DNA of 64,000 nucleotides from Paraburkholderia sprentiae WSM5005 (GTDB taxonomy: Bacteria; Pseudomonadota; Gammaproteobacteria; Burkholderiales; Burkholderiaceae): NCBI RefSeq assembly GCF_001865575.2, contig NZ_CP017562.2, positions 1,488,001 to 1,552,000 of the forward strand, written 5' to 3'. Of this stretch, positions 1 to 64,000 are shown piece after piece. How positions within the stretch are numbered: position 1 is the first letter of the stretch; every line of letters starts with the position of its first letter. The position numbers were made by a program, and so were the translations under genes. The notes beneath the pieces were generated by a model. That model worked only from the letters and a program-made list of their open reading frames with translations, made no database searches and was not told the DNA's origin.

Positions 1-402
1 GTGATCCAGGACATCGCCGCAATCGGCGCGCTCTGCCGAGCCCAGGGCATCCTGCCGCACGTGGATGCCGCGCAGGCCGCCGGCAAGGTGCCGATCGATC
101 TCGCCGCTCTGCCGGTCGATCTGATGTCGTTCTCGGCTCACAAGATGGACGGCCCCGCAGGCATTGGCGCGCTGTATGTGGGGCTCCGGCCGCGCATGCG
201 GATCGCGTGCCAAATGCACGGCGGCGTCCACGAGCGCAGCATGCGCTCGTGGACGTTGTGCACGCATCAGATCGTCGAGGAACTGCCATTGCCGCCGGTC
301 GAGATCCACTGCTCGATTCTCGCCGAGCACGCGATCAAGGCGGCCGTGTCTGACTTTCGCTCGCGCCAGACGATTCGAGGCGCAGCAGCCGACGACCTGT
401 AA
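1..402 (+). pseudogene. IscS/NifS-IscU fusion remnant (partial at window edge)
   Basis: Open frame entering from the left edge. Its first ~88 residues match the middle of a cysteine desulfurase (IscS/NifS): HVDAAQ, then SFSAHK with the PLP lysine, then QMHGGVHER and THQIV. After THQIV it switches to [19 protein letters not shown], the C-terminal signature of the IscU scaffold. The loop with the catalytic cysteine and most of IscU are missing, so an internal deletion has joined iscS to the end of iscU. A desulfurase passes sulfur to IscU for Fe-S assembly; this chimera can do neither. Followed at 67 bp by an intact iscA-like gene and a broken ferredoxin, the usual isc order. Confident about the two homologies; the junction base is inferred. 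Confidence 0.75.
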
Positions 403-468
403 CTCGCCGAGCAACCGACCTGCTCTTCTAGCCCGAAGTGAGTCCATTCAAGCCTGAGAGGAACCTCC

Positions 469-843
469 ATGGAAACGCTCGCCCAACCGGCTTCCGCCAC
501 ACTCGGCGTCATGCCCGGCCTACTCGAATTCACGCCTCAGGCCGCTGCGAAAGTGGCCTCGCTGATCGAGGAAGAAGGCAATCCCAACCTGAAGCTGCGG
601 CTGTACGTGTCCGGCGGCGGCTGTTCGGGCTTGCAGTACGGCTTCGCGTTCGACGACCAGGTGGCGGACGACGACATGCAGATCGTGACGGACAGCGTCA
701 CGCTGCTGGTCGATTCGATGAGCCAGCAATACCTGCCCGGCGCGCGCGTCGACTATGAAGACGGCCTGGAAGGTTCGCGCTTCGTCATTCACAACCCCAA
801 TGCGCAGAGCACCTGTGGCTGCGGCAGTTCGTTTTCCGTGTGA
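469..843 (+). CDS. A-type Fe-S carrier protein (IscA/ErpA family)
   Basis: 124-residue A-type iron-sulfur carrier, which receives clusters from a scaffold and passes them to apoproteins. The three conserved cysteines are present: [15 protein letters not shown] near residue 50 and the C-terminal CGCGSSF. About 20 residues precede the domain start ([12 protein letters not shown]), longer than minimal IscA. ATG at 469 follows GAGAGGAACCTCC, a good ribosome binding site. It sits between an IscS-IscU scar and a broken ferredoxin, upstream of nifV, so it is the only intact member of what was an isc or nif-associated Fe-S locus. Whether it is nif-specific or general cannot be told from the sequence. 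Confidence 0.85.
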
Positions 844-872
844 GGCAATCATGAAAATCTCACTGACTGGCG

Positions 873-1031
873 CCTCCCGACGAGGAGAACGACCAGTTCG
901 ACAATGCGTGAGGCCTCGACGTGCAACCGCGTCTCGCGTGCTGCGTGAAGCTGCGCGACGCCGACCTGACGATCGAACAGCCGCCACATACGCGCGAGCT
1001 CGCGCGTGAGCATTGGGGGCATGCGTCCTTA
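873..1031 (+). pseudogene. Isc-type [2Fe-2S] ferredoxin C-terminal remnant
   Basis: In one frame this reads PPDEENDQFDNA, a TGA stop at 909-911, then GLDVQPRLACCVKLRDADLTI and EQPPHTRELAREH. This matches the C-terminal third of Isc-system adrenodoxin-type ferredoxin (family pattern EEDDMLDKAWGLEP.SRLSCQ....DLVVE.P). The stop falls exactly where the family has tryptophan. The N-terminal part with the first three cluster cysteines is absent. It is therefore both truncated and interrupted. Confidence 0.65.
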
Positions 1032-1250
1032 GCGCTGTGCGGCCTCTTCAAGCGCCATAGCGGTCATCGCCGCGAGCGCATAGCCGCGCTGATAGCCGCC
1101 GCCTGTGTTTATCTTCCCGCATCGCCGTTGCAATGGATAGCCAATCCATACAGCGTTTGCATCGCGCCGACCGCGTCCGCACGTCCTGGCTGACCACGCC
1201 CATCGCATCGCATCGCTTTCTGCAGCGCCGTGTTCATCGCTACACCTGGC

Positions 1251-1266
1251 TGTTCGAAACACGACA
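1251..1266 (+). promoter_or_regulatory. NifA upstream activator site (nifV1)
   Basis: TGT-N10-ACA, the exact consensus half-site arrangement for NifA, lying 93 bp before the -24 element at 1359. A homologous arrangement stands in front of nifV2. Confidence 0.75.
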
Positions 1267-1358
1267 TTCGCGACAGGTCTTCGTTGGTACCGCTTCATCA
1301 CAGCGCCAGCGAACACCGGAAAGCCCCGCGGCAAGCGGCTATTCGCACTAACCGTGCA

Positions 1359-1374
1359 TGGCGCAGTACTTGCA
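1359..1374 (+). promoter_or_regulatory. Sigma-54 -24/-12 promoter of nifV1
   Basis: TGGCGC-AGTAC-TTGCA, correct spacing for an RpoN promoter (consensus TGGCAC-N5-TTGC, one mismatch in the -24 box). It ends 35 bp before the nifV1 start and probably drives nifV-nifW-fixABCX. Confidence 0.8.
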
Positions 1375-1409
1375 AACCGTATGATCAAATGCCTAAAGGA
1401 CAACTTCCC

Positions 1410-2546
1410 GTGTCGAATCCGATCATCAACGACACCACACTGCGCGACGGCGAACAGACCGCTGGCGTCGCATTCACGGTTGCCGAAAAATGCGCGATTG
1501 CCGAGGCGCTCTCAAGCGCCGGCGTACCCGAACTGGAGATCGGTATCCCCGCGATGGGTGCCGAGGAAATCGATTGCATCCAGACCATCGTCGCGCTGAA
1601 TCTCGACGCCGATCTGATGGTCTGGGGCCGCCTCACCGACGCGGACTTGGCGTCGGCCTTGTGCTGCAATCCCGACATCATTCACCTGTCGATCCCCGTG
1701 TCCGATATCCACCTTCAACACAAATTGCGCCAGCCGCGCTCGTGGGTGCTCGCGCAGGTGAATCGCGTGGTCAGCGCCGCCGTCAAAAGCGGCCGCAAGG
1801 TTTCGCTGGGCGCGGAGGATGCCTCGCGCGCGGACCCCGCGTTCCTTGCCGACGTGGCGCGGCACGCGCAACGGTGCGGTGCGCAGCGCATCCGCTTTGC
1901 GGACACGCTCGGCGTCCTCGATCCTTTTTCGACCTATGAAGCGATTGCGCGATTGCACGACGCGGTCGATCTGGAAATCGAAATCCACGCGCACAACGAC
2001 CTCGGACTCGCAACCGCGAACACCCTTGCCGCACTGCGCGCCGGCGCAACCCACTCCAACACCACTGTCAATGGTCTCGGCGAACGCGCCGGAAATGCCG
2101 CGCTGGAGGAGATCGTGATGGGCGTGCGCCATATCATGGGTCGCAACACCGGCGTCGACACGACCGCGCTGTTGAGCATCTCGCGGCTTGTCGAACGGGC
2201 TTCAGGACGCCCGGTCGCGCTGAACAAAAGCATTGTCGGCGCCAGCGTATTCACGCACGAGTCCGGCATCCACACAGACGGGCTCGCGAAGAATGCATCG
2301 ACCTACGAGAGCTTCGATCCCGCCGAACTCGGTCGCGAACGCTCGGTCGTGCTCGGCAAGCATTCGAGTTCGCAAAGCGTGCGCCGGGCTTATGACGCGC
2401 TCGGTCTGGCCGTCAGTGAAAAGCTGCTCGTGCTGCTGCTGACCCGTATCCGCCACCATGCCACCCAGCATAAGCAAACGCCCAGCGCCGCCGACCTGTA
2501 TCGCTTCCTGATCGAGTTGCGCTACACCGTCGGAGAATTGTCATGA
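1410..2546 (+). CDS. nifV: Homocitrate synthase NifV, copy 1
   Basis: 378-residue homocitrate synthase of the DRE-TIM metallolyase family. It condenses acetyl-CoA and 2-oxoglutarate to homocitrate, the organic ligand of FeMo-cofactor. The N-terminal [16 protein letters not shown] carries the catalytic Arg and metal-binding Asp. [12 protein letters not shown] supplies the HxH metal ligands intact, and [14 protein letters not shown] follows. GTG at 1410 sits 9 bp after TAAAGGA and gives the same length as copy 2; an in-frame ATG at 1389 is an alternative. First gene of the nifV-nifW-fixABCX operon behind a sigma-54 promoter. Its stop overlaps the next small ORF by ATGA. Confidence 0.93.
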
Positions 2547-2695
2547 GCGGCGCTGTGGTCGGCTTCACGAAGTGCGTCGCGCAACCCGAACAGTCGGGCA
2601 CGACGACGCCGTGCGCCACCAGCGGCGCCTGCGACAAGTACTTCGCCGAGCCGACGTTCTGTCCACACCTATCCTCATCCGCTTGCAAGGAGTAA
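2543..2695 (+). CDS. Small cysteine-rich protein between nifV and nifW
   Basis: 50-codon ORF starting [11 protein letters not shown] and ending SACKE, with five cysteines (residues 11, 24, 30, 40, 48). The ATG overlaps the nifV stop (ATGA), implying translational coupling, and the stop lies 5 bp before the nifW ATG, with AAGGAG for nifW embedded in its last codons. The tight packing argues that it is translated. I do not recognise the family. The cysteine spacing could suit metal or Fe-S binding, but no standard motif is seen. The second nif module has lost this gene, leaving a 42-bp gap. Confidence 0.55.
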
Positions 2696-2700
2696 ACGTG

Positions 2701-3039
2701 ATGGAAAGCTTTGTCCAGCAACTCAAGGCGCTGTCCTCAGCCGAGGACTTCCTGCAGTTCTTCGGCGTTCCGTTCGACCAGAAGGTCGTCAACGTGAGTC
2801 GACTGCACATCCTGAAGCGCTTCTTTCAGTACATCCAGCAGCAGGACGCGCTGCCGGAAGGCGACGAACCCGCCCTGTTCGCGTCATATCACGCGCTGCT
2901 GCTGAAGGCTTACGGCGACTTCGTCACCTCCACGCCGGCGCAGGAAAAAGTGTTCAAGGTGTTCCGGGACACAAATGGACGACAGCACGTTTCACTCGAC
3001 AGTCTGCGCGCGTCGCTGCCCGCGCGCACCCTTGCCTGA
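2701..3039 (+). CDS. nifW: Nitrogenase-stabilizing protein NifW, copy 1
   Basis: 112-residue NifW, which helps protect or mature the MoFe protein under oxygen. Family features: LSSAEDFLQFFGVPFDQKVVN near the N-terminus, then VSRLHILKRFFQYI, then a helical middle with TPAQEKVFKVF. The C-terminus RDTNGRQHVSLDSLRASL is full, in contrast to the fused copy at 20,711. ATG at 2701 is preceded by AAGGAG inside the upstream ORF. The fixA start follows 16 bp after its stop. Confidence 0.92.
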   Translation: MESFVQQLKALSSAEDFLQFFGVPFDQKVVNVSRLHILKRFFQYIQQQDALPEGDEPALFASYHALLLKAYGDFVTSTPAQEKVFKVFRDTNGRQHVSLDSLRASLPARTLA

Positions 3040-3055
3040 CAGGTGGAGCAAGACC

Positions 3056-3904
3056 ATGCACATTGTCGTCTGCATCAAGCAGGTCCCGGACTCGACGCAG
3101 ATCCGCGTTCATCCGGTCACCAACACGATCATGCGCCAGGGTGTTCCGGCGATCGTCAACCCGTATGACCTGTTTTCACTCGAAGAGGCGCTGCGACTGA
3201 AGGACCACTTCGGCGGCAAGGTCACGTTGCTTTGCATGGGCCCGCCGCAGGCCGAGGAAGCGCTGCGCAAGTGCATCAGCTTCGGCGCGGACGACGCCGT
3301 GCTGCTCACCGACCGTGCATTCGCTGGCGCGGATACGCTCGCTACGTCGTACGCGCTGGCAGCGGGTATCCAGCAGATCGCGAAGGAGCAGGCGGTGGAC
3401 ATCGTGTTCACTGGCAAGCAGACGATCGACGGCGACACCGCGCAAGTCGGCCCCGGTATCGCCAAACGCCTCGGGCTGCAACTGCTGACCTACGTGTCGC
3501 GCATCGTCGAGACCGCTCTCGACGCGCGCACGATCACCGTCGAGCGCCGCGCCGAGGGCGGCGTGCACGTGCTCAGGACTGCGCTGCCGTGCCTGATCAC
3601 AATGCTGGAGAACACCAACGAACTGCGTTTTGCGACGCTGCCCGCGATGATTCATGCGGCCGGCTACCCGGTGCGCAAATGGAACTGCGAACAGGCCGGC
3701 ATCGAAGACCTCAGCAAGATCGGCCTGAAGGGCTCGCCGACAGCGGTCAGAAAAGTCTTTGGACCGACGCCGCGCAGCGAGAAAGCGGAGATGCTCGAGC
3801 TCGACGCATCGAGTCTGCGCGACGTGTCGGTGAACCTGCTGCAAAAGATCTTCACGCGCCATCCAACCCTGGAAGCTGACCTGCTGATGAAGGAGGGGTC
3901 ATGA
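3056..3904 (+). CDS. fixA: Electron transfer flavoprotein beta subunit FixA
   Basis: 282-residue FixA, the ETF beta subunit that with FixB, FixC and FixX forms a flavin-based electron-bifurcating complex supplying low-potential electrons to nitrogenase. [13 protein letters not shown] opens the ETF domain, and [23 protein letters not shown] is the ETF-beta signature. The C-terminal [13 protein letters not shown] is also found fused to NifW in the second module. ATG at 3056 follows AGGTGGAG. The stop overlaps fixB by ATGA. Confidence 0.94.
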
Positions 3905-5004
3905 ACGCACCCGCCGCCCCCGCGAAGAAACCCGTCGGCCGCGCAGGACGCAACCTCGAACTGCCGGAACACCTGAAGGCCTACAAAGGCGTCTGGGTCT
4001 TTATCGAGCACGACCGTGGACACGTCCACAGCGTCTCGTGGGAACTACTCGGTGAAGCGCGCAGATTGGCCGACACGCTCGGCAGCCGAGTGGGCATCGC
4101 GGTGCTCGGCGGCGCGAATGAACCGCTCGAACAGTTCGCCGCAGAAGCCTTCACTTACGGCGCGGACGATGCGTACATCGTCCACGACCCGGTCTTGCAA
4201 GGCTATCGCAACGAGCCGTTCACGAAAGGGCTGACTGACCTCGTCAACCGGCATCAGCCCGAGATCCTGCTGCTGGGCGCGACGTCGATGGGCCGAGACC
4301 TCGCCGGCTCCGTAGCGACGACCTTGCTGACCGGGCTGACCGCCGATTGCACCGAACTCAACATCGATCCCGCGTCGCGGGCGCTGGCGGCGACGCGCCC
4401 CACCTTCGGCGGCTCGCTGTTGTGCACGATCATGACGCTCGCGTACCGTCCGCAGATGGCGACGGTGCGCCCGCGCGTGATGCCGATGCCGCTGCGTGAC
4501 GCCGAACGCACCGGCAACATCGTCCATGGAACGCTGGGGATGATCGAGACGGACATCGTCACGAGGCTGCTCGACTTTATCCCGGATGCGAGCAGCAACC
4601 GGATCAACCTTCCCTATGCCGATGTGATCGTGAGCGGCGGCAAGGGGTTGAAGAGCCCGGAGAACTTCCAGCTGGCGTTCGAACTGGCGAACGTGCTCGG
4701 CGGCGAAGTGGGTGCGACCCGGCCATGCGTGCAGGCCGGCTGGGTCGAGGGGGAGCGCCAGGTGGGACAGACCGGCAAGACGGTGCGGCCCAAGCTCTAC
4801 ATCGCCGCCGGCATATCCGGCGCGATCCAGCACCGCGTGGGCATGGAAAGCGCAGACGTGATCGTGGCGATCAACACCGACCCGAACGCACCCATCTTCG
4901 ATTTTGCACACTACGGGATTGTCGGCAATGCGTTGCAAGTGTTGCCCGCGCTGAAGCAGGCTTTTGTGGAGCATTTGACCCGACGCCGCGAGCAGGCTGC
5001 CTGA
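3901..5004 (+). CDS. fixB: Electron transfer flavoprotein alpha subunit FixB
   Basis: 367-residue ETF alpha subunit. The N-terminal half reads [29 protein letters not shown]. The C-terminal FAD-binding domain shows [40 protein letters not shown] in pieces, and [10 protein letters not shown] with [10 protein letters not shown], the ETF-alpha signature. Length and motifs are normal. Starts inside the fixA stop (ATGA); fixC begins 11 bp after its stop. Expected partner of FixA in the cytoplasm. Confidence 0.94.
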
Positions 5005-5015
5005 GGAGAATCACG

Positions 5016-6326
5016 ATGAGAAAACCTTCACAGTTCGATGTGGTTGTGGTCGGCGCCGGTCCGTCCGGCAACGCTGCCGCTTACACGATGGCCAAGGCAG
5101 GTCTGGAAGTGCTGCAGATCGAGCGGGGCGAATATCCGGGCAGCAAAAACGTTCAGGGCGCGATCCTGTACGCGAAGGCGCTCGAAGAGATCATCCCGGA
5201 CTTCCGCGACGATGCGCCGCTGGAGCGCCACATCATCGAGCAGCGGATGTGGATGCTCGACGATACGTCGTTTGTCGGTACGCATGTGCGCAGCGAGGAT
5301 TACAACAAGCCGCCCTATAACCGCTACACGATCATCCGCGCGCAGTTCGACAAGTGGTTTTCATCGAAAGTGCGCGAAGCCGGCGCACTGCTGCTCTGCG
5401 AGACCACGGTGAAGGAACTGATCATGGACGGCGACCGGGTGGTCGGCGTGCAGTGCGACCGCGAGCACGGCGATGTCTATGCCGACGTGGTGGTGCTCGC
5501 CGACGGCGTGAATTCGACGCTCGCGCGCAAGGCGGGCTTTCATGGAGAGATCGGGGCCGGCAACGTTGCGCTCGCCGTCAAGGAGATTCTCTTCATGCCA
5601 GAGGAGACGATCCGTCAGCGCTTCAACGTCGGCGAGGACGACGGCGTCGTGATCGAGATGGTCGGCAGGATCACCGACGGCATGATGGGCACTGGCTTCC
5701 TCTATACCAACAAGGAATCGCTCACCATAGGCGTGGGCTGCATGCTGAGCGACTTCAAGAAAAACCCCAACCGCACGAGCCCCTACGTGCTCCTCGAAAA
5801 GATGAAGCAGCACCCGTCGATCGCACCGCTGATTGCGGGCGGCGAGATGAAGGAGTATTGCGCGCATCTGATTCCCGAAGGCGGTTTTCACGCAATCCCG
5901 CAGGTCTACGGCAACGGCTGGATGATCGTTGGTGATTCAGGCGGTTTCGTGAACGCTGCGCACCGAGAAGGATCGAATCTCGCGATGACCACGGGACGCC
6001 TCGCCGCCGAAACGGTGATCCACGCGAAAGCCGCGGGCCACGGCTACCGCGCCGGCACGCTCAAGGCCTACAAGGCCGCGCTCGATCAGAGCTTCGTGAT
6101 GAAAGACCTGCACAAGTACCGCGACATGCCGGCCGTGCTGCACCAGAATCCGCAGTTCTTTACGACCTACCCCGACCTCGTGGCGCGCGCCGCGCGCACG
6201 ATGATCACAGTCGACGGTAAGGACAAGAAAAGCAAGGAGCGCGAGATTTTTTCGAGCTTCCGCACAGCCCGTTCGCTTTCCGGCATCGTGGGTGACGCCT
6301 ACAAACTCCTGAGGGCCTTCCGATGA
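5016..6326 (+). CDS. fixC: FixC, ETF-quinone oxidoreductase-type flavoprotein
   Basis: 436-residue FAD protein of the ETF:ubiquinone oxidoreductase family; in the FixABCX complex it carries the quinone-branch flavin. The dinucleotide motif [21 protein letters not shown] is at residue ~7, and the second FAD region [24 protein letters not shown] lies near residue 308. Length fits FixC. ATG 5016 has GAGGAGAATC upstream. The stop overlaps fixX by four bases. No fixC survives in the second module, so this is the only copy here. Confidence 0.94.
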
Positions 6327-6622
6327 GCACCCTACCCGTCAACGTAGAGGAAAAGCTGTTCCAGAACCGTTATCGCGTCGATGCAGGACGGCCGCACGTC
6401 CACATCAAGGATGCCGACGTCTGCCAGAGCGAATGCACCGCGAAGAGTTGCACCTTCGTCTGCCCGGCCTCGTGCTACAAGGCCGAAGGCAACGGCGCGG
6501 TGACGCTGATCACCGACGGCTGCCTCGAATGCGGCAGTTGCCGCATCCTTTGTACCGACCACCAAAATATCGAGTGGGACTACCCGCGCGGTGGTCACGG
6601 CATCCTGTTCAAGTTCGGTTGA
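6323..6622 (+). CDS. fixX: Ferredoxin-like protein FixX
   Basis: 99-residue ferredoxin-like subunit that pairs with FixC and carries [4Fe-4S] cofactor. Cysteine motifs: [13 protein letters not shown] and [11 protein letters not shown]. The C-terminus [21 protein letters not shown] matches the fragment left at 21,550-21,636 in the second module. The start overlaps fixC (ATGA); no gap or frameshift. Completes an intact fixABCX set. Confidence 0.93.
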
Positions 6623-6633
6623 GGAACATCGTC

Positions 6634-6956
6634 ATGGCCGGACCAGAACGACATGTGTTTGCTTGCGCCGAGAACCGGCCGCCGCCGCATCCGCGGGGCG
6701 CCGGGCGGCAAGGGCTCGACCGCGCTGCTGAAGGCCTTCTGGGCGGAACAACAGAAACGCCAGGCGCCCGATACAGTCGCGATCACGTCTTCGGGGCTGT
6801 CTCGGCCCGTGCGATCAGGGCGCGCACGGGCTCGTCTATCCCGACGCGGTGCTCTACAGCGGCGTGACGATGGCCGACGTGGAGAAAATCTTCACGCGTC
6901 ACCTCGAAGGCGGCGAACGGGTGCAGCGCCTCATCCCTGCGGAGACGGTGTGGTGA
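6634..6956 (+). pseudogene. Thioredoxin-like [2Fe-2S] ferredoxin, frameshifted
   Basis: Starts MAGPERHVFACAENRPPPHPRG, then continues as GGKGSTALLKAFWAEQQKRQ. Switching frame gives GCLGPCDQGAHGLVYPDAVLYSG and finally TMADVEKIFTRHLEGGERVQ to a TGG-TGA end at 6956. These are the segments of the thioredoxin-fold [2Fe-2S] ferredoxins often linked to nif operons. At least two frameshifts break the gene, and a cysteine in the HPRGSC region is lost. Eleven bp after fixX, so formerly part of the same operon. Sequencing error is possible but less likely with several lesions. Confidence 0.7.
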
Positions 6957-7436
6957 ACCTGCTGTCCGGGGTCGGGTCGAGTCGACCGAACTGTTCGGCG
7001 GCGAGGTGTCGGCCGCCGTGCGGCGCCTCATCGAAGGCCTGCACGGCGCGCCGGCCGAGCAGATCGTCGCGGTCCTGTGGAGCGTCACGCTGACGTCTCC
7101 GCAAAGCCTTGCCGCCTACTATCTGCTCTACAAGTTCCATGCCGGACGCTGCGAACTCGATAGGCAGAGCACGCGGCCCATCTGGGACTAATAGCATCTG
7201 CGCATGCCGCCGGGTTGAATGAGAACTGGCGGATGGTACAAGCCGGCGACGCGAACTTCCACGCGCCCGGTCCCGCCTGCTTCTGGCTGTTCACGCTAAA
7301 GGCGCTCGCCTTCATCGGCCTGCGGCGCGGCGAACGCGAAACCGCCACACAGTTGGTCGCACAACTACGGCAGCTCGATCCGGCGGATCACATCGGCTTC
7401 GGCGCAGTGGAAGCGTTGCTGCAACGGTCCGTCTGA
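6953..7436 (+). pseudogene. Broken copy of the conserved 161-residue nif-linked protein
   Basis: Three frames together reproduce the protein intact at 21,721-22,206. One piece reads ESTELFGGEVSAAVRRLIEGL, the next LTSPQSLAAYYLLYKFHAGRCEL and then a stop, and the last FHAPGPACFWLFTLKALAFIGLRRGE and LRQLDPADHIGFGAVEALL. About 20 residues around 7160-7220 are replaced and at least two frameshifts are present. Overlaps the preceding pseudogene by GTGA. The intact paralogue shows what was lost. Function unknown. Confidence 0.75.
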
Positions 7437-7447
7437 GGAGAAGCACG

Positions 7448-8109
7448 ATGTCCAAACAGCCCGCCATCGCATCGTTGGCCGACGACAATCTGGCAGCCGG
7501 CGTGGCAGCAGTCGACCGTGCGCTGACCCTGCTGGCTTCCTTCGGCAACGGCACGCCCGTGCTGTCATTGAGCGCGCTCGCGGAACGCACGCGCGTGTAA
7601 AGAGCACCGTGCTGCGCCTGCGCGCGTCGCTGGAACATGCGCATCTCGTGGTACGTCGCGCCGATGGCTGCTACGTGCTCGGGTCCGGCGTCGCAAGGCT
7701 GCATGCCGTCCATGCGCAATCGTCCTCCAGCGAGTCGCTGGTGATGCCCGTGCTGCAGGAACTGGTGGCCGCAACCCGTGAAAGCGCCGCGTTTCACGTA
7801 CGTCAAGGTGCGCAACGGCTATGCCTGTATCGCGTCGACTCGCCACAGCCTGTGCGAGATCACATCCGCGTGGGCGAGCTACTGCCGCTGGATCGTGGCA
7901 CAGGAGGCCGGGTGTTGCAAGCCTACTGCCATGAGGGCAACGAGGCACTCGGTCAACAGATCCGCCGCCAGCAGGTCATCGCCTTAGCAGGAGACCTCGA
8001 TCCGCAATTGACAGGTATCGCCGCGCCGGTGTTCGGCCCGTCCGGGCAACTCGCCGGTGTCATTACGCTGACCATGCCCCGCGAGAGACTGGACTCCGGG
8101 CGGAGATAG
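7448..8109 (+). pseudogene. IclR-family regulator, frameshifted
   Basis: MSKQPAIASLADDNLAAGVAAVDRALTLLASFG opens an IclR winged-helix domain; a frameshift near 7595 creates a stop (TAA 7598-7600). The continuing frame reads KSTVLRLRASLEHAHLV, then YVLGSGVARL, the rest of the wing, and a ligand domain with RVDSPQPVRDHIRVGELLPLDRGTGGRVL. The end is also degenerate (RERLDSGRR). Probably a former local regulator of the nif/fix operon end, now inactive. Confidence 0.7.
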
Positions 8110-8597
8110 TGAGGAATTCCGGGCGAATTCTCACACGATACCTTGGCGGAATAAAGCCGGGCCAGGTAGACGGGTAGTGATGCGTGAGGAACAAACTTGC
8201 GTTGTTAATCGCTTTTACTGAATGTCTTAATGTTGGCCATTGCGGCCAGCCGCCGTCGATCCCAACTTCGACTCAACGAATGTCAGTACATGGACGCCGC
8301 CAGTTTGCCAACTTTTCAATCGATGATGATGGGTAGGTAGATTGCAACCGTACATTCGGACTTTCAAGGTGGCTGTGCCGCTGAGCCTGACGGGTTTCGC
8401 TGGTCGGTTCCTTGTCGCTTTCGCGCACTCGACGGTGCTCGGACATTCCCGGCTTTGCCGACCACGCTCTAACCTGTCGTGCCATCCACGATCGTGATCG
8501 TGCCAACGTCCACGTCAAATCCAGATTTGACTTGTCAGAGCCATTCGCCTCAGTCGCGATGTCGCGGCCCCGACACGCCGCAAGTCAGGCAGTCCTT
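8110..8597. other. Intergenic region between two converging units
   Basis: No recognisable protein on either strand. It separates the decayed IclR gene from the 3' end of nifA. Confidence 0.4.
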
Positions 8598-10493
8598 TCA
8601 GAGACGCTTGATCTCGACACCGTATTTTCTCAGCGCGTAGCCAATCTGGCGCGGCGTCAGTCCAAGCAGCCGCGCCGCCTTTGCCTGCACCCAGCCGGAT
8701 CTTTCCATGGCGGCGATGAGACGCTCGCGGTTGGTCATCTTCGCATCACTTCCGAGGACTGCCCCACCAGCCGTTAACGGAGCCCTCTCGCTGCCGACAG
8801 GCTGGACCGCAATTGCGCCCGACGTAACAGCCTCAACCCGAGGCGTAGCCGGCTTCCCGGGCACTGGTACGATTCGCCCGGGCTGCAGCGCGATTTCGTC
8901 CGATCCGCTCTTCCACAGCAGCGCGGACAGGCACTGGCCGTGGCAGCAACCAAAGTCGTTTCTCACGATCGCTGGTCCCGGCGCCAAGGTCGCGCTTCGC
9001 TGCACGCAATTTTCGAGCTCGCGGACATTGCCGGGAAAACCGCAGTTCATCAATACTTCAATCGCACTCGCATCGAAGGTCAGGGTACGGCCGTTCTCGC
9101 TGTTGAAATTCTTGAGAAACTCAACGGCGAGGAGCGGAATATCACTGCGCCTTTCACGCAACGGCGGCAGCAGCAAGGGAACCACGCTGATGCGATAATA
9201 AAGGTCGGCGCGGAACTCGTTCCTTGCCACCGCGTCTTCCAGGTTCTTATTCGTGGCGGCAATCACGCGAACATCGACCTTAATGGTCTGGTTGCTGCCG
9301 ACTCGCTCGAATTCTTGCTCCTGCAGGACGCGCAGCAGCTTTGCCTGGAACGAGGCCGAGATCTCGCCGATCTCGTCCAGAAACAGCGTCCCCTTGTCGG
9401 CGAGTTCGAAGCGCCCCTTGCGCGAATTGAAGGCGCTGGTAAAGGCACCCTTCTCATGACCGAACAATTCGGATTCCAGCACCGTCTCAGGGAGCGCCGC
9501 GCAATTGAGCTTGATGAAGGGCCGCTTGGCTCGCGGCGACAGCTCGTGAAGGGCCTTGGCGACCAGCTCCTTCCCGGTACCGGATTCCCCGCGCAAGAGA
9601 ACTGTGCTGTTCGATTTAGCTACCACCGCGATCTTCTCGAGCAGGCCGCGCAGCGCCGGGCTGTCGCCAATGATCCCCTCGACCTGAAACTTCTTACGCT
9701 CCTGTGCAGGGTACTTGAGCTCGGACAATTGTTTTTGCAGCCCGTCCCTCCCCGCCATCAGTCGGTCGCGGTCGCTCTTAAATAAGCGATGCAGCTTCAC
9801 CGTCTGCCCCACTAGGTTGGCCATCATGGAAAGCAGCTGCACGTCGTAATCGAGCCGGAGATTCGCCCCGTTATCCAGGATGCGGTCGATGGTCAGCGTG
9901 CCCACGACTTTTGCGTCGATGCGAATAGGAACGCCGATGAACGACACTCGCACGTTGTCGGAAGCACCGAGCACGCCCATGTCGGCGGTACTGAAGCCCG
10001 AATGCACCGCTACGTCTTCGGCGACGAGCGGCCTGTCCGTCGCCATGATCTGGTCAATTGCCTTCTGCGGCAGGCGCATCCGGTAGCGCTCATCGCTGCC
10101 TTCGCCCCAGCCGGCACCAACGGTAATATCCGGTACGCCATCATCGTCGAAGAGAGAGACGATACCGAGCCGCATCTGCACAAACGATTGCAGGAGATCG
10201 ACGACGTTGGCCAACATGACTTCGAGCCGGCAGGGGGCGGTGAGTACCTTCGATATTTCCAAGATGCCGGTAAGCGCGCTCTCGTACCACTGCACAATAG
10301 GGACCGCGTGGTCCGTCTCGGACTTTGAGATACGCCTTTCGCGTACGGAAGCGATATGCAGCATGACGACGTCTCCGTTGTTGGGGCCATCCTCCCTGTC
10401 ACCTTGTTCGGATTTACGAGTATTGTGTTGCATATCATCCTCGATCTCGCGCCCAATTTCACGGACTGACTTCAAGAGATAACGTCTTTTCAT
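8598..10493 (-). CDS. nifA: Nif-specific sigma-54 activator NifA
   Basis: 631-residue enhancer-binding protein that turns on nif/fix promoters with RpoN. An N-terminal GAF domain (about residues 75-230) is followed by an AAA+ domain with Walker A GESGTGKE, the GAFTSA loop that contacts sigma-54, Walker B GTLFLDEIGE and the arginine-finger region. The C-terminus is a Fis-type helix-turn-helix (AKAARLLGLTPRQIGYALRKYG). The linker carries C-X11-C-X19-C-X4-C, ending CCHGQC, the redox motif of oxygen-sensitive rhizobial NifA, so activity should be intrinsically oxygen-sensitive. Target sites are seen before both nifV copies. Intact. Confidence 0.95.
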   Translation of the reverse strand: MKRRYLLKSVREIGREIEDDMQHNTRKSEQGDREDGPNNGDVVMLHIASVRERRISKSETDHAVPIVQWYESALTGILEISKVLTAPCRLEVMLANVVDLLQSFVQMRLGIVSLFDDDGVPDITVGAGWGEGSDERYRMRLPQKAIDQIMATDRPLVAEDVAVHSGFSTADMGVLGASDNVRVSFIGVPIRIDAKVVGTLTIDRILDNGANLRLDYDVQLLSMMANLVGQTVKLHRLFKSDRDRLMAGRDGLQKQLSELKYPAQERKKFQVEGIIGDSPALRGLLEKIAVVAKSNSTVLLRGESGTGKELVAKALHELSPRAKRPFIKLNCAALPETVLESELFGHEKGAFTSAFNSRKGRFELADKGTLFLDEIGEISASFQAKLLRVLQEQEFERVGSNQTIKVDVRVIAATNKNLEDAVARNEFRADLYYRISVVPLLLPPLRERRSDIPLLAVEFLKNFNSENGRTLTFDASAIEVLMNCGFPGNVRELENCVQRSATLAPGPAIVRNDFGCCHGQCLSALLWKSGSDEIALQPGRIVPVPGKPATPRVEAVTSGAIAVQPVGSERAPLTAGGAVLGSDAKMTNRERLIAAMERSGWVQAKAARLLGLTPRQIGYALRKYGVEIKRL

Positions 10494-10640
10494 GGCAGGG
10501 CGGTGAAACTATAGTGCCTTGATTTGCCTATTTTCTCCTCTTGCCATCTCGCCGCGCGGATTCCGCCAAGAACGCGAGTCCAATTGATGTCGCTCAAACT
10601 GCAATTTGTCTACTCCAGGTGCAGCCGATTACAGGCGTCG
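10494..10640. other. nifA upstream region
   Basis: Short upstream interval of nifA. No convincing FNR box, nod box or sigma-54 promoter seen. Confidence 0.35.
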
Positions 10641-11160
10641 TCCCTCATTAATTGCTACCTCAGTCTGGTTCGCTATGCCGATGACTTTCTGATCACCGGT
10701 TACTCGAAAGAGTTGCTGGAAGACGAGGTCAAGCCACTGGTCGGGGTCTTTCTGCAGGAGCGCGGACTGACGCTCTCTCCGGAAAGACCAGGATCACGCA
10801 CGTCTTGCAAGGGTTCGATTTCTCGGGCATAACATTCGAAAATATCCGAACGGCAAGCTACTCATCAAGCCATCAAAACAGAATGTTCAAACGTTTCTAG
10901 TGACAGTGCGCTCAGTCATCAACGACAATGCATCGGCCGAACAGGTCACTCTCATCGGCCTGCTCAGCCCGATCATCGATGGCTGGTCGAACTGTCATCG
11001 ATGCTTGGTCTCGAAACAATATATAGCGCAGTCGACGCTGCCATCTGGCAGGCGTTGTGAAAGTGGTGCTGCGGGCGGCATCCGTGCAAGGGCGCACGAT
11101 GGATCAGAGCGCGATACTTCCATCGTGAAGGAACGCGGCACTGGGTATTGTCCGCGATAC
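10641..11160 (+). mobile_element. Group II intron reverse transcriptase/maturase remnant
   Basis: LVRYADDFLITGYSKELLEDEVKP is the reverse-transcriptase active-site block (YADD) of group II intron proteins. It continues as VFLQERGLTLSPE, then after a frameshift NGKLLIKPSKQNVQTF, LLSPIIDGWSNCHRCLVSKQ and VDAAIWQAL. This is the end of the RT domain plus maturase domain X. No 5' RT motifs or complete HNH domain are present, so the intron is dead. A second RT scrap lies at 14,209. Confidence 0.75.
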
Positions 11161-11873
11161 TGGTGAACTAACGGCAGAAGGGAACCCGGGACGAGGCTAC
11201 GCAAAGCATCCGACGTCCCAATCCGGCAACATACGTAAATCCGTGGCGAAGCCAATCCCTTTGACCCGGCATGGAAACACTCCTTTGAACACCGCTATGG
11301 TTCGAAATGGTGAACACCCTGTCGGGCCGAGGACAGCTGATACGCCTCTGGTTGGACCAGGAACGGGCCTGCCGGCCAGCGGTCGGGCCCGGACAAGCCA
11401 AGCGGCCCGATCAGCGTATGCTGCTCGCCCAGCACGCCGATATGACGCATCCGGCTTTCAAGGAGGCACCGGCGCGCCGCCATCTGCATGGCAGCGTGCC
11501 TTACGGTCGTCTGCAGCATGAACTCCAGTATCGGCCACGATACAAGTCGTCCGATTTCGACATCCAACGTGTGATTCGGCATGGCTTCCCGGCGAACCAT
11601 CATTCTCGTCTTTAAATGGACGCAAGCGTATCGAACACCGTCTGCCTGCGCCTTGATTTGGGTCAAGTAAGACATCAGGAACGCGTGGAGCGATCAGGCG
11701 ACTAAATCGCATCGCCGCCCCCGGCTCTGCGCACTGGTTTGACCGAATCATGGTGCGAAAACACGCGGACGATTTCCATTCGGGGGATTCTGGGGGAGTC
11801 ACGAACGGATTGGACAAGCGATGCGATTCATGAAACAACCGGACCTGTCCGCGTTGGAAGCCGCTTTCTTACC
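11161..11873. other. Unassigned stretch between intron debris and the fnr-type gene
   Basis: Several open frames on both strands but none with recognisable domains or good start sites. Probably mobile-element debris. Confidence 0.35.
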
Positions 11874-12662
11874 TCAGGCCGAAAGACTAGCGACCTTGCT
11901 CAATCCGGCGAAGTCGAGGATGCGGATTTCTCTACCGTTCACGGTGATGAGCCTCTGCCTCTGGAACCTCGACAATATGCGGCTGACCGTCTCCAGCTTC
12001 AACCCGAGAAAGCTGCCGGCCTCCTCGCGCGTCATTCGCAAGATGAATTCGGTCGGCGAATAGGCGCGTGCCCGCCAACGCCGCGAGAGATCCAGAAGAA
12101 ACGACGCAACCCGCTCGTCGGCCGCCATCGTGCCGAGCAGCGTACTGACACCGCGTTGCCGCACGAGTTCCGCGCTGAGCATTCGGTAGACGTGACTCTG
12201 CACCGCTTTGACTTCCCGGCTCAGCCACTCGAGCAGATGGAACGGCATCACGCATACGCTGCTGTCTTCAAGGGCGATGGCGTCGCTTGCATAATGGCCA
12301 GTAGCGATGCCGTCCAAGCCCATCGGATCGCCGGCAACATAAAACCCAGTGACCTGGTCCCGCCCGTCCGGAAGCAGCGAGAGCTTCTTGAACGATCCCG
12401 TGCGAACCGCATAGACGTTGCAAAATGAATCGCCCGCGCGGTGCAATGCTTCGCCTTTTCTCACGTGGCGATAGCCGAGAACGAGGTCGTCCATTTGCCG
12501 GTCGCAGGCGAGCTCATCGGGGTTCACCGCGCAAAACGGACGCATCGTGCAGGTCTTGCATGACGTGCCACTCGAACCCATGGGCTTCGTCCGCGAAGCC
12601 GTTGTCGAAGGCCGAAACGTGTCGGTCTGTGGCGCGGTAAGGCGATTGTGCGCAATTGCCAT
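11874..12662 (-). CDS. FNR-type oxygen-responsive regulator (Crp/Fnr family)
   Basis: 262-residue Crp/Fnr regulator. Near residue 35 the cysteine cluster CKTCTMRPFC, with a later cysteine in SSVCVMPF, matches the four ligands of the oxygen-labile [4Fe-4S] cluster of FNR. A cNMP-like beta-roll follows, then a C-terminal helix-turn-helix EEAGSFLGLKLETVSRILSRFQ. ATG at 12,662 was chosen because AAGGAG precedes it by 6 bp; an upstream TTG (12,680) would include that site. Likely activates micro-oxic genes and probably itself, given an FNR-like box upstream. FixK-like or Anr/FnrL-like naming cannot be settled here. Confidence 0.88.
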   Translation of the reverse strand: MAIAHNRLTAPQTDTFRPSTTASRTKPMGSSGTSCKTCTMRPFCAVNPDELACDRQMDDLVLGYRHVRKGEALHRAGDSFCNVYAVRTGSFKKLSLLPDGRDQVTGFYVAGDPMGLDGIATGHYASDAIALEDSSVCVMPFHLLEWLSREVKAVQSHVYRMLSAELVRQRGVSTLLGTMAADERVASFLLDLSRRWRARAYSPTEFILRMTREEAGSFLGLKLETVSRILSRFQRQRLITVNGREIRILDFAGLSKVASLSA

Positions 12663-12766
12663 GTGATTCTCCTTACTCAATCGATGTCCAAGTCTGTTTC
12701 ACAAACCCGTCTTTGTCATCTCGAAATTGCGCGGCTAACTGTCGCACAACTGAATCGAGGCAAACC

Positions 12767-12780
12767 ATGATCCAGATCAA
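12767..12780 (-). promoter_or_regulatory. FNR/FixK-type box upstream of the fnr gene
   Basis: On the minus strand TTGAT-CTGG-ATCAT, one base off the FNR consensus TTGAT-N4-ATCAA, about 105 bp before the regulator's start. Suggests autoregulation. Confidence 0.5.
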
Positions 12781-12839
12781 GCAAAGCAGACCGATCCGTC
12801 GGGGCGACAAGTGTCCCCCGCGAGTTTTATCGTGTTCGG

Positions 12840-13010
12840 GCATCGGTTTGGGTGACCGGAAGCTGTCGCCGTCAAGCACGATGCGGTGGGCACCGTGGCG
12901 TAGACGGTCGAGCGTAGCGGCACGGAGGATGCGGTTGCCGGCGAATGCCTCGCCCCACTCGCTGACGTCAAGGTTAAATGCAGGGTCTATTTTTACGCGA
13001 AGTGTCAGCC
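12840..13010 (-). mobile_element. IS21-family IstB helper ATPase C-terminal remnant
   Basis: The minus-strand frame contains NLDVSEWGEAFAGNRILRAATLDRLRHGAHRIV and LDGDSFR in sequence, the C-terminal region of IS21 IstB (family pattern EW...F....L..A.LDRL.H). No Walker motifs remain. With the istA scrap at 13,190-13,599 in the same order it is one internally deleted IS21-type element. Confidence 0.65.
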
Positions 13011-13101
13011 CCATGGGGCCGTGAACGCGACAGATCTAACCCCTGTCTCCCCGCATAATGATAATGTCTTTCGTGGCCGATCGCCACTACAGGAGGACGT
13101 C

Positions 13102-13251
13102 ATGTTGGCAACATACTTTGTTTCCCCACAGCGATTGCAAGAGCTCCGAGAAGGGCGCGGTGATGCTCTGCTGGAGCTCTTCTCGCAGGTTCTAAATGAG
13201 TCGGGCAGCGACAATTGTTTTGGCCGACCGGCCGTGCTGCTTGACGCTGTC
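13102..13251 (+). other. Possible integrase N-terminal scrap
   Basis: MLATYFVSPQRLQELREG with a strong AGGAGG site 5 bp upstream resembles the N-terminus of IS-linked tyrosine recombinases, but it runs out after about 35 residues into the istA remnant. Too short to be sure. Confidence 0.3.
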
Positions 13252-13599
13252 TAGGCGCACCGCGGAATAGCTGCCGGAGTAGCCGTGGTTGCGCTTGAGG
13301 ACACTGTGGATCGTCGTGCCCTGGACGTCGGACTCGAACCAGCGAGCAATCCGCTCGCGAAAGGGCTCGAGCGTCGACACGCAGATGCTGGGCAGGTGTG
13401 GTGTGCGGCCGAAGCGTCCGGCGATCACGGTGTCTTCCGGCAGCGGCTGCGCTGGATCGAGCCAGCCGAGCTCCAGGGCGACACCGCCTCACGGCGGGCC
13501 CATCAACCCGACGCGCGCGATGTCGCGGTCGGAATCGCCCTGCCGCATGCGGACAAGGACTTGGCGGTACTCAAACAATTCGAATCTCCGGTTGGCCAT
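13190..13599 (-). mobile_element. IS21-family IstA transposase N-terminal remnant
   Basis: Reading on the minus strand: MANRRFELFEYRQVLVRMRQG and SDRDIAR (helix-turn-helix start), an internal stop, then a later block RFGRTPHLPSICVSTLEPFRERI and TTIHSVLKRNHGYSGSYSAVR, matching the DNA-binding N-terminus of IstA. Interrupted and lacking the DDE domain. Confidence 0.65.
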
Positions 13600-13839
13600 G
13601 GGCGCTCCACTCAGAAAAGAGCGAAGCGTACCCAGTTGGGGAAAGTTCGAACCGCGTTCTGCTACACAGCGCAGGTGGCGCCTATGCGCCGATCATCAAA
13701 TGGCTCCTATACGGCGATCCGTGACACCATTCTGTTGGAGGATCTGCCCGGGTACGCCGCAACCGAAGGCCGTGCCGATCGATCTCGGGGTTCGGGGCGT
13801 CAATGCCTAAGTGTCATCAGTATAACTGATTAATCGCGG

Positions 13840-14139
13840 AAAACGGAAGACCCTGACCAGCACGCAGCGACGTTGGCTCAAGCGACGGCACGCGATCGAA
13901 CCGGTCATCGGCCATGTGAAGGACGACCACGGCATGCGGCGTTGCTGGCTCAAAGGGCAAACCGGCGGTGCGCTACACGCGGTACTGTGTGCTGCCGGTT
14001 ACAACCTGCGCTGGTTGCTGCGCGCCATCGTCCGTCTGGGCCTGGGGCCTGCATTTTTTATCCTCGCGGTGCTGCATTGGCTCGCCAATGTCACGCTGCA
14101 GCCGAGCGCTTGCTCGGCACAACCGCTTTCGATGGGCTG
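13840..14139 (+). mobile_element. IS5-family transposase C-terminal remnant
   Basis: KTLTSTQRRWLKRRHAIEPVIGH and VKDDHGMRRCWLKGQTGGALHA, then AAGYNLRWLLRAI, the C-terminal end of IS5-type DDE transposases. The N-terminal two thirds are absent. Confidence 0.65.
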
Positions 14140-14208
14140 ATTCCTGTTCGCCGACAGGCGCACCCTTGGTTGGCTCGCCACCGCAAACTGAATTTTGCAG
14201 GATCGACT

Positions 14209-14290
14209 ATCTACCCGCACTATGTCTTTGATTCGTGGATAGAGCGATGGCGGCGTCACCGCGCGCAGCAGGGGCCCGGCTTGAGGTGGA
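14209..14290 (+). mobile_element. Group II intron RT scrap
   Basis: IYPHYVFDSWIERWRRH matches the segment just before the YADD block in group II intron reverse transcriptases. Only about 25 codons remain. Confidence 0.45.
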
Positions 14291-14366
14291 GATACTGCCG
14301 CACATCAGCGCTCCCGTGAGAGTTATGGGGCCGAACGCTTGCAAGGCACTTCGGAGCGCAATTCAA

Positions 14367-14560
14367 GGCAACGACCAGATTGACACACGGCTTGCCGGTC
14401 GCGCCGAACCTGCTCGATCAGGCGTTTGCCGTCACTGCGCCGAATCAGGCTTGGTGTGGCGATATCCGTTATGTCGCCACAAAACCCTCGAAACCCAACA
14501 AAATCCATGCCGCAAAAACCTTGCTGAAAGATCCCATTTCCTAACTTGGGTGGATTGGTC
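14367..14560 (+). mobile_element. IS3-family OrfB scrap (left of nodD1)
   Basis: One frame reads TTRLTHGLPVAPNLLDQAF, then APNQAWCGDIRYVAT, the start of the rve catalytic domain of IS3 OrfB. A shorter copy stands at the same place beside nodD2 (22,455-22,560), so this scrap predates the nodD duplication. Confidence 0.55.
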
Positions 14561-15488
14561 TTCGCGTGGTCTCACGCGGAGGAACCATGCGTGACGCCTC
14601 CTGCAATATTATCTCCCGCATCCAATTGCTTGCCGGATCACTGTTGTGAAGGGCAGACCATTGGACGGCCTCGGTGAATGCGGGAAGCGGCAACGGAAGT
14701 TCGACGATCCGCAGAGGCGTCGTTTTTTCGAAATGCTTGACCAGCCTTAGGGGCATCGTCCCTATACGGTCAGTGTTTAATAGCATAGGCGCGATCATGC
14801 TAAAGCTCGGCACGATGACCTCGTCCCGTCTCTTGAGACCGTGCTCAAGCAAATACCATTCCTCGATGGAGGGCCGCCGCGTACGTCCGAACCTGACCAC
14901 CACGTGCCCCATCGACATGTATCTCTCGAATGTAAGCTGCCCTGATAGCTGCTTGTTCGTGCGGCAGCCTACGCACACGAGTGTCTCCTCGAACAGCTTC
15001 GCTTTAGGGTGCGCGCTCGACATGAACATTTCCGGCAAGATAAGAAAATCGGCTTCGCCGCGCCGAATAACCTCGTCGGGGTCATCGGCAAGTGGCAGCA
15101 ATTCGAAGCTGACGGCGGGAGCTTCCCGTGCAATACGCTCCACGATCTTTCGAAAAAATACGACTGCCATGAAATCGGAAAGGATGATCCTGAAGCGGCG
15201 ATCCGATTTGGCTGGGTTGAAGACGTCCCGGGAAATAACGGAGAGCTGGATGTGCACCAGAGCCTCGCGGATTGGAGCAGCGAGCCCTTCTGCACGCGGT
15301 GTTGGGACAAATTCCCGGCCCCTCATCGTAAATAGTTCATCGCAAAAATAGGCGCGTAGCCGGGCGACGGCCGCGCTCATGGCCGGCTGGCTCAGGTTGA
15401 TGCTGCGTGCCGCCGCGGTGAGATTACGCTCGGTCATCAGAGCATCGAGCGCGACGAGGAGATTCAGATCGAGGCCCTTGAAACGCAT
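14541..15488 (-). CDS. nodD: Flavonoid-responsive LysR regulator NodD, copy 1
   Basis: 315-residue Nod[21 protein letters not shown] and [25 protein letters not shown] form the characteristic LysR helix-turn-helix of NodD, and the effector domain contains [15 protein letters not shown] and [22 protein letters not shown]. It reads divergently from a nod box that starts 12 bp from its ATG, the classic nodD-nodABC layout. NodD binds the nod box and activates on plant flavonoids. The C-terminal ~12 residues ([15 protein letters not shown]) run into flanking debris and differ from copy 2. Otherwise nearly identical to nodD2. Confidence 0.95.
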
Positions 15489-15499
15489 GATCCCAAGTT

Positions 15500-15546
15500 A
15501 TCCATAATGTAGATGTGTTCCATCAAAACAATCGATTTTACGAATT
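15500..15546 (+). promoter_or_regulatory. nod box 1
   Basis: 47-bp nod box: ATCCAT, then GATG at +13, then ATCAAAACAATCGATTTTAC with AATT following. All conserved blocks and spacing are present. It points toward nodA, but nodA starts about 1.1 kb away because IS debris occupies the gap. Confidence 0.92.
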
Positions 15547-15630
15547 GTACGGCATGGAGGATAGTGTTCCTGGTAGATCCATTTCAATTTCGCAAAACCT
15601 GCTGGCGCCTTCGTGGTGCCCGGGTAGTGG

Positions 15631-15873
15631 ATGAAGTGTGTCGTAGAACTGAGCGAAGCCGAGGAAATGACGTTGCAGCAGTTGTCGATTAAGCACATGC
15701 ATCGGGACACGCGCACGCGAGCGGCAGCCCTGTCGCTGCTCGGACACAGGACCAATTGCAAGCTCACCGCCGAGCAACTCCGCGTGAGCGGGCAGTCGGT
15801 CCGTGACTGGCTCACGCATGGCGCAACATCGGCGTGTATGGCCCGACGGGCGGCCATAACGGTGGGAACATGA
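15631..15873 (+). mobile_element. IS630-family transposase N-terminal remnant
   Basis: MKCVVELSEAEEMTLQQLSI and RTRAAALSLLGHRTN, then LTAEQLRVSGQSVRDWLTHG, the helix-turn-helix start of an IS630-type transposase. Similar pieces follow nod box 2 (23,600) and lie at 43,494. The DDE domain is missing. It sits between nod box 1 and nodA. Confidence 0.65.
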
Positions 15874-16447
15874 AGCACCACTGGCGACGCTTCATCACCT
15901 GCACGAAGGAAACGCCGATGCCGAACTCGCTGAACTTTCTCGGCGGATACGGCACCAAATTTCAAGTCAATTTCTCGTGGACGCTCTCATGAATCCTCTA
16001 GCAAAACGTCGGGCCGGAGAAATAGAATTTAGGCATATCAAGACGGTTGTCGATCTTTGCCTTGACTCCGAGAAAAATCCTCAGGTGTACGTCGAGCATC
16101 CACCGAGGCACATGTCCAATGCGGCCACGGCCTTCGGCCGCATGGGCAAGCTGGATCGCGCCGACACGACGCGACAAGCGTCTGGCAGGTCGCGTAGGCA
16201 CTTACTACCGGCAAACCTTCGCAAAGTTTTCCAAACCCTTCCTATATCGGCCGGTTACCTTCGTACAGTTGAGGCAACCCTCGACTTCGCCTTGGCTTCG
16301 CGTCGAATCGGGAGCAGCCGATTGCAGGTGCCAAATGCTTCAGCGACCCGGCCAAATGGATCTCGTGTCAATCGCGGTCAGATCGTGCGGAAGATGCGGG
16401 GGAAGTCTTTGGTAGATCTGGTACGAAAGGCACGCGCACTCGATGTA
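15874..16447 (+). other. Debris between nod box 1 and nodA
   Basis: Contains an open frame from 15,977 without recognisable domains in its first 150 codons. No promoter seen. It lengthens the nod leader and may weaken or end transcription from nod box 1. Confidence 0.35.
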
Positions 16448-16567
16448 ATCTCCATCGTGGATGAGGTTCGAACGGTCCGTGAAGCGTTGACGGAAATACT
16501 CTTTTCTTCGGGCTTCATCCCAGAACTGTTCCAGAGTGCAGATGATTTCTTGAAATCGAACCGCTTT
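16448..16567 (+). pseudogene. FixJ/NodW-type receiver domain fragment
   Basis: ISIVDEVRTVREALTEILFS then SGFIPELFQSADDFLKSNR matches the first ~40 residues of FixJ/NodW response-regulator receivers (usual VDDD..VREAL..LL...G). The phospho-acceptor half and the DNA-binding domain are missing. It lies in an open frame that ends 36 bp before nodA. Confidence 0.5.
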
Positions 16568-16671
16568 CTCAGCAAGTCCTTCGCGTCCGTCAGGTCCGCC
16601 CTCAAAGGCCGGACGGCGCATAGGAGGCAGTCGTGAATTTGGCCGTGTCCACAGATAGAGGACCTCTCTCC

Positions 16672-17265
16672 ATGCGCTCTCAGGTGCGGTGGAGGCTGGT
16701 TTGGGAAAATGAGTTGCGACTCGCCGACCACATCGAACTGTCCGAGTTCTTCCGAAAGTCCTACGGACCGACCGGGGCGTTTAATGCAAAACCATTCGAA
16801 GGCAATCACAGTTGGGCTGGTGCGAGGCCAGAGTTCCGTGCAATCGGCTACGACGCGCGCGGCGTAGCGGCTCATATCGGCGCACTGCGTCGTTTCATCA
16901 AGGTTGGCGCAGTCGATCTACTAGTGGCCGAACTAGGATTGTACGCGGTACGTCCGGATCTTGAGGGACTCGGAATCCCTCAATTAATGCGCGTGATGTA
17001 TCCCGTGTTGCAGGAACTTGGCGTTCCATTTGGCTTCGGCACGGTTCGACACGCGTTGCGGCAACATATTGCAAGGCTGCTCGGCCGACCCGGTCTGGCG
17101 ACTATTGTGTCTGGAGTTCGCGTGAGGTCGACCCTTCGAGAAGTGCATCTCGACACGCCGCCCACGCGCATCGAGGACGTACTCATTGTCGTCTTACCGA
17201 TTGGACGGTCAATGAGCGATTGGCCGACCGGAACGATAATTGATCGGAACGGGCCAGAGCTGTGA
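16672..17265 (+). CDS. nodA: Nod factor N-acyltransferase NodA
   Basis: 197-residue NodA, which transfers a fatty acyl chain to the free amine of the chitin oligosaccharide made by NodC and NodB. The protein is well conserved: [45 protein letters not shown] and [19 protein letters not shown] at the end. An in-frame start at 16,633 exists, but ATG 16,672 gives the normal family N-terminus. The stop overlaps nodB by GTGA. Intact. Confidence 0.95.
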
Positions 17266-17954
17266 GGCACTGCTTATCCGAAGCGCGCAGCGAGTGCGCT
17301 GACACCAACGGACGTCGCGACGTCTATTTGACGTTTGACGACGGCCCTGATCCACTTTGCACACCGGACGTCCTCGATGTGCTGGCGGAACACCGGGTGC
17401 CAGCGACTTTTTGCGTCATCGGTGCGTACGCAGCGGACCAGCCGAAGCTGATCCGACGGATGATCGCAGAAGGGCACGAGGTCGCAAACCACACGATGAC
17501 TCATCCAGACCTGTCCAGATGCGAACCCACCGAAGTGCAACGGGAAATACTAACGGCAAGCAGGGTCATCAGGATGGCGAGCCCTCATGCTTCGCTGCGG
17601 TATATGCGTGCCCCGTATGGCATGTGGACCGAAGCAGTGTTCACTACGTCAGCGAGCGCTGGTCTGGCGCCCCTCCACTGGTCGGTAGACCCGCGAGACT
17701 GGTCTCGTCCCGGCGTGGACGCGATTGTCAGCGCAGTGCTGGACTCTGTCCGGCCGGGTGCAATTGTGCTCTTGCACGACGGATGCCCTCCCGATGAGTT
17801 GGGACGATGCACTCACGCTGGTCGGCGCGAGCAGACCCTCATGGCGCTTTCCCTCATGATTCCAGCATTGCATGACCGGGGGTTTGCAATCCGATCGCTT
17901 CCTCAACCTAACCGGACAAACCAGACACCCTATGAACATGCTTGCCGCAACTAG
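17262..17954 (+). CDS. nodB: Chitooligosaccharide N-deacetylase NodB
   Basis: 230-residue carbohydrate esterase family 4 enzyme that deacetylates the non-reducing end of the chitin backbone before NodA acylates it. Motifs: [10 protein letters not shown] with the metal Asp, [14 protein letters not shown] with the HxxxH metal ligands, RAPYGMW, and a C-terminal LLHDG. GTG start in a GTGA overlap with nodA, indicating translational coupling. The last 23 bp overlap the nodC start. Slightly longer than typical NodB. Intact. Confidence 0.95.
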
Positions 17955-18648
17955 CACTGTCGCTGTCTCGTCTTATGCGCTCCGGCTCCTTTTGCTGCTA
18001 GATCAGTACGAGACGCAACTTTTTCGCGGGAAGCCGAGCGACTTCGGCGAGGACCGTCATCTCACGATTCTCATGCTGACGGCAGGTTATCGGACCGAGT
18101 ACGTTCCGGACGCCATTGCGGCGACAGTCGTTCCGGACAGACTGGGGGCGTATCTGCGCCAACAACTGCGCTGGGCGCGCAGTACTTATCGGGACACGTT
18201 GCTTTCGCTGCGCCTGCTGCCCTGTCTAGATCGCTACCTTACGCTGGACGTGATCGGACAGAATCTGGGCTCGCTATTTCTCGCCTTCTCGCTTCTAGCG
18301 GGGCTCGCGCAGCTCGCATTGACAGCGACAGTGCCGTGGTGGACTGCCCTGATAATCGCATCATTGACCATGATCCGCTGTAGGGTGGCATCGGTTCGCG
18401 CTCGCCAGATTCGATTTCTTGGCTTTTCTCTTCACACACCCATTAACCTCTTTCTCTTGCTCCCCCTGAAAGCCTATGCGCTGCGTACATTAAGCAATAG
18501 TGATTGGCTGTCACGGAGCGCTGCTGCCAACGTACCATACGGAGGTGGAAACAGGCCGCCACCGGAAACCCGAAGACGGGACCGAACGCTACAGAATTTT
18601 CGGTATTGCGATGGCGCTTCGCAGAGCGGATCTTACGCGGTTCTTTGA
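17932..18648 (+). pseudogene. nodC: NodC with large internal deletion
   Basis: Begins [17 protein letters not shown], the NodC N-terminus, then jumps after a few unrelated residues to DQYETQLFRGKPSDFGEDRH, normally about 215 residues further on. The C-terminal third is preserved: GEDRH, the QQLRW product motif, and the membrane segments to SNSDWLSR. It then runs into unrelated sequence. The nucleotide-sugar binding aspartates and DXD region of the GT2 domain are gone, so chitin-oligosaccharide synthesis is impossible from this copy. Read in phase throughout, so this is a deletion, not a frameshift. Confidence 0.9.
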
Positions 18649-18950
18649 CGTTGGTGGTGGCATATGACGGCGTTTGCAGCGACGAGTGATCGTGCACGCC
18701 ACTTATCTTAGATGCAATGAGACGATCGTGCTTTCCGTTTGAGAATCTAGCAGTTGGTTTCTAAAATCCCTTACCGACTAACGATTTGTGCATCCGTCGA
18801 CTCCGTGAAAACTGGAGCTACTGAGCCCTACCGCAAGCAGCTCGGCACTCGCCCACCGCCAGATTTTGCACGGAGAGGAAGATTCCCCTGTGAAACGTTG
18901 CCGCGCGGCAAAGCGTTCGTACCGCATCCGCATATAAACGTCTCAATCTG
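18649..18950. other. Unassigned debris downstream of nodC
   Basis: No recognisable gene. A short stretch (CTACAGAATTTTC) near 18,590 resembles one at 23,800, suggesting shared mobile-element sequence. Confidence 0.3.
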
Positions 18951-19305
18951 ATGCACCATTACCTTGGGGGCCTGCAGAAATATTCGAAGGACATCACCCT
19001 CTTTCTGGCGCCCCACATCAACTCCTACAGGCGATTCCAGTTCGGTACGTTCGCGCCGACCAAGGTCGCATGGAGCCAAGACAATCGGACGGTCGGTTTC
19101 CGCCTTTACGGCGAAGGCTCGGACGCCGTCCGCGTTGAGTGCCGTATTGGCGGTGCGGAGCTGAATGCGTATCCCGCTTTTGCGGCCCTGATCGCGGCGG
19201 GTCTTGCGGGCGTCGAACGAGAAGCTGGCATTGCCAGACCCGCTTGTCGGCGGCGCGTATCGGGATGCCGAGCTACCGGAAATTCCGAAAACGCTGCGGG
19301 ACGCC
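18951..19305 (+). pseudogene. Glutamine synthetase-family remnant
   Basis: MHHYLGGLQKYSKDITLFLA, then HINSYRRFQFGTFAPTKVAWSQDNR, VECRIGGAELNAYPAFAALIAAGL, then a frameshift near 19,210 to NEKLALPDPLVGGAYRDAELP. This is the catalytic C-terminal domain of class-I glutamine synthetase/gamma-glutamylpolyamine synthetase proteins. Both ends are missing. It lies directly upstream of the nifV2 promoter. Confidence 0.7.
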
Positions 19306-19375
19306 ACCGACATCGGTTCGACATTCTGTCCGCTAGCGGATGGAACCGATCGAGCCACCTCCAGCGCGGCCGCAT

Positions 19376-19391
19376 TGTCCGGAACTTAACA
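19376..19391 (+). promoter_or_regulatory. NifA upstream activator site (nifV2)
   Basis: TGT-N10-ACA, 95 bp before the -24 element, almost the same layout as at nifV1. Confidence 0.7.
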
Positions 19392-19485
19392 TTCGCGACA
19401 CGAACAATCGGACGATGCACCGCCATAACCCGACATTGTGCCGGTCAACATCCCGCAAATTGTGCTCCGACTGTAGGTGCTCGCT

Positions 19486-19501
19486 TGGCACAACGCTTGC
19501 G
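19486..19501 (+). promoter_or_regulatory. Sigma-54 -24/-12 promoter of nifV2
   Basis: TGGCAC-AACGC-TTGCG: perfect -24 box and spacing, ending 31 bp before the nifV2 ATG. Better match to consensus than the nifV1 promoter. Confidence 0.8.
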
Positions 19502-19531
19502 ATCCATCGCCGACAACTCAAGAGACCTGAC

Positions 19532-20668
19532 ATGCTCAATCCGATTATCAATGACACGACACTTCGTGACGGCGAGCAGACCGCCGGCGTCGCGTTTCGC
19601 ACCGAGGAAAAATGCGCAATCGCCGCCGCACTGTCGCAAGCCGGCGTGGCTGAACTCGAAATCGGAATTCCTGCCATGGGCGAAGACGAAATGGCGTGCA
19701 TCGCTGCAATCGTCGACCTGAACCTCGACGCCCGCCTGATGGTTTGGGGGCGCCTCACCGACGAGGATCTCACCGCGGCATTGCGCTGCGATGCCGATAT
19801 CGTTCATCTCTCAGTTCCCGTTTCGGATATTCATTTGCAACACAAGCTGCGGCAGTCGCGCAGTTGGGTACTGGCGCAGATCGCACGCGTCGTCGACGAG
19901 GCAGCGAAAAACCATCCCAAGATTTCCCTCGGCATGGAAGACGCCTCGCGCGCGGATCCCTCATTTCTCATAGAAGTGGCTCAATGCGCGCAGCAGCACG
20001 GGGCCCAGCGCGTGCGCTTTGCCGACACTGTCGGTATCCTAGACCCCTTTAAGACCTTCTACGCCATTGCAGCGCTGCGCGTCGCCGTCGATCTGGAGAT
20101 CGAAATCCATGCGCGTGACGACCTCGGGCTCGCCACAGCCAACACACTGGCCGCCCTTGGGGCCGGCGCGACACATGCGAGCACCACCGTCAACGGGTTG
20201 GGTGAGCGCGCCGGCAATGCAGCGCTGGAAGAAGTCGTGATGGGCGCGCGGCACCTGCTGCGACGAGACACTGGCGTCGACACCAGAGCGCTGCCCCACA
20301 TTTCGTCGCTGGTCGAACAAGCCTCAGGCCGCGCAGTTTCCTTCAACAAGAGCATCATCGGTAGGAGCATCTTTACTCACGAGTCGGGCATTCACACCGA
20401 CGGCCTCGCGAAGCACCCCACGACCTACGAGGGATTCGATCCAGCAGAGCTCGGCCGGCAACGGTCGACGATACTCGGGAAACATTCTGGATCTCAAAGT
20501 GTGCGTGAGGCCTACGACGCTCTAGGCGTGAGGGTGTCGGAGCGGCTCATCCCGCTCCTGCTTGCGCGCATCCGCTCTTTCGTCACGCAGTACAAGCAGG
20601 CGCCGAATGCAAGCGATCTGCGCCGCTTCCTGACCCAAGCCCACAGCACGCGGGTGAAGGTGTCGTGA
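19532..20668 (+). CDS. nifV: Homocitrate synthase NifV, copy 2 (altered metal site)
   Basis: 378 residues, same length as copy 1 and clearly homologous throughout ([34 protein letters not shown]). The metal-ligand motif HAHND of this family reads HARDD here (around 20,107-20,121): the second histidine of HxH is Arg and the following Asn is Asp. In homologous homocitrate and isopropylmalate synthases both histidines bind the divalent metal, so activity is doubtful. The reading frame and sigma-54 promoter are intact. Followed by the nifW-fixA fusion after 42 bp; the small Cys-rich ORF is lost. Confidence 0.88.
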
Positions 20669-20710
20669 GTGTGGTTATGGCGGCCAAACTTGTCCAATAG
20701 AAGTAACGAC

Positions 20711-21067
20711 ATGCAAGAAGTTATCGAACAACTGCGTCACCTGTCGTCGGCCGAGGATTTCCTGCGATTCTTCGACATCGCATTCGACGAGAAGGTGGTG
20801 AACGTGAGCCGCCTGCACATCCTCAAGCGCTTCTTTCAGAATATCGAGCAACAGAAAGAACTGCCGCGTAACAACGCGACGGCCCTGCTCGCCGTCTATC
20901 GATGCTTACTGCAGAAGGCCTACAACGAGTTCGTTGTCTCCACGCCCGCGGAACAAAAAGTCTTCAAAGCGTCCAGCCTGCGCGACGTGTCGCTGAAACT
21001 CGTGCACAAGATATTCGCTCGCCATCCGACATTGGAGGCGAACCTGTTGATGAAGAGGGCCCCTTGA
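20711..21067 (+). CDS. NifW-FixA in-frame fusion
   Basis: 118 residues. The first ~88 are NifW (MQEVIEQLRHLSSAEDFLRF, then VVNVSRLHILKRFFQNI, and TPAEQKVFK). The last ~30 are the FixA C-terminus (SSLRDVSLKLVHKIFARHP, LEANLLMK). A deletion joined nifW to the end of fixA without breaking the frame. NifW loses its last ~20 residues, and FixA loses its flavoprotein domain. It might still act as NifW. The stop overlaps the next frame by four bases. Confidence 0.8.
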   Translation: MQEVIEQLRHLSSAEDFLRFFDIAFDEKVVNVSRLHILKRFFQNIEQQKELPRNNATALLAVYRCLLQKAYNEFVVSTPAEQKVFKASSLRDVSLKLVHKIFARHPTLEANLLMKRAP

Positions 21068-21551
21068 ACTCGCCCGCTGCCTCGGAAAAGAAGCCGGCCG
21101 CGCCGGTCAAACGAGCCGCCGGCCGTAACCTCGATCTGCCCGAAGATCTGAAAGCCTGCCAGGGCGCCTGGGTCTTTCTCGAGCACGACCGCGGCCACGT
21201 GCATAGCGTGTCATGGGAGCTGCTCGGTGAGGCACCCAGCCCGCCGACAAACTCGGCAGTCGTGTCGCTGTGGCCGTGCTCGGCGGTACCGACGTGCCGC
21301 TTGAGCAGTTTGCCAGTGAGGCGTTCAGTTTCGGCGGGGACAAAGCGTATGTGATTCAAGGCCCTGTGTCGCTCGGCTATCGCAACGAACCGTTCACGAA
21401 GGAGGGGCTGACCGACCCGGTCAACAAGTACCGCCCCGAGATTCTGCTGCTCGGTGCAACCTCGATGGCCCGCGATCTCGCCGGATCTGTCGCAACGACG
21501 CTCTTGACCGGCCTCACCGCCGACTGCACTGAGCTGAACATTGACCCGTAG
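21064..21551 (+). pseudogene. FixB remnant, copy 2
   Basis: TTG in the overlap begins MNSPAASEKKPAAPVKR, then [23 protein letters not shown], where a frameshift near 21,233 follows. The next frame continues VAVAVLGGTDVPLEQFASEAF, then [20 protein letters not shown] and ends TELNIDP-stop. The whole C-terminal FAD domain is absent. Frameshift plus deletion: not functional. Confidence 0.8.
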
Positions 21552-21636
21552 TTGCCGCATTATGTGCACGGACCATCACAACCTCGAATGGGCGTGTCCG
21601 CGCGGCGGGCATCGCATCCAGTTCAGGTTCGCGTAG
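21552..21636 (+). pseudogene. FixX C-terminal remnant
   Basis: SCRIMCTDHHNLEWACPRGG then HRIQFRFA-stop, corresponding to the last ~28 residues of FixX. It begins right at the fixB stop, so one deletion removed the rest of fixB, all of fixC and most of fixX. Confidence 0.75.
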
Positions 21637-21720
21637 ACAAACACATCCATCGTCACATCGGCTTCCGAGCGCCGCAAAAGCGGCCGGACGCCTCACCACT
21701 CACCATATCGGAGCAAATTG

Positions 21721-22206
21721 ATGGATCTCATTACTGGTATCGAATCGACCGATCTCTTCGGCGGCAACGTTCCCTCCCCCGTGCTACAGCTGATCGAGAG
21801 AACCCGCGGCGGCAGCAATGACGATGTGGCCGCCGCGTTGTGGACTGCGGTCCTGTCGTACCCGCGCTGCCTGCCACCCTACTATCTGCTGTATAAGTTC
21901 CATGCGAACCGGGGTGAACTTGGCGAGGCGCAGGAGGTCGCGACCAAGGCTTTGGCGGTCGCCGCCCGGCAGGCGTCGCTCGACAGCGACTGGTGTGCGG
22001 TACAGCCGGGTGACACCGACTTCACCATTCCTGGTCCAGGCCGCTTCTGGCTCTTCACACTGAAGGCCCTCGCGTTCATCAGCGTGCGGCGCGGCGAGCG
22101 CGCCGTTGCACTGAAGCTGATCGCCAAGCTGCGCAGGCTAGACCCGATCGATTGCATAGGCTTGGACGTCGTGGAAGCCTTGCTCGCACAGTCCGGGTCC
22201 CGATAA
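21721..22206 (+). CDS. Conserved 161-residue nif-linked protein of unknown function
   Basis: Intact version of the gene that is broken at 6953-7436. Starts MDLITGIESTDLFGGNV; the central YYLLYKFHANRGELGEAQEV looks like a tetratricopeptide-type helix pair, then FTIPGPGRFWLFTLKALAFI and LRRLDPIDCIGLDVVEALL. Mostly helical, cytoplasmic, no signal peptide. ATG at 21,721 is preceded by CGGAG. It lies 84 bp after the fixX scar and is the only undamaged frame downstream of nifV2/nifW in this module. A scaffold-like role in nif/fix biology is inference from position only. Confidence 0.7.
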   Translation: MDLITGIESTDLFGGNVPSPVLQLIERTRGGSNDDVAAALWTAVLSYPRCLPPYYLLYKFHANRGELGEAQEVATKALAVAARQASLDSDWCAVQPGDTDFTIPGPGRFWLFTLKALAFISVRRGERAVALKLIAKLRRLDPIDCIGLDVVEALLAQSGSR

Positions 22207-22536
22207 TCGCCGCCGGAAGATCAACTGACAGATTGACAATATGTCCCCGACTTGGCTATGGCAGAACTCCATTGCAGTTCGTGGCGATCGTTTCAGTAGT
22301 CAAAGCCGACGCTCACCGCACACTTCGCGCGGGCGCGCACGCCATGCCGTGGACGTTTTTTCAGCGAGCCGTGGAAACCGGTAGCCCAGCCGTGCCGATA
22401 ATTCGGCGTACATCCGATAAAGAGACTGCGTCGCAAGCAGGGGTTGCGTTGCAACCGGAAACGCAAATCAAGGCAACAACCAGATTGACACACGGCTTGC
22501 CGGTCGCGCCGAACCTGCTCGATCAGGCGTTGGCCG
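22207..22536. other. Debris between module 2 and nodD2
   Basis: Mostly featureless; its right end carries a shorter copy of the IS3 OrfB scrap (22,455-22,560: THGLPVAPNLLDQAL) also found beside nodD1. Confidence 0.45.
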
Positions 22537-23457
22537 TCACCGTGCCGAATGGGGGCTGCGTGACGCCTCCTGCAATATTATCTCCCGCATCCAATTGCTT
22601 GCCGGATCACTGTTGTGAAAGGCAGACCATTGGACGGCCTCGGTGAATGCGGGAAATGGCAGTGGAACTTCGACGATCCGCAGAGGCATCGTTTTTTCGA
22701 AGTGCTTGACCAGCCTTAAGGGCATCGTCCCTATACGGTCAGTGTTTAATAGCATAGGCGCGATCATGCTAAAGCTCGGCACGATGACCTCGTCCCGTCT
22801 CTTGAGACCGTGCTCAAGCAAATACCATTCCTCGATGGAGGGCTGCCGCGTACGCCCGAACCTGACCACCACGTGCCCCATCGACATGTATCTCTCGAAT
22901 GTAAGCTGCCCTGATAGCTGCTTGTTCGTGCGGCAGCCTACGCACACGAGTGTCTCCTCGAACAGCTTCGCTTTAGGGTGCGCGCTCGACATGAACATTT
23001 CCGGCAAGATAAGAAAATCGGCTTCGCCGCGCCGAATAACCTCATCGGGGTCATCGGCAAGTGGCAGCAATTCGAAGCTGACGGCGGGAGCTTCCCGTGC
23101 AATACGCTCCACGATCTTTCGAAAAAATACGACTGCCATGAAATCGGAAAGGATGATCCTGAAGCGGCGATCCGATTTGGCTGGGTTGAAGACGTCCCGG
23201 GAAATAACGGAGAGCTGGATGTGCACCAGAGCCTCGCGGATTGGAGCAGCGAGCCCTTCTGCACGCGGTGTTGGGACAAATTCCCGGCCTCTCATCGTAA
23301 ATAGTTCATCGCAAAAATAGGCGCGTAGCCGGGCGACGGCCGCGCTCATGGCCGGCTGGCTCAGGTTGATGCTGCGTGCCGCCGCGGTGAGATTACGCTC
23401 GGTCATCAGAGCATCGAGCGCGACGAGGAGATTCAGATCGAGGCCCTTGAAACGCAT
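22537..23457 (-). CDS. nodD: Flavonoid-responsive LysR regulator NodD, copy 2
   Basis: 306 residues, nearly identical to nodD1 over the first ~298, with a few substitutions (for example R for Q near GRTRQPS, P for L changes near the end) and a different C-terminal tail (SPHSAR). Divergent from nod box 2, 12 bp from its ATG. The duplicated block covers nodD, the nod box, the IS630 scrap and part of an IS3 scrap. Both copies look functional; differences could give slightly different inducer ranges, which is inference. Confidence 0.94.
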
Positions 23458-23468
23458 GATCCCAAGTT

Positions 23469-23515
23469 ATCCATAATGTAGATGTGTTCCATCAAAACAA
23501 TCGATTTTACGAATT
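23469..23515 (+). promoter_or_regulatory. nod box 2
   Basis: Same 47-bp nod box as at 15,500, base for base as far as read. It points toward nolO, whose start is about 430 bp away, with the transcript probably covering nolO-nodS-nodU. Confidence 0.92.
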
Positions 23516-23599
23516 GTACGGCATGGAGGATAGTGTTCCTGGTAGATCCATTTCAATTTCGCAAAACCTGCTGGCGCCTTCGTGGTGCCCGGGTAGTGG

Positions 23600-23690
23600 A
23601 TGAAGTGTGTCGTAGAACTGAGCGAAGCCGAGGAAATGACGTTGCAGCAGTTGACGATCAATCACATGCATCGGCAGCCTTCTCGCGAAC
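23600..23690 (+). mobile_element. IS630-family scrap after nod box 2
   Basis: Repeats the first ~30 codons of the IS630-type frame found after nod box 1 (MKCVVELSEAEEMTLQQL), then diverges at the sequence ACATGCATCGG. Inactive. Confidence 0.6.
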
Positions 23691-23948
23691 CCGCCGCATG
23701 TCTCGCAGAGATTGGGGATTTCCTCGGGGTTCCAGCGCTTCAGCTTTCTGGTCGCGCCATCCTTCAGCGCCAAGAAACGCAATCCCTGGACCAAACGGCA
23801 CAGAATTTTCATGAATTGCGGCGAGATTCTTTGGGGCTGGTGACGTCTGACCGGTGTTCCCAGCGGCGAGCGATACCCTGCCTTGCTTAGGTGGTAGGGA
23901 TTCGAGCCTTGCCAATAGGGCCTTCCTACCACGATGAAGGAGAGAGAC
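23691..23948. other. nolO leader
   Basis: Minus-strand frame with ENSVPFGPGIAFLGAE looks like mobile-element debris but is not recognised. AAGGAGAG at its end is the nolO ribosome binding site. Confidence 0.35.
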
Positions 23949-25961
23949 ATGCTGTGCTTAGGAGTGAGCGGCGGACTAGACAAAGTTCATGAAAATCCAC
24001 TCGCACTGCCGAACACATTTCTGCACGACGGCGCTGCGGTGCTTGTCCGGGACGGACGCGTAATAGCGGCCGTCGAAGAGGAGCGCCTCAACCGGATCAA
24101 GCACTCTAACAAGTTCCCGAGCAGTTCAATTCAATACTGCCTCGCATCCGCAGGGATTCAGCTCAGCGATATCGACCGCATCGCGTTTTACGCTACCGAG
24201 GCCTATTGCAACGTTATGCTCGAACGCCTGTTCCTGTCCCAGCCGAACATCTCCGTTCCGGTGGATGCCAAGCTGTTTCTGCGTAACTTACTAATGCAAG
24301 AATTCGGTACCGAGATCGATCCTTCGCGAGTCTCATTCGTGAGTCACCATCTGGCGCATGCCGTGAGCGCGTTTGCGATGTCTGGATTCGAGCAAAGTCT
24401 GATCCTCGCGGTTGATGGCGGCGGTGATTTCCTCTCGGGGCTCTTGGCGCTCGGATCTGGAACCGAAATTACGCAACTCGCGACTTTCGCAGAGCATAAT
24501 TCTCTAGGACTGTTTTATCTCGAAACAATCCGGTATCTCGGTTACGGCTTGTTCGACGAATACAAGGTCATGGGGCTTGCACCTTATGGGGATCCCGCTC
24601 CCTATCGCGGGCTCTTCGAGCAATTCTATCAACTGTCCGCCAACGGTGAGTACCGCGTCTACCTGGACCGCATCGGTCCGACGTTGCTCCGCAGCATCCA
24701 GGTCCGGCGAAAGGGAATGCCATTCACACAGCAGCATCGAGATGTGGGTGCTTCATTGCAGGAAGCGCTGGAGCGGATCGTGTTTCACATTCTCCGCCAT
24801 CATCGGGAGGTCACCGGTATGAAGCGGCTGTGTATAGCCGGGGGAGTAGCTCATAACTGCACCATGAACGGTAAGCTGCTGTATTCGGGACTTTTCGAAG
24901 ACATCTTCGTGCAGCCCGCAGCGCATGACGCCGGTTGCGCATTAGGCGCTGCCCTTATGATGTCAAACGACTTCGGTCGGCCCGCGCCGCGTGAGCGATT
25001 GCAGGAGGTTTATTGGGGGCCCGATCTGGGGAGCGATCTGGTCGTGGAGCAAGAATTGAATGCGTGGGCAGGACACCTCCACGTTGAACGCAGTGATGAC
25101 GTGGCAGGCAGAGCAGCGGACTGGATGGCCAATGGCGCCGTGATCGGCTGGGTGCAGGGTCGTTCGGAGTTCGGGCCACGCGCGCTTGGCAACCGCAGCA
25201 TTCTTGCCGATCCCAGGCCGGCCGCAAACAAGGACCGGATCAACGCCATGGTCAAAAAGCGTGAGGGTTACCGACCGTTCGCGCCATCAGTGCTCGAGGA
25301 CGATGCGCGCGAATTTTTTGACCTCCCAGAGGGCACCCGCGAATTCCCTTTTATGAATTTTGTAGTTCGCGTGCGCGACTCCAAGCGTGCCTTCCTCGGC
25401 GCCATCACGCACATTGACGGTACAGCGCGGCTGCAAACAGTTTCGCGCAAGACCAATCCCGCCTACTGGGAGGTTATTAATGCGTTCAAGAAGCGGACAG
25501 GAATCCCAATTCTGCTCAATACTTCCTTTAATAACAACGCTGAGCCGATCGTAGATTCGGTTGCAGACGCGATTGCCACATTTCTGACGACAGAGCTGGA
25601 TGGACTTGTGGTCGGGCCGTTCCTCGTCAAAAAGCGGCCCGCAACGCAGGAACATTGGACTGCGCTCGCGGTTTCACTGCCGCCCTATGCATCGCTCTAT
25701 CGAGTCCGCGCTCACACAGCGCGGGATCGTCAGGAAACGGTGTGCGAAATTCGCACCGGCGGCTCCAACTGTGACAGTGTGCGTATTTCACATGAGTTGT
25801 TCGATCTGCTGATGCTGATCGAAGGCGAAGCCGTGCTCGGACATCTTCTCGATACGATTACGCCTGAGCAGACTCGACGTGAAGCCCTCGTTAAGGAGCT
25901 GCGCGGATTGTGGGAACAGCGTCGGGTTCGGCTACATCCCTCACGGGCGTTGTCACGGTAA
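23949..25961 (+). CDS. nolO: NolO-type Nod factor carbamoyltransferase
   Basis: 670-residue carbamoyltransferase of the NodU/CmcH family. MLCLGVSGGLDKVHENPLAL and HDGAAVLVRDGRVIAAVEEERLNRIKHSNKFP are typical of NolO rather than NodU. VSHHLAHAVSAF and the ASKHA-type AVDGGGDF follow, and the C-terminal YrdC-like half has GRSEFGPRALGNRSILADPR and LNTSFNNNAEPI. NolO adds a carbamoyl group at the non-reducing end of Nod factors (3-O or 4-O). ATG 23,949 is chosen for the AAGGAGAG six bases upstream. First gene after nod box 2. Intact. Confidence 0.88.
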   Translation: MLCLGVSGGLDKVHENPLALPNTFLHDGAAVLVRDGRVIAAVEEERLNRIKHSNKFPSSSIQYCLASAGIQLSDIDRIAFYATEAYCNVMLERLFLSQPNISVPVDAKLFLRNLLMQEFGTEIDPSRVSFVSHHLAHAVSAFAMSGFEQSLILAVDGGGDFLSGLLALGSGTEITQLATFAEHNSLGLFYLETIRYLGYGLFDEYKVMGLAPYGDPAPYRGLFEQFYQLSANGEYRVYLDRIGPTLLRSIQVRRKGMPFTQQHRDVGASLQEALERIVFHILRHHREVTGMKRLCIAGGVAHNCTMNGKLLYSGLFEDIFVQPAAHDAGCALGAALMMSNDFGRPAPRERLQEVYWGPDLGSDLVVEQELNAWAGHLHVERSDDVAGRAADWMANGAVIGWVQGRSEFGPRALGNRSILADPRPAANKDRINAMVKKREGYRPFAPSVLEDDAREFFDLPEGTREFPFMNFVVRVRDSKRAFLGAITHIDGTARLQTVSRKTNPAYWEVINAFKKRTGIPILLNTSFNNNAEPIVDSVADAIATFLTTELDGLVVGPFLVKKRPATQEHWTALAVSLPPYASLYRVRAHTARDRQETVCEIRTGGSNCDSVRISHELFDLLMLIEGEAVLGHLLDTITPEQTRREALVKELRGLWEQRRVRLHPSRALSR

Positions 25962-26152
25962 CGACGCTCTTCCAATGAGTGGCTGAAGATCTGAAACTAG
26001 GTAACAGTGCTCGCGAGCTATTTTTCTAGAACGTTAAACATAGCGTTTGGCCACCGTGCAGTTCTTGTACCAACACGCCGGTTTCCAACGGAGCACCAGT
26101 CCCGGCCCAAGGTCCGGACACTTGCAGCGGCGCACCATAAAGGTAGGCGGAA

Positions 26153-26782
26153 TTGACACATCAAACGAACTTCGAATTGCTGAGTCGGGAATTGGACGCA
26201 GACGATCCATGGCGGCTCGACAGCAATCCCTTTGAGCACGAACGCCACAGGCAAATGCTTCGGATGGCACTTTCGCAGGGATCCGTCAAAAATGCGCTCG
26301 AAGTCGGATGCGCAGGCGGAGCCTTCACGGAAAAATTGGCACCGCACTGCCAACGGCTCACCGTGATCGATATCGTGCCACGCGCAATTGCTAGGACACG
26401 CGAACGGATGATGGACCCGCCGAACATCAATTGGATCGTCTCCGATGTCCAGCATTTTTCGACTGAGCAACAGTTCGATCTGGTCGTGGTGGCAGAGGTT
26501 CTCTATTACCTCGACGGCGGCGCCGAGGTGCGCGCCGCTGTCCGCAATTTAGCACGGATGCTTGCCCCCGGTGGACAGCTGGTTTTCGGATCGGCACGTG
26601 ACGCCAATTGCCGGCGATGGGGCCACATTGCCGGAGCCGAGACGGTCATAGCCATCCTGGAAGAAGAGCTGGTTGAAATCAATCGTTTGAGCTGCGTCGG
26701 TCAGTCGTTGAATGAAGACTGTCTGCTCGCCTGTTTTCGAAACGCGGCTTCGCCTTCGTGTGGACCAACTTACCAGCGTTAG
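26153..26782 (+). CDS. nodS: Nod factor N-methyltransferase NodS
   Basis: 209-residue S-adenosylmethionine methyltransferase that N-methylates the deacetylated, non-reducing glucosamine of the Nod factor. Family opening ELLSRELDADDPWRLDSNPFE is present; SAM motif I is ALEVGCAGGAFTE, and VVAEVLYYLDGG and GSARDANCRRWGH follow. TTG start at 26,153 fits the family N-terminus, with AAGGTAGGCGG upstream. A 191-bp gap separates it from nolO; nodU follows 13 bp after. Intact. Confidence 0.92.
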   Translation: MTHQTNFELLSRELDADDPWRLDSNPFEHERHRQMLRMALSQGSVKNALEVGCAGGAFTEKLAPHCQRLTVIDIVPRAIARTRERMMDPPNINWIVSDVQHFSTEQQFDLVVVAEVLYYLDGGAEVRAAVRNLARMLAPGGQLVFGSARDANCRRWGHIAGAETVIAILEEELVEINRLSCVGQSLNEDCLLACFRNAASPSCGPTYQR

Positions 26783-26795
26783 GCCGGGAGATATT

Positions 26796-28517
26796 ATGCG
26801 CATTTGTGGGATCAAACTGACGCACGACGGTGCGATCGCCCTTGTTGAGGATGGAAAACTGGTTTTTTGCGTGGAGCAGGAAAAGCGAGACAACAATCCG
26901 CGGTATCAGGCGATCGACGACCTCGACGCGATCGTGATCGCGTTGGCCGAGCATGGTTTCCGTGCGCACGATATCGACCAGTTTGTCATCGACGGCTGGG
27001 ACGGAGTAGTCGAGTCGCAGTTTCGCGTTCTCAGTGGGTCGATTCCCGTCAGCCTGAAAGGGGCTCCTTATGCCGAACGCCGAGCCGATGATCTTCTCGC
27101 TTCGCTCGACGGCTCCGGACTGCTTGTCGGCGGCCAGTCCTTTCCTTATAAAAGCTATCCTCACGTGTCAGGCCATGTGGCCTCCGCGTACTGCACCAGT
27201 CCCTTTGCCCAAAGCGGGCAACCTGCATTCTGTTTGGTGTGGGATGGTGGCATCGTCCCACGCCTCTATCATGTAGAACGCCACCACGCCCGCCATGTTG
27301 ACTGCCTGTTCCCCGTGATAGGTCACATCTACGCTGCGGCGGGTCATCACTTTGGTCCTTATAAGAAGCCGGGCGGTGCCCGGTGGGATCTGGGTGTGGC
27401 CGGCAAGCTGATGGCTTACATCGCGCTGGGCTCCGTTGACGAAGAGATCGTTGAGGTATTTCGCGGGCTTTATCAGGCACGCTTTGCTGGCGACACGGAG
27501 TGTGCGCAAGCTTATCGCGAGAACATCCACAGCGCGGACGCGTCACTAGCGGCTGTAGGAGAGTTCTTCGAAGCAAGCGCGCTGCGACTAGAAGCCAAGC
27601 CGCCCGAAGACGTACTCGCCTCGTTCCATGTATTCCTCGAGCGTCTTCTCGTTCATGAAATGGGTATCGCGCTGCAGCGCCATTCGATTGCGGGCCCGAA
27701 AAATTTGTGCATCGCTGGCGGATGCGGACTCAATATCAAATGGAACAGCGCCCTGCGCGCGAGCGGTTTGTTCGACGCAATCTGGGTGCCGCCGTTTCCC
27801 AACGATAGCGGGTCTGCGATTGGCGCCGCTTGTTGCGCGCTGGCAGCCGAGAAGGGCTTCGTGCCGCTGGAGTGGTCGGTATATAGCGGACCGGCCTTAA
27901 AAGGTTGCCAAGTACCGCCCGGATGGACGGCGTCTACTTGCTCCATTGCAGAACTCGCCAGCATACTCGCCAGTAGCGAGCCCGTCATTTTCCTTGCCGG
28001 CCGGGCCGAGCTCGGACCACGAGCATTGGGGGGCAGAAGCATTCTGGCCGCCGCGACTTTGCCCACAATGAAGGATCATCTCAACGACATCAAGTTTCGA
28101 GAGCACTTCCGTCCCGTAGCGCCAATATGCCTTGAGGATCGTGCGCCGACCATTTTTAGCCCGGGGAGCCCTGATCCCTATATGTTGTTCGATCATCAGA
28201 CGCGCGCGGAATGGCGAGAACAAATCCCTGCCGTCGTGCATCTAGACGGATCTGCCCGATTGCAGACCATTTCAAGAACTTCCGAGCATCCGGTGGCGCA
28301 ACTTCTGGTCGAATACGAAAAACTGACGGGTATTCCGTTGCTCTGCAACACGAGCGCCAACTATCACGGACGAGGTTTCTTCCCGGACGCTGCTTCAGCC
28401 TGTGCGTGGGGACGCGTCGAACGTGTGTGGTGCGATGGTTTGTTACTGACCAGGACTGGTCTGTCGCCGTCAGTCGACGAAACAATTTTCGCTACGTCGC
28501 CGTTCGAAGATTGCTGA
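26796..28517 (+). CDS. nodU: Nod factor 6-O-carbamoyltransferase NodU
   Basis: 573-residue NodU, which transfers carbamoyl from carbamoyl phosphate to the 6-O of the non-reducing sugar. Opens MRICGIKLTHDGAIALVEDG and EQEKRDNNPRYQ; contains SYPHVSGHVASAYC, FCLVWDGGIVPRLYHVE, IAGGCGLNIKWNSALR, AGRAELGPRALGGRSILA and LLCNTSANYHGRGF. Length and motifs match rhizobial NodU. ATG 26,796 follows GGGAG. Last gene of the nod box 2 unit. Intact; together with NolO it implies a doubly carbamoylated, N-methylated Nod factor, if the backbone is made. Confidence 0.95.
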   Translation: MRICGIKLTHDGAIALVEDGKLVFCVEQEKRDNNPRYQAIDDLDAIVIALAEHGFRAHDIDQFVIDGWDGVVESQFRVLSGSIPVSLKGAPYAERRADDLLASLDGSGLLVGGQSFPYKSYPHVSGHVASAYCTSPFAQSGQPAFCLVWDGGIVPRLYHVERHHARHVDCLFPVIGHIYAAAGHHFGPYKKPGGARWDLGVAGKLMAYIALGSVDEEIVEVFRGLYQARFAGDTECAQAYRENIHSADASLAAVGEFFEASALRLEAKPPEDVLASFHVFLERLLVHEMGIALQRHSIAGPKNLCIAGGCGLNIKWNSALRASGLFDAIWVPPFPNDSGSAIGAACCALAAEKGFVPLEWSVYSGPALKGCQVPPGWTASTCSIAELASILASSEPVIFLAGRAELGPRALGGRSILAAATLPTMKDHLNDIKFREHFRPVAPICLEDRAPTIFSPGSPDPYMLFDHQTRAEWREQIPAVVHLDGSARLQTISRTSEHPVAQLLVEYEKLTGIPLLCNTSANYHGRGFFPDAASACAWGRVERVWCDGLLLTRTGLSPSVDETIFATSPFEDC

Positions 28518-29375
28518 CGTTGCAGCTCAGTGGTCAGTACGACGCGGTCAATCGTCCCGGCAGAGTTCGCTCTATCGCTACGGTCCGAAGACGATGAGCA
28601 GGCCGCCCTTGGCTCGATTTTCGCAAGCACTTATCCCGGGCGGAGATTGCTTATCGACCCGCTGAACTTCGATGCCATCCTCGGAAATTTTCAAGGTAGT
28701 TGTGGCCTCAAAGATTAGAGTTCAGACGGCCTTTCGCTCCTGCTTATCGCGCTGCGGAGTGCCTGGCAGGTTGTGAGTTCGATCCGGGTTCAGATGCACA
28801 GCACTTACGCGCTGTGCGCGTGCGGCCTTTCCATCGGAGCGGATTGCGTTGTCGGGCAGTCTCGTAGAGCGCCACGCGTCGATGCAGAATGTCCTGATCA
28901 AGGTTGGCATGACGCTGCGCCGGCCTCGGCGCAACACTCAAAGCACCTGTCAGTTAAACGGTGGCGGTCTGAGCAACCAACGTCGATCGGCAACAGCGTC
29001 TGAAGGTTCAGCGCGCCCGGACAGTAAGAGGGTCACCCCGAGGTGACCGTAGTTTGGGGCGCGCCCGTAGGGGGTGTTTCCAGCGCCTAGCGCATGTGAT
29101 ATGTGGTGCCCGGCCTGGTGCCGGCACGGATTGAAGTTGGTCCGGCCAACTGTCCGGACATCATGCACCCCGGCCTCACTCCTGTTGAGTTAATCGATTG
29201 ATATGGAAAACATCAAATCATTTAATCGTCAGGTTGACCACCGCCGGCCAGCGGGTCGTCTGTTACGACCACAACGGTGGCCGGCGGTGGTCAACCTGAC
29301 CCACTCTTCAATGGAGATAACTGACGGAAAATGGGACCGCGAAAGGGCTTGACTTCCAATGCCCCATAGAAGTCT
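28518..29375. other. Long gene-free stretch after nodU
   Basis: No recognisable protein. It contains the strong inverted repeat annotated at 29,228-29,300. Confidence 0.4.
29228..29300. repeat. 23-bp perfect inverted repeat with nested hairpin
   Basis: Arms 29,228-29,250 and 29,278-29,300 are perfect reverse complements (GTCAGGTTGACCACC... and its mirror). Inside the 27-bp spacer, GGTCGT-CTGTT-ACGACC forms a second hairpin. No T-run follows on the plus strand, so it is not an obvious rho-independent terminator; it may be abutted IS ends or a cruciform site. 76 bp from the IS701 end. Confidence 0.7.
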
Positions 29376-29824
29376 TACTGTGTCATATAATTAGTTATGC
29401 AGTTTATTTCCGCACAGGAAGAGTGCCATCTTTGTATGAGGCGTAGTCCAAGCAGGATACACAACGTGGTAACGAAATCAGGAAAGTGGCGTTGTGTGCG
29501 CTGGACTGCCCCGTGGGATGTAATCCGGGGGAAGGACAGGCAGCGTGCGTTCAAGGAAGTTTTTTTATCGTTTGCATCTGATCCCATCCTGAGTCGCTGA
29601 GCCATCATAAACCCATACGCAGCGATACTCAGTGTGGCGTGGTGGTGAAAGCCACGCCAGCGTCGCCCTTCGCAATGACCGAGCCCGAACTCCTGTTTCC
29701 GGTCCTGATAGTCGCGCTCGATGCGCCAGCGCATCTTGGTCACGAGCACAAACTTCTCAAGCTTCGCCTCCTCTGGCGCCGGCTCAGATTGTTGCGTACT
29801 GGCCGGACAAACAGTAGCCCTCAA
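29376..29824 (-). mobile_element. IS701-family transposase C-terminal remnant
   Basis: Minus-strand frame with MRWRIERDYQDRKQEFGLGH, then EGRRWRGFHHHATLSIAAYG, the C-terminal end of IS701-type transposases. The element end TACTGTGTCA at 29,376-29,385 also occurs at 53,326, where the opposite half of a similar element remains. N-terminus missing. Confidence 0.75.
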
Positions 29825-30173
29825 GGACCACCTGAGCGATCACTTAACCAAGAAGAGTTGACCTAGATTAAGGGTACACAGGGAGACCGCGGATAATATG
29901 AAGGAATACGATGGCGGATATCGACGTCCGTCACGCCAGTTCACCCAAATTACCGATGCGAACGCTGCAGTGCCTACGCCAACGGGGGAACCGATCCACA
30001 GATATCGGATGACAGCAAGCTCTATACATGAATGCTACTTCAAAGCGCGTGGAAACGATCTCAGTACATGCGAACGAGCGGCCGTCAAAAGTGGCGGAAT
30101 GGGGCGGGAAGAGGCGCCCTTCTCTTGCCTGGATGGTGCTGCCCGCCCACCAACAAACCGCACTATCAATATC
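29825..30173 (+). other. P450 upstream region with possible N-terminal extension
   Basis: An ATG at 29,898 opens a frame continuous with the P450, adding 92 residues without domain features. Its composition is unlike the P450 core, so I treat it as leader. No nod box here. Confidence 0.4.
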
Positions 30174-31472
30174 ATGAGCATGCCAAATTACGACCTACCG
30201 AAAGACATAGCTAACCATCTGGTTGATCCGCAGTCCTATACCAACCTCAATCGTCTCCATGAAACCTATACTTGGGCGCGTGCAAACAACCCTGTCGGGC
30301 GCGCAATGGCGGATGGACATGATCGGTTCTGGGTGGTCACGAAACACGCCGACGTCTCCATGATTTCAAGAGAAAACGTCTTGTTTCACAACGGCGACTA
30401 TTCTGTCGTCTGCAGGCCAAGAGCGTCGATCGAGCATGTCATTTCCACCACCGGTAGTCCAAACATCGTCCGATCGCTCGTGCACGTTGACGGCGACGAG
30501 CACAAGAGTCTACGTGCGCTGACACAGTCGTGGTTGATGCCGAACAGCATTCTCGAGCTTGACGACCGCATTCGATCGCTGGCAAATATGACGATCGCGA
30601 AGCTGTTGCTTCACAGCGGGCAAGTGATCGATTTTGCGAATGACTTTGCATTGCATTTCCCACTGAGCGTGATGATGGATATTCTCGGCGTTCCACAGCA
30701 AGATTCCCCGCGCATGTTGACGCTGACTCAGGAGATGTTTGGAAGCGAGGATGCCGAATACAAGCGCGAAGTGCAGCGCCAAGGCGATGCGAGCAGTGCG
30801 ATGGGCAAGGCTCTCCTGTCCATTGTGGCCGACTTCAAGGATTATTTCGACCGCCTGACCGAAGACCGCCGGAAGAACCCACGTAACGATATCGCAAGCT
30901 TGCTGGCCAACGCGGTGATCAATGGACAGCCTATCGACGAGGCGACCCGTCTTGGCTATTACGTGATTATCGCTGCAGCAGGACATGATACGGTTTCGTC
31001 GTCCATATCGGTCGCGATGTGGGCGTTGAGCCGCTTCCCTGAGCTACTGCCGCGACTACAGGCGGATTGTTCGCTGATTCCGCAGTTTATCGACGAAACC
31101 CTTCGCTACGCATCGCCGGTGCGTCATTTCATGCGTACAGCGACTGCCGATACCAACGTCCGGGGTCGGACAATCCGCAAGGGCGATTGGCTGATGCTCT
31201 GCTATGGCTCGGCAAATCGTGACGAGCAAGTCTTCCCTGATCCGTTCGCATTCAATATCGACCGAAAACCGAACCGGCATCTCGCTTTCGGCGTCGGCGC
31301 CCACGTGTGCCTGGGTCAGCATCTCGCCAACATGGAAATGCGCATCTTCTTTGAGGAACTGGTCCCGAGGTTGCGGCTTATTGAGCCGGCGGGCGAAATC
31401 GAATTCGTTGCGTCCAGCTTCGTGAGCGGCCCGAAGCATCTTCCAGTTCGTTGCGTGGTGCATCCGCATTGA
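30174..31472 (+). CDS. Cytochrome P450
   Basis: 432-residue bacterial soluble P450. The haem-binding signature FGVGAHVCLGQHLA holds the thiolate cysteine; the I-helix reads AAAGHDTVSSS (oxygen-activating D/T); the K-helix motif is ETLR in FIDETLRYAS. No membrane anchor, so ferredoxin/ferredoxin reductase partners are expected from elsewhere. The start at 30,174 (MSMPNYDLPKDIANHLVDP) gives a normal length. It lies 1.6 kb after nodU; some rhizobia carry P450s in their symbiosis regions, but its substrate cannot be read from the sequence. Flanked by IS701 and IS110 debris. Confidence 0.9.
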   Translation: MSMPNYDLPKDIANHLVDPQSYTNLNRLHETYTWARANNPVGRAMADGHDRFWVVTKHADVSMISRENVLFHNGDYSVVCRPRASIEHVISTTGSPNIVRSLVHVDGDEHKSLRALTQSWLMPNSILELDDRIRSLANMTIAKLLLHSGQVIDFANDFALHFPLSVMMDILGVPQQDSPRMLTLTQEMFGSEDAEYKREVQRQGDASSAMGKALLSIVADFKDYFDRLTEDRRKNPRNDIASLLANAVINGQPIDEATRLGYYVIIAAAGHDTVSSSISVAMWALSRFPELLPRLQADCSLIPQFIDETLRYASPVRHFMRTATADTNVRGRTIRKGDWLMLCYGSANRDEQVFPDPFAFNIDRKPNRHLAFGVGAHVCLGQHLANMEMRIFFEELVPRLRLIEPAGEIEFVASSFVSGPKHLPVRCVVHPH

Positions 31473-32049
31473 ACCACCGAGCCTGTAGTTGGAGTGAACC
31501 CTTGAGGCTCGGCCTTCACTGCGGAACTCACCAGGCGCCTACGTACCGGTCCCGGCATAAGCCGCATATGAGCTCGGCCTTGACGATGAACCGAGCGTCC
31601 TCTTTCCGCACCTTTGCCTGCAGCGTGGGTTGTGGCGGGCGCGCAGCATGGTGATTTCGGCGAGAAGTACGTCAGCCAGTCGGAGGCAGCGCAGTGTAAG
31701 CGGCATTAAGCGCGCGGCTATAGCAATGACGGCGGCATCGCGCGCATCAATCTTGGCATTGCCATCGAGCAGGTCGGCAATGCGGCGCATAGCTAGGCTG
31801 GTAAGGATGCGACTATGACACCAAGGTCAGGAGCGACTGCTGCTGCAGCACGAGCGCGTGACACTTCATTGGGAAGCAGCATCGGCGTTCCAGGAGCGCT
31901 ATCCGTCGCTCGCGGTCAGCCAGGAACTGTTCGAGATCGCATTTTTCGCGAACCTACCGTACGCGACTCGGTTCCAGCCCGTGGCAGGACCGCACTTCTC
32001 CACGCACGACGGTCCCGTTTCAAGAAGCCGTCGCAGCCGATAAAACGCT
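31473..32049 (-). mobile_element. IS110-family scrap and unassigned DNA
   Basis: Minus-strand 31,600-31,790 reads LLDGNAKIDARDAAVIAIAA then RLMPLTLR and LAEITMLRARH, the N-terminal region of an IS110-type transposase. The rest up to the porin stop is unassigned. Confidence 0.5.
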
Positions 32050-33198
32050 TTAGAACGAATGCCGCATGCCGATGCGGACATCGCTTTGCGTGCTCGACGT
32101 GGACGGCGTGAAGCTATAGCCAATCACCGCGTTCACACCATTCGATCCTTTCAGGTAGTCGCCCGACACATAGACATCGGTGCGCTTGGACAACAGGTAA
32201 TGCAGCCCGAGCGAACCCTGGTTCCAGTGGGTACCTTCGTAGTATGTGTACTGGTAGCCGCCATACAAGGTGAGCGCCGGCGTGAAGTTATACGACGCGC
32301 CGCCTTCGCCTACGTGCATGTGTGACGACTGCCCAAAGCCCTTGATCGTGGTGTAGGTGTAGTTACCAAACAGCATCAAATACCCAATCCCGCACGACGA
32401 GCCAATGCCGAAGGTGGCCTGGCTATCGACATTAAAAGGGATGCTGCTGTACAGGTCGGTCACCGCGCCCGTCATAGGATTCACCGTTGCCACCGTCTGG
32501 CCGAGGAACGTCTTCGCGCCAATCATTGCGTACGGGTCGAATGCGTAGATGCCATTCGGATTGTTCAGGCGCGTGTACGCGGTGCCGACCGTGAAGTCGC
32601 CGTGCGCGTAGTGCGCGCCCAAGCTGTACGCGCTCTTCTCGTGGAAATCACCCGCGGTGTTGCCGAACGAATACATGCCGCCGAAGGTCAGGCCGCTAAC
32701 ATCGGGTGACATGTATTTGATCGAGTTCGGCAAGCGGTCGCCGTTCATGCGGTCGAAGTCGCCCTGGTGGATGGCATAACCGCTGCCGAACGACGAGATG
32801 TTGTAACCCTCCATGAACTCGTTCGTGATGTCGAGCTGGTTACCGAGCGACACCGTGCCCCACTGGTTCTGCAAGCCAACATACGCCTGCCGGCCGAATT
32901 CCGCACCGCCTTGGGCAAGCGTGCCGTTGCCAAGGTTGAAGCCGGACTCGAGCACGAAGACCGCCTTCAACCCGCCGCCCAGATCTTCCGTGCCCTTGAA
33001 GCCGAACCGGTTAGCATAAGAGACGCCGTCGTCGAACTTGACAACATGCGAACCACCCGCGTTGTTGACGTAGGTAATACCGCCATCGATGATGCCGTAC
33101 AGCGTTACGCTGCTTTGCGCATGAACCATGGCAGGTGCGGATACCGCACCTGCGCTCAATGCTATGGCCGAAAGCTTTACGGCATTTCGCTTCTTCAT
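32050..33198 (-). CDS. Outer-membrane porin (Gram-negative porin family)
   Basis: 382-residue trimeric-porin-type protein. Signal peptide MKKRNAVKLSAIALSAGAVS with AQ cleavage, then SSVTLYGIIDGGITYVNNAGG, the standard Burkholderia porin opening, GFKGTEDLGGGLKAVFVLESGFN, repeated amphipathic beta strands, and the terminal strand DVRIGMRHSF ending in Phe. Provides passive uptake of small hydrophilic solutes across the outer membrane. Placed next to the lyase/ABC genes on the same strand, 264 bp downstream; own promoter likely. Intact. Confidence 0.92.
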   Translation of the reverse strand: MKKRNAVKLSAIALSAGAVSAPAMVHAQSSVTLYGIIDGGITYVNNAGGSHVVKFDDGVSYANRFGFKGTEDLGGGLKAVFVLESGFNLGNGTLAQGGAEFGRQAYVGLQNQWGTVSLGNQLDITNEFMEGYNISSFGSGYAIHQGDFDRMNGDRLPNSIKYMSPDVSGLTFGGMYSFGNTAGDFHEKSAYSLGAHYAHGDFTVGTAYTRLNNPNGIYAFDPYAMIGAKTFLGQTVATVNPMTGAVTDLYSSIPFNVDSQATFGIGSSCGIGYLMLFGNYTYTTIKGFGQSSHMHVGEGGASYNFTPALTLYGGYQYTYYEGTHWNQGSLGLHYLLSKRTDVYVSGDYLKGSNGVNAVIGYSFTPSTSSTQSDVRIGMRHSF

Positions 33199-33462
33199 CG
33201 TTTTCTCCCTGATACCCGCTTTGCACGTTTTGTTGGACGAAGCGAGTTCCGCGCTGCTCCGGCGATGAGTCGACCGCTTGGGTCAACGTCGCGCAACGCT
33301 TCCCGCTTGAGTTTTATTGCAGAGACTGGCGTAGTACTGTGATCTGTTGCCTGTGAAACCTGTGAAGCCGGTGCGTGCGAAGGACGCTTCCCATGCAAAC
33401 ACCCGCCTTGCAAAAGTAAGATTCGAAAAGAGCACCCGTCACCTTCGATCGGGCCACTTGAA

Positions 33463-34638
33463 CTAGAAAGCCGACAACATTAGCTCGATATCTCGCCAAA
33501 GATCGAGCGGGCTTTCCAATCCGACGCTGAATCGCAGATACATTGAAGTGGAACCACTTGTTCCGAAGCTACGCTGACCATCGAGCGACATCGGTGCAAC
33601 GAGGCTTCGAGTCCCTCCCCATGAAGCGCCGATTGCGAACAGTTCAAGACGGCCCAGTGCCCGGTCGACAAGCGCCGTGTCGTGCACCTGCAGTTGGACC
33701 GAAAATACGCCGGTACTCCCTTGAAAATCCCGTTTCCAGAACTCGTGCCCGGGAGATTTGGGAAGCGCCGGGTGAATCACGCGGGCGATTCCGGGACGAT
33801 CCTTCAAGCGCTGTGCGAATGCTAGGGCAGTCGACCCGACATGAGCCAAGCGCAATGACATGGTTTCAATTCCGCGCAGCGCTAGAGAGCAATCATCGGG
33901 CGATACACCTACGCCCAAATTGGCGAGCTGTTCCTTCACTTGCAGATAAAGATCCATCGATGCAAAGCTCAACGCACCCAGCAACAGATCGGAATGTCCG
34001 CCGACATACTTGGTCAACGCTTCAGCTACGACGTCGACGCCGAGCGAAATCGGTTTGCAAAAAAGCGACGTTGCCCATGTGTTGTCGCAGCCGGTCAACA
34101 CGCCATTTTCCTTTGCGATGCTTACGATCGCGCGGGTGTCACAGACTTCCATTGTTGTTGAACCGGGAGCTTCGATCCAAATCAACTTCGTCCGTCCGAT
34201 TCTGATCGAGCTACGGAGCGACTGCAGGTTCATCGGATCGTAGATGTCGACCGCGACACCGTAGCGTTGGAGGACCTCTTGCGAAAACTGCTTCACCGGT
34301 GGATAGACGTTGTCGGGAATCAGGACGTGATCGCCTTGCGACAATAGCGTCAACATGAGGGCCGATACAGCAGCTTGCCCTGACGGAACAAGAACGGACC
34401 GCACGCCGCCCGCCAGTCGAGTCAGTTGTTCCTCGAGTGAACGCGTCGTCGGCGTCCCCATCAACCCATAACTGTATCCGTCCGGAAACCGAAGGGAACG
34501 ATCACGATAACTTTGCGCGTTTGGGAATACGATCGTGGACGCCCGATACACGGGCGTCGAAAAGCTCTGAAATCCCTCGGTGCTCGCGCCCGCCCTATGA
34601 ACGCACATAGTCGATTGTTCAAAAACATGATCTGCCAT
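33463..34638 (-). CDS. Cys/Met metabolism PLP-dependent lyase (MetC type)
   Basis: 391-residue fold-type I PLP enzyme of the cystathionine beta-lyase group. STPVYRASTIVFPNAQSY opens the domain; TPTTRSLEEQLTRLAGG, VPSGQAAVSALML and EALTKYVGGHSD (Schiff-base lysine) are the family motifs; SVGLESPLDLWRDIE ends it. Beta-lyases split C-S or C-N bonds of beta-substituted amino acids to pyruvate and ammonia. ATG 34,638 chosen from domain start; it lies 10 bp after the ABC ATPase gene, so it is the fourth gene of the importer operon. That suggests the imported amino acid is its substrate; the exact compound is unknown. Confidence 0.88.
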   Translation of the reverse strand: MADHVFEQSTMCVHRAGASTEGFQSFSTPVYRASTIVFPNAQSYRDRSLRFPDGYSYGLMGTPTTRSLEEQLTRLAGGVRSVLVPSGQAAVSALMLTLLSQGDHVLIPDNVYPPVKQFSQEVLQRYGVAVDIYDPMNLQSLRSSIRIGRTKLIWIEAPGSTTMEVCDTRAIVSIAKENGVLTGCDNTWATSLFCKPISLGVDVVAEALTKYVGGHSDLLLGALSFASMDLYLQVKEQLANLGVGVSPDDCSLALRGIETMSLRLAHVGSTALAFAQRLKDRPGIARVIHPALPKSPGHEFWKRDFQGSTGVFSVQLQVHDTALVDRALGRLELFAIGASWGGTRSLVAPMSLDGQRSFGTSGSTSMYLRFSVGLESPLDLWRDIELMLSAF

Positions 34639-34648
34639 TTGCGTTACC

Positions 34649-35461
34649 TCACAGCACTTTTGAGAGAAACTCGCGCGTTCGCTCTTCACGCGGGTTGCCG
34701 AGCACCTGGGCGGGCGGCCCAATTTCCAGGATTTTCCCGCCGTGCATGAACGCGACGCGCTTGCTTGCCTCACGAGCGAATCCCATTTCATGGGTAACGA
34801 CAACCATCGTCATCCCGTCGCGTGCAAGATTCCGGATGACGTCCAGTACCTCGCGTACCATCTCGGGGTCGAGCGCCGACGTTGGTTCGTCGAAAAGAAG
34901 CGCACTCGGTTTCATGGCCAGCGCGCGGGCTATCGCGACGCGCTGCTTCTGCCCGCCGGACAGCTTTTGCGGCACTACGTTTGCTTTGTCGCTCAGGCCT
35001 ACCTTGGCCAATAGTTCCTCAGCCTTGTCCCTCGCCTGCAGCTTTGACATCCCCAGCAATCGCGTCGGCCCGAGAGTCACGTTCTCGAGTACCGTCATAT
35101 TGTTGAACAAGTTGAAGTTCTGGAACACCATCCCGATCTTTCGACGCAATTTGTTGACGTCGTACTTCCTGCTGAGAACATCGTCGCCGTCGATGTGTAT
35201 GGTTCCCGCGTCCGGCGTTTCGAGCAGATTCAGGCAGCGGAGCAGCGTTGATTTTCCAGATCCCGATGCGCCGATTAAAGCGACTACCTCGCCCTCGGCG
35301 ACCGACATGCTGACGCCGTTGAGCACGTGAACCGATCCGAACGCTTTTTCGATACCGCTCGCAGAAATCATGGACGCGCTTTCGGCTGCAACCCGGCGCT
35401 CGCTGGCACCGGGAGCGGGTTGATCTGCAAGCTCCGAAAGGATACGGATTGGCGCATTCAT
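34649..35461 (-). CDS. Polar amino-acid ABC transporter ATP-binding protein
   Basis: 270-residue ATPase of the GlnQ/HisP type. Walker [10 protein letters not shown]-loop [12 protein letters not shown], signature [16 protein letters not shown], Walker [16 protein letters not shown], and the H-loop [13 protein letters not shown]. About 30 residues precede the domain. Its start overlaps the permease stop by four bases. Energises uptake with the permease and binding protein of this operon. Confidence 0.93.
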
Positions 35462-36108
35462 CGAGAAACCCTTTGTTCGAGGTAGCCGGTCACGCGTTCG
35501 GCTACGAGGTATATGAATAGATACATGCCGCCCACGATGGAGAGGACACGGATCATGTCAAAGTTCTGCATGTAGATGTTCTGCCCGGCGAGCGTGAGTT
35601 CCGTCACGCCTATAACAGACAATAGCGACGTATTCTTGAGCGTGATGCTGAGCTGATTCGCCAGGTTTGGGATCATGGTTCGAAACGCCTGCGGCATGAT
35701 CACCAGTCTCATGGTTTGCCAATGACCGAACCCGATTGCACGTCCGGCCTCCATTTGCCCTTGATCGACTGCCTGAATCCCGGAGCGAAAGACTTCGGCC
35801 AGAAACGCCGCCGTGTATAGCGCCATGGCGATTCCGCCAGCGACTATCGCGGGTGTCCGAACCCCTGTCAACACGGGCAAGCCAAAGTAGACCAACAAGA
35901 TCTGGACGAGCAGCGGCATGCCGCGAATGAGGGTTCCATATGCCGCGGCAATCGAAGCCGCCAACCGGAGCCTGGACATTTTCATAAACGCGAGCGGCAG
36001 ACCTAGCACACCGCCGAAAGCCATTGATGTCACTGTCAGGATCACGGTTAACTTCATCCCCTCCAAAAGAGAGGGTAGGTAATCCCAAAGCCAAATCATA
36101 TCTGTCAT
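35458..36108 (-). CDS. Polar amino-acid ABC transporter permease
   Basis: 216-residue HisMQ/GlnP-type permease with several hydrophobic spans ([35 protein letters not shown]) and the EAA loop [22 protein letters not shown]. One permease gene only, so a homodimer is likely. Lies 13 bp downstream of the binding-protein gene. Confidence 0.92.
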
Positions 36109-36121
36109 GAGTGGCCGCTCC

Positions 36122-36889
36122 TCAATTCATGTTGTAGGTCTTGGCGATGGCATCCAATTCGCCGCTGGCTTTCAATTTCGCGATGCCACGATTGACGACT
36201 GCGACCCACTTGCTTCCTTTGGGGAAAGCGAATGCGATACCTGTCGGATCCAGCATAGGACTCACGATCTTGATCGTGGGCTTCGCGCCTTCGACCCGCA
36301 ACTGATAGCTCACCAACGCGGAGTCGTAGATCATCGCAGCGACGTCGCCCGACCTCATAGCTAGCTGCATACTCGCCGGATCTTGGAGGATGCGCAGATT
36401 GACACCCCATTCAGGCGCGTGCTGACGCGCGACTTTCAACGCGGCCGAGCCTTGCTCGCAAGCAATCGTATTGCCCTTGAGATCGGAAAGGCTCTTGATT
36501 CCGCTATTAACCGGGACTATGACGAGAGCGCCCTCGATGAAGTAGGGCGTCGAAAAGTCCACGATTGCCTGACGTTCTTTCGTAATGAAAATACCGCTTA
36601 CGGCGATATCGAGCTGACCAACCTGGAGCGCCGGGATCAAACCGTCGAATGCCATCTGCTGATAACGCATATCGAGGTTTTCGAGCTTTCCTACCCTCCG
36701 CAGGATGTCGTTGCTGATCCCTAGAAATTTACCCCCTTGGATATAGGAGAAAGGTGGCGCATCGGGCGCAGCCCCGACCGTTACCGTCGCGTTCGTGGGG
36801 TTGCCGTCTGCCAGCGCAGCTGACGAATGCCCGAATGCCGCAGCCGCGATGCACAGGAACATCGCAATACAAGGTCTCTTTTTCAACAC
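36122..36889 (-). CDS. Amino-acid ABC transporter substrate-binding protein
   Basis: 255-residue periplasmic binding protein (SBP_bac_3). Signal peptide KKRPCIAMFLCIAAAAFGHS cleaved after ALA; GAAPDAPPFSYIQGGKFLGISNDI, MRYQQMAFDGLIPALQVGQLDIAVSG and the closing ASGELDAIAKTYNMN are typical. GTG at 36,889 is chosen because GGAGGAG lies 8 bp upstream. First gene of the minus-strand importer-lyase operon. It shares an intergenic region of about 200 bp with the divergent M24 peptidase gene, where GGAAC/GTTCC palindromes lie. Confidence 0.9.
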   Translation of the reverse strand: MLKKRPCIAMFLCIAAAAFGHSSAALADGNPTNATVTVGAAPDAPPFSYIQGGKFLGISNDILRRVGKLENLDMRYQQMAFDGLIPALQVGQLDIAVSGIFITKERQAIVDFSTPYFIEGALVIVPVNSGIKSLSDLKGNTIACEQGSAALKVARQHAPEWGVNLRILQDPASMQLAMRSGDVAAMIYDSALVSYQLRVEGAKPTIKIVSPMLDPTGIAFAFPKGSKWVAVVNRGIAKLKASGELDAIAKTYNMN

Positions 36890-36957
36890 GCAGATCTCCT
36901 CCAAGAAAGTGGTTGACGAAACCTGCAGCCGCGCAGGAGTCGGGCGTTCCGAATATC

Positions 36958-36970
36958 GGATCAATGTTCC
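36958..36970. promoter_or_regulatory. Palindrome GGATC-N3-GTTCC (putative IclR operator)
   Basis: Imperfect partner of the GGAAC-N3-GTTCC palindrome at 37,041, on the SBP side of the divergent promoter region. Flanked by AATAT/ATATT, extending the symmetry. Confidence 0.4.
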
Positions 36971-37040
36971 TATATTATGGATATCGTCAATGACGCATGT
37001 TATGGGGGTTTATGCTCATTCAGATGTCGTTTGCTTTATT

Positions 37041-37053
37041 GGAACATCGTTCC
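37041..37053. promoter_or_regulatory. Palindrome GGAAC-ATC-GTTCC (putative IclR operator)
   Basis: Perfect 5-bp arms, with a further GGAAC half-site at 37,061. Position 35 bp before the M24 gene ATG suits repression or activation by the IclR regulator encoded two genes on. The second M24-IclR copy lacks these sites. Confidence 0.5.
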
Positions 37054-37077
37054 TATAATTGGAACAATCACCACAAC

Positions 37078-39094
37078 GGAGAAACCGATGAGCTACGCCG
37101 ACACTGAGACTCTTGAGCAACGTACCGCCAATCTTGCCTTTTCCTGCCGGGAGAAACTCTTTTCAACCGCGCCGGAACTCGACCTCATCATCACAACGGA
37201 CCCGGTTCACGTCGGTTACCTGACGGGCTATCGGAGCATCCTCCAGGATGCCGGGCCGTATGCGCAGGCTGCAATCGCCACACGCGATCGGGTGGCTCTG
37301 ATTACCGGTGCGAGCGACGCAGCTGCCGCTCTTGAGGAATTGGAAGATCCCTTCTGCATCTGGCGATACGGCACCTTCTATGTGGGCGCAACGGCGGGAG
37401 TGGCGAGCTATGCGGACATGCCTGCACCCGGAGCGAATTACGCCGACACGATCGTGTCTGCCTTATCCAGCTTCGATCTCCGCGGGGCACGTGTCGGCCT
37501 GGATACGCGTGACGAAAGATTGGCGCACACGATTTGGCGGCAATTCCCACAAGCGGCGTTCCAGAACGGGGCACCATCGTTAAAGCGTGCGCGCGCGACG
37601 AAATTGCGAGACGAACTCGTGCTGCTTCGCCATGCGTCATGCATTACCGATAAAGCCCTCGAGTCCATCGTGCCGATGATTCGCGCGGGCGTCACGGAAC
37701 TCGATATCGCACGCGAAATCACCAGCACTATCGTTCAAGGGGGAGGCATCCCGCGCTTCGTCGTGGTTACCTCGGGCGAGCGCAGCTCGCGGGTTGACGC
37801 CTACGCCCGCAACAAACGCCTCGAAGACGGAGACCTCGTGCGCATGGACATTGGTTGCACCGTAAATGGGTACTGCTCGGACATGGCGCGCACACTGACT
37901 GTTGGCGGCCCAAGCGATCAACAGGCCGAGCGCTACGCGGCACTGCTGGCCGGCGAACAGGCGCAAATTGCGGCCTTGAGACCGGGCGCACTGGCCAGCG
38001 ATATTTTCAAGATCGCCATCGGGGCCGTTCGAAAAGGCGCTTTGCCGGATTATCAGCGGAATCACTGCGGACATGGTATCGGTCTGCACTCCCATGAGTT
38101 CCCGCCGATCGCTCCCGACTCTAACGTACTACTCGAGCCTGGCATGGTGTTCTGTGTAGAGACTCCGTACTACGAGCTCGGTTGGGGCGGTATGATGGTG
38201 GAAGATACAGCTATCATCACGGACGACGGGCACGAACTTCTGACCCATTCGGCTCGGGAACTATGCCAGGATCGGGTAAAGTAATGGCCCACCGCCCAAC
38301 ACCGGCCATTCATAGGCCGTTAAACATTCGCATAGACAAGAAGACCCGATGAAGAGCCAGTCACTTGAACGAGGCCTCGACGTCATGGAGCTACTCAATG
38401 CGTCGCAAGAGCCGATGGGTCCCCGCGAGATATCCCGTCGGCTCGGGTTAAGTCCGGCCATCGTTCAGCGCCTCCTCAACACCTTGACGGCAAAGCACTA
38501 TTTGAGGCGCGACCCTGTCACGCGACGGTACAGTATCGGGTACCAGACGCTGAATCTGGGCGCAGCGCTGATGGCGCGAGACACGTTGTTGCTGGAGGCC
38601 CGCAAAGAACTCCAGTTGCTGGCTGACAGCATGCGTATCGATGGTTATCTCGGAGCGCTCCAGGACAAGACCCCGATGTATCTGCTTTGTGTCGACGGCA
38701 AGGGGCCAGTCACCGTCAGGGTACATCCCGGGTCACCAATCGGATTGCACAACACGGCCATCGGCAAAGCCATCCTTTCGTCTTTTCCGGACGAGAAAGC
38801 GCTGGAACTGCTGCAAATGGAACCGCTGGAACAGAGCACGGCCAAGACGATTACTGACCCGGAACAACTTGTCGCGTCCTTGCATAGGATACGGACCGAC
38901 GGATATGCCCTGATCGAGGACGAGCAGGTCGTGGGCATCTCGTCAGTTGGCGCCCTCGTCGGCGACGCCAGCGGGCAGATGCGGACAGCGATTAGCGTCG
39001 CTTACTCGAAGCACTTTAGCCCCGAACTCGAACAACGAGACGTGATTGAAGCCATTCTCGGCGCAGCGAGTCGGATCACGCGCAATTGCGGGTT
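37078..39094 (+). repeat. 2,017-bp duplication, copy A
   Basis: Same as 46,181-48,197 (offset 9,103). It begins at GGAGAAACCGATGAGC, just inside the ribosome binding site, and ends at GCGGGTT inside the IclR gene. No inverted or direct repeats are evident at the edges. Confidence 0.9.
37088..38284 (+). CDS. M24-family metallopeptidase/creatinase-fold hydrolase, copy A
   Basis: 398-residue pita-bread protein with a creatinase-type N-terminal domain and C-terminal M24 domain. Metal ligands are visible: MDIGC and CSDMART (Asp pair), CGHGIGLHSHE (His), CVETPYY and MVEDT (Glu pair). Such enzymes cleave Xaa-Pro or related amide bonds, including amidino and ectoine-type substrates. ATG 37,088 has GGAGAAACCG before it. 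Divergent from the amino-acid importer, so it may process the imported compound. Identical at protein level to 46,191-47,387. Confidence 0.88.
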   Translation: MSYADTETLEQRTANLAFSCREKLFSTAPELDLIITTDPVHVGYLTGYRSILQDAGPYAQAAIATRDRVALITGASDAAAALEELEDPFCIWRYGTFYVGATAGVASYADMPAPGANYADTIVSALSSFDLRGARVGLDTRDERLAHTIWRQFPQAAFQNGAPSLKRARATKLRDELVLLRHASCITDKALESIVPMIRAGVTELDIAREITSTIVQGGGIPRFVVVTSGERSSRVDAYARNKRLEDGDLVRMDIGCTVNGYCSDMARTLTVGGPSDQQAERYAALLAGEQAQIAALRPGALASDIFKIAIGAVRKGALPDYQRNHCGHGIGLHSHEFPPIAPDSNVLLEPGMVFCVETPYYELGWGGMMVEDTAIITDDGHELLTHSARELCQDRVK

Positions 39095-39107
39095 CCATTC
39101 TGCCTGA
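38349..39107 (+). CDS. IclR-family transcriptional regulator, copy A
   Basis: 252-residue IclR regulator. The N-terminal winged helix reads SLERGLDVMELLNASQEPMG and EISRRLGLSPAIVQRLLNTL; the effector domain has TVRVHPGSPIGLHNTAIGKAIL and SVGALVGDASGQMRTAISVA. Follows the M24 gene by 64 bp. The last four residues (FHSA) differ from copy B because the repeated block ends inside the gene. Likely controls the M24 gene and the divergent importer. Confidence 0.9.
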   Translation: MKSQSLERGLDVMELLNASQEPMGPREISRRLGLSPAIVQRLLNTLTAKHYLRRDPVTRRYSIGYQTLNLGAALMARDTLLLEARKELQLLADSMRIDGYLGALQDKTPMYLLCVDGKGPVTVRVHPGSPIGLHNTAIGKAILSSFPDEKALELLQMEPLEQSTAKTITDPEQLVASLHRIRTDGYALIEDEQVVGISSVGALVGDASGQMRTAISVAYSKHFSPELEQRDVIEAILGAASRITRNCGFHSA

Positions 39108-39649
39108 GTCGAGATTGCTCTCGAACTCGCCAGCATATTTTGGCCCGTGGCCGCGACTTCGCGAAACGAATTCTTGCGGAAGGTATAATCAAGCAATACG
39201 ATCAAAAAGACAGCAGCACGGCACCGGTCCGGGTTTTGTCGCAATAACGAGGTGAGGCCAAGCAGAGGCTATATCTTGAGTACTGCTTATGCCGCCAACT
39301 CATAGAACTGCTTGGCTGCAGACCGCGCGGTGCTGTGGCGACACATCAACTGCCCCTTTTTAATCATGTGCATGACTTCGATGCCACCCAGTAAGATGCG
39401 GGCGCAACGAAAACTCTTAAATCCCAGCATGGGACGAATGCGGCGCTTGATAGCCCGATGGTCCTTGGGTAGCCGTACCGCATTGCTGCGGCACGCCCCC
39501 TAAGAACCGTACGTGCGCCTTTAGGAGAATACGGCGCAAGCCTCTACAAAGGCATCTGTCGACACCCGGTGGCACAACTTCTACTCAGGCGTATTGCGGA
39601 TTTCTACGGCAATCGAGATGGTGCACTTGAAGGTTGCTTGCTGCATCCG
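39108..39649 (-). mobile_element. IS6-family transposase C-terminal remnant and flanks
   Basis: Minus-strand 39,299-39,480 reads LPKDHRAIKRRIRPMLGFKS and FRCARILLGGIEVMHMIKKG, the C-terminus of IS6-type transposases, intact to its stop. The rest of the element is absent. Flanking bases unassigned. Confidence 0.65.
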
Positions 39650-40785
39650 ACCAGCTTTGTTCGGAAGGGGCCGGCGTTCCGTGGGATGGACGCAACTATC
39701 CATTTCTGAAAGAAGGGGGTCTGCCAAACGAATTCCAGAGGTGTGTGATTCACACGCCAGAGGTTAAGGATGTTCGCGATGACTACGCCTTCGCGGTCCT
39801 GTGATCCGATTTTCCGGGTCAACAAGGTCGAACCGATACATCGTTTGATCCGCGAGATCTGCGCTTCGACCAGCGAGCGTTGCCCATAGCCATACTTCTT
39901 GTGGAACGCATAAATGCCCTTTTTTCCTTGATGTAGCCGACGACCTTGTCATGCCATTGTGTCTGTTCTTCGCCATGCACCACCGCGTGAGAAGGCGGCG
40001 ATATAACGGGCAGCACGCCTGATCGAGACAGGGCTTCCGTCCGCTCGATGCTGTAGTACGCGCCGTCGGCAGTCACACGGTCAATCGGGATATCGTCGGG
40101 CAGCACCCGGTCCATCCCTTCGATATCCGAAACGTCTGTGCCGGTGATCGCGATCGCGTGAACATTCATTTCCGCGTCGATCGACAGGTGCATCTTGCGC
40201 CACGGCGTTTTCGCCGCCTTTTTGCCGTACTTCTGCTCGTACCCACTCGCTGGCCCGACCGAAACTCATCCCTGTACTGTCGATGATGATGCTCGTATCT
40301 TCGCCCCTCGCCAGACGTCGGGCCAGTCGTTCGCAACGTTGCGTAACCTTAATGTCCAGCGCGGCAAACAGATCGCACAGATGGCCGAAGCTGGGAACCG
40401 GGATGTCCAGTCCCCGACTGGCCCAGTAATCTTCCGTATACCCGGTGGTCTGCCGCATCCCCCAGCCGAACAGCCGGTAGAACGTATAGAGCAGTTCAAC
40501 GTACGCACGGGTGTATAACGGCAGCCTGCCCGAGACTCCAAGCACGTACGGCGATGCTGTAATGAATTGCGACTTGAGATCACCCTCAGGGAAATAGAGG
40601 CTGATCTTTCCGCGCTTCTTCGAGCTCCCGTTATATTCGCGCCAGTTCGTCACCCGATAACCAGGATTCTTGCGCTTGCGTTCCTGACCAGCTTTGAGTC
40701 TGGCTTTGCACGACATCCATGTTTTTTCGGGCTCGTTGAGCTTACGATTCTACAACGACCAAGCACCCTTCCGAACAAAGCTGGT
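39650..40785 (-). mobile_element. IS5-family insertion sequence, frameshifted
   Basis: Bounded by inverted repeats ACCAGCTTTGTTCGGAAGGG (39,650 on; mirrored at 40,766-40,785). Transposase starts at 40,716: LFGWGMRQTTGYTEDYWASR, IIDSTGMSFGRASEW, then frame shifts near 40,190 to KMHLSIDAEMNVHAIAITG and TADGAYYSIER, and again near 39,910 to YGYGQRSLVEAQISRIKRC. Complete in outline but with at least two frameshifts, so inactive. Its right end sits directly against the stop of the SbnA-like gene. Confidence 0.8.
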
Positions 40786-41781
40786 TTAGTGCAGCTGACG
40801 CGTTCGCAATAAGCCCCCGAAATGCTCTTCAATGTCGACAATTTGTATGCCATGGATCGACAACCAGTCTCGATTGAAAACCGAGTCCAAGTACTTGGTA
40901 CCACTGTCGCAGGCTATTGTTACGATGCGCGATCCTATCGGTGCGTGTTGAGCCACACTGAGCGCCTCGTAAATCGCCCCCCCCGTTGATCCGCCAACCA
41001 GTAAACCGTGCTGCTGGGCAAGATAGTGGCATGTAGAGAAGGCCATGTCGTCGCTCACTTTGCGGCCCGCATCTATCACGTCGTAGTCAATGACCAGACC
41101 CACATCGGCACCTTCAGGCGTGCCAGTCCCCGATTGGAGGTAGTCTCTACCCTCACCGCCGAAGATGATACTTCCGACAGGCTCCACGCCGATCACCTGA
41201 AGTTCAGGAATATGCATCCGCAACTGGCGCGCAGAACCGCATAGTGACCCACCGGTACCAATAGCGCAAACGAGATGCGTAATCGTTGCGCCGAGGTCGT
41301 CGAGCAATTCTGCAGCCAGTTCCGCGTAACCGGCTGCATTTGCCGGATTGTTGTGCTGTTCTGTCCAGTAGGCGCCCTCTTCTATAGAAATTCGCATGGC
41401 TTCTCGGTCCCGTATGTCAGTCTCCAACACGCCGTCGCCGCTGCCAACGACCCGAACGTTGCTTCCGAATGCGCGAATCGTAAGAATTTTATCAAGGCTT
41501 GCATGAGAGTCCATAAGAGCTGTGAACCTGATTTTTCGCGCAGCTGCGATCATGGCCAATGCAGTAGCTGTGTTCCCTGAAGAAGATTCGACTATATCAA
41601 TAGTTTCTTCTTTTGATGAAGTCGGGAGACGGTTGATCATGGCGAGCGCCATTCGGTCTTTCATTGATCCACACGGATTGAACATCTCTAGCTTAAGATA
41701 AAGACTAACTTCCCCCCCACGTAAAGGGATGAAAAGCAGCGGCGTACGCCCGATAGTATCTAGTATGCTATTGACGATCAT
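40786..41781 (-). CDS. SbnA-like PLP-dependent beta-replacing synthase (CysK fold)
   Basis: 331-residue fold-type II PLP enzyme. NPCGSMKDRMA carries the Schiff-base lysine, SSSGNTATALAMIAA the substrate loop, CAIGTGGSLCG the phosphate-binding glycines. Opening SILDTIGRTPLLFI and the sequence as a whole look closer to SbnA (N-(2-amino-2-carboxyethyl)-glutamate synthase, from O-phosphoserine and glutamate) than to cysteine synthase; this ranking is by eye. An SbnI-like gene lies upstream on the same strand, supporting a 2,3-diaminopropionate-type path, but no SbnB-like dehydrogenase is seen. The stop is next to an IS end, so the native C-terminus may be altered. Confidence 0.75.
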   Translation of the reverse strand: MIVNSILDTIGRTPLLFIPLRGGEVSLYLKLEMFNPCGSMKDRMALAMINRLPTSSKEETIDIVESSSGNTATALAMIAAARKIRFTALMDSHASLDKILTIRAFGSNVRVVGSGDGVLETDIRDREAMRISIEEGAYWTEQHNNPANAAGYAELAAELLDDLGATITHLVCAIGTGGSLCGSARQLRMHIPELQVIGVEPVGSIIFGGEGRDYLQSGTGTPEGADVGLVIDYDVIDAGRKVSDDMAFSTCHYLAQQHGLLVGGSTGGAIYEALSVAQHAPIGSRIVTIACDSGTKYLDSVFNRDWLSIHGIQIVDIEEHFGGLLRTRQLH

Positions 41782-42417
41782 CTATCTGCTCCAGATCTTG
41801 GTGCGGTTTCATCGGCAAGAACGTGCCGTCCGAGCGGACGACCGGAATTTTTTCGGTGAGGCTATTGATGGGATGATTTTCAACTTCCTTCTATTCATCC
41901 TATAGAGATACAAATAATTGTGAGCAGACGGCGTGTGATAAATTCTCCCTAATTTTAGCCCGTGCTATAAAGCTATGTTTGGACTCAAGAGAACGGCATC
42001 CGACAGCACGGTAATCTGCGCTTCGTGGTGTGTTCGAGCCCATTCCATGTGTCGCAAAGCAACCAGGCCAGCATCCGCATACGGACACCAACAGGCTGGG
42101 ATGCAAGAGGCCTTTCGACGAAATGACGATATGTGCGCTGTCTTCCGCCCAGAGAGGAGCGAATAGCAACTGCATGCCCGAAGCGCAAGCCAAGCGTGAC
42201 AATCGCCATCGAGCTTATACACATTATCCCGCCATTGAACATGTTTTTCCTGAGATGGTTTGTGCTATCTTGCCCTATATGTACGGTAGGCAATGCCAAT
42301 GGATCTGCCTATCCCAGCCAGGCATTCCAAATCGGCTATTGAGCAAATGGTGCACCGAATCTGAATAACGGCTTCGACTCGCATTCAAAGCGGGGGTTGC
42401 GAATCATAGACACCACC
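41782..42417. other. Gap between SbnI-like and SbnA-like genes
   Basis: A minus-strand open stretch (about 41,780-41,890) reading NSLTEKIPVVRSDGTFLPMK and ending over the SbnA-like start has no start codon and is probably a remnant gene end. No other gene recognised. Confidence 0.35.
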
Positions 42418-42831
42418 TCACTTCAGCTCATCGAGCGCGACCGCGCAACTCGGCAATGTGACATTCAACCTATGTCGAGTGGTCTTGAAACTCATCAAAT
42501 TTCCAGAAAGACCAGCTTGGATGATATGGTCGACAACCGCCGGTGCAGGATTGCCCCAGTAGGTGACATTCAAGTTTGGGTCATCGTAGGAAAGCAAAAT
42601 ACATGGAACAAACGACAGTTCTAATTCCATGGCGCAAAAATATCGATGATGGCCATCCATAATAATGGAGTGGCGGTGTTCGACTAGAATAGGTGTGGTC
42701 CACTGTCCCGCTTCCACGATCAATTTGATCAGCGTCCGGGCACGTGGGACGTTGATCTTCTCGCTTGGGCGAAGTTGACGTACTGGCAATTTGACGACTG
42801 GGTAAGTTGGGATAGCTTCTGCGGGTGACAA
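42418..42831 (-). CDS. ParB/sulfiredoxin-fold protein, SbnI/serine-kinase-like
   Basis: 137 residues with the ParB/Srx core: VRQLRPSEKINVPRARTLIK, then TTPILVEHRHSIIMDGHHRY, the DGHHR motif of the fold. In the staphyloferrin B system, SbnI of this fold is a free-serine kinase that feeds O-phosphoserine to SbnA; this protein is about half the length of SbnI and closer in size to short ParB-like serine kinases. TTG start at 42,831 follows AGGAG by 7 bp. On the same strand as the SbnA-like gene, 636 bp upstream. Function assigned from fold and neighbour. Confidence 0.6.
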   Translation of the reverse strand: MSPAEAIPTYPVVKLPVRQLRPSEKINVPRARTLIKLIVEAGQWTTPILVEHRHSIIMDGHHRYFCAMELELSFVPCILLSYDDPNLNVTYWGNPAPAVVDHIIQAGLSGNLMSFKTTRHRLNVTLPSCAVALDELK

Positions 42832-43493
42832 GGGCTTCTCCTGAATATCAACGTTCTATCAGGAGGTAATGCACGCATCGTGCCACATGAAGAGATCATG
42901 GTGGTGTTATGCCTCTTTTGAAATTCGAGTGGGTGACGCGGGTCGTCGACAAGAAAAATGAGTGGGTCAATGGCGGACGGGACGTCCGGCGAAGCGAACC
43001 ATTGACGCGCTCACTTTCCCGAACAAGCTAGAGGGCTTGGGGCAGGCGAAGCCTTGCTGCGCCTGCCCCCGAGTCCGTCCGGCGGCGAGGACTTCCCCGC
43101 CTCGAGGCGGGGTCAGGGGTGGGGCATCGTTAGCCAAGAAGGCGCGATGCTAAAAAAATGTGCAAATTCTAACTCACTCCATTTTCAAAAGAGCCCATGT
43201 TATTCAATGGCCGCTGGTAGAGTCGCGTGTCCGACATTGTCGGAAAACGAAGAATCGCGACACTGATCGGAAACGCTAGTATTACTCAACTGGTTGCTGA
43301 TATGACTCCCTGTGTCAATCGGGATCGGTTTTTTCAGTTTTTAAATGGACACACTATGCGGAATTTCCTGAGGGCGACGTAGCAGTACGTCTCGACGGTG
43401 GATCGCACTGATATCCGCGGGTTGGGTAAGTGTTGCTAGTAAACGCATTTGAATTTGCTAACTTTCGGCGTCGTCATCACGCCGGGGTACCAA
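42832..43493. other. Gene-free region with two GC-rich hairpins
   Basis: No recognisable protein. 43,039-43,069 forms a 10-bp stem (GGGGCAGGCG/CGCCTGCCCC), and 43,095-43,112 is an 18-bp perfect palindrome around TCGA. No T-tracts beside them. Confidence 0.45.
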
Positions 43494-43760
43494 TGAAGTG
43501 TGTCGTAGAACTGACCGAAGCCGAGGATCAGACGTTGCAACAGTTATCCGTGAACCACAAACGTTGCGACGTGCGCACCCGGGCCGCAGGCGTGCTGTTG
43601 CTCGGACGCAGGGTCAAGCTGACCGGGATTGCCTCGAAACTTGGCGTCGGCGGCCAATCGGTCTACAACTGGGCGCACGCGTGGCGAGAGCATGGCGTTT
43701 GCGGCTTGCTGATCGGTCATAAGGGCGGTCCGTCCCCGCGCGCTGTCCGAAGGCATGCTG
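43494..43760 (+). mobile_element. IS630-family transposase N-terminal remnant
   Basis: MKCVVELTEAEDQTLQQLSV and RTRAAGVLLLGRRVK, then LGVGGQSVYNWAHAWREHGV: the DNA-binding start of an IS630-type transposase, longer than the pieces after the nod boxes. Becomes unreadable after about 90 codons. Confidence 0.65.
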
Positions 43761-44609
43761 GCCACTGCGACGAAAGTTGCAAGCACACAGTCCATGACGC
43801 TCGGGCAAATCGCGAAGCGCATCGAAGCCGTGCATGGCGAACCGATGCCATGCGCACTGGAAATGTAGACAGTAGCACTTGACTCGACAGACAGTGTCAG
43901 TTCATTTCGTCGTTCCCGACTTGATACCTGCCTTTCCGGGGTGAGAAAAAGGTCAAGCGCAAAACCGCGAAGCGGTGCGCCACAGGCGCAGGCTTGAGCT
44001 TCGACTCGCCCCGGAAAATCATTCCCTTGATCGGGAGCGGGCGATATCTCCGCTGACATTTTCTGACCGGTCGAGTACCGGCTAATACACTGGAAACCTT
44101 GCCGGTTGCGCCGGTATGAACGGAGCAACGATCGGATGGCGGCAATTGTTTTGCCTCTTCATTGGTTGCACGAGCGACCTGAGTCAATGGCAAACAGGTC
44201 GGACCGTCGGTGACAAAACCTGCGCAGTCTTGGGGCTCTCGAAGCCGTGGATATAAGTAGGAGTCGCCGGGCGAAATCCATCGGGGCCGGGCACATGCAT
44301 GCCACAGAAAGGCCGAATGTGTATATGCAATCCTGCACCTGCTCGCTGTAGAACAGATCGTTTGGCAAACGGGACGAGGCCATGTATAAAGCAGCAACCG
44401 CCCCATCACGTCATGCACACGAAAAACCTTCGCAAAAAGGGGAGGTATCCATATAGAGTCATACTGTCTAGTTTCGCGACTGCGCAGTCCCGCAGGATAC
44501 CAGCGACACCCGAGAACCTGTTAAGCAGGATCGATCGTTGCTAAAAATAGCGACTATCTGTAAGCGCTCAGTCTGGCACACGGGACCGGTAAGGCTGCGT
44601 GGCGGTGGA
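43761..44609. other. Unassigned debris
   Basis: Open frames on both strands lack recognisable domains or start sites. I see no gene here. Confidence 0.35.
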
Positions 44610-44795
44610 TCAGCGCTGGCAGCCTAGATAGAGCGCCTTCAGGATGTAGTTGAACATCGCATGCGCGCTGAGCTTTCGCCCGGGGCCGCGACGGCCCTTG
44701 CTCAGATGCGGCCAGACAAATTGCCCGAACTCCTCGACACTCAATGTCGTTGGAATCTCTTGCCACGGCTGGCTTTGAGCCATTTTGACCTTCAA
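44610..44795 (-). mobile_element. Transposase N-terminal scrap
   Basis: MAQSQPWQEIPTTLSVEEFG, then QFVWPHLSKGRRGPGRKLSA and FNYILKALYLGCQ, like the first ~60 residues of a DDE transposase seen in many proteobacterial IS. IS family not settled. Confidence 0.5.
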
Positions 44796-44983
44796 AGCAT
44801 CCGGATTCTAGCCGATTCGCGTGCGGTCGCCGGAACCCATGCTCCACGCGCCTTTCACCCGATAAAGCAGGCCTGAAAAAACCCGCAACCAGTTGTTGGG
44901 CCATTTATCCGAGCTACGAGGGCTGGCTTGAGAAAGAGAGGGGGCCATTCGATTTATCGTCTCGAACAATTCACCGCAGCGCA

Positions 44984-45883
44984 TCACCTTGACGTAACAA
45001 TCACGCCGAGGCTTGCGCTGACGACGAGCACCGTGCCCGCGAATTGCAGTGCTGTCATCGCCTGATCGAGCACCACAAAGCCCGCTAGTGCGCCGATCGC
45101 CGGTTCCAGGCTCATCAGAATGCCAAATGATGCAGCGGGCATGTGCCGCAGAGCCACCATCTCCAATGCGTAAGGCAGGAGCGGCACCAGTAGCGAGAGC
45201 CCAGCCGTCGCGGCTAATTGCGGGAGGAGGACGTGCAAACGATGCTCAGCAATCCCAAACGGCGTGACGGCCAGCGCAGCCACGATGAGCGATATAGACA
45301 GCCCTTCGAGGCCGTTGAAGAGCGTGCCGGTCTTTTTCATCAATACAATGTAGCTACCCCAGCCCGCTGCGGCACCTACGGCGAGCAGCGTGGCTATGGG
45401 ATCGCCGATCCATCCTGCGTGGTCGTGCGCAAGCAGCGGCACACCCGCGACCGCAAGAAGCGGCCAGAGCAGAGTCCGCAGTCGCCGTGCGCTGATCGTC
45501 GCGACCGTGAGTGGACCGAGAAAGGCGATTGTCACAGTGAGGCCAACCGGAATTCGCTTGATCGCCGAGAACAAACACAACGTCATGCCGGCCATTGCGA
45601 TGCCGAGCGCGCCCGCAGCGACCCAGTGCGTCCGTGAGTAACGATGCAGCTTCGGACGGACGATGAGCCCTAGAATGACGGCCGCCCACGCAAGCCGCAG
45701 CCAGATTGTACTGAATGTACCGAACGCATCCATCGTCGGCACGGACAGTGCGACGCCAAACTGCACGCAAAGCATGGACAGCAAGCCGAGTAGGGCCGTC
45801 CCGCCGACCGGGTACGGCCGACGTAGATCTGGCCGTTTGCATATGAGAGGAGTACGAAGCGGCGACTGTCGATGGTTTTGCAT
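44984..45883 (-). CDS. EamA/RhtA-type amino-acid exporter
   Basis: 299-residue drug/metabolite transporter with ten predicted hydrophobic spans in two EamA repeats (ALLGLLSMLCVQFGVALSVP; WLRLAWAAVILGLIV; ISLIVAALAVTPFGIA; FGILMSLEPAIGALAGFVVL). The last motif is characteristic of RhtA-like threonine/homoserine exporters. An upstream ATG (46,090) adds 69 residues unlike the family, so ATG 45,883 is preferred. In this neighbourhood it could export the product of the SbnA-like enzyme, which is inference. Divergent from the second M24 copy. Confidence 0.85.
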   Translation of the reverse strand: MQNHRQSPLRTPLICKRPDLRRPYPVGGTALLGLLSMLCVQFGVALSVPTMDAFGTFSTIWLRLAWAAVILGLIVRPKLHRYSRTHWVAAGALGIAMAGMTLCLFSAIKRIPVGLTVTIAFLGPLTVATISARRLRTLLWPLLAVAGVPLLAHDHAGWIGDPIATLLAVGAAAGWGSYIVLMKKTGTLFNGLEGLSISLIVAALAVTPFGIAEHRLHVLLPQLAATAGLSLLVPLLPYALEMVALRHMPAASFGILMSLEPAIGALAGFVVLDQAMTALQFAGTVLVVSASLGVIVTSR

Positions 45884-46180
45884 GCGGAGAATCTTCCATT
45901 GGTTCTTTCCGGAACTCAGGGAAATCGGACGACGATAACGATAGTACCGGTGAAACTCATCACGAGAATTGATCAACGTCAACGAGCGGAAATTGGGAAG
46001 GGGACAATAAATAACAAAGTTCGTTATGGCATCGCCCCTTGTTGGGTTGGTCAGTGGAGGCACAGATTGATGCTGGCACCCGTGCGACATGACTTCTATG
46101 TGAGCCTCTTTATGGCTATGCTTCTAGGAAGTTGCATCATACGAAGTATATTCCCTCATGCCTGCATCAAGCCCCTAACT

Positions 46181-48197
46181 GGAGAAACCGATGAGCTACG
46201 CCGACACTGAGACTCTTGAGCAACGTACCGCCAATCTTGCCTTTTCCTGCCGGGAGAAACTCTTTTCAACCGCGCCGGAACTCGACCTCATCATCACAAC
46301 GGACCCGGTTCACGTCGGTTACCTGACGGGCTATCGGAGCATCCTCCAGGATGCCGGGCCGTATGCGCAGGCTGCAATCGCCACACGCGATCGGGTGGCT
46401 CTGATTACCGGTGCGAGCGACGCAGCTGCCGCTCTTGAGGAATTGGAAGATCCCTTCTGCATCTGGCGATACGGCACCTTCTATGTGGGCGCAACGGCGG
46501 GAGTGGCGAGCTATGCGGACATGCCTGCACCCGGAGCGAATTACGCCGACACGATCGTGTCTGCCTTATCCAGCTTCGATCTCCGCGGGGCACGTGTCGG
46601 CCTGGATACGCGTGACGAAAGATTGGCGCACACGATTTGGCGGCAATTCCCACAAGCGGCGTTCCAGAACGGGGCACCATCGTTAAAGCGTGCGCGCGCG
46701 ACGAAATTGCGAGACGAACTCGTGCTGCTTCGCCATGCGTCATGCATTACCGATAAAGCCCTCGAGTCCATCGTGCCGATGATTCGCGCGGGCGTCACGG
46801 AACTCGATATCGCACGCGAAATCACCAGCACTATCGTTCAAGGGGGAGGCATCCCGCGCTTCGTCGTGGTTACCTCGGGCGAGCGCAGCTCGCGGGTTGA
46901 CGCCTACGCCCGCAACAAACGCCTCGAAGACGGAGACCTCGTGCGCATGGACATTGGTTGCACCGTAAATGGGTACTGCTCGGACATGGCGCGCACACTG
47001 ACTGTTGGCGGCCCAAGCGATCAACAGGCCGAGCGCTACGCGGCACTGCTGGCCGGCGAACAGGCGCAAATTGCGGCCTTGAGACCGGGCGCACTGGCCA
47101 GCGATATTTTCAAGATCGCCATCGGGGCCGTTCGAAAAGGCGCTTTGCCGGATTATCAGCGGAATCACTGCGGACATGGTATCGGTCTGCACTCCCATGA
47201 GTTCCCGCCGATCGCTCCCGACTCTAACGTACTACTCGAGCCTGGCATGGTGTTCTGTGTAGAGACTCCGTACTACGAGCTCGGTTGGGGCGGTATGATG
47301 GTGGAAGATACAGCTATCATCACGGACGACGGGCACGAACTTCTGACCCATTCGGCTCGGGAACTATGCCAGGATCGGGTAAAGTAATGGCCCACCGCCC
47401 AACACCGGCCATTCATAGGCCGTTAAACATTCGCATAGACAAGAAGACCCGATGAAGAGCCAGTCACTTGAACGAGGCCTCGACGTCATGGAGCTACTCA
47501 ATGCGTCGCAAGAGCCGATGGGTCCCCGCGAGATATCCCGTCGGCTCGGGTTAAGTCCGGCCATCGTTCAGCGCCTCCTCAACACCTTGACGGCAAAGCA
47601 CTATTTGAGGCGCGACCCTGTCACGCGACGGTACAGTATCGGGTACCAGACGCTGAATCTGGGCGCAGCGCTGATGGCGCGAGACACGTTGTTGCTGGAG
47701 GCCCGCAAAGAACTCCAGTTGCTGGCTGACAGCATGCGTATCGATGGTTATCTCGGAGCGCTCCAGGACAAGACCCCGATGTATCTGCTTTGTGTCGACG
47801 GCAAGGGGCCAGTCACCGTCAGGGTACATCCCGGGTCACCAATCGGATTGCACAACACGGCCATCGGCAAAGCCATCCTTTCGTCTTTTCCGGACGAGAA
47901 AGCGCTGGAACTGCTGCAAATGGAACCGCTGGAACAGAGCACGGCCAAGACGATTACTGACCCGGAACAACTTGTCGCGTCCTTGCATAGGATACGGACC
48001 GACGGATATGCCCTGATCGAGGACGAGCAGGTCGTGGGCATCTCGTCAGTTGGCGCCCTCGTCGGCGACGCCAGCGGGCAGATGCGGACAGCGATTAGCG
48101 TCGCTTACTCGAAGCACTTTAGCCCCGAACTCGAACAACGAGACGTGATTGAAGCCATTCTCGGCGCAGCGAGTCGGATCACGCGCAATTGCGGGTT
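46181..48197 (+). repeat. 2,017-bp duplication, copy B
   Basis: Same as 37,078-39,094. In this copy the divergent promoter region and IclR palindromes are absent; only the ribosome binding site was carried along. Confidence 0.9.
46191..47387 (+). CDS. M24-family metallopeptidase, copy B
   Basis: Identical protein to copy A at 37,088-38,284, including all metal ligands (MDIGC, CSDMART, CGHGIG, CVETPYY, MVEDT). GGAGAAACCG ribosome binding site retained. Upstream sequence is unrelated to the copy A promoter, so expression would depend on a new promoter. The lack of any visible difference over 2 kb indicates a recent duplication or gene conversion. Confidence 0.88.
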   Translation: MSYADTETLEQRTANLAFSCREKLFSTAPELDLIITTDPVHVGYLTGYRSILQDAGPYAQAAIATRDRVALITGASDAAAALEELEDPFCIWRYGTFYVGATAGVASYADMPAPGANYADTIVSALSSFDLRGARVGLDTRDERLAHTIWRQFPQAAFQNGAPSLKRARATKLRDELVLLRHASCITDKALESIVPMIRAGVTELDIAREITSTIVQGGGIPRFVVVTSGERSSRVDAYARNKRLEDGDLVRMDIGCTVNGYCSDMARTLTVGGPSDQQAERYAALLAGEQAQIAALRPGALASDIFKIAIGAVRKGALPDYQRNHCGHGIGLHSHEFPPIAPDSNVLLEPGMVFCVETPYYELGWGGMMVEDTAIITDDGHELLTHSARELCQDRVK

Positions 48198-48231
48198 GAC
48201 GTTGCCCGCGAATTTCGGATGCCTTAACTGA
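47452..48231 (+). CDS. IclR-family regulator, copy B
   Basis: 259 residues; identical to copy A through ITRNCG, then a different tail (LTLPANFGCLN) because the repeat ends at 48,197. Domain content is complete: winged helix and effector domain. Nine bp after its stop begins IS3 debris. It could act in trans on the operators at 36,958-37,053. Confidence 0.88.
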   Translation: MKSQSLERGLDVMELLNASQEPMGPREISRRLGLSPAIVQRLLNTLTAKHYLRRDPVTRRYSIGYQTLNLGAALMARDTLLLEARKELQLLADSMRIDGYLGALQDKTPMYLLCVDGKGPVTVRVHPGSPIGLHNTAIGKAILSSFPDEKALELLQMEPLEQSTAKTITDPEQLVASLHRIRTDGYALIEDEQVVGISSVGALVGDASGQMRTAISVAYSKHFSPELEQRDVIEAILGAASRITRNCGLTLPANFGCLN

Positions 48232-48236
48232 GCGGA

Positions 48237-48445
48237 GATTATGGCACCCGTTGGTTCTGGGCGGCGTACCAGTCCCGTTCGAATTGCATCGGGCTGGGGT
48301 AGCTCAACGTCGAGTGAAGACGGCCGTGATTGTAGAAGCTCAACCGATCGACTACTTCGTCCATCGGTTCGCGATGCGTTACAAAGCGCGTCCCAGCAAT
48401 TTCCTTTGCGGCTCATCGAACTGCGCATGCCGTAGTCCTTGCCTT
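48237..48445 (-). mobile_element. IS3-family OrfB C-terminal remnant
   Basis: Minus-strand reading DYGMRSSMSRKGNCWDALC near the upper end, then in a shifted frame LSFYNHGRLHSTLSYPSPMQ and FERDWYAAQNQR: the DDE glutamate region and terminus of IS3 OrfB. Central part deleted. Confidence 0.65.
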
Positions 48446-48449
48446 GAGA

Positions 48450-49286
48450 TCGATGATGCGGGTTATTGAACTGGCGCCAGAACAGTTCGAGCATGAGGCG
48501 CGACGCGCCGATGTGACCCACACCTCTGAGGCGTCTGAGGTGTGTGATTCGCTCACGCACCGGAGTGGACAGGCGCTCCTCGAGCGCGCGCTCAAGCGCG
48601 GCGAGCTGCTGCTCGGCGAGCTCCAGCCGCGCTGTCTCACGCACCAGCCGTTCGCGCAACTCCTCCGGCAGCGGCGTTCCATCGCGACAGACCAGTTCGC
48701 CGCGGGAGAGCAGTCTGGCGAATGACCGGTGATCAACGTCGTCCCAGCAACCCATCGTGACAAGCAGTTTGCGCATGCGCTCGCGGTGCTGCAGCACTTC
48801 CTTGTGCAACTGTCCGCCATCACGGATCAGATGACGCACGGCTTTGTCATCAACGGACGGCACACGCACGACGTGCATCCGGTCACGTTCACCATGCAGC
48901 CAGGCGCGCAGATGGTGACCAGCTTGATGGCATCCAGCCTGTCTGTCTTCGCACGCCGCTTGTGGCGCTCCACAGGGATGCTCGCGGCATCGATCATATA
49001 ACTCTCGATGCCGCGGGAGCACAGCGCACGAACGATCCAGAATGCGTCCCGCCCCGCTTCGTAGCTGACAACCACGCGCACGTTCGACGGCAGGGACCAC
49101 TTCTGCCTGTCTTGCGCGATGGGTTCGAGAACGGCCTGCAGTCGCAGGTTCGCCTGCGACGCGCTGACCGTGTGGACCGCCGGCTTCTCTCTGAAGCGCC
49201 ACTTTCCACTGGGCGGCCGACAGTTCGAGTGACACCGCCAGAACGACATTTCCACCATGGGGCCCGGTCACGTGATTTGCGTCCAT
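48450..49286 (-). mobile_element. IS110-family transposase, frameshifted
   Basis: RVVVSYEAGRDAFWIVRALC and IPVERHKRRAKTDRLDAIKL in one frame (DEDD domain), then ERDRMHVVRVPSVDDKAVRH, ARLELAEQQLAALERALEER and LRRLRGVGHIGASRLMLELF in another (helix-hairpin domain). Frameshifts near 48,900 and 49,150; C-terminus missing. Confidence 0.7.
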
Positions 49287-49559
49287 GATGCCCTCCCTAG
49301 AGCAAACCTGGCACCGTCAATTCTACGACTCCGGCCTTAACGACTCTCTCGCTCCAGAGGATCTATTGAAGGATCCCGCCGGTGCACCGACGCAGCCGCT
49401 GATTGCGGTATAAGAAGTCTCTTCCATAGTTGGTCGTCTGGCAAAAACATGCCCTGTCGCATCTCGGCGGACGCATCCTGGCTTTGTCCTGGTAAGGATT
49501 GAGTGACAACACGACTGGCATGCGAAGTACTGCTTGACGTTGCGAGGTCATGGAATTGA

Positions 49560-50440
49560 TCAACGGCGGAACGGACCGGCTCCGTGAGCACACTCCATCT
49601 GCCCTTTCGAAATCGTATGCATCACCTCAATGCGGGCCCGAAGGACGCGGGGGCAGCGAAACTTTTTGAAACCCAGCACGAGCCATGTTCGTCGCTTTAT
49701 CGACTTGATCTGATTGGATGAGAAACTGGACACGTTGAAACGCTGACAAGCTACCTGTGCCGCGCTGCGGCAACTCTCAAGTGCCTGTGACCCGGCTCGT
49801 CGCAAACTATTTTTACTCCTCGCGCGGAACGCGATATGGGTACTCTTTGGGGGAACCGGGTCCCCTCCTTTCGGCAATAGCAACGGGACAGTGGCGCACG
49901 CCTCGGCTGATAGTGCGATTGATATCTTCTACCGTGAAGACCTGGTACTCCGGACACTGCCACCATGGAAAATTGAATGGATTTTCTTCTTTCGCGTCAG
50001 CGCTGACTCGGCGCAAACATGACGGAGCAGTCGGCTCAGACAGTGTCAAACGTGCCTGTGACGCGTGGGGGCCGATGGTACTGCTAGCTTGCGCGACCTG
50101 CAGCGGGGTGCGACGACGGCAGGCGGCGACGCCCGATATTGCGCGTATCGACTGCGCGATAGATCACCTCTTCGATGGAAACGCCGAGGCTTTGCAAAAA
50201 CCTACGATACCCACCGCCTGCAAAACACTTCGTCCCGTTGCCCTGCGGTGCCGGAGGTGCGGTGAGCAGCTTTGACCTGCCGCGCGAAGCCCGCCTCGAA
50301 TTGTTTGGTAGCTGACGACAACACCGCGTTCGAACAGCAAGTCCTCGACGTCGCGCAGGTGCAACTGAAACCGGCAGTACCATCGCACGACGCGATTGAT
50401 GACGATCGCCGGAAGGCGACGGCCACGATAGACCGATTCG
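49560..50440 (-). mobile_element. IS6-family transposase, decayed
   Basis: Upper end: YRGRRLPAIVINRVVRWYCR and FQLHLRDVEDLLFERGVVVS, the N-terminus of IS6 transposases. Lower end: IKRRTWLVLGFKKFRCPRVL and RARIEVMHTISKGQM, the C-terminus. The middle is full of frameshifts. Whole element still traceable. Confidence 0.65.
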
Positions 50441-50817
50441 ATGTTCCGAGTCCCGGATGTTATCCGAACCACTGAGCAACGTGACAACTCCCTTTGGACT
50501 GCGGGTGATCCGGCGTCTGAATCCGACAACGCCGCATGGACAATTGACGCACCGCGAGGTTTGCGTATGTTCAAGGTGTTCAGCGTCTCAATTCCTCGTA
50601 TGATTCACTCACGCGGCCCGAGGTAATGTCAAACCAAGCATAGTGCTGGTCAGAATGCCACTAGGAAGAAAAGCGATCGTCATCTACGGCTTTCGTTTTC
50701 CTGCAGCGGGCATCGGCTACGCAGTACGCCGGCACCACCGCCTCAATCTTAGTCCACGGGAATTGCGTTGCACTATATCGGTTGGCCAATTCCCCTCTAA
50801 CGGCGGAACAAGTTCCT
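50441..50817. other. Upstream region of the N-hydroxylase gene
   Basis: No protein recognised. A candidate TTG start at 50,782 is in frame with the hydroxylase; ATG 50,818 is preferred. Confidence 0.35.
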
Positions 50818-52141
50818 ATGGACATGCTAGACGTCATCGGTATTGGTATCGGACCGTTCAATCTAAGCCTCGCGGCGCTCATTCAGCCCACCGGTTTGCG
50901 AGCGCTTTTCTTTGAGAAGCGCGTAAAATTCTCCTGGCATCCGGGGCTCATGCTGCCCCAAAGTCAACTCCAGGTGTCGCCGCTCAAGGATTGTGTGACC
51001 CTGGTGAATCCCACAAGCCCATATTCCTTTCTCAACTATCTCGCTGTACATCGACGCCTGTACAGCTTCGTGAATAAAGGTGGAAACAGCACGTCGCGAC
51101 GTGAGTTCACCCACTATTACCAATGGGTCGCGCAATGCCCGGACACGCTTCGATTCGGCGAGGAGGTGATCGATATCAGGCCTTGCAATAAGGGCTATTG
51201 CGTGACCACTACCGCGCGCACATATCATGCGCGCGCGGTAGTGGTCGGGGTCGGCGTCGAACCCAAGGTGCCGGCATGTGCGCGGCAGGTGGTTGGCGAG
51301 ACGGTCTATCACGTAGACGACTACCTTAACCGGAAACCGTTCAGCGAAGACGAACATGTGCTGGTGGTGGGCGGCGGGCAGAGTGGCGCGGAAGTCGTCG
51401 AGCACATGCTGACCGAGTCAGGTCCCGACAAGATCACTTGGGCGACGTCGCACGCCAATCTGTTTGCGATGGACGACAACGCATTTGTCAATGAAGCATA
51501 CATGCCCAGTTATAGCCAACGCTTTCACACGCTGCCGATCCAGCGGCGCCGGGCCATTGTCGAAAGCGAAAAGCTCACCAGCGACGGCATCTCCGCCAGC
51601 CTGTGCAACCGGCTCTATGAAGCGTTGTACGAACGCAGCGTCCATAGCACGCTAGCCGACTGCTTTTCGTCTGTTGCCTTCGGTGCCAATGGACGAGATC
51701 ACACGCCGCAGCGGTCGCTGGCATATCGGGTTGACCTCGCTCGTCACGTCGCAGCGCAACGGCATAAGCGCGGACAGAATCATCCTGGCAACCGGTTTTC
51801 AGCCGCTCCATTTGCCATTCGTTCAGAAGCTGCTCGACGGCGCAAGCCGTGAAGACGGTCTGCCAACGCTCGATCCCGATTACGCCGTGCGCTTCGATGC
51901 GTCAATGCCCGGTCCCGTGTATCTGCAAAGCCAAAGCCGCGTGCAGCATGGCCTGCAAAGCGTCAATCTTTCGCTGGTCGCGCACAGGAACAGCCGCATC
52001 ATCAACAGTCTGCTAGGTCGTGCGTTCTATCCGGATGTTCCGGACCGGCAACTGCTCGACAGCCTTGAGGATCAGGAGACTGAAGCAGGATCGATACTGT
52101 GCGACGCGCCTCAGGCCTCGCGTCAACCGGCAGTGGCGTAA
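50818..52141 (+). pseudogene. L-lysine/L-ornithine N-monooxygenase, frameshifted
   Basis: Siderophore-type N-hydroxylase (IucD/PvdA/SidA family), which hydroxylates the side-chain amine of lysine or ornithine. FAD motif IGIGIGPFNLSLAAL at the N-terminus, PTSPYSFLNYL, and NADPH motif VLVVGGGQSGAE. Near 51,680 the frame shifts; the second frame continues DEITRRSGRWHIGLTSLV, then RIILATGFQPL and a C-terminal domain to 52,141. One single-base lesion would restore it, so this is either a recent pseudogene or a sequencing error. Followed by an MFS exporter at 4 bp. Confidence 0.85.
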
Positions 52142-52145
52142 GCGC

Positions 52146-53339
52146 ATGACTGGCTCTTCCATTTATCTATCGACTGGCGAGCGTGCGATCTCACACGCCG
52201 AGCACTTGCCGGCATCCCTCCAATTACGGGCGTTCATTCCGTTTCTGATCGCGTCACTGGTGATCGCTGCTTCGTACGGGACGAGTTTTCTCCTGCCCGA
52301 GTACCTGCAATCCCTGGGCATGAAGAGCGATGTCGCCGGCGCCGTGATTTCGAGCGGCATGGTCTCGACCATGATCTGCTGCTGCGTGGCTGGGCGTATA
52401 GCCCAGCGTATCGGTGTCATGCCGACCATCGCGCTGGCCTCGCTCGTCATGGCAGGCAGCATGCTCTGCTTCGCCGCTGCGCCAATGGACATTCGTGCGG
52501 TCTATGCAGGCGGTTTGCTGTTGGGCGCTGGGTGGTCCGTGTTCTTCATACTCGCGCCGCTGCAAATCATCCATCATCTGTGCCCCAACGCGCGTATCCA
52601 GTACCTGACCTTCGTCTCCGGCACCCAAATGGCCGGCCTAGGCATGGCGGCGCCCTTGAGCCGCCTGATTGCCCAACATGCCGGCTCGATCGCGCTGGCC
52701 TACCTTCTGTTCGCTGCGGCATGCGCGGTGGCGGCAGTCTGCGTCAAGATCGCCGGCGACGCGATGAGGGATAGGTCCTGTTTGCCGATGACGCGCGTGG
52801 CCATTACCGCGACCGACACGTCGGCCCTGCTCAGGGCACGAACAGCAGTGCCGATCGCAATGCTCTCACTGGCAGCCTGTGTCTTCGCCGGGCTGGCAAC
52901 TTACCAGACACCCTATGCCGTCTCGCGTAACCTCAGGCCAGACCTGTTCTTCCTGACGTTCACGATAACCAGCGTGGCACTGCGCTTGTCGCTCGCGAGA
53001 ACCATGGGACGCATCAAGCCCGCGCGACTGGCGCTCGCATTGCTTTTGCTGACCGGCGCCTCGCTCGTACTGTTCCTGTTGAACCACGGCAGCACGACGC
53101 TTTATATCGTCGCCACCGCGCTGTTCGCCACGGGCTACGGACTGAGCTACTCGACCCTGAACGGCATGGCCGTGAACCTCGCCGGAGACCACGGCGTTTC
53201 GGTGCCGGTGACTTCGCAAATCTTTACGCTTGCCTATTTCATCGGTCTGTTCGGATGCCCTTTCCTATGTGGCGCCCTGATTCACGTTTTCGGCGCCGAT
53301 GCAATGCTCGTCGTCCTGCTAGTTTTACTGTGTCAATAG
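52146..53339 (+). pseudogene. MFS exporter truncated by IS701
   Basis: 397 codons of a major facilitator protein, with about eleven hydrophobic spans (FIPFLIASLVIAASYGTSFL; GGLLLGAGWSVFFILAPLQI; VTSQIFTLAYFIGLFGCPFL). The frame runs into the IS701 end TACTGTGTCA at 53,326 and stops at 53,337, so the last segment is lost. Adjacent to the N-hydroxylase gene, as siderophore exporters often are; export of a hydroxamate product is inference. Confidence 0.75.
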
Positions 53340-54284
53340 ATTCATGCCATTATAGAAACTTCTTCAGACATGGCATGAGGAAGCGATGGTCGGGAAATCG
53401 TCGTTCGATGAGTACCTGGAATTCCTCTGCGAGGCACTCGGGCACAGCGATCGCAACGCTGGGCTGGTTGGATACTGCCAAGGTTTGATGTTGCCGCTGC
53501 GGCGTAAAAGCGTGGAGCCGTTGGCGGCCCACCTCGAACCTGAACGTGTCAGCGCGCGCCACCAGTCGTTGCATCACTTCGTTTCGAAGTCAGAATGGTC
53601 AGCTGCAGCCTTGCTCGAGCGGGTAAGGCGCTGGGTGCTGCCGCATATGAATCCTGCCAACGGACTGTTCTGGATCATCGACGACACGGGCTTTCCGAAG
53701 CAGGGCAAACATTCGGTGGGTGTGGCGCGGCAATACTGCGGGCAGTTAGGCAAGCAGGACAACTGTCAGGTCGCCGTGAGCTTGTCGGTTGCCGCCGAGG
53801 ACGCCAGTTTGCCCGTCGCATATCAACTCTATTTGCCCCGCGAATGGAGCGAAGACACGGCACGATGTCAGCGCGCTGGCGTACCCGATGAGGTAGCGTT
53901 CTCGACCAAACCGCAAGTGGCGGCAGCACAACTGCGTGAGGCGCGCGAAAGCGGCGCGCCTCACGGTATTGTGCTGGCGGACGCCGGTTACGGGAACGAC
54001 AGCGTCTTTCGTGACGCCGTCAGCGAATTGGGACTGGCCTACGCAGTGGGTATTCAGTCCAGCGCCCGCGTCTGGGCTCCCGGCACGGCCCCCCTGAGTG
54101 TCGAGCCGCCCACCGGACAGCCTGGGCGGCCACGCAAACTGTTGCGCCGCGCGCCCGGGCACGAGCCGGTATCAGTCAAAGCGCTCGCGCTCGGTCTAGA
54201 TGCCGAGTGCTACCAGGTGATCAACTGGCGCGAAGGAACCCGTGCCGCCTTGAGTTCGCGGTTTGCTGCCGTACGCGTACGCAC
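53326..54284 (+). mobile_element. IS701-family element, 3'-truncated
   Basis: Left end TACTGTGTCA at 53,326. Transposase from 53,386: SFDEYLEFLCEALGHSDR, LFWIIDDTGFPKQGKHSVGV and GIVLADAGYGNDSVFRDAV (DDE aspartates). It reads cleanly to about 54,284 (SSRFAAVRVR), where it joins unrelated sequence. The missing C-terminal part resembles what is left at 29,376-29,824. Confidence 0.8.
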
Positions 54285-54530
54285 AGGAAGCTTTTTATTC
54301 CCGCCGCTTTGGCGCGCTCATCGGCCTGCTTGCCGGCTTCGTATTCGGGCTGCCCGACATGCAACAGCACGCCGAGCTGACGGCTCTGCGCCTCGCTTCA
54401 CGGATTAAATTTGATGACCGGCGCCCCCTTCTCGACGATGGTCGTGACTGGCCGCTGAACCACGTCGAAGTCGGCGATCGTCGTCGCTACGCCGTCATAG
54501 TTGAGCGCGGCCGCCTGCTCGAGCATCCGC
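54285..54530 (-). pseudogene. Sugar ABC transporter binding-protein fragment
   Basis: Minus strand reads VTRMLEQAAALNYDGVATTI, then IVEKGAPVIKFNP, a TGA, then SEAQSRQLGVLLHVGQPEYE and KAAGIKSFLCV. This is the central part of a periplasmic sugar-binding protein (family pattern PVI.FNSG......LG..HVGQPEY.AG). The stop and both truncated ends make it dead. Its upper end is joined to the ExbB-like fragment. Confidence 0.6.
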
Positions 54531-54776
54531 GTCACCTGCGGGCTCTTTCGCGAGCGCGTCCGATAGCGCGGCGAGCCCGTCTGGCTGCGCGAGCGCCGTA
54601 TGCCAGCGCACGGCCCTCATGCGTAGTTCGCGAAGGCGCCACAGCTTGTCGACGATGACGGCCCAGTTTGCGAGCGAGGCGAGTACAGGCACCGCCATGA
54701 TCGGTTTGACGATGGCGTCCGCCTGCAAAAAGAGTCCCCACGGGGATAGATGCTGCGCTATTTGAACAGTGCTCAT
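54531..54776 (-). pseudogene. TolQ/ExbB-family N-terminal fragment
   Basis: MSTVQIAQHLSPWGLFLQAD, then VPVLASLANWAVIVDKLWRL: the N-terminal membrane segment of a MotA/TolQ/ExbB proton-channel protein. About 80 residues remain before the junction with the sugar-binding-protein fragment. Confidence 0.65.
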
Positions 54777-55969
54777 GTCGCTGTCGTAGTTGCGTTGCGC
54801 TTACACAACATGCGTAGTTTATTCAAGGCAATCGCAGCCGAGTACATTAGCGAGTACATCAACGAATGAAAATCATGAAAACATCCAAATAAATCAAAAA
54901 CTTCGGTCCGGAATCCGAGTCCTCTCCTGGGCGTCGAATAACCGTGGAAAAGTGGAGAAGAGTTCGAACAAGCCTCACCGATCTCGGGAATTTGCTGGGC
55001 GCTTTTGTTCATCTGTGAGACGGGGCTAGCCACAGGCCAGCCGGCACACTTGCGAACACATTCAAAGTTCGGGGTCGCGAACTTTCCGCTCAACGACTTA
55101 GCCATCGGCAACCGCCAACCATCGATGCCGTCTGGCACGGAAATACCTAAAGCGCCGACTCGATATGCGCAACCGACACGGCTAATCACTCGTTTGCCAT
55201 CGTGACGTATCGGGAATTCCAGCTCAATCCCGCATTGTTGTCTGAGCCCCCACACAAGATCGTGTATAAACTTTTCTTGCCGTTCCCGGTCGAGCTACTA
55301 TGATGGGCAATTGAAGTCGCCCGCTGGATCTCGTCCAGCGCTCTTCGCAGTGCCTCACTCATGCGGTACTTTTCGCGGTCGTGCTTCGTCTCTTTGTCTG
55401 GACCGCCGCGGGTCTTTTGACCAGAAGCCTCCTTTCCTGCTTGTCCCCGTGGCATCGTCGTAATCCCCGACGAGACTTAGCGATTGCTTTTTCCATTTGG
55501 GGAATCGTTGTCCACTGGCCAGTCTTTCAATACCGCACATGCTTGACTTCACCTAGGAAGGCTCGGGTGTCGGGCACGCGTGCGCGATGTAATCGCCTGC
55601 GAAACTGGCCACTTCGCGGCCCAGCCCTTCAAAGCACGGGCGGTCTCGGCCTTCCATTGCCATAGGAACGTTGACAACGGCGTCATCTATTGTCCGGTCG
55701 CGGAATCGTGGCGCGCAAAATGAGTAGGTAAGCGGTCTGCGTCGTAATGGGACGACGTCGGCGCTCCGGCAGTCTACGGGCATTTCAAGACCTCGCCCGA
55801 CAGGTAGAAGATGTATCAGGGGAAGGGCAATGATGCGGACACCAGCTAGGACAATCAGCAGGAGAGCATCAACCGAGGCGGCGGTCGATCGTCGACGGCC
55901 CCCCCGAGACACAAATCACAAAAACCGCTTTATTGGTTCAGCGCGATCCTGAGACGAGAGGATCACAGC
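54777..55969. other. Unassigned stretch before alpA
   Basis: Minus-strand frames at 54,773-55,255, 55,186-55,455 and 55,553-55,912 have no domains I recognise. They may be small island cargo or debris. Confidence 0.35.
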
Positions 55970-56269
55970 ATGTCCGCACCGACCAACATGAAACCGCTTT
56001 ACCTGGATCTGCCGACTGTCGCGGCCACGGTGTCGCTATCGGAGGCGAGCATCCAGAAACTGGTCCGCGAAAACCGATTCCCAAGGCCTCGCATGCTGTC
56101 CGGCCGCCGCGTTGCCTGGCTCATGCGCGAAGTCGAAGCATGGGCTGAGGAACGCCCCGTTTCAGACCTACTCCCTCCTCCGAACACTGGCCATAGCAAC
56201 CGGCGCCGCAAAGCTACTTCTTCGGATACTGAAGCGCAAGCTCCTCGAGAAATTGCGAAAGGCGCATGA
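55970..56269 (+). CDS. AlpA-like excisionase/regulator
   Basis: 99 residues with a MerR/AlpA-type helix-turn-helix: DLPTVAATVSLSEASIQKLV, then NRFPRPRMLSGRRVAWLMRE and VEAWAEERP, the usual AlpA ending of the fold, plus a charged tail. AlpA proteins control integrase expression or excision of P4-like islands. It converges on the integrase gene and overlaps its 3' end by 56 bp. GAGAGGATCACAGC precedes the ATG. Confidence 0.78.
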   Translation: MSAPTNMKPLYLDLPTVAATVSLSEASIQKLVRENRFPRPRMLSGRRVAWLMREVEAWAEERPVSDLLPPPNTGHSNRRRKATSSDTEAQAPREIAKGA

Positions 56270-57488
56270 GCCATTCGCGTCGCTCCCGATCATAGTGATG
56301 CCGATTGTAAATGCCGGCAACGCCTGGCTGTATATGCCCCAGCACAGCCTCCGCCACGTCGTGAGGACAACCTAGCGCCGCCAGAAAAGTTCGAGCAGTT
56401 CTGCGAAGGTCGTGCGCCGACCAGTGCGTGACAGGTAGTCGTGGCCTGTTGTGATCGGGCGCCTGCTTACAATACGGCTGATGGTAGTAGATGCCGTGCT
56501 GAATGACAGTCTGGCTCATCATATGCCCGTCCGAAGTCGGGAACAGGTAACCGTTGACAGCTTGCTCAAGGCGACGCATCACAATCGCTTCTGCACGGCC
56601 CACAAGCGGCACCCGCAAATCGCCCGCCTTCGAACGCCATGAATTTTTCGTCTTCTCCTTCGGCACGGTCCACCAAAGCCCGTCGTCCTCGTCAGTGATT
56701 TCGTGCTTCTCCATGGAGATGATTTCGCCACCTCGCGCGCCCGTCCAAAGATAAAGCGCAATGGCGTCCGCAACCGTGAGACTAATGTTGGGAAGCCATC
56801 GAAGCAGCGTGCCGGTTTCACTCTCGCTCAGGACTCGCTTCTTTGTGCCCATCGCGACGCCAGCGACCGTCCGACCTTTGCTGCGCAGCTTGCCGCGGAG
56901 GATCATTCGCCACCAGTTTGGCGTTCCATCGGGTAGCCGACCAGCGTCCATCGCATAGTCCCATGCACCACCAAGTTCCATCCGCAATCTCGCGGCAAGT
57001 GAGGGCGTTGCACGGTACGAATCCAGAAATTCGAATGCTTGCGCGCGCGTAATGGAGGCTGCCGACAAGCCCGCGATCGGAACGAGCATTGAGTTGAACA
57101 TACGCCGCACCTCGACGACCCCTTTCTCTTTGCGAGTGGGTTCGAGGTATCCCTCGACATAGTCCGCGCAGACTTGCTTCACCGTGTAGGCGTTGACCGC
57201 ACGTGATATAGCTACGGACTGACGCTTCTCTCGCCTCTCGGTGGCCGGGTCCGCCCCATTGTCGCGTGCCGACCGCTTCAGCTCCCACTCCGCTATTGCC
57301 GCAGGAAATCCCATAGCAGGCCACTCGCCGAGCTTGACCTGGCGCATACGGTCGTCGACCGGCGACCTGTAGCGGTAGATCCACGAGCGACGGCTTTCGC
57401 TTGCCTGCAGACGCAGGCCGGGAAAGCCATCAAACGTTAAGTGTTGGCCGGGCTCGAGCTTGCTGGCGTTGCGTGCATCGAATCTCAT
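56214..57488 (-). CDS. P4-type tyrosine recombinase (island integrase)
   Basis: 424-residue integrase of the DUF4102/P4 class. The N-terminal arm-binding domain includes LTFDGFPGLRLQASESRRSW; catalytic residues sit in LWTGARGGEI (Arg), SAHDLRRTARTFLAALG (HxxR) and AGIYNRHHYDRERREWL (Tyr). Full length with no frameshift. It marks the right boundary of the accessory region: beyond it the sequence becomes ordinary chromosome. No tRNA gene is visible on its 5' side. Confidence 0.92.
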   Translation of the reverse strand: MRFDARNASKLEPGQHLTFDGFPGLRLQASESRRSWIYRYRSPVDDRMRQVKLGEWPAMGFPAAIAEWELKRSARDNGADPATERREKRQSVAISRAVNAYTVKQVCADYVEGYLEPTRKEKGVVEVRRMFNSMLVPIAGLSAASITRAQAFEFLDSYRATPSLAARLRMELGGAWDYAMDAGRLPDGTPNWWRMILRGKLRSKGRTVAGVAMGTKKRVLSESETGTLLRWLPNISLTVADAIALYLWTGARGGEIISMEKHEITDEDDGLWWTVPKEKTKNSWRSKAGDLRVPLVGRAEAIVMRRLEQAVNGYLFPTSDGHMMSQTVIQHGIYYHQPYCKQAPDHNRPRLPVTHWSAHDLRRTARTFLAALGCPHDVAEAVLGHIQPGVAGIYNRHHYDRERREWLMRLSQFLEELALQYPKK

Positions 57489-57709
57489 CGGGAAGGCAGC
57501 GTAGGTTTTCGACCACGACCCGACGTTCAGCGTAGCTTTTCCGTCGAATCCCCAAAAAACCTACGCCAGCATGCCAAGTTTCCCGATGTTTAGTCAAGTG
57601 ACGTTACGGCTCAGCGAAAATGTCCAGACGGGCGTTCTCGCTTTACCAGAGCGGGTTTCACGGCTCAAACCCTTGCTCAGCGGGGCTCGCTGGCGGCCCC
57701 AAAATCTCG
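57489..57709. promoter_or_regulatory. Integrase upstream region with inverted repeat; candidate attachment region
   Basis: 11-bp perfect inverted repeat GCGTAGGTTTT (57,500-57,510) and its mirror (57,557-57,567). For P4-type integrases the recombination site usually lies next to the int 5' end, so this is the likely att region. No tRNA or tmRNA structure fits. Confidence 0.4.
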
Positions 57710-58360
57710 TCACTCATTCTCGTCGAAGTAATGCCCGAACTTCAGCTGCTTGGTACGGATATACCGCTCGTTTTCCTCGCGCATCGGAATCGCGAGCGCG
57801 ACACGCTCGCACACCGGAATGCCGTGCTTCGACAGCGTGTCGAACTTCTCTGGATTGTTGCTCATCAGCCGCACCGACGTGACTTTCAGCGTGCGCAGAA
57901 TGCCCGCGGCCGAATCGTATTCGCGCGAATCGTCGGGCAGACCGAGATCGAGGTTGGCTTCGACGGTATCGCGCCCCTGCTCCTGCAGCGCATACGCGCG
58001 GATCTTGTTCGACAGGCCGATGCCGCGTCCTTCGTGCCCGCGCAGATACAGCAGAACGCCGCAACCCTCGGCCGCGATATAGCGCAGTGCAAGATCGAGC
58101 TGCTCACCGCAGTCGCAACGATAGGAGCCGAGCACGTCGCCCGTCAGACATTCCGAGTGCAGGCGCGTCAACACGGACGACTGGTTGGCGACATCGCCCA
58201 TCACAAGCGCGAGATGTTCGGCGCCGCTGTCGAGCACACGAAACACATAGGAAGTAAACGTGCCGTAGCGCGTGGGCAATGTTGCGGTCGCATCGAGCAC
58301 GACGCATTCGCCGGTGACGGCGCCGTCCGCTGCGGGCGATGAATCCTGAGACGTGAGCAT
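57710..58360 (-). CDS. ribA: GTP cyclohydrolase II
   Basis: 216-residue RibA, first step of riboflavin synthesis (GTP to the diaminopyrimidine phosphate, formate and pyrophosphate). Zinc cysteines in [34 protein letters not shown] and [13 protein letters not shown] are the GTP-binding and catalytic regions; [12 protein letters not shown] follows. No DHBP synthase domain is attached. Core gene, marks the chromosomal side of the island boundary. Confidence 0.95.
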
Positions 58361-58682
58361 GGCGTTGGAAATGGTGCTGACATGAACCCGGGCGAGCCGG
58401 GGATAAGGTGTGGACTGCGAGTTTACCGCTAATCCGCATGTCGCACGCGGATGGCGCCCGCGGCCGCAGCACGCAGCCGCGTGCTAAGCCCCACAAAGCG
58501 CACGCGCATCAACACCTACACCAAGACGAGCCCGCGCGAAATGCGCCAACCCAGCGCGCATCGTCTCGCGCGCCCAGGATTGCGGGTGTACCGCCGACGC
58601 ATGTCGCGCCTATACTGGAACCGCCTGTCCCCCACGACGGTGCGCCACTTCGGCGTGCTGCACTGCGAAACGGAGCCGCTCC
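58361..58682. other. Divergent intergenic region ribA / CBS gene
   Basis: No gene seen. Should hold promoters for both neighbours; no FMN riboswitch motif recognised. Confidence 0.4.
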
Positions 58683-59126
58683 ATGACAAGCGTTGCACAG
58701 CTTCTTAAAACGAAACCGAACTCCTCCGAGGTCTACACGATCGGCGCCGACGATTCCGTCTACGAGGCGATCCGGTTGATGGCCGACAAAGGCATCGGCG
58801 CGCTGGTGGTGACGGACGGCGACCGCATCGCCGGCATCGTCACGGAGCGTGACTACGCGCGCAAGGTGGTGCTGATGGACCGGTCGTCGAAGGCGACGCC
58901 GGTGCGCGACATCATGAGCAAGGCGGTGCGTTTCGTTCGTCCCAACCAGACGACCGAAGACTGCATGGCGCTGATGACCGAGCGGCGCATGCGTCACCTG
59001 CCGGTCATCGAGAACGAGCGGCTGATCGGCATGGTGTCGATCGGCGACCTCGTGAAGAACATCATCGCGGAACAGCAGTTCACCATCCAGCAACTCGAGT
59101 TCTACATTCACGGCGAACGGCCCTGA
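58683..59126 (+). CDS. Paired CBS-domain protein
   Basis: 147 residues made of two CBS motifs: VYEAIRLMADKGIGALVVTD with GIVTERDYARKVV, and TEDCMALMTERRMRHLPVIE with LIGMVSIGDLVKNII. CBS pairs bind adenosine nucleotides as energy sensors. Stand-alone proteins of this size are common in Burkholderiales; the partner is unknown. Confidence 0.92.
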   Translation: MTSVAQLLKTKPNSSEVYTIGADDSVYEAIRLMADKGIGALVVTDGDRIAGIVTERDYARKVVLMDRSSKATPVRDIMSKAVRFVRPNQTTEDCMALMTERRMRHLPVIENERLIGMVSIGDLVKNIIAEQQFTIQQLEFYIHGERP

Positions 59127-59185
59127 GATCGAGCATGGGTTTCGCTGCGCGACAGCGCATCGATCGTTCGCGCGAGACCGGACGC

Positions 59186-59216
59186 AAAAAAAGCCCAAGC
59201 CTCGAAAAGCCTGGGC
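59186..59216 (-). terminator. Rho-independent terminator (minus strand)
   Basis: Stem GCCCAGGC/GCTTGGGC with a short loop, followed on the minus strand by seven T. About 160 bp beyond the DUF4148 stop. Confidence 0.6.
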
Positions 59217-59332
59217 CAAGCTACCTTGCGGCAGCGGAGGTTCCTTCACGACGAGGAACGCAGCGCGCGCACGGATGACACGCTCGCGCACGCCTGTGCG
59301 GCACGCTCGATTGAAACAGTACCTGGTATGAA

Positions 59333-59365
59333 ACGCTGTGCGCCGCCGCAAGCGGCGCACAGCGT
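59333..59365 (-). terminator. Perfect 14-bp hairpin after the DUF4148 gene
   Basis: ACGCTGTGCGCCGC and its exact mirror around a 5-base loop, 11 bp after the stop. No T-tract, so perhaps an RNA-stabilising or factor-assisted terminator. Confidence 0.5.
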
Positions 59366-59375
59366 CGTGCCGCGC

Positions 59376-59717
59376 TTAGTTACCGAAATAGACGCTCTTC
59401 TGGCCGCTCATCGGCTGCGCGACGCCGCCCGCTTGCGTCGATCCGCTCATCGGCGCGCCGTAGCCGCTCGTGTCGGCGGTCGGCTGGGTTTGCGCGACGG
59501 TCGGATTTTGCGCCTGGACGCGCTGTTCGGCGGCCTGGATGTCGGCAGGGTAATTCGGGTCGTTCGATACCGACGGGTTATAGCCTGCGTGCTCCAGCTG
59601 GATCAGTTCGCTGCGCACTTCCGCTCGGGTGATCGGCTGCTGGTTCGATTGCGCGAACGATACGACCGGCGCGGCGAGAACGGCTGCGATAGCAACTGCC
59701 TTGATCAGCGATTTCAT
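59376..59717 (-). CDS. Secreted DUF4148 protein
   Basis: 113 residues. Signal peptide MKSLIKAVAIAAVLAAPVVS with FAQ cleavage, then TRAEVRSELIQLEHAGYNPS, the DUF4148 core typical of Burkholderiaceae periplasmic proteins. Function unknown. ATG 59,717 is preceded by GGAGGGAAG; an upstream start would mask the signal peptide. Confidence 0.88.
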   Translation of the reverse strand: MKSLIKAVAIAAVLAAPVVSFAQSNQQPITRAEVRSELIQLEHAGYNPSVSNDPNYPADIQAAEQRVQAQNPTVAQTQPTADTSGYGAPMSGSTQAGGVAQPMSGQKSVYFGN

Positions 59718-59947
59718 GATGACTTCCCTCCAATGTGGTTTTATGTGCATCGCCCACACACTGTGGTGTGCAGCGAATATCTTCAGTCTAGTCACCGCAT
59801 GGCCAAGGGAAAACCCTTAATTTCAAGATAAAAAATTGTTCCTATCGCAATAATGCGAGGGAATATTGTGGAACGGCATCCGCCTGCGTGATCCTTCGGT
59901 TAACAATTGCCGATCGAAAAATTGACGCGCACGCGCGGGCGGCGACG

Positions 59948-60577
59948 TCACGCGGCGGAATGCGGAATCGTCAGTAACCTGCGCGGTCCGCTGACGAACG
60001 CGCTGCCCGGCTCGAAAAACCGCAACGGCCGGTGCGTTTCGCGCGACAGGCCAATGCGCGTCGTCACGCCGATCGGTGCGTCGCCGGTCTCGATCACGCC
60101 GATCCAGAGCCCCTGTCCAGTACACAGATCACGGCCGTCGAACGCCTGCCCGATGCCAAACGCCACCGTCAGCCGCCCGGGTCCGCGCGCGACATCGCGC
60201 AGCGGCACGCCGGGACGGCGCGCTTCCATCAGCGCGAGTCCTTCGAGCGGTTCGATCGCGCGCAGCAGGATGCCGGCGCCGACGTCCTGCGCTTCCGATG
60301 ACATGTTGAGCATGTACGAGACCCCGTAGGTCAACCGCACATACGCATGACCGCGCGCGAGGAACATCGACCCGTTGTACGGTCGGCGTCCGATGAACGC
60401 ATGGCTGGTCGAATCGCCGAGCGGATAGGCCTCCGTCTCGACGATGCGTCCGCTGAGACGTCCTTCGCGCAGATCGTGCACGAGATATTTGCCGACCATG
60501 AAGCGCGCGAGTTCGACGGTGTCGACCGGCAGATCGTCGCGGCGCAACGGACGGATGGGAAGAGGCTCGCTTCGCAT
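59948..60577 (-). CDS. 3-methyladenine DNA glycosylase (AAG/MPG family)
   Basis: 209-residue alkyladenine glycosylase, which removes 3-methyladenine and related bases in base-excision repair. [39 protein letters not shown] (catalytic Glu), [22 protein letters not shown] and [12 protein letters not shown] are family blocks. Full length. A short divergent region with no other gene lies on the 3' side (59,718-59,947). Confidence 0.92.
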
Positions 60578-60943
60578 GCGCTGGTGTCCTGGATAGGGGT
60601 CTTGAATGGGTGGCAGAGCCTACGGCCTCGCGAACAGCGCGCTGTCCTGGCTCCCGCGCGATCGGCTCGTTGAGATCGGCCGATTCGTTGTACCGAAGCC
60701 TCATTTTCTCCGCCACGGGGGTCAACGTGGCACTAATTGTTGTATTGTGTGTTTCCGGCCGGTCACACGGCCGTTTGCATGTTTCGGCGCACGCTGCGCG
60801 GCTCGCCGAAACGGCGTGTCGGCTGAGAGCGTTCGCACGGCTGTTGTAACGGTTCATCCACATCGAATCCCGCTGTACCCGCTGGTGTAAAAAATGGTCC
60901 CCATCCGGGGGTCGACGTTTCTACGACAACAGGAGATGGTTGA
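60578..60943. other. Intergenic region upstream of the BON gene
   Basis: No gene recognised; AGGAG near 60,932 is the ribosome binding site of the BON protein. Confidence 0.4.
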
Positions 60944-61306
60944 ATGAAAGCATTCTCGGCAATCAAGATGATCGGCGGCGCGTTGGTTGTTCTCGCTTCC
61001 CTCAACGCGTACGCGCAAACCAGCGATGCGGCCGCGACCGCAGCGCCGGCCGCAGCGGCGCCTAGCGCCAAGCAGACTCGTGCAGCCAACCGCGCACTGC
61101 AGCGCAAGGTCCGCTCCACCCTTGCGCGTACGAAGGGCCTGACGGTCGGCAACATCATCGTGCGCGCACGCGACGGCGCGGTCACGCTGGAAGGCTCGGT
61201 GCCGGAACAGAGCCAGATCGAAATCGCGACGAACGCCGCTCAAGGCGTGGCAGGCGTGACATCGGTGAAGAGCGCTCTGACGATCCGCGCGGTCGGCGGC
61301 CAGTAA
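60944..61306 (+). CDS. Periplasmic BON-domain protein
   Basis: 120 residues: signal peptide KAFSAIKMIGGALVVLASLN with AYAQ cleavage, an alanine-rich linker, then one BON domain (VRSTLARTKGLTVGNIIVRA, GAVTLEGSVPEQSQIEIA, ALTIRAVGG). BON domains bind phospholipid or envelope components and often respond to osmotic stress. The gap to the next gene (61,307-61,558) holds nothing I recognise. Confidence 0.9.
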   Translation: MKAFSAIKMIGGALVVLASLNAYAQTSDAAATAAPAAAAPSAKQTRAANRALQRKVRSTLARTKGLTVGNIIVRARDGAVTLEGSVPEQSQIEIATNAAQGVAGVTSVKSALTIRAVGGQ

Positions 61307-61558
61307 GCCGGTCAAACAGCCGAAGAAGTTGCGGTAACAGCAGCAAGCTGGCGTCGACGGTGAAACCGTCGACGCGACGTCAGCCCACCGCCGCAGTCCA
61401 GCACTCGATCGTCGCCCTGCGACGCAGTGCCGAACCGAGGGCTCGAACGTGCAGGCCCCCTCGCCTCGCAGACAAACTGTTCTTTATCATTCAGCACGTT
61501 AGTGTCTATCGTTAAGACATTACTTCACGTCCGCCCCACGCATCGAAAGGAAGGCCGC

Positions 61559-62641
61559 ATGACTTCGCCCGCGACCGTCTTGCCCCGTTGGACCCTCGGC
61601 GCGCCGATCGTTAGCTGGATCGTGCTCGGTGCCGCCTACGCGATGCCGGGTCACGCTCTGCTGCTTGCACTGGTGGGCGTGTCGCTATGCGCGGCCGTGT
61701 TTGCCGCCGTGCATCATGCCGAAGTGGTTGCGCATCGCGTCGGCGAGCCGTTTGGCACGCTGGTGCTCGCGGTCGCCGTCACCGTGATCGAGGTGGCGCT
61801 GATCGTTTCGGTGATGCTGACATCCGGTCCCGAGAAAGCCGGCCTCGCGCGCGATACGGTATTCGCGGCCGTGATGATCGTCTGCAACGGGCTCGTCGGG
61901 CTCTGCCTGCTGGTGGGCGGCATCCGCCATCGGGAACAGGACTTTCAGAGCCGCGGCGCGGCGGCCGCGCTGGCGGTGCTCGCGTCGCTGTCGGTGCTGA
62001 CGCTCGTGATGCCGAACTTCACCACCACCCGCCCCGGGCCGGTGCTGTCGCCGTCGCAGCTCGCGTTTGCCGGCGTGTCGTCGCTGGTGTTGTACTGCGT
62101 GTTCGTGTTCGTGCAGACGGTGCGCCATCGCGACTACTTCCTCGCCGGCGTGCCCGACGAAGACGTGCATGCCGAGCCGCCGAGCGCGCGGCTCGCAGCG
62201 ATCAGTGGCGTGCTGTTGGTGGTGAGCCTCGTCGCGGTCGTGCTGCTCGCCAAAGTGCTGTCGCCGGTGGTGGAATCCGCGGTGCTGAGTGCGGGCGCGC
62301 CGCCGGCAGTAGTCGGTATCGTGATTGCGTCGCTAGTGCTGTTGCCGGAAGCGTTTGCGGCGCTGCGCGCGGCGCGCGCCGATCGTCTGCAGACCAGCCT
62401 GAACCTCGCGCTCGGCTCTTCGCTGGCGAGTATCGGCCTGACCATTCCCACCGTCGCCGGCGTGTTTCTGTACATCGGTCAGCCTATCGTGCTCGGCATC
62501 GACGGCAAGGACATGGTGCTGCTCGCGCTCACGCTGGTGGTCGCCACGCTGACGCTCAGCACCGGACGCACGACGATTCTGCAAGGCGCCGTGCATCTGT
62601 CGCTGTTCGCGGCCTATCTGTTTCTGTCGTTCGCGCCGTGA
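61559..62641 (+). CDS. Calcium/proton antiporter (ChaA type, CaCA family)
   Basis: 360-residue inner-membrane antiporter with about ten hydrophobic spans. Family repeats: GEPFGTLVLAVAVTVIEVAL and SLVLLPEAFAALRAARADRL with the acidic exchange residues, then SLNLALGSSLASIGLTIPTV. Exchanges Ca2+ (and possibly Na+/K+) for protons. ATG 61,559 follows AAAGGAAGG; the longer frame from 61,427 lacks a membrane-protein start. Confidence 0.9.
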   Translation: MTSPATVLPRWTLGAPIVSWIVLGAAYAMPGHALLLALVGVSLCAAVFAAVHHAEVVAHRVGEPFGTLVLAVAVTVIEVALIVSVMLTSGPEKAGLARDTVFAAVMIVCNGLVGLCLLVGGIRHREQDFQSRGAAAALAVLASLSVLTLVMPNFTTTRPGPVLSPSQLAFAGVSSLVLYCVFVFVQTVRHRDYFLAGVPDEDVHAEPPSARLAAISGVLLVVSLVAVVLLAKVLSPVVESAVLSAGAPPAVVGIVIASLVLLPEAFAALRAARADRLQTSLNLALGSSLASIGLTIPTVAGVFLYIGQPIVLGIDGKDMVLLALTLVVATLTLSTGRTTILQGAVHLSLFAAYLFLSFAP

Positions 62642-62676
62642 CGCGATGCCGGATCCGACGCAGACCGACGGCCGCC

Positions 62677-63570
62677 TCACTCTTCCCAATGCTCGGCGAT
62701 CCAGTCGCGGAACAGTTTCAGCTTCTGCTGATGCGCGACCGACTCCGGATACACGAAGTAATAGCGCCAGCCGGTCTTCAGCACGGTGTCGAACGGCCGC
62801 ACGAGGCGCCGGGCGGCGACGTCCTCGTCGATCAGCGCGAGATCGCTGATCGCGACGCCGAAGCCCTGCGCGGCGGCGTTGGTCGCCATGTCGAGCGTAT
62901 CGAAGCTCGGGCCCAGCTCCGCGTCGATCGTGCCGGCGCCCGACGCATCGGTTTGCGCCACTTTCGCGAGCCACATCTTCCAGTCGCGATGATCGCGCGT
63001 CGGATGCAGCAGCGTGTGCCGCGCAAGATCGGCGACCTGGGCGAGCGGCTTGTCCTTCAGCAGCTCGGGCGTGCAGACCGGCGTCAGACGTTCCTCGAAT
63101 AGCGACACCGTCTGCACGTCCGCACCGGGCGACGAACCGTAGATGATCGCGGCATCGAACGGCTCGCTCTGGAAATCGACGTCGTGCTGCCAGGTGGTCG
63201 TGATCTGCACATGCAGATCGGGATAGTCGGACTGGAAGCGCATGATCTTCGGCAGCATCCAACGCATTACGCAGGTCGGCACCTTGAGCGCCAAGTCGGT
63301 GCGCTGCCTCGTCAAGCGCAGCGACATTTCCTCGATCCGCGCGAAGCTCTCCTTGACGGCCGGCAGCAGCATTTCGCCCTCCGCGGTCAGCGTCAGCCCC
63401 TTTGCATGACGCTTGAACAGCGGAAATTTGTAGTACTCCTCGAGCGCGATGATCTGCCGACTGACCGCGCCTTGCGTCAGGCAAAGGTGATCGGCGGCAC
63501 GCGTGAAGCTGCGATGGCGCGCGACGGTTTCGAAAATCTGCAGCGCGTTGAGCGGCGGTAGGCGTCGCAT
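62677..63570 (-). CDS. GcvA-type LysR regulator
   Basis: 297 residues. Helix-turn-helix RRLPPLNALQIFETVARHRS with FTRAADHLCLTQGAVSRQII is characteristic of the GcvA subgroup; the effector domain includes MRWMLPKIMRFQSDYPDLHV and RHTLLHPTRDHRDW. Divergent from the gene starting at 63,888, which it probably controls. Confidence 0.92.
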   Translation of the reverse strand: MRRLPPLNALQIFETVARHRSFTRAADHLCLTQGAVSRQIIALEEYYKFPLFKRHAKGLTLTAEGEMLLPAVKESFARIEEMSLRLTRQRTDLALKVPTCVMRWMLPKIMRFQSDYPDLHVQITTTWQHDVDFQSEPFDAAIIYGSSPGADVQTVSLFEERLTPVCTPELLKDKPLAQVADLARHTLLHPTRDHRDWKMWLAKVAQTDASGAGTIDAELGPSFDTLDMATNAAAQGFGVAISDLALIDEDVAARRLVRPFDTVLKTGWRYYFVYPESVAHQQKLKLFRDWIAEHWEE

Positions 63571-63887
63571 CGGATGTCCGGATCAGAAAAAATCATCGTG
63601 GCTGGGGCAGCGGCCGCCGCCGCCGTGCCGACAAGCTCACAGCATACGCGATCGGCCCCACGCGCACGAGCCGGCGCGCGGGGGCAAACCCGCATGCTTC
63701 GGCCGCATCGCCAAACCGCTCGCCGCTGCGTTCGCGGGCGGCAAGCCATGAGCGCACCTCATGCGATCCATGCGCATATTTCGATTGTTGGGCGATTTTG
63801 GCAAACCTACAGTGCATTCACGCGCGGTCTATCCGGCAGCGGTCACGGCGAATCATGGGCAACAGGCGTTCAACAGAGGAGACCGCC
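63571..63887. other. Divergent promoter region
   Basis: No gene; a LysR site is expected but none is certain (loose T-N11-A patterns only). Confidence 0.4.
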
Positions 63888-64000
63888 ATGCAGCAGATCA
63901 GACGGGGTAGAAGGCAGGCCATCAAGACCATCGGTACGGCGCTCGCGGCGTCCGCACTGCCGATGCCGTTCCTCAATCTGCGCGCGCAGGAACACAACTT
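63888..64000 (+). CDS. Tat-exported protein, 5' end only
   Basis: ATG at 63,888 after AGAGGAG. The first 37 residues have RRGRRQAIKTIGTALAASAL and MPFLNLRAQ, a twin-arginine-type signal peptide with A-x-A-like cleavage. The rest lies outside the window. Divergent from a GcvA-type regulator; such neighbours are often periplasmic solute-binding proteins, but this cannot be confirmed. Confidence 0.7.
   Translation, partial: MQQIRRGRRQAIKTIGTALAASALPMPFLNLRAQEHN

Follow-up and report, generated by a model that had tools for sequence, protein, structure and literature searches.

The truncated nodC in a Paraburkholderia sprentiae WSM5005 symbiosis region is very probably a pseudogene among redundant nod operons

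Nod factors are built by a small set of enzymes, with chain synthesis by NodC, deacetylation by NodB, acylation by NodA, export by NodI and NodJ, and decoration by enzymes such as NodS and NodU. Duplicated nod and nif genes are said to have been described in papilionoid-nodulating Paraburkholderia by De Meyer et al. 2016 (MPMI 29:609). That study is cited in PMC6337347, the accessible portion of which also refers to earlier descriptions of non-canonical nod clusters in the papilionoid-type group. Papilionoid-type symbiosis regions are represented here by P. sprentiae WSM5005, a strain reported to form effective nodules on Lebeckia ambigua (PMC4062628 and PMC8073898, in the portions available).

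The WSM5005 genome comprises 7.84 Mb in five contigs, and the whole stretch of DNA analyzed, referred to here as the window, is 64,000 bp of the second contig (C2:1488001-1552000). At 17932..18648 on the forward strand is a 238-codon reading frame, its start codon within the 3' end of nodB, which retains, as noted in the preliminary description, the first ~17 residues and the C-terminal part of NodC including QQLRW. Alignment with a full NodC from the same genome shows that it consists of residues 1-17, a single junction residue (R), and residue 219 onward joined in frame, so that the loss itself stands but corresponds to a net 200 codons rather than the ~215 residues first estimated. By eye on this alignment, the VDDGS and NVDSDT stretches fall among the deleted residues and GEDRH and QQLRW are kept; we take these four to be glycosyltransferase-2 motifs, with VDDGS and NVDSDT presumably binding the donor, in keeping with the earlier observation that the sugar-nucleotide aspartates are gone. 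The remnant scores 328 bits against the TIGR04242 NodC model, below the curated cut-off of 550, with a match confined to model positions 218-395 of 395 and nothing matching positions 1-217. The deletion junction (17974..17991, forward strand) reads TATGCGCT at 17974-17981 followed by CCG, and the retained 3' frame is free of stops.

The neighboring nod genes are in better condition. Intact nodA (16633..17265; 355 bits, cut-off 295), nodB (17262..17954; 338 bits, cut-off 240), nodS (26153..26782; 354 bits, cut-off 300) and nodU (26712..28517; 1087 bits, cut-off 1000), all on the forward strand, score above the cut-offs of their own models, in agreement with the preliminary description; the true start of nodU is probably internal to this frame, because the model match begins at residue 29. 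The gene at 23934..25961 (forward strand), previously called an intact nolO, is an open frame with both carbamoyltransferase Pfam domains, and the name is the earlier label only, as the model search listed no NolO model for it. Its nolO-like counterpart at 170.6 kb of the fifth contig (C5) is without about 105 bp that are present at window 24404-24510. Upstream of nodA, a nod box matching 38 of 41 consensus positions (15499..15547, forward strand) adjoins a LysR-type regulator gene (14541..15488, reverse strand), which had no NodD model among its matches and is taken as nodD from its family and place. A second, very similar LysR/nodD-like gene (22537..23457, reverse strand) and a second nod box (23468..23516, forward strand; 38 of 41) lie further to the right. 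Background for these matches was provided by 20 shuffles of a 3-kb stretch, which reached at most 25 of 41, and the next best sites in the window also reached at most 25.

Several other features of the window involve repeated genes. A nifV copy is located 3' of the nodC remnant (19340..20668, forward strand), and by eye it opens a second nifV-nifW-fix stretch (19340-22206) in which fixA and fixB are seemingly in pieces, with intact-looking fixA, fixB and fixC at 2975-6326. Within it, the 132-codon frame at 20669-21067 encodes NifW (Pfam) with a tail that by eye resembles the C-terminal ~30 residues of FixA (gene at 2975-3904); it looks like a fusion produced when a second nif/fix copy, now decaying, underwent a deletion. 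NifV has four close matches in the genome, two with equal scores; three nifV genes are reported for this strain in the available part of PMC8073898, and a draft assembly might have collapsed the two of equal score into one, the published draft being 7.76 Mb according to the accessible portion of PMC4062628. The segments at 36977-39107 and 46191-48231 are near-identical copies, each with a creatinase/peptidase-like gene and then a gene for an IclR-like regulator, both labeled by eye.

The possibility raised at the outset that a second nodC exists elsewhere was borne out by a genome search, which recovered two full-length copies of 452 codons each. The first (C2:1450912-1452267) is on the same replicon but beyond the window, lying 54 kb upstream of the remnant, and the second (C5:230697-232052) is on a 488-kb contig; they score 733 and 734 bits against TIGR04242, are followed by nodI and nodJ, and belong to nodBCIJ operons preceded by nod boxes matching 37 of 41 positions. 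The nodB of the C5 operon is open and that of the C2 operon is frameshifted, with several indels, owing to which the C2 operon may be poorly translated. A fourth nodC, at C5:176.5-177.2 kb after the C5 nodAB genes, has frameshifts and is missing its 3' third, a lesion unlike that of the remnant. The only full nodA genes found in the genome are those in the window and at C5:178 kb. We refer to the nodA-nodB-nodC arrangement as locus A and to nodB-nodC-nodI-nodJ as locus B. With two full copies as intact paralogues, the window nodC is very probably a pseudogene among redundant nod operons, and Nod-factor synthesis would still be expected because full nodC genes are present in nod-box-led nodBCIJ operons on both C2 and C5.

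Both loci lie within a duplicated stretch of ~67 kb (C2:1449720-1516662 and C5:166483-233241), in which the gene order is the same but inverted and blocks of 93-99.6% identity are interspersed with some gaps. In the block covering window 1-17981 all differences between C2 and C5 are restricted to positions before about 1000 or after 17000, such that window positions from about 1000 to 17000 and C5:178-194 kb have no base differences over about 16 kb, with lower identity around. The tract, one end of which is no more than about 1 kb from the nodC remnant, suggests that gene conversion or re-duplication occurred between the replicons quite recently.

Among 144 genomes of the genus searched for nodA, 27 have a match: WSM5005 itself, nine with 94-99% identity to the window gene, sixteen with 63-74%, and one (G095) with a stump only. 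The nine close relatives are P. podalyriae WC7.3b (G073), P. tuberum STM678 (G139), P. kirstenboschensis LMG 28727 (G049), P. dilworthii WSM3556 (G024), P. rhynchosiae WSM3937 (G076), Paraburkholderia sp. BL25I1N1 (G096), sp. BL9I2N2 (G100), and the genomes G099 and G101. The close nodA in these nine and the interspersed nod and nif genes are those of a papilionoid-type symbiosis region. All nine carry two nod loci, spaced about 48-60 kb apart where both are on one contig. Locus A usually has a damaged nodC, which is sometimes nearly gone, and is followed by nifV in 9 of 11 stretches, with none found within the stretches fetched for G099 and G100; locus B is preceded in 8 of 11 by a stump encoding the last ~50 residues of NodA. 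The nod-box search covered eight of the eleven B loci and two A loci, and each of the eight B loci has a box matching 36-38 of 41 positions. Four of the sixteen genomes with the more distant nodA were searched for nodC, and each has one strong match. In G095 a stump of NodA and fragments of nodC, two of these at contig ends, lie on contigs C44, C29 and C41 and no full nodA was found; this genome has either lost symbiosis or has an assembly gap, and was excluded from the comparisons below.

These comparisons use eleven A/B pairs from ten genomes, WSM5005 being counted twice. Full nodA is present at locus A in all eleven pairs, and only there. At locus A nodB is open in nine, and the two exceptions, with stops at residues 142 (G101) and 108 (G096), both have an open nodB at locus B, where the only other open copy is that of C5 (3/11). 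The locus A nodC is broken in nine pairs, is scrambled toward its C-terminus in G101, and in G099 is open apart from a 9-residue gap close to QRLRW; because the latter two score 602 and 684 bits respectively, above the 550 cut-off, nodC at locus A has not decayed fully in all strains. At locus B nodC is open in ten pairs (452-453 codons) and frameshifted in G099. Both nodI and nodJ are at locus B in all eleven, although nodJ of G099 is in two frames, and neither was found at locus A in any of the stretches searched (0/11). The breaks in the G099 locus B nodC are single added bases and could be sequencing errors, and with these and the gap at locus A the case for G099 as a strain in which the loci have swapped roles is weakened. 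No pair has lost both nodB genes, nor clearly both nodC genes; given the numbers of losses observed, chance alone would spare every pair a double loss with a probability of 0.05 (nodB) or 0.18 (nodC), uncorrected for kinship, and a complementary pattern beyond chance is thus suggestive only.

Loci A and B seem to exchange segments. Their median DNA identity is 79% in nodB, the window copy of which is of the A type; for nodC it is 82% over the first two thirds and 94% over the last third. The 3' half of the P. tuberum locus B nodB is of the A type (95.7%). This P. tuberum gene (L091 1850-2335) joins a B-type start to the A-type 3' half and has lost its middle. In a nodB tree ten of the eleven B copies separate from the A copies with support of 1.00 and the P. 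tuberum B copy groups with A, and in nodC trees the A and B copies are intermixed, which fits gene conversion; neither the deep nodes nor the position of the P. ribeironis outgroup can be relied on, and the trees, although consistent in outline with such exchange, are unfit for fine dating. The edge of the C2/C5 match at 17981 was considered as a crossover between loci and rejected: because A and B copies of nodC generally resemble one another in their 3' third, this edge marks only the start of the deletion.

The deletion in the window has a counterpart in P. tuberum STM678, whose locus A nodC has the same 5' breakpoint, reading TATGCGCTCCG as the window does, and picks up again at the same 3' position. 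Between these points it has one extra base and one mismatch relative to the window, and the joined sequence is out of frame and ends at 150 codons. The A loci of the two strains are the closest by nodB (97.5%) and group together in the tree with 0.94 support, which with the common breakpoint argues for a shared deletion. The P. tuberum allele also argues against two other explanations of the remnant, an assembly collapse and selection for a short NodC, because the breakpoint is the same and the P. tuberum allele reads out of frame. The C-terminus of the remnant, NVPYGGGNRPP..., corresponds to the tail of the locus A nodC genes of G099 and G101 read beyond their stop; a frameshift as the source of this tail was rejected, since the locus A genes of these two strains show the same tail past the old stop.

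An assembly collapse between nodC copies might be suspected in a genome with four related nodC stretches, the more so as the remnant and both B copies are 94-96% identical over the 3' third of nodC. It is nonetheless very unlikely, given that the same 5' breakpoint is found in the separately sequenced P. tuberum assembly, that the 3' tail of the remnant is of the locus A type, and that no long repeat common to both sides of the junction was seen by eye in the alignment.

Slightly less likely again is the suggestion in the preliminary description that Nod-factor synthesis was recently lost, leaving orphan tailoring genes. The nodC beside the window nodAB does lack its catalytic half, and the second nodAB-adjoining nodC, on C5, is broken too, but the same genome has two full nodC genes with nodIJ, both behind nod boxes, and at least one open full-length copy each of nodA, nodB, nodC, nodI, nodJ, nodS and nodU. 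Moreover, P. tuberum STM678, with a similar deletion, is reported to nodulate siratro effectively (PMC4585168, in the part available).

In the 3' part of nodC the remnant and P. tuberum differ by 7 synonymous and 8 nonsynonymous codons, with dN/dS of about 0.4, whereas 33 pairs of B copies range from 0.11 to 0.31, with a median of 0.18. Values between the remnant and the B copies are mostly low (e.g. 0.020/0.103 against C2), as expected if most of the divergence is older than the deletion, and are not proof of decay. A functional short NodC, acting perhaps as a decoy for the full-length enzyme or as its membrane partner, could draw on the in-frame junction, the open 3' frame and the dN/dS below 1 with P. 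tuberum, on only 15 changed codons, but is every bit as improbable as recent loss, since the sister allele is out of frame, other strains have quite different lesions of the same gene, and the stop used by G099 and G101 is read through in the window.

Under the pseudogene reading, an ancestor of this Paraburkholderia group would have had two divergent nod operons, of which locus B would have lost nodA and locus A is without detected nodIJ. The nodB and nodC genes would then have decayed strain by strain, usually with one good copy of each left, as recombination blended parts of the copies. In WSM5005 a net 600-bp internal deletion would have taken the donor-binding half of the window NodC, and judging from the lost motifs the remnant is not expected to polymerize N-acetylglucosamine. 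Chain synthesis is predicted to depend on the locus B NodC, deacetylation on the locus A NodB or the C5 locus B NodB, acylation on the locus A NodA, export on the locus B NodIJ, and decoration on the NodS, NodU and carbamoyltransferase of the window.

We also raise, as a speculation that we consider doubtful, that throughout these papilionoid nodulators the core Nod-factor operon is permanently split, with two diverged operons decaying in a complementary and strain-specific manner accompanied by gene conversion, nodA coming only from one and nodC nearly only from the other, and the split maybe being selected. If so, the two nod boxes and two nodD-like genes may allow the acyl-transferase and the chain synthase to be set separately. 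More immediately, the pseudogene reading removes a false alarm, that a nodulating strain had lost Nod-factor synthesis, and it cautions that dead or mosaic copies can be sampled when nodC is used for trees or PCR typing in this group. The strains together provide a natural series in which a duplicated symbiosis operon is pared down with its function kept.

A literature search by title and abstract opening, with the text of De Meyer et al. 2016 lying outside its coverage, found nothing among the records listed on the decay of duplicated nodC in Paraburkholderia, and did not show either the piecewise complementary decay or the common nodC breakpoint. The nearest likeness is to the papilionoid nod clusters of that study, which belong to the same host group, with nod clusters that are split and interrupted by nif genes and, reportedly, with nod and nif duplications. 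Measured against the NodC chitooligosaccharide synthase family (TIGR04242), the remnant is clearly NodC in its C-terminal part, and differs in falling below the family cut-off with the first 217 model positions unmatched. Compared with the single-copy nodBCIJHASU operon of mimosoid-nodulating Paraburkholderia, as given in the accessible portion of PMC6337347, locus B has the same nodBCIJ order, whereas the one nodC copy of those strains (four genomes tested) contrasts with the four nodC stretches of P. sprentiae WSM5005.
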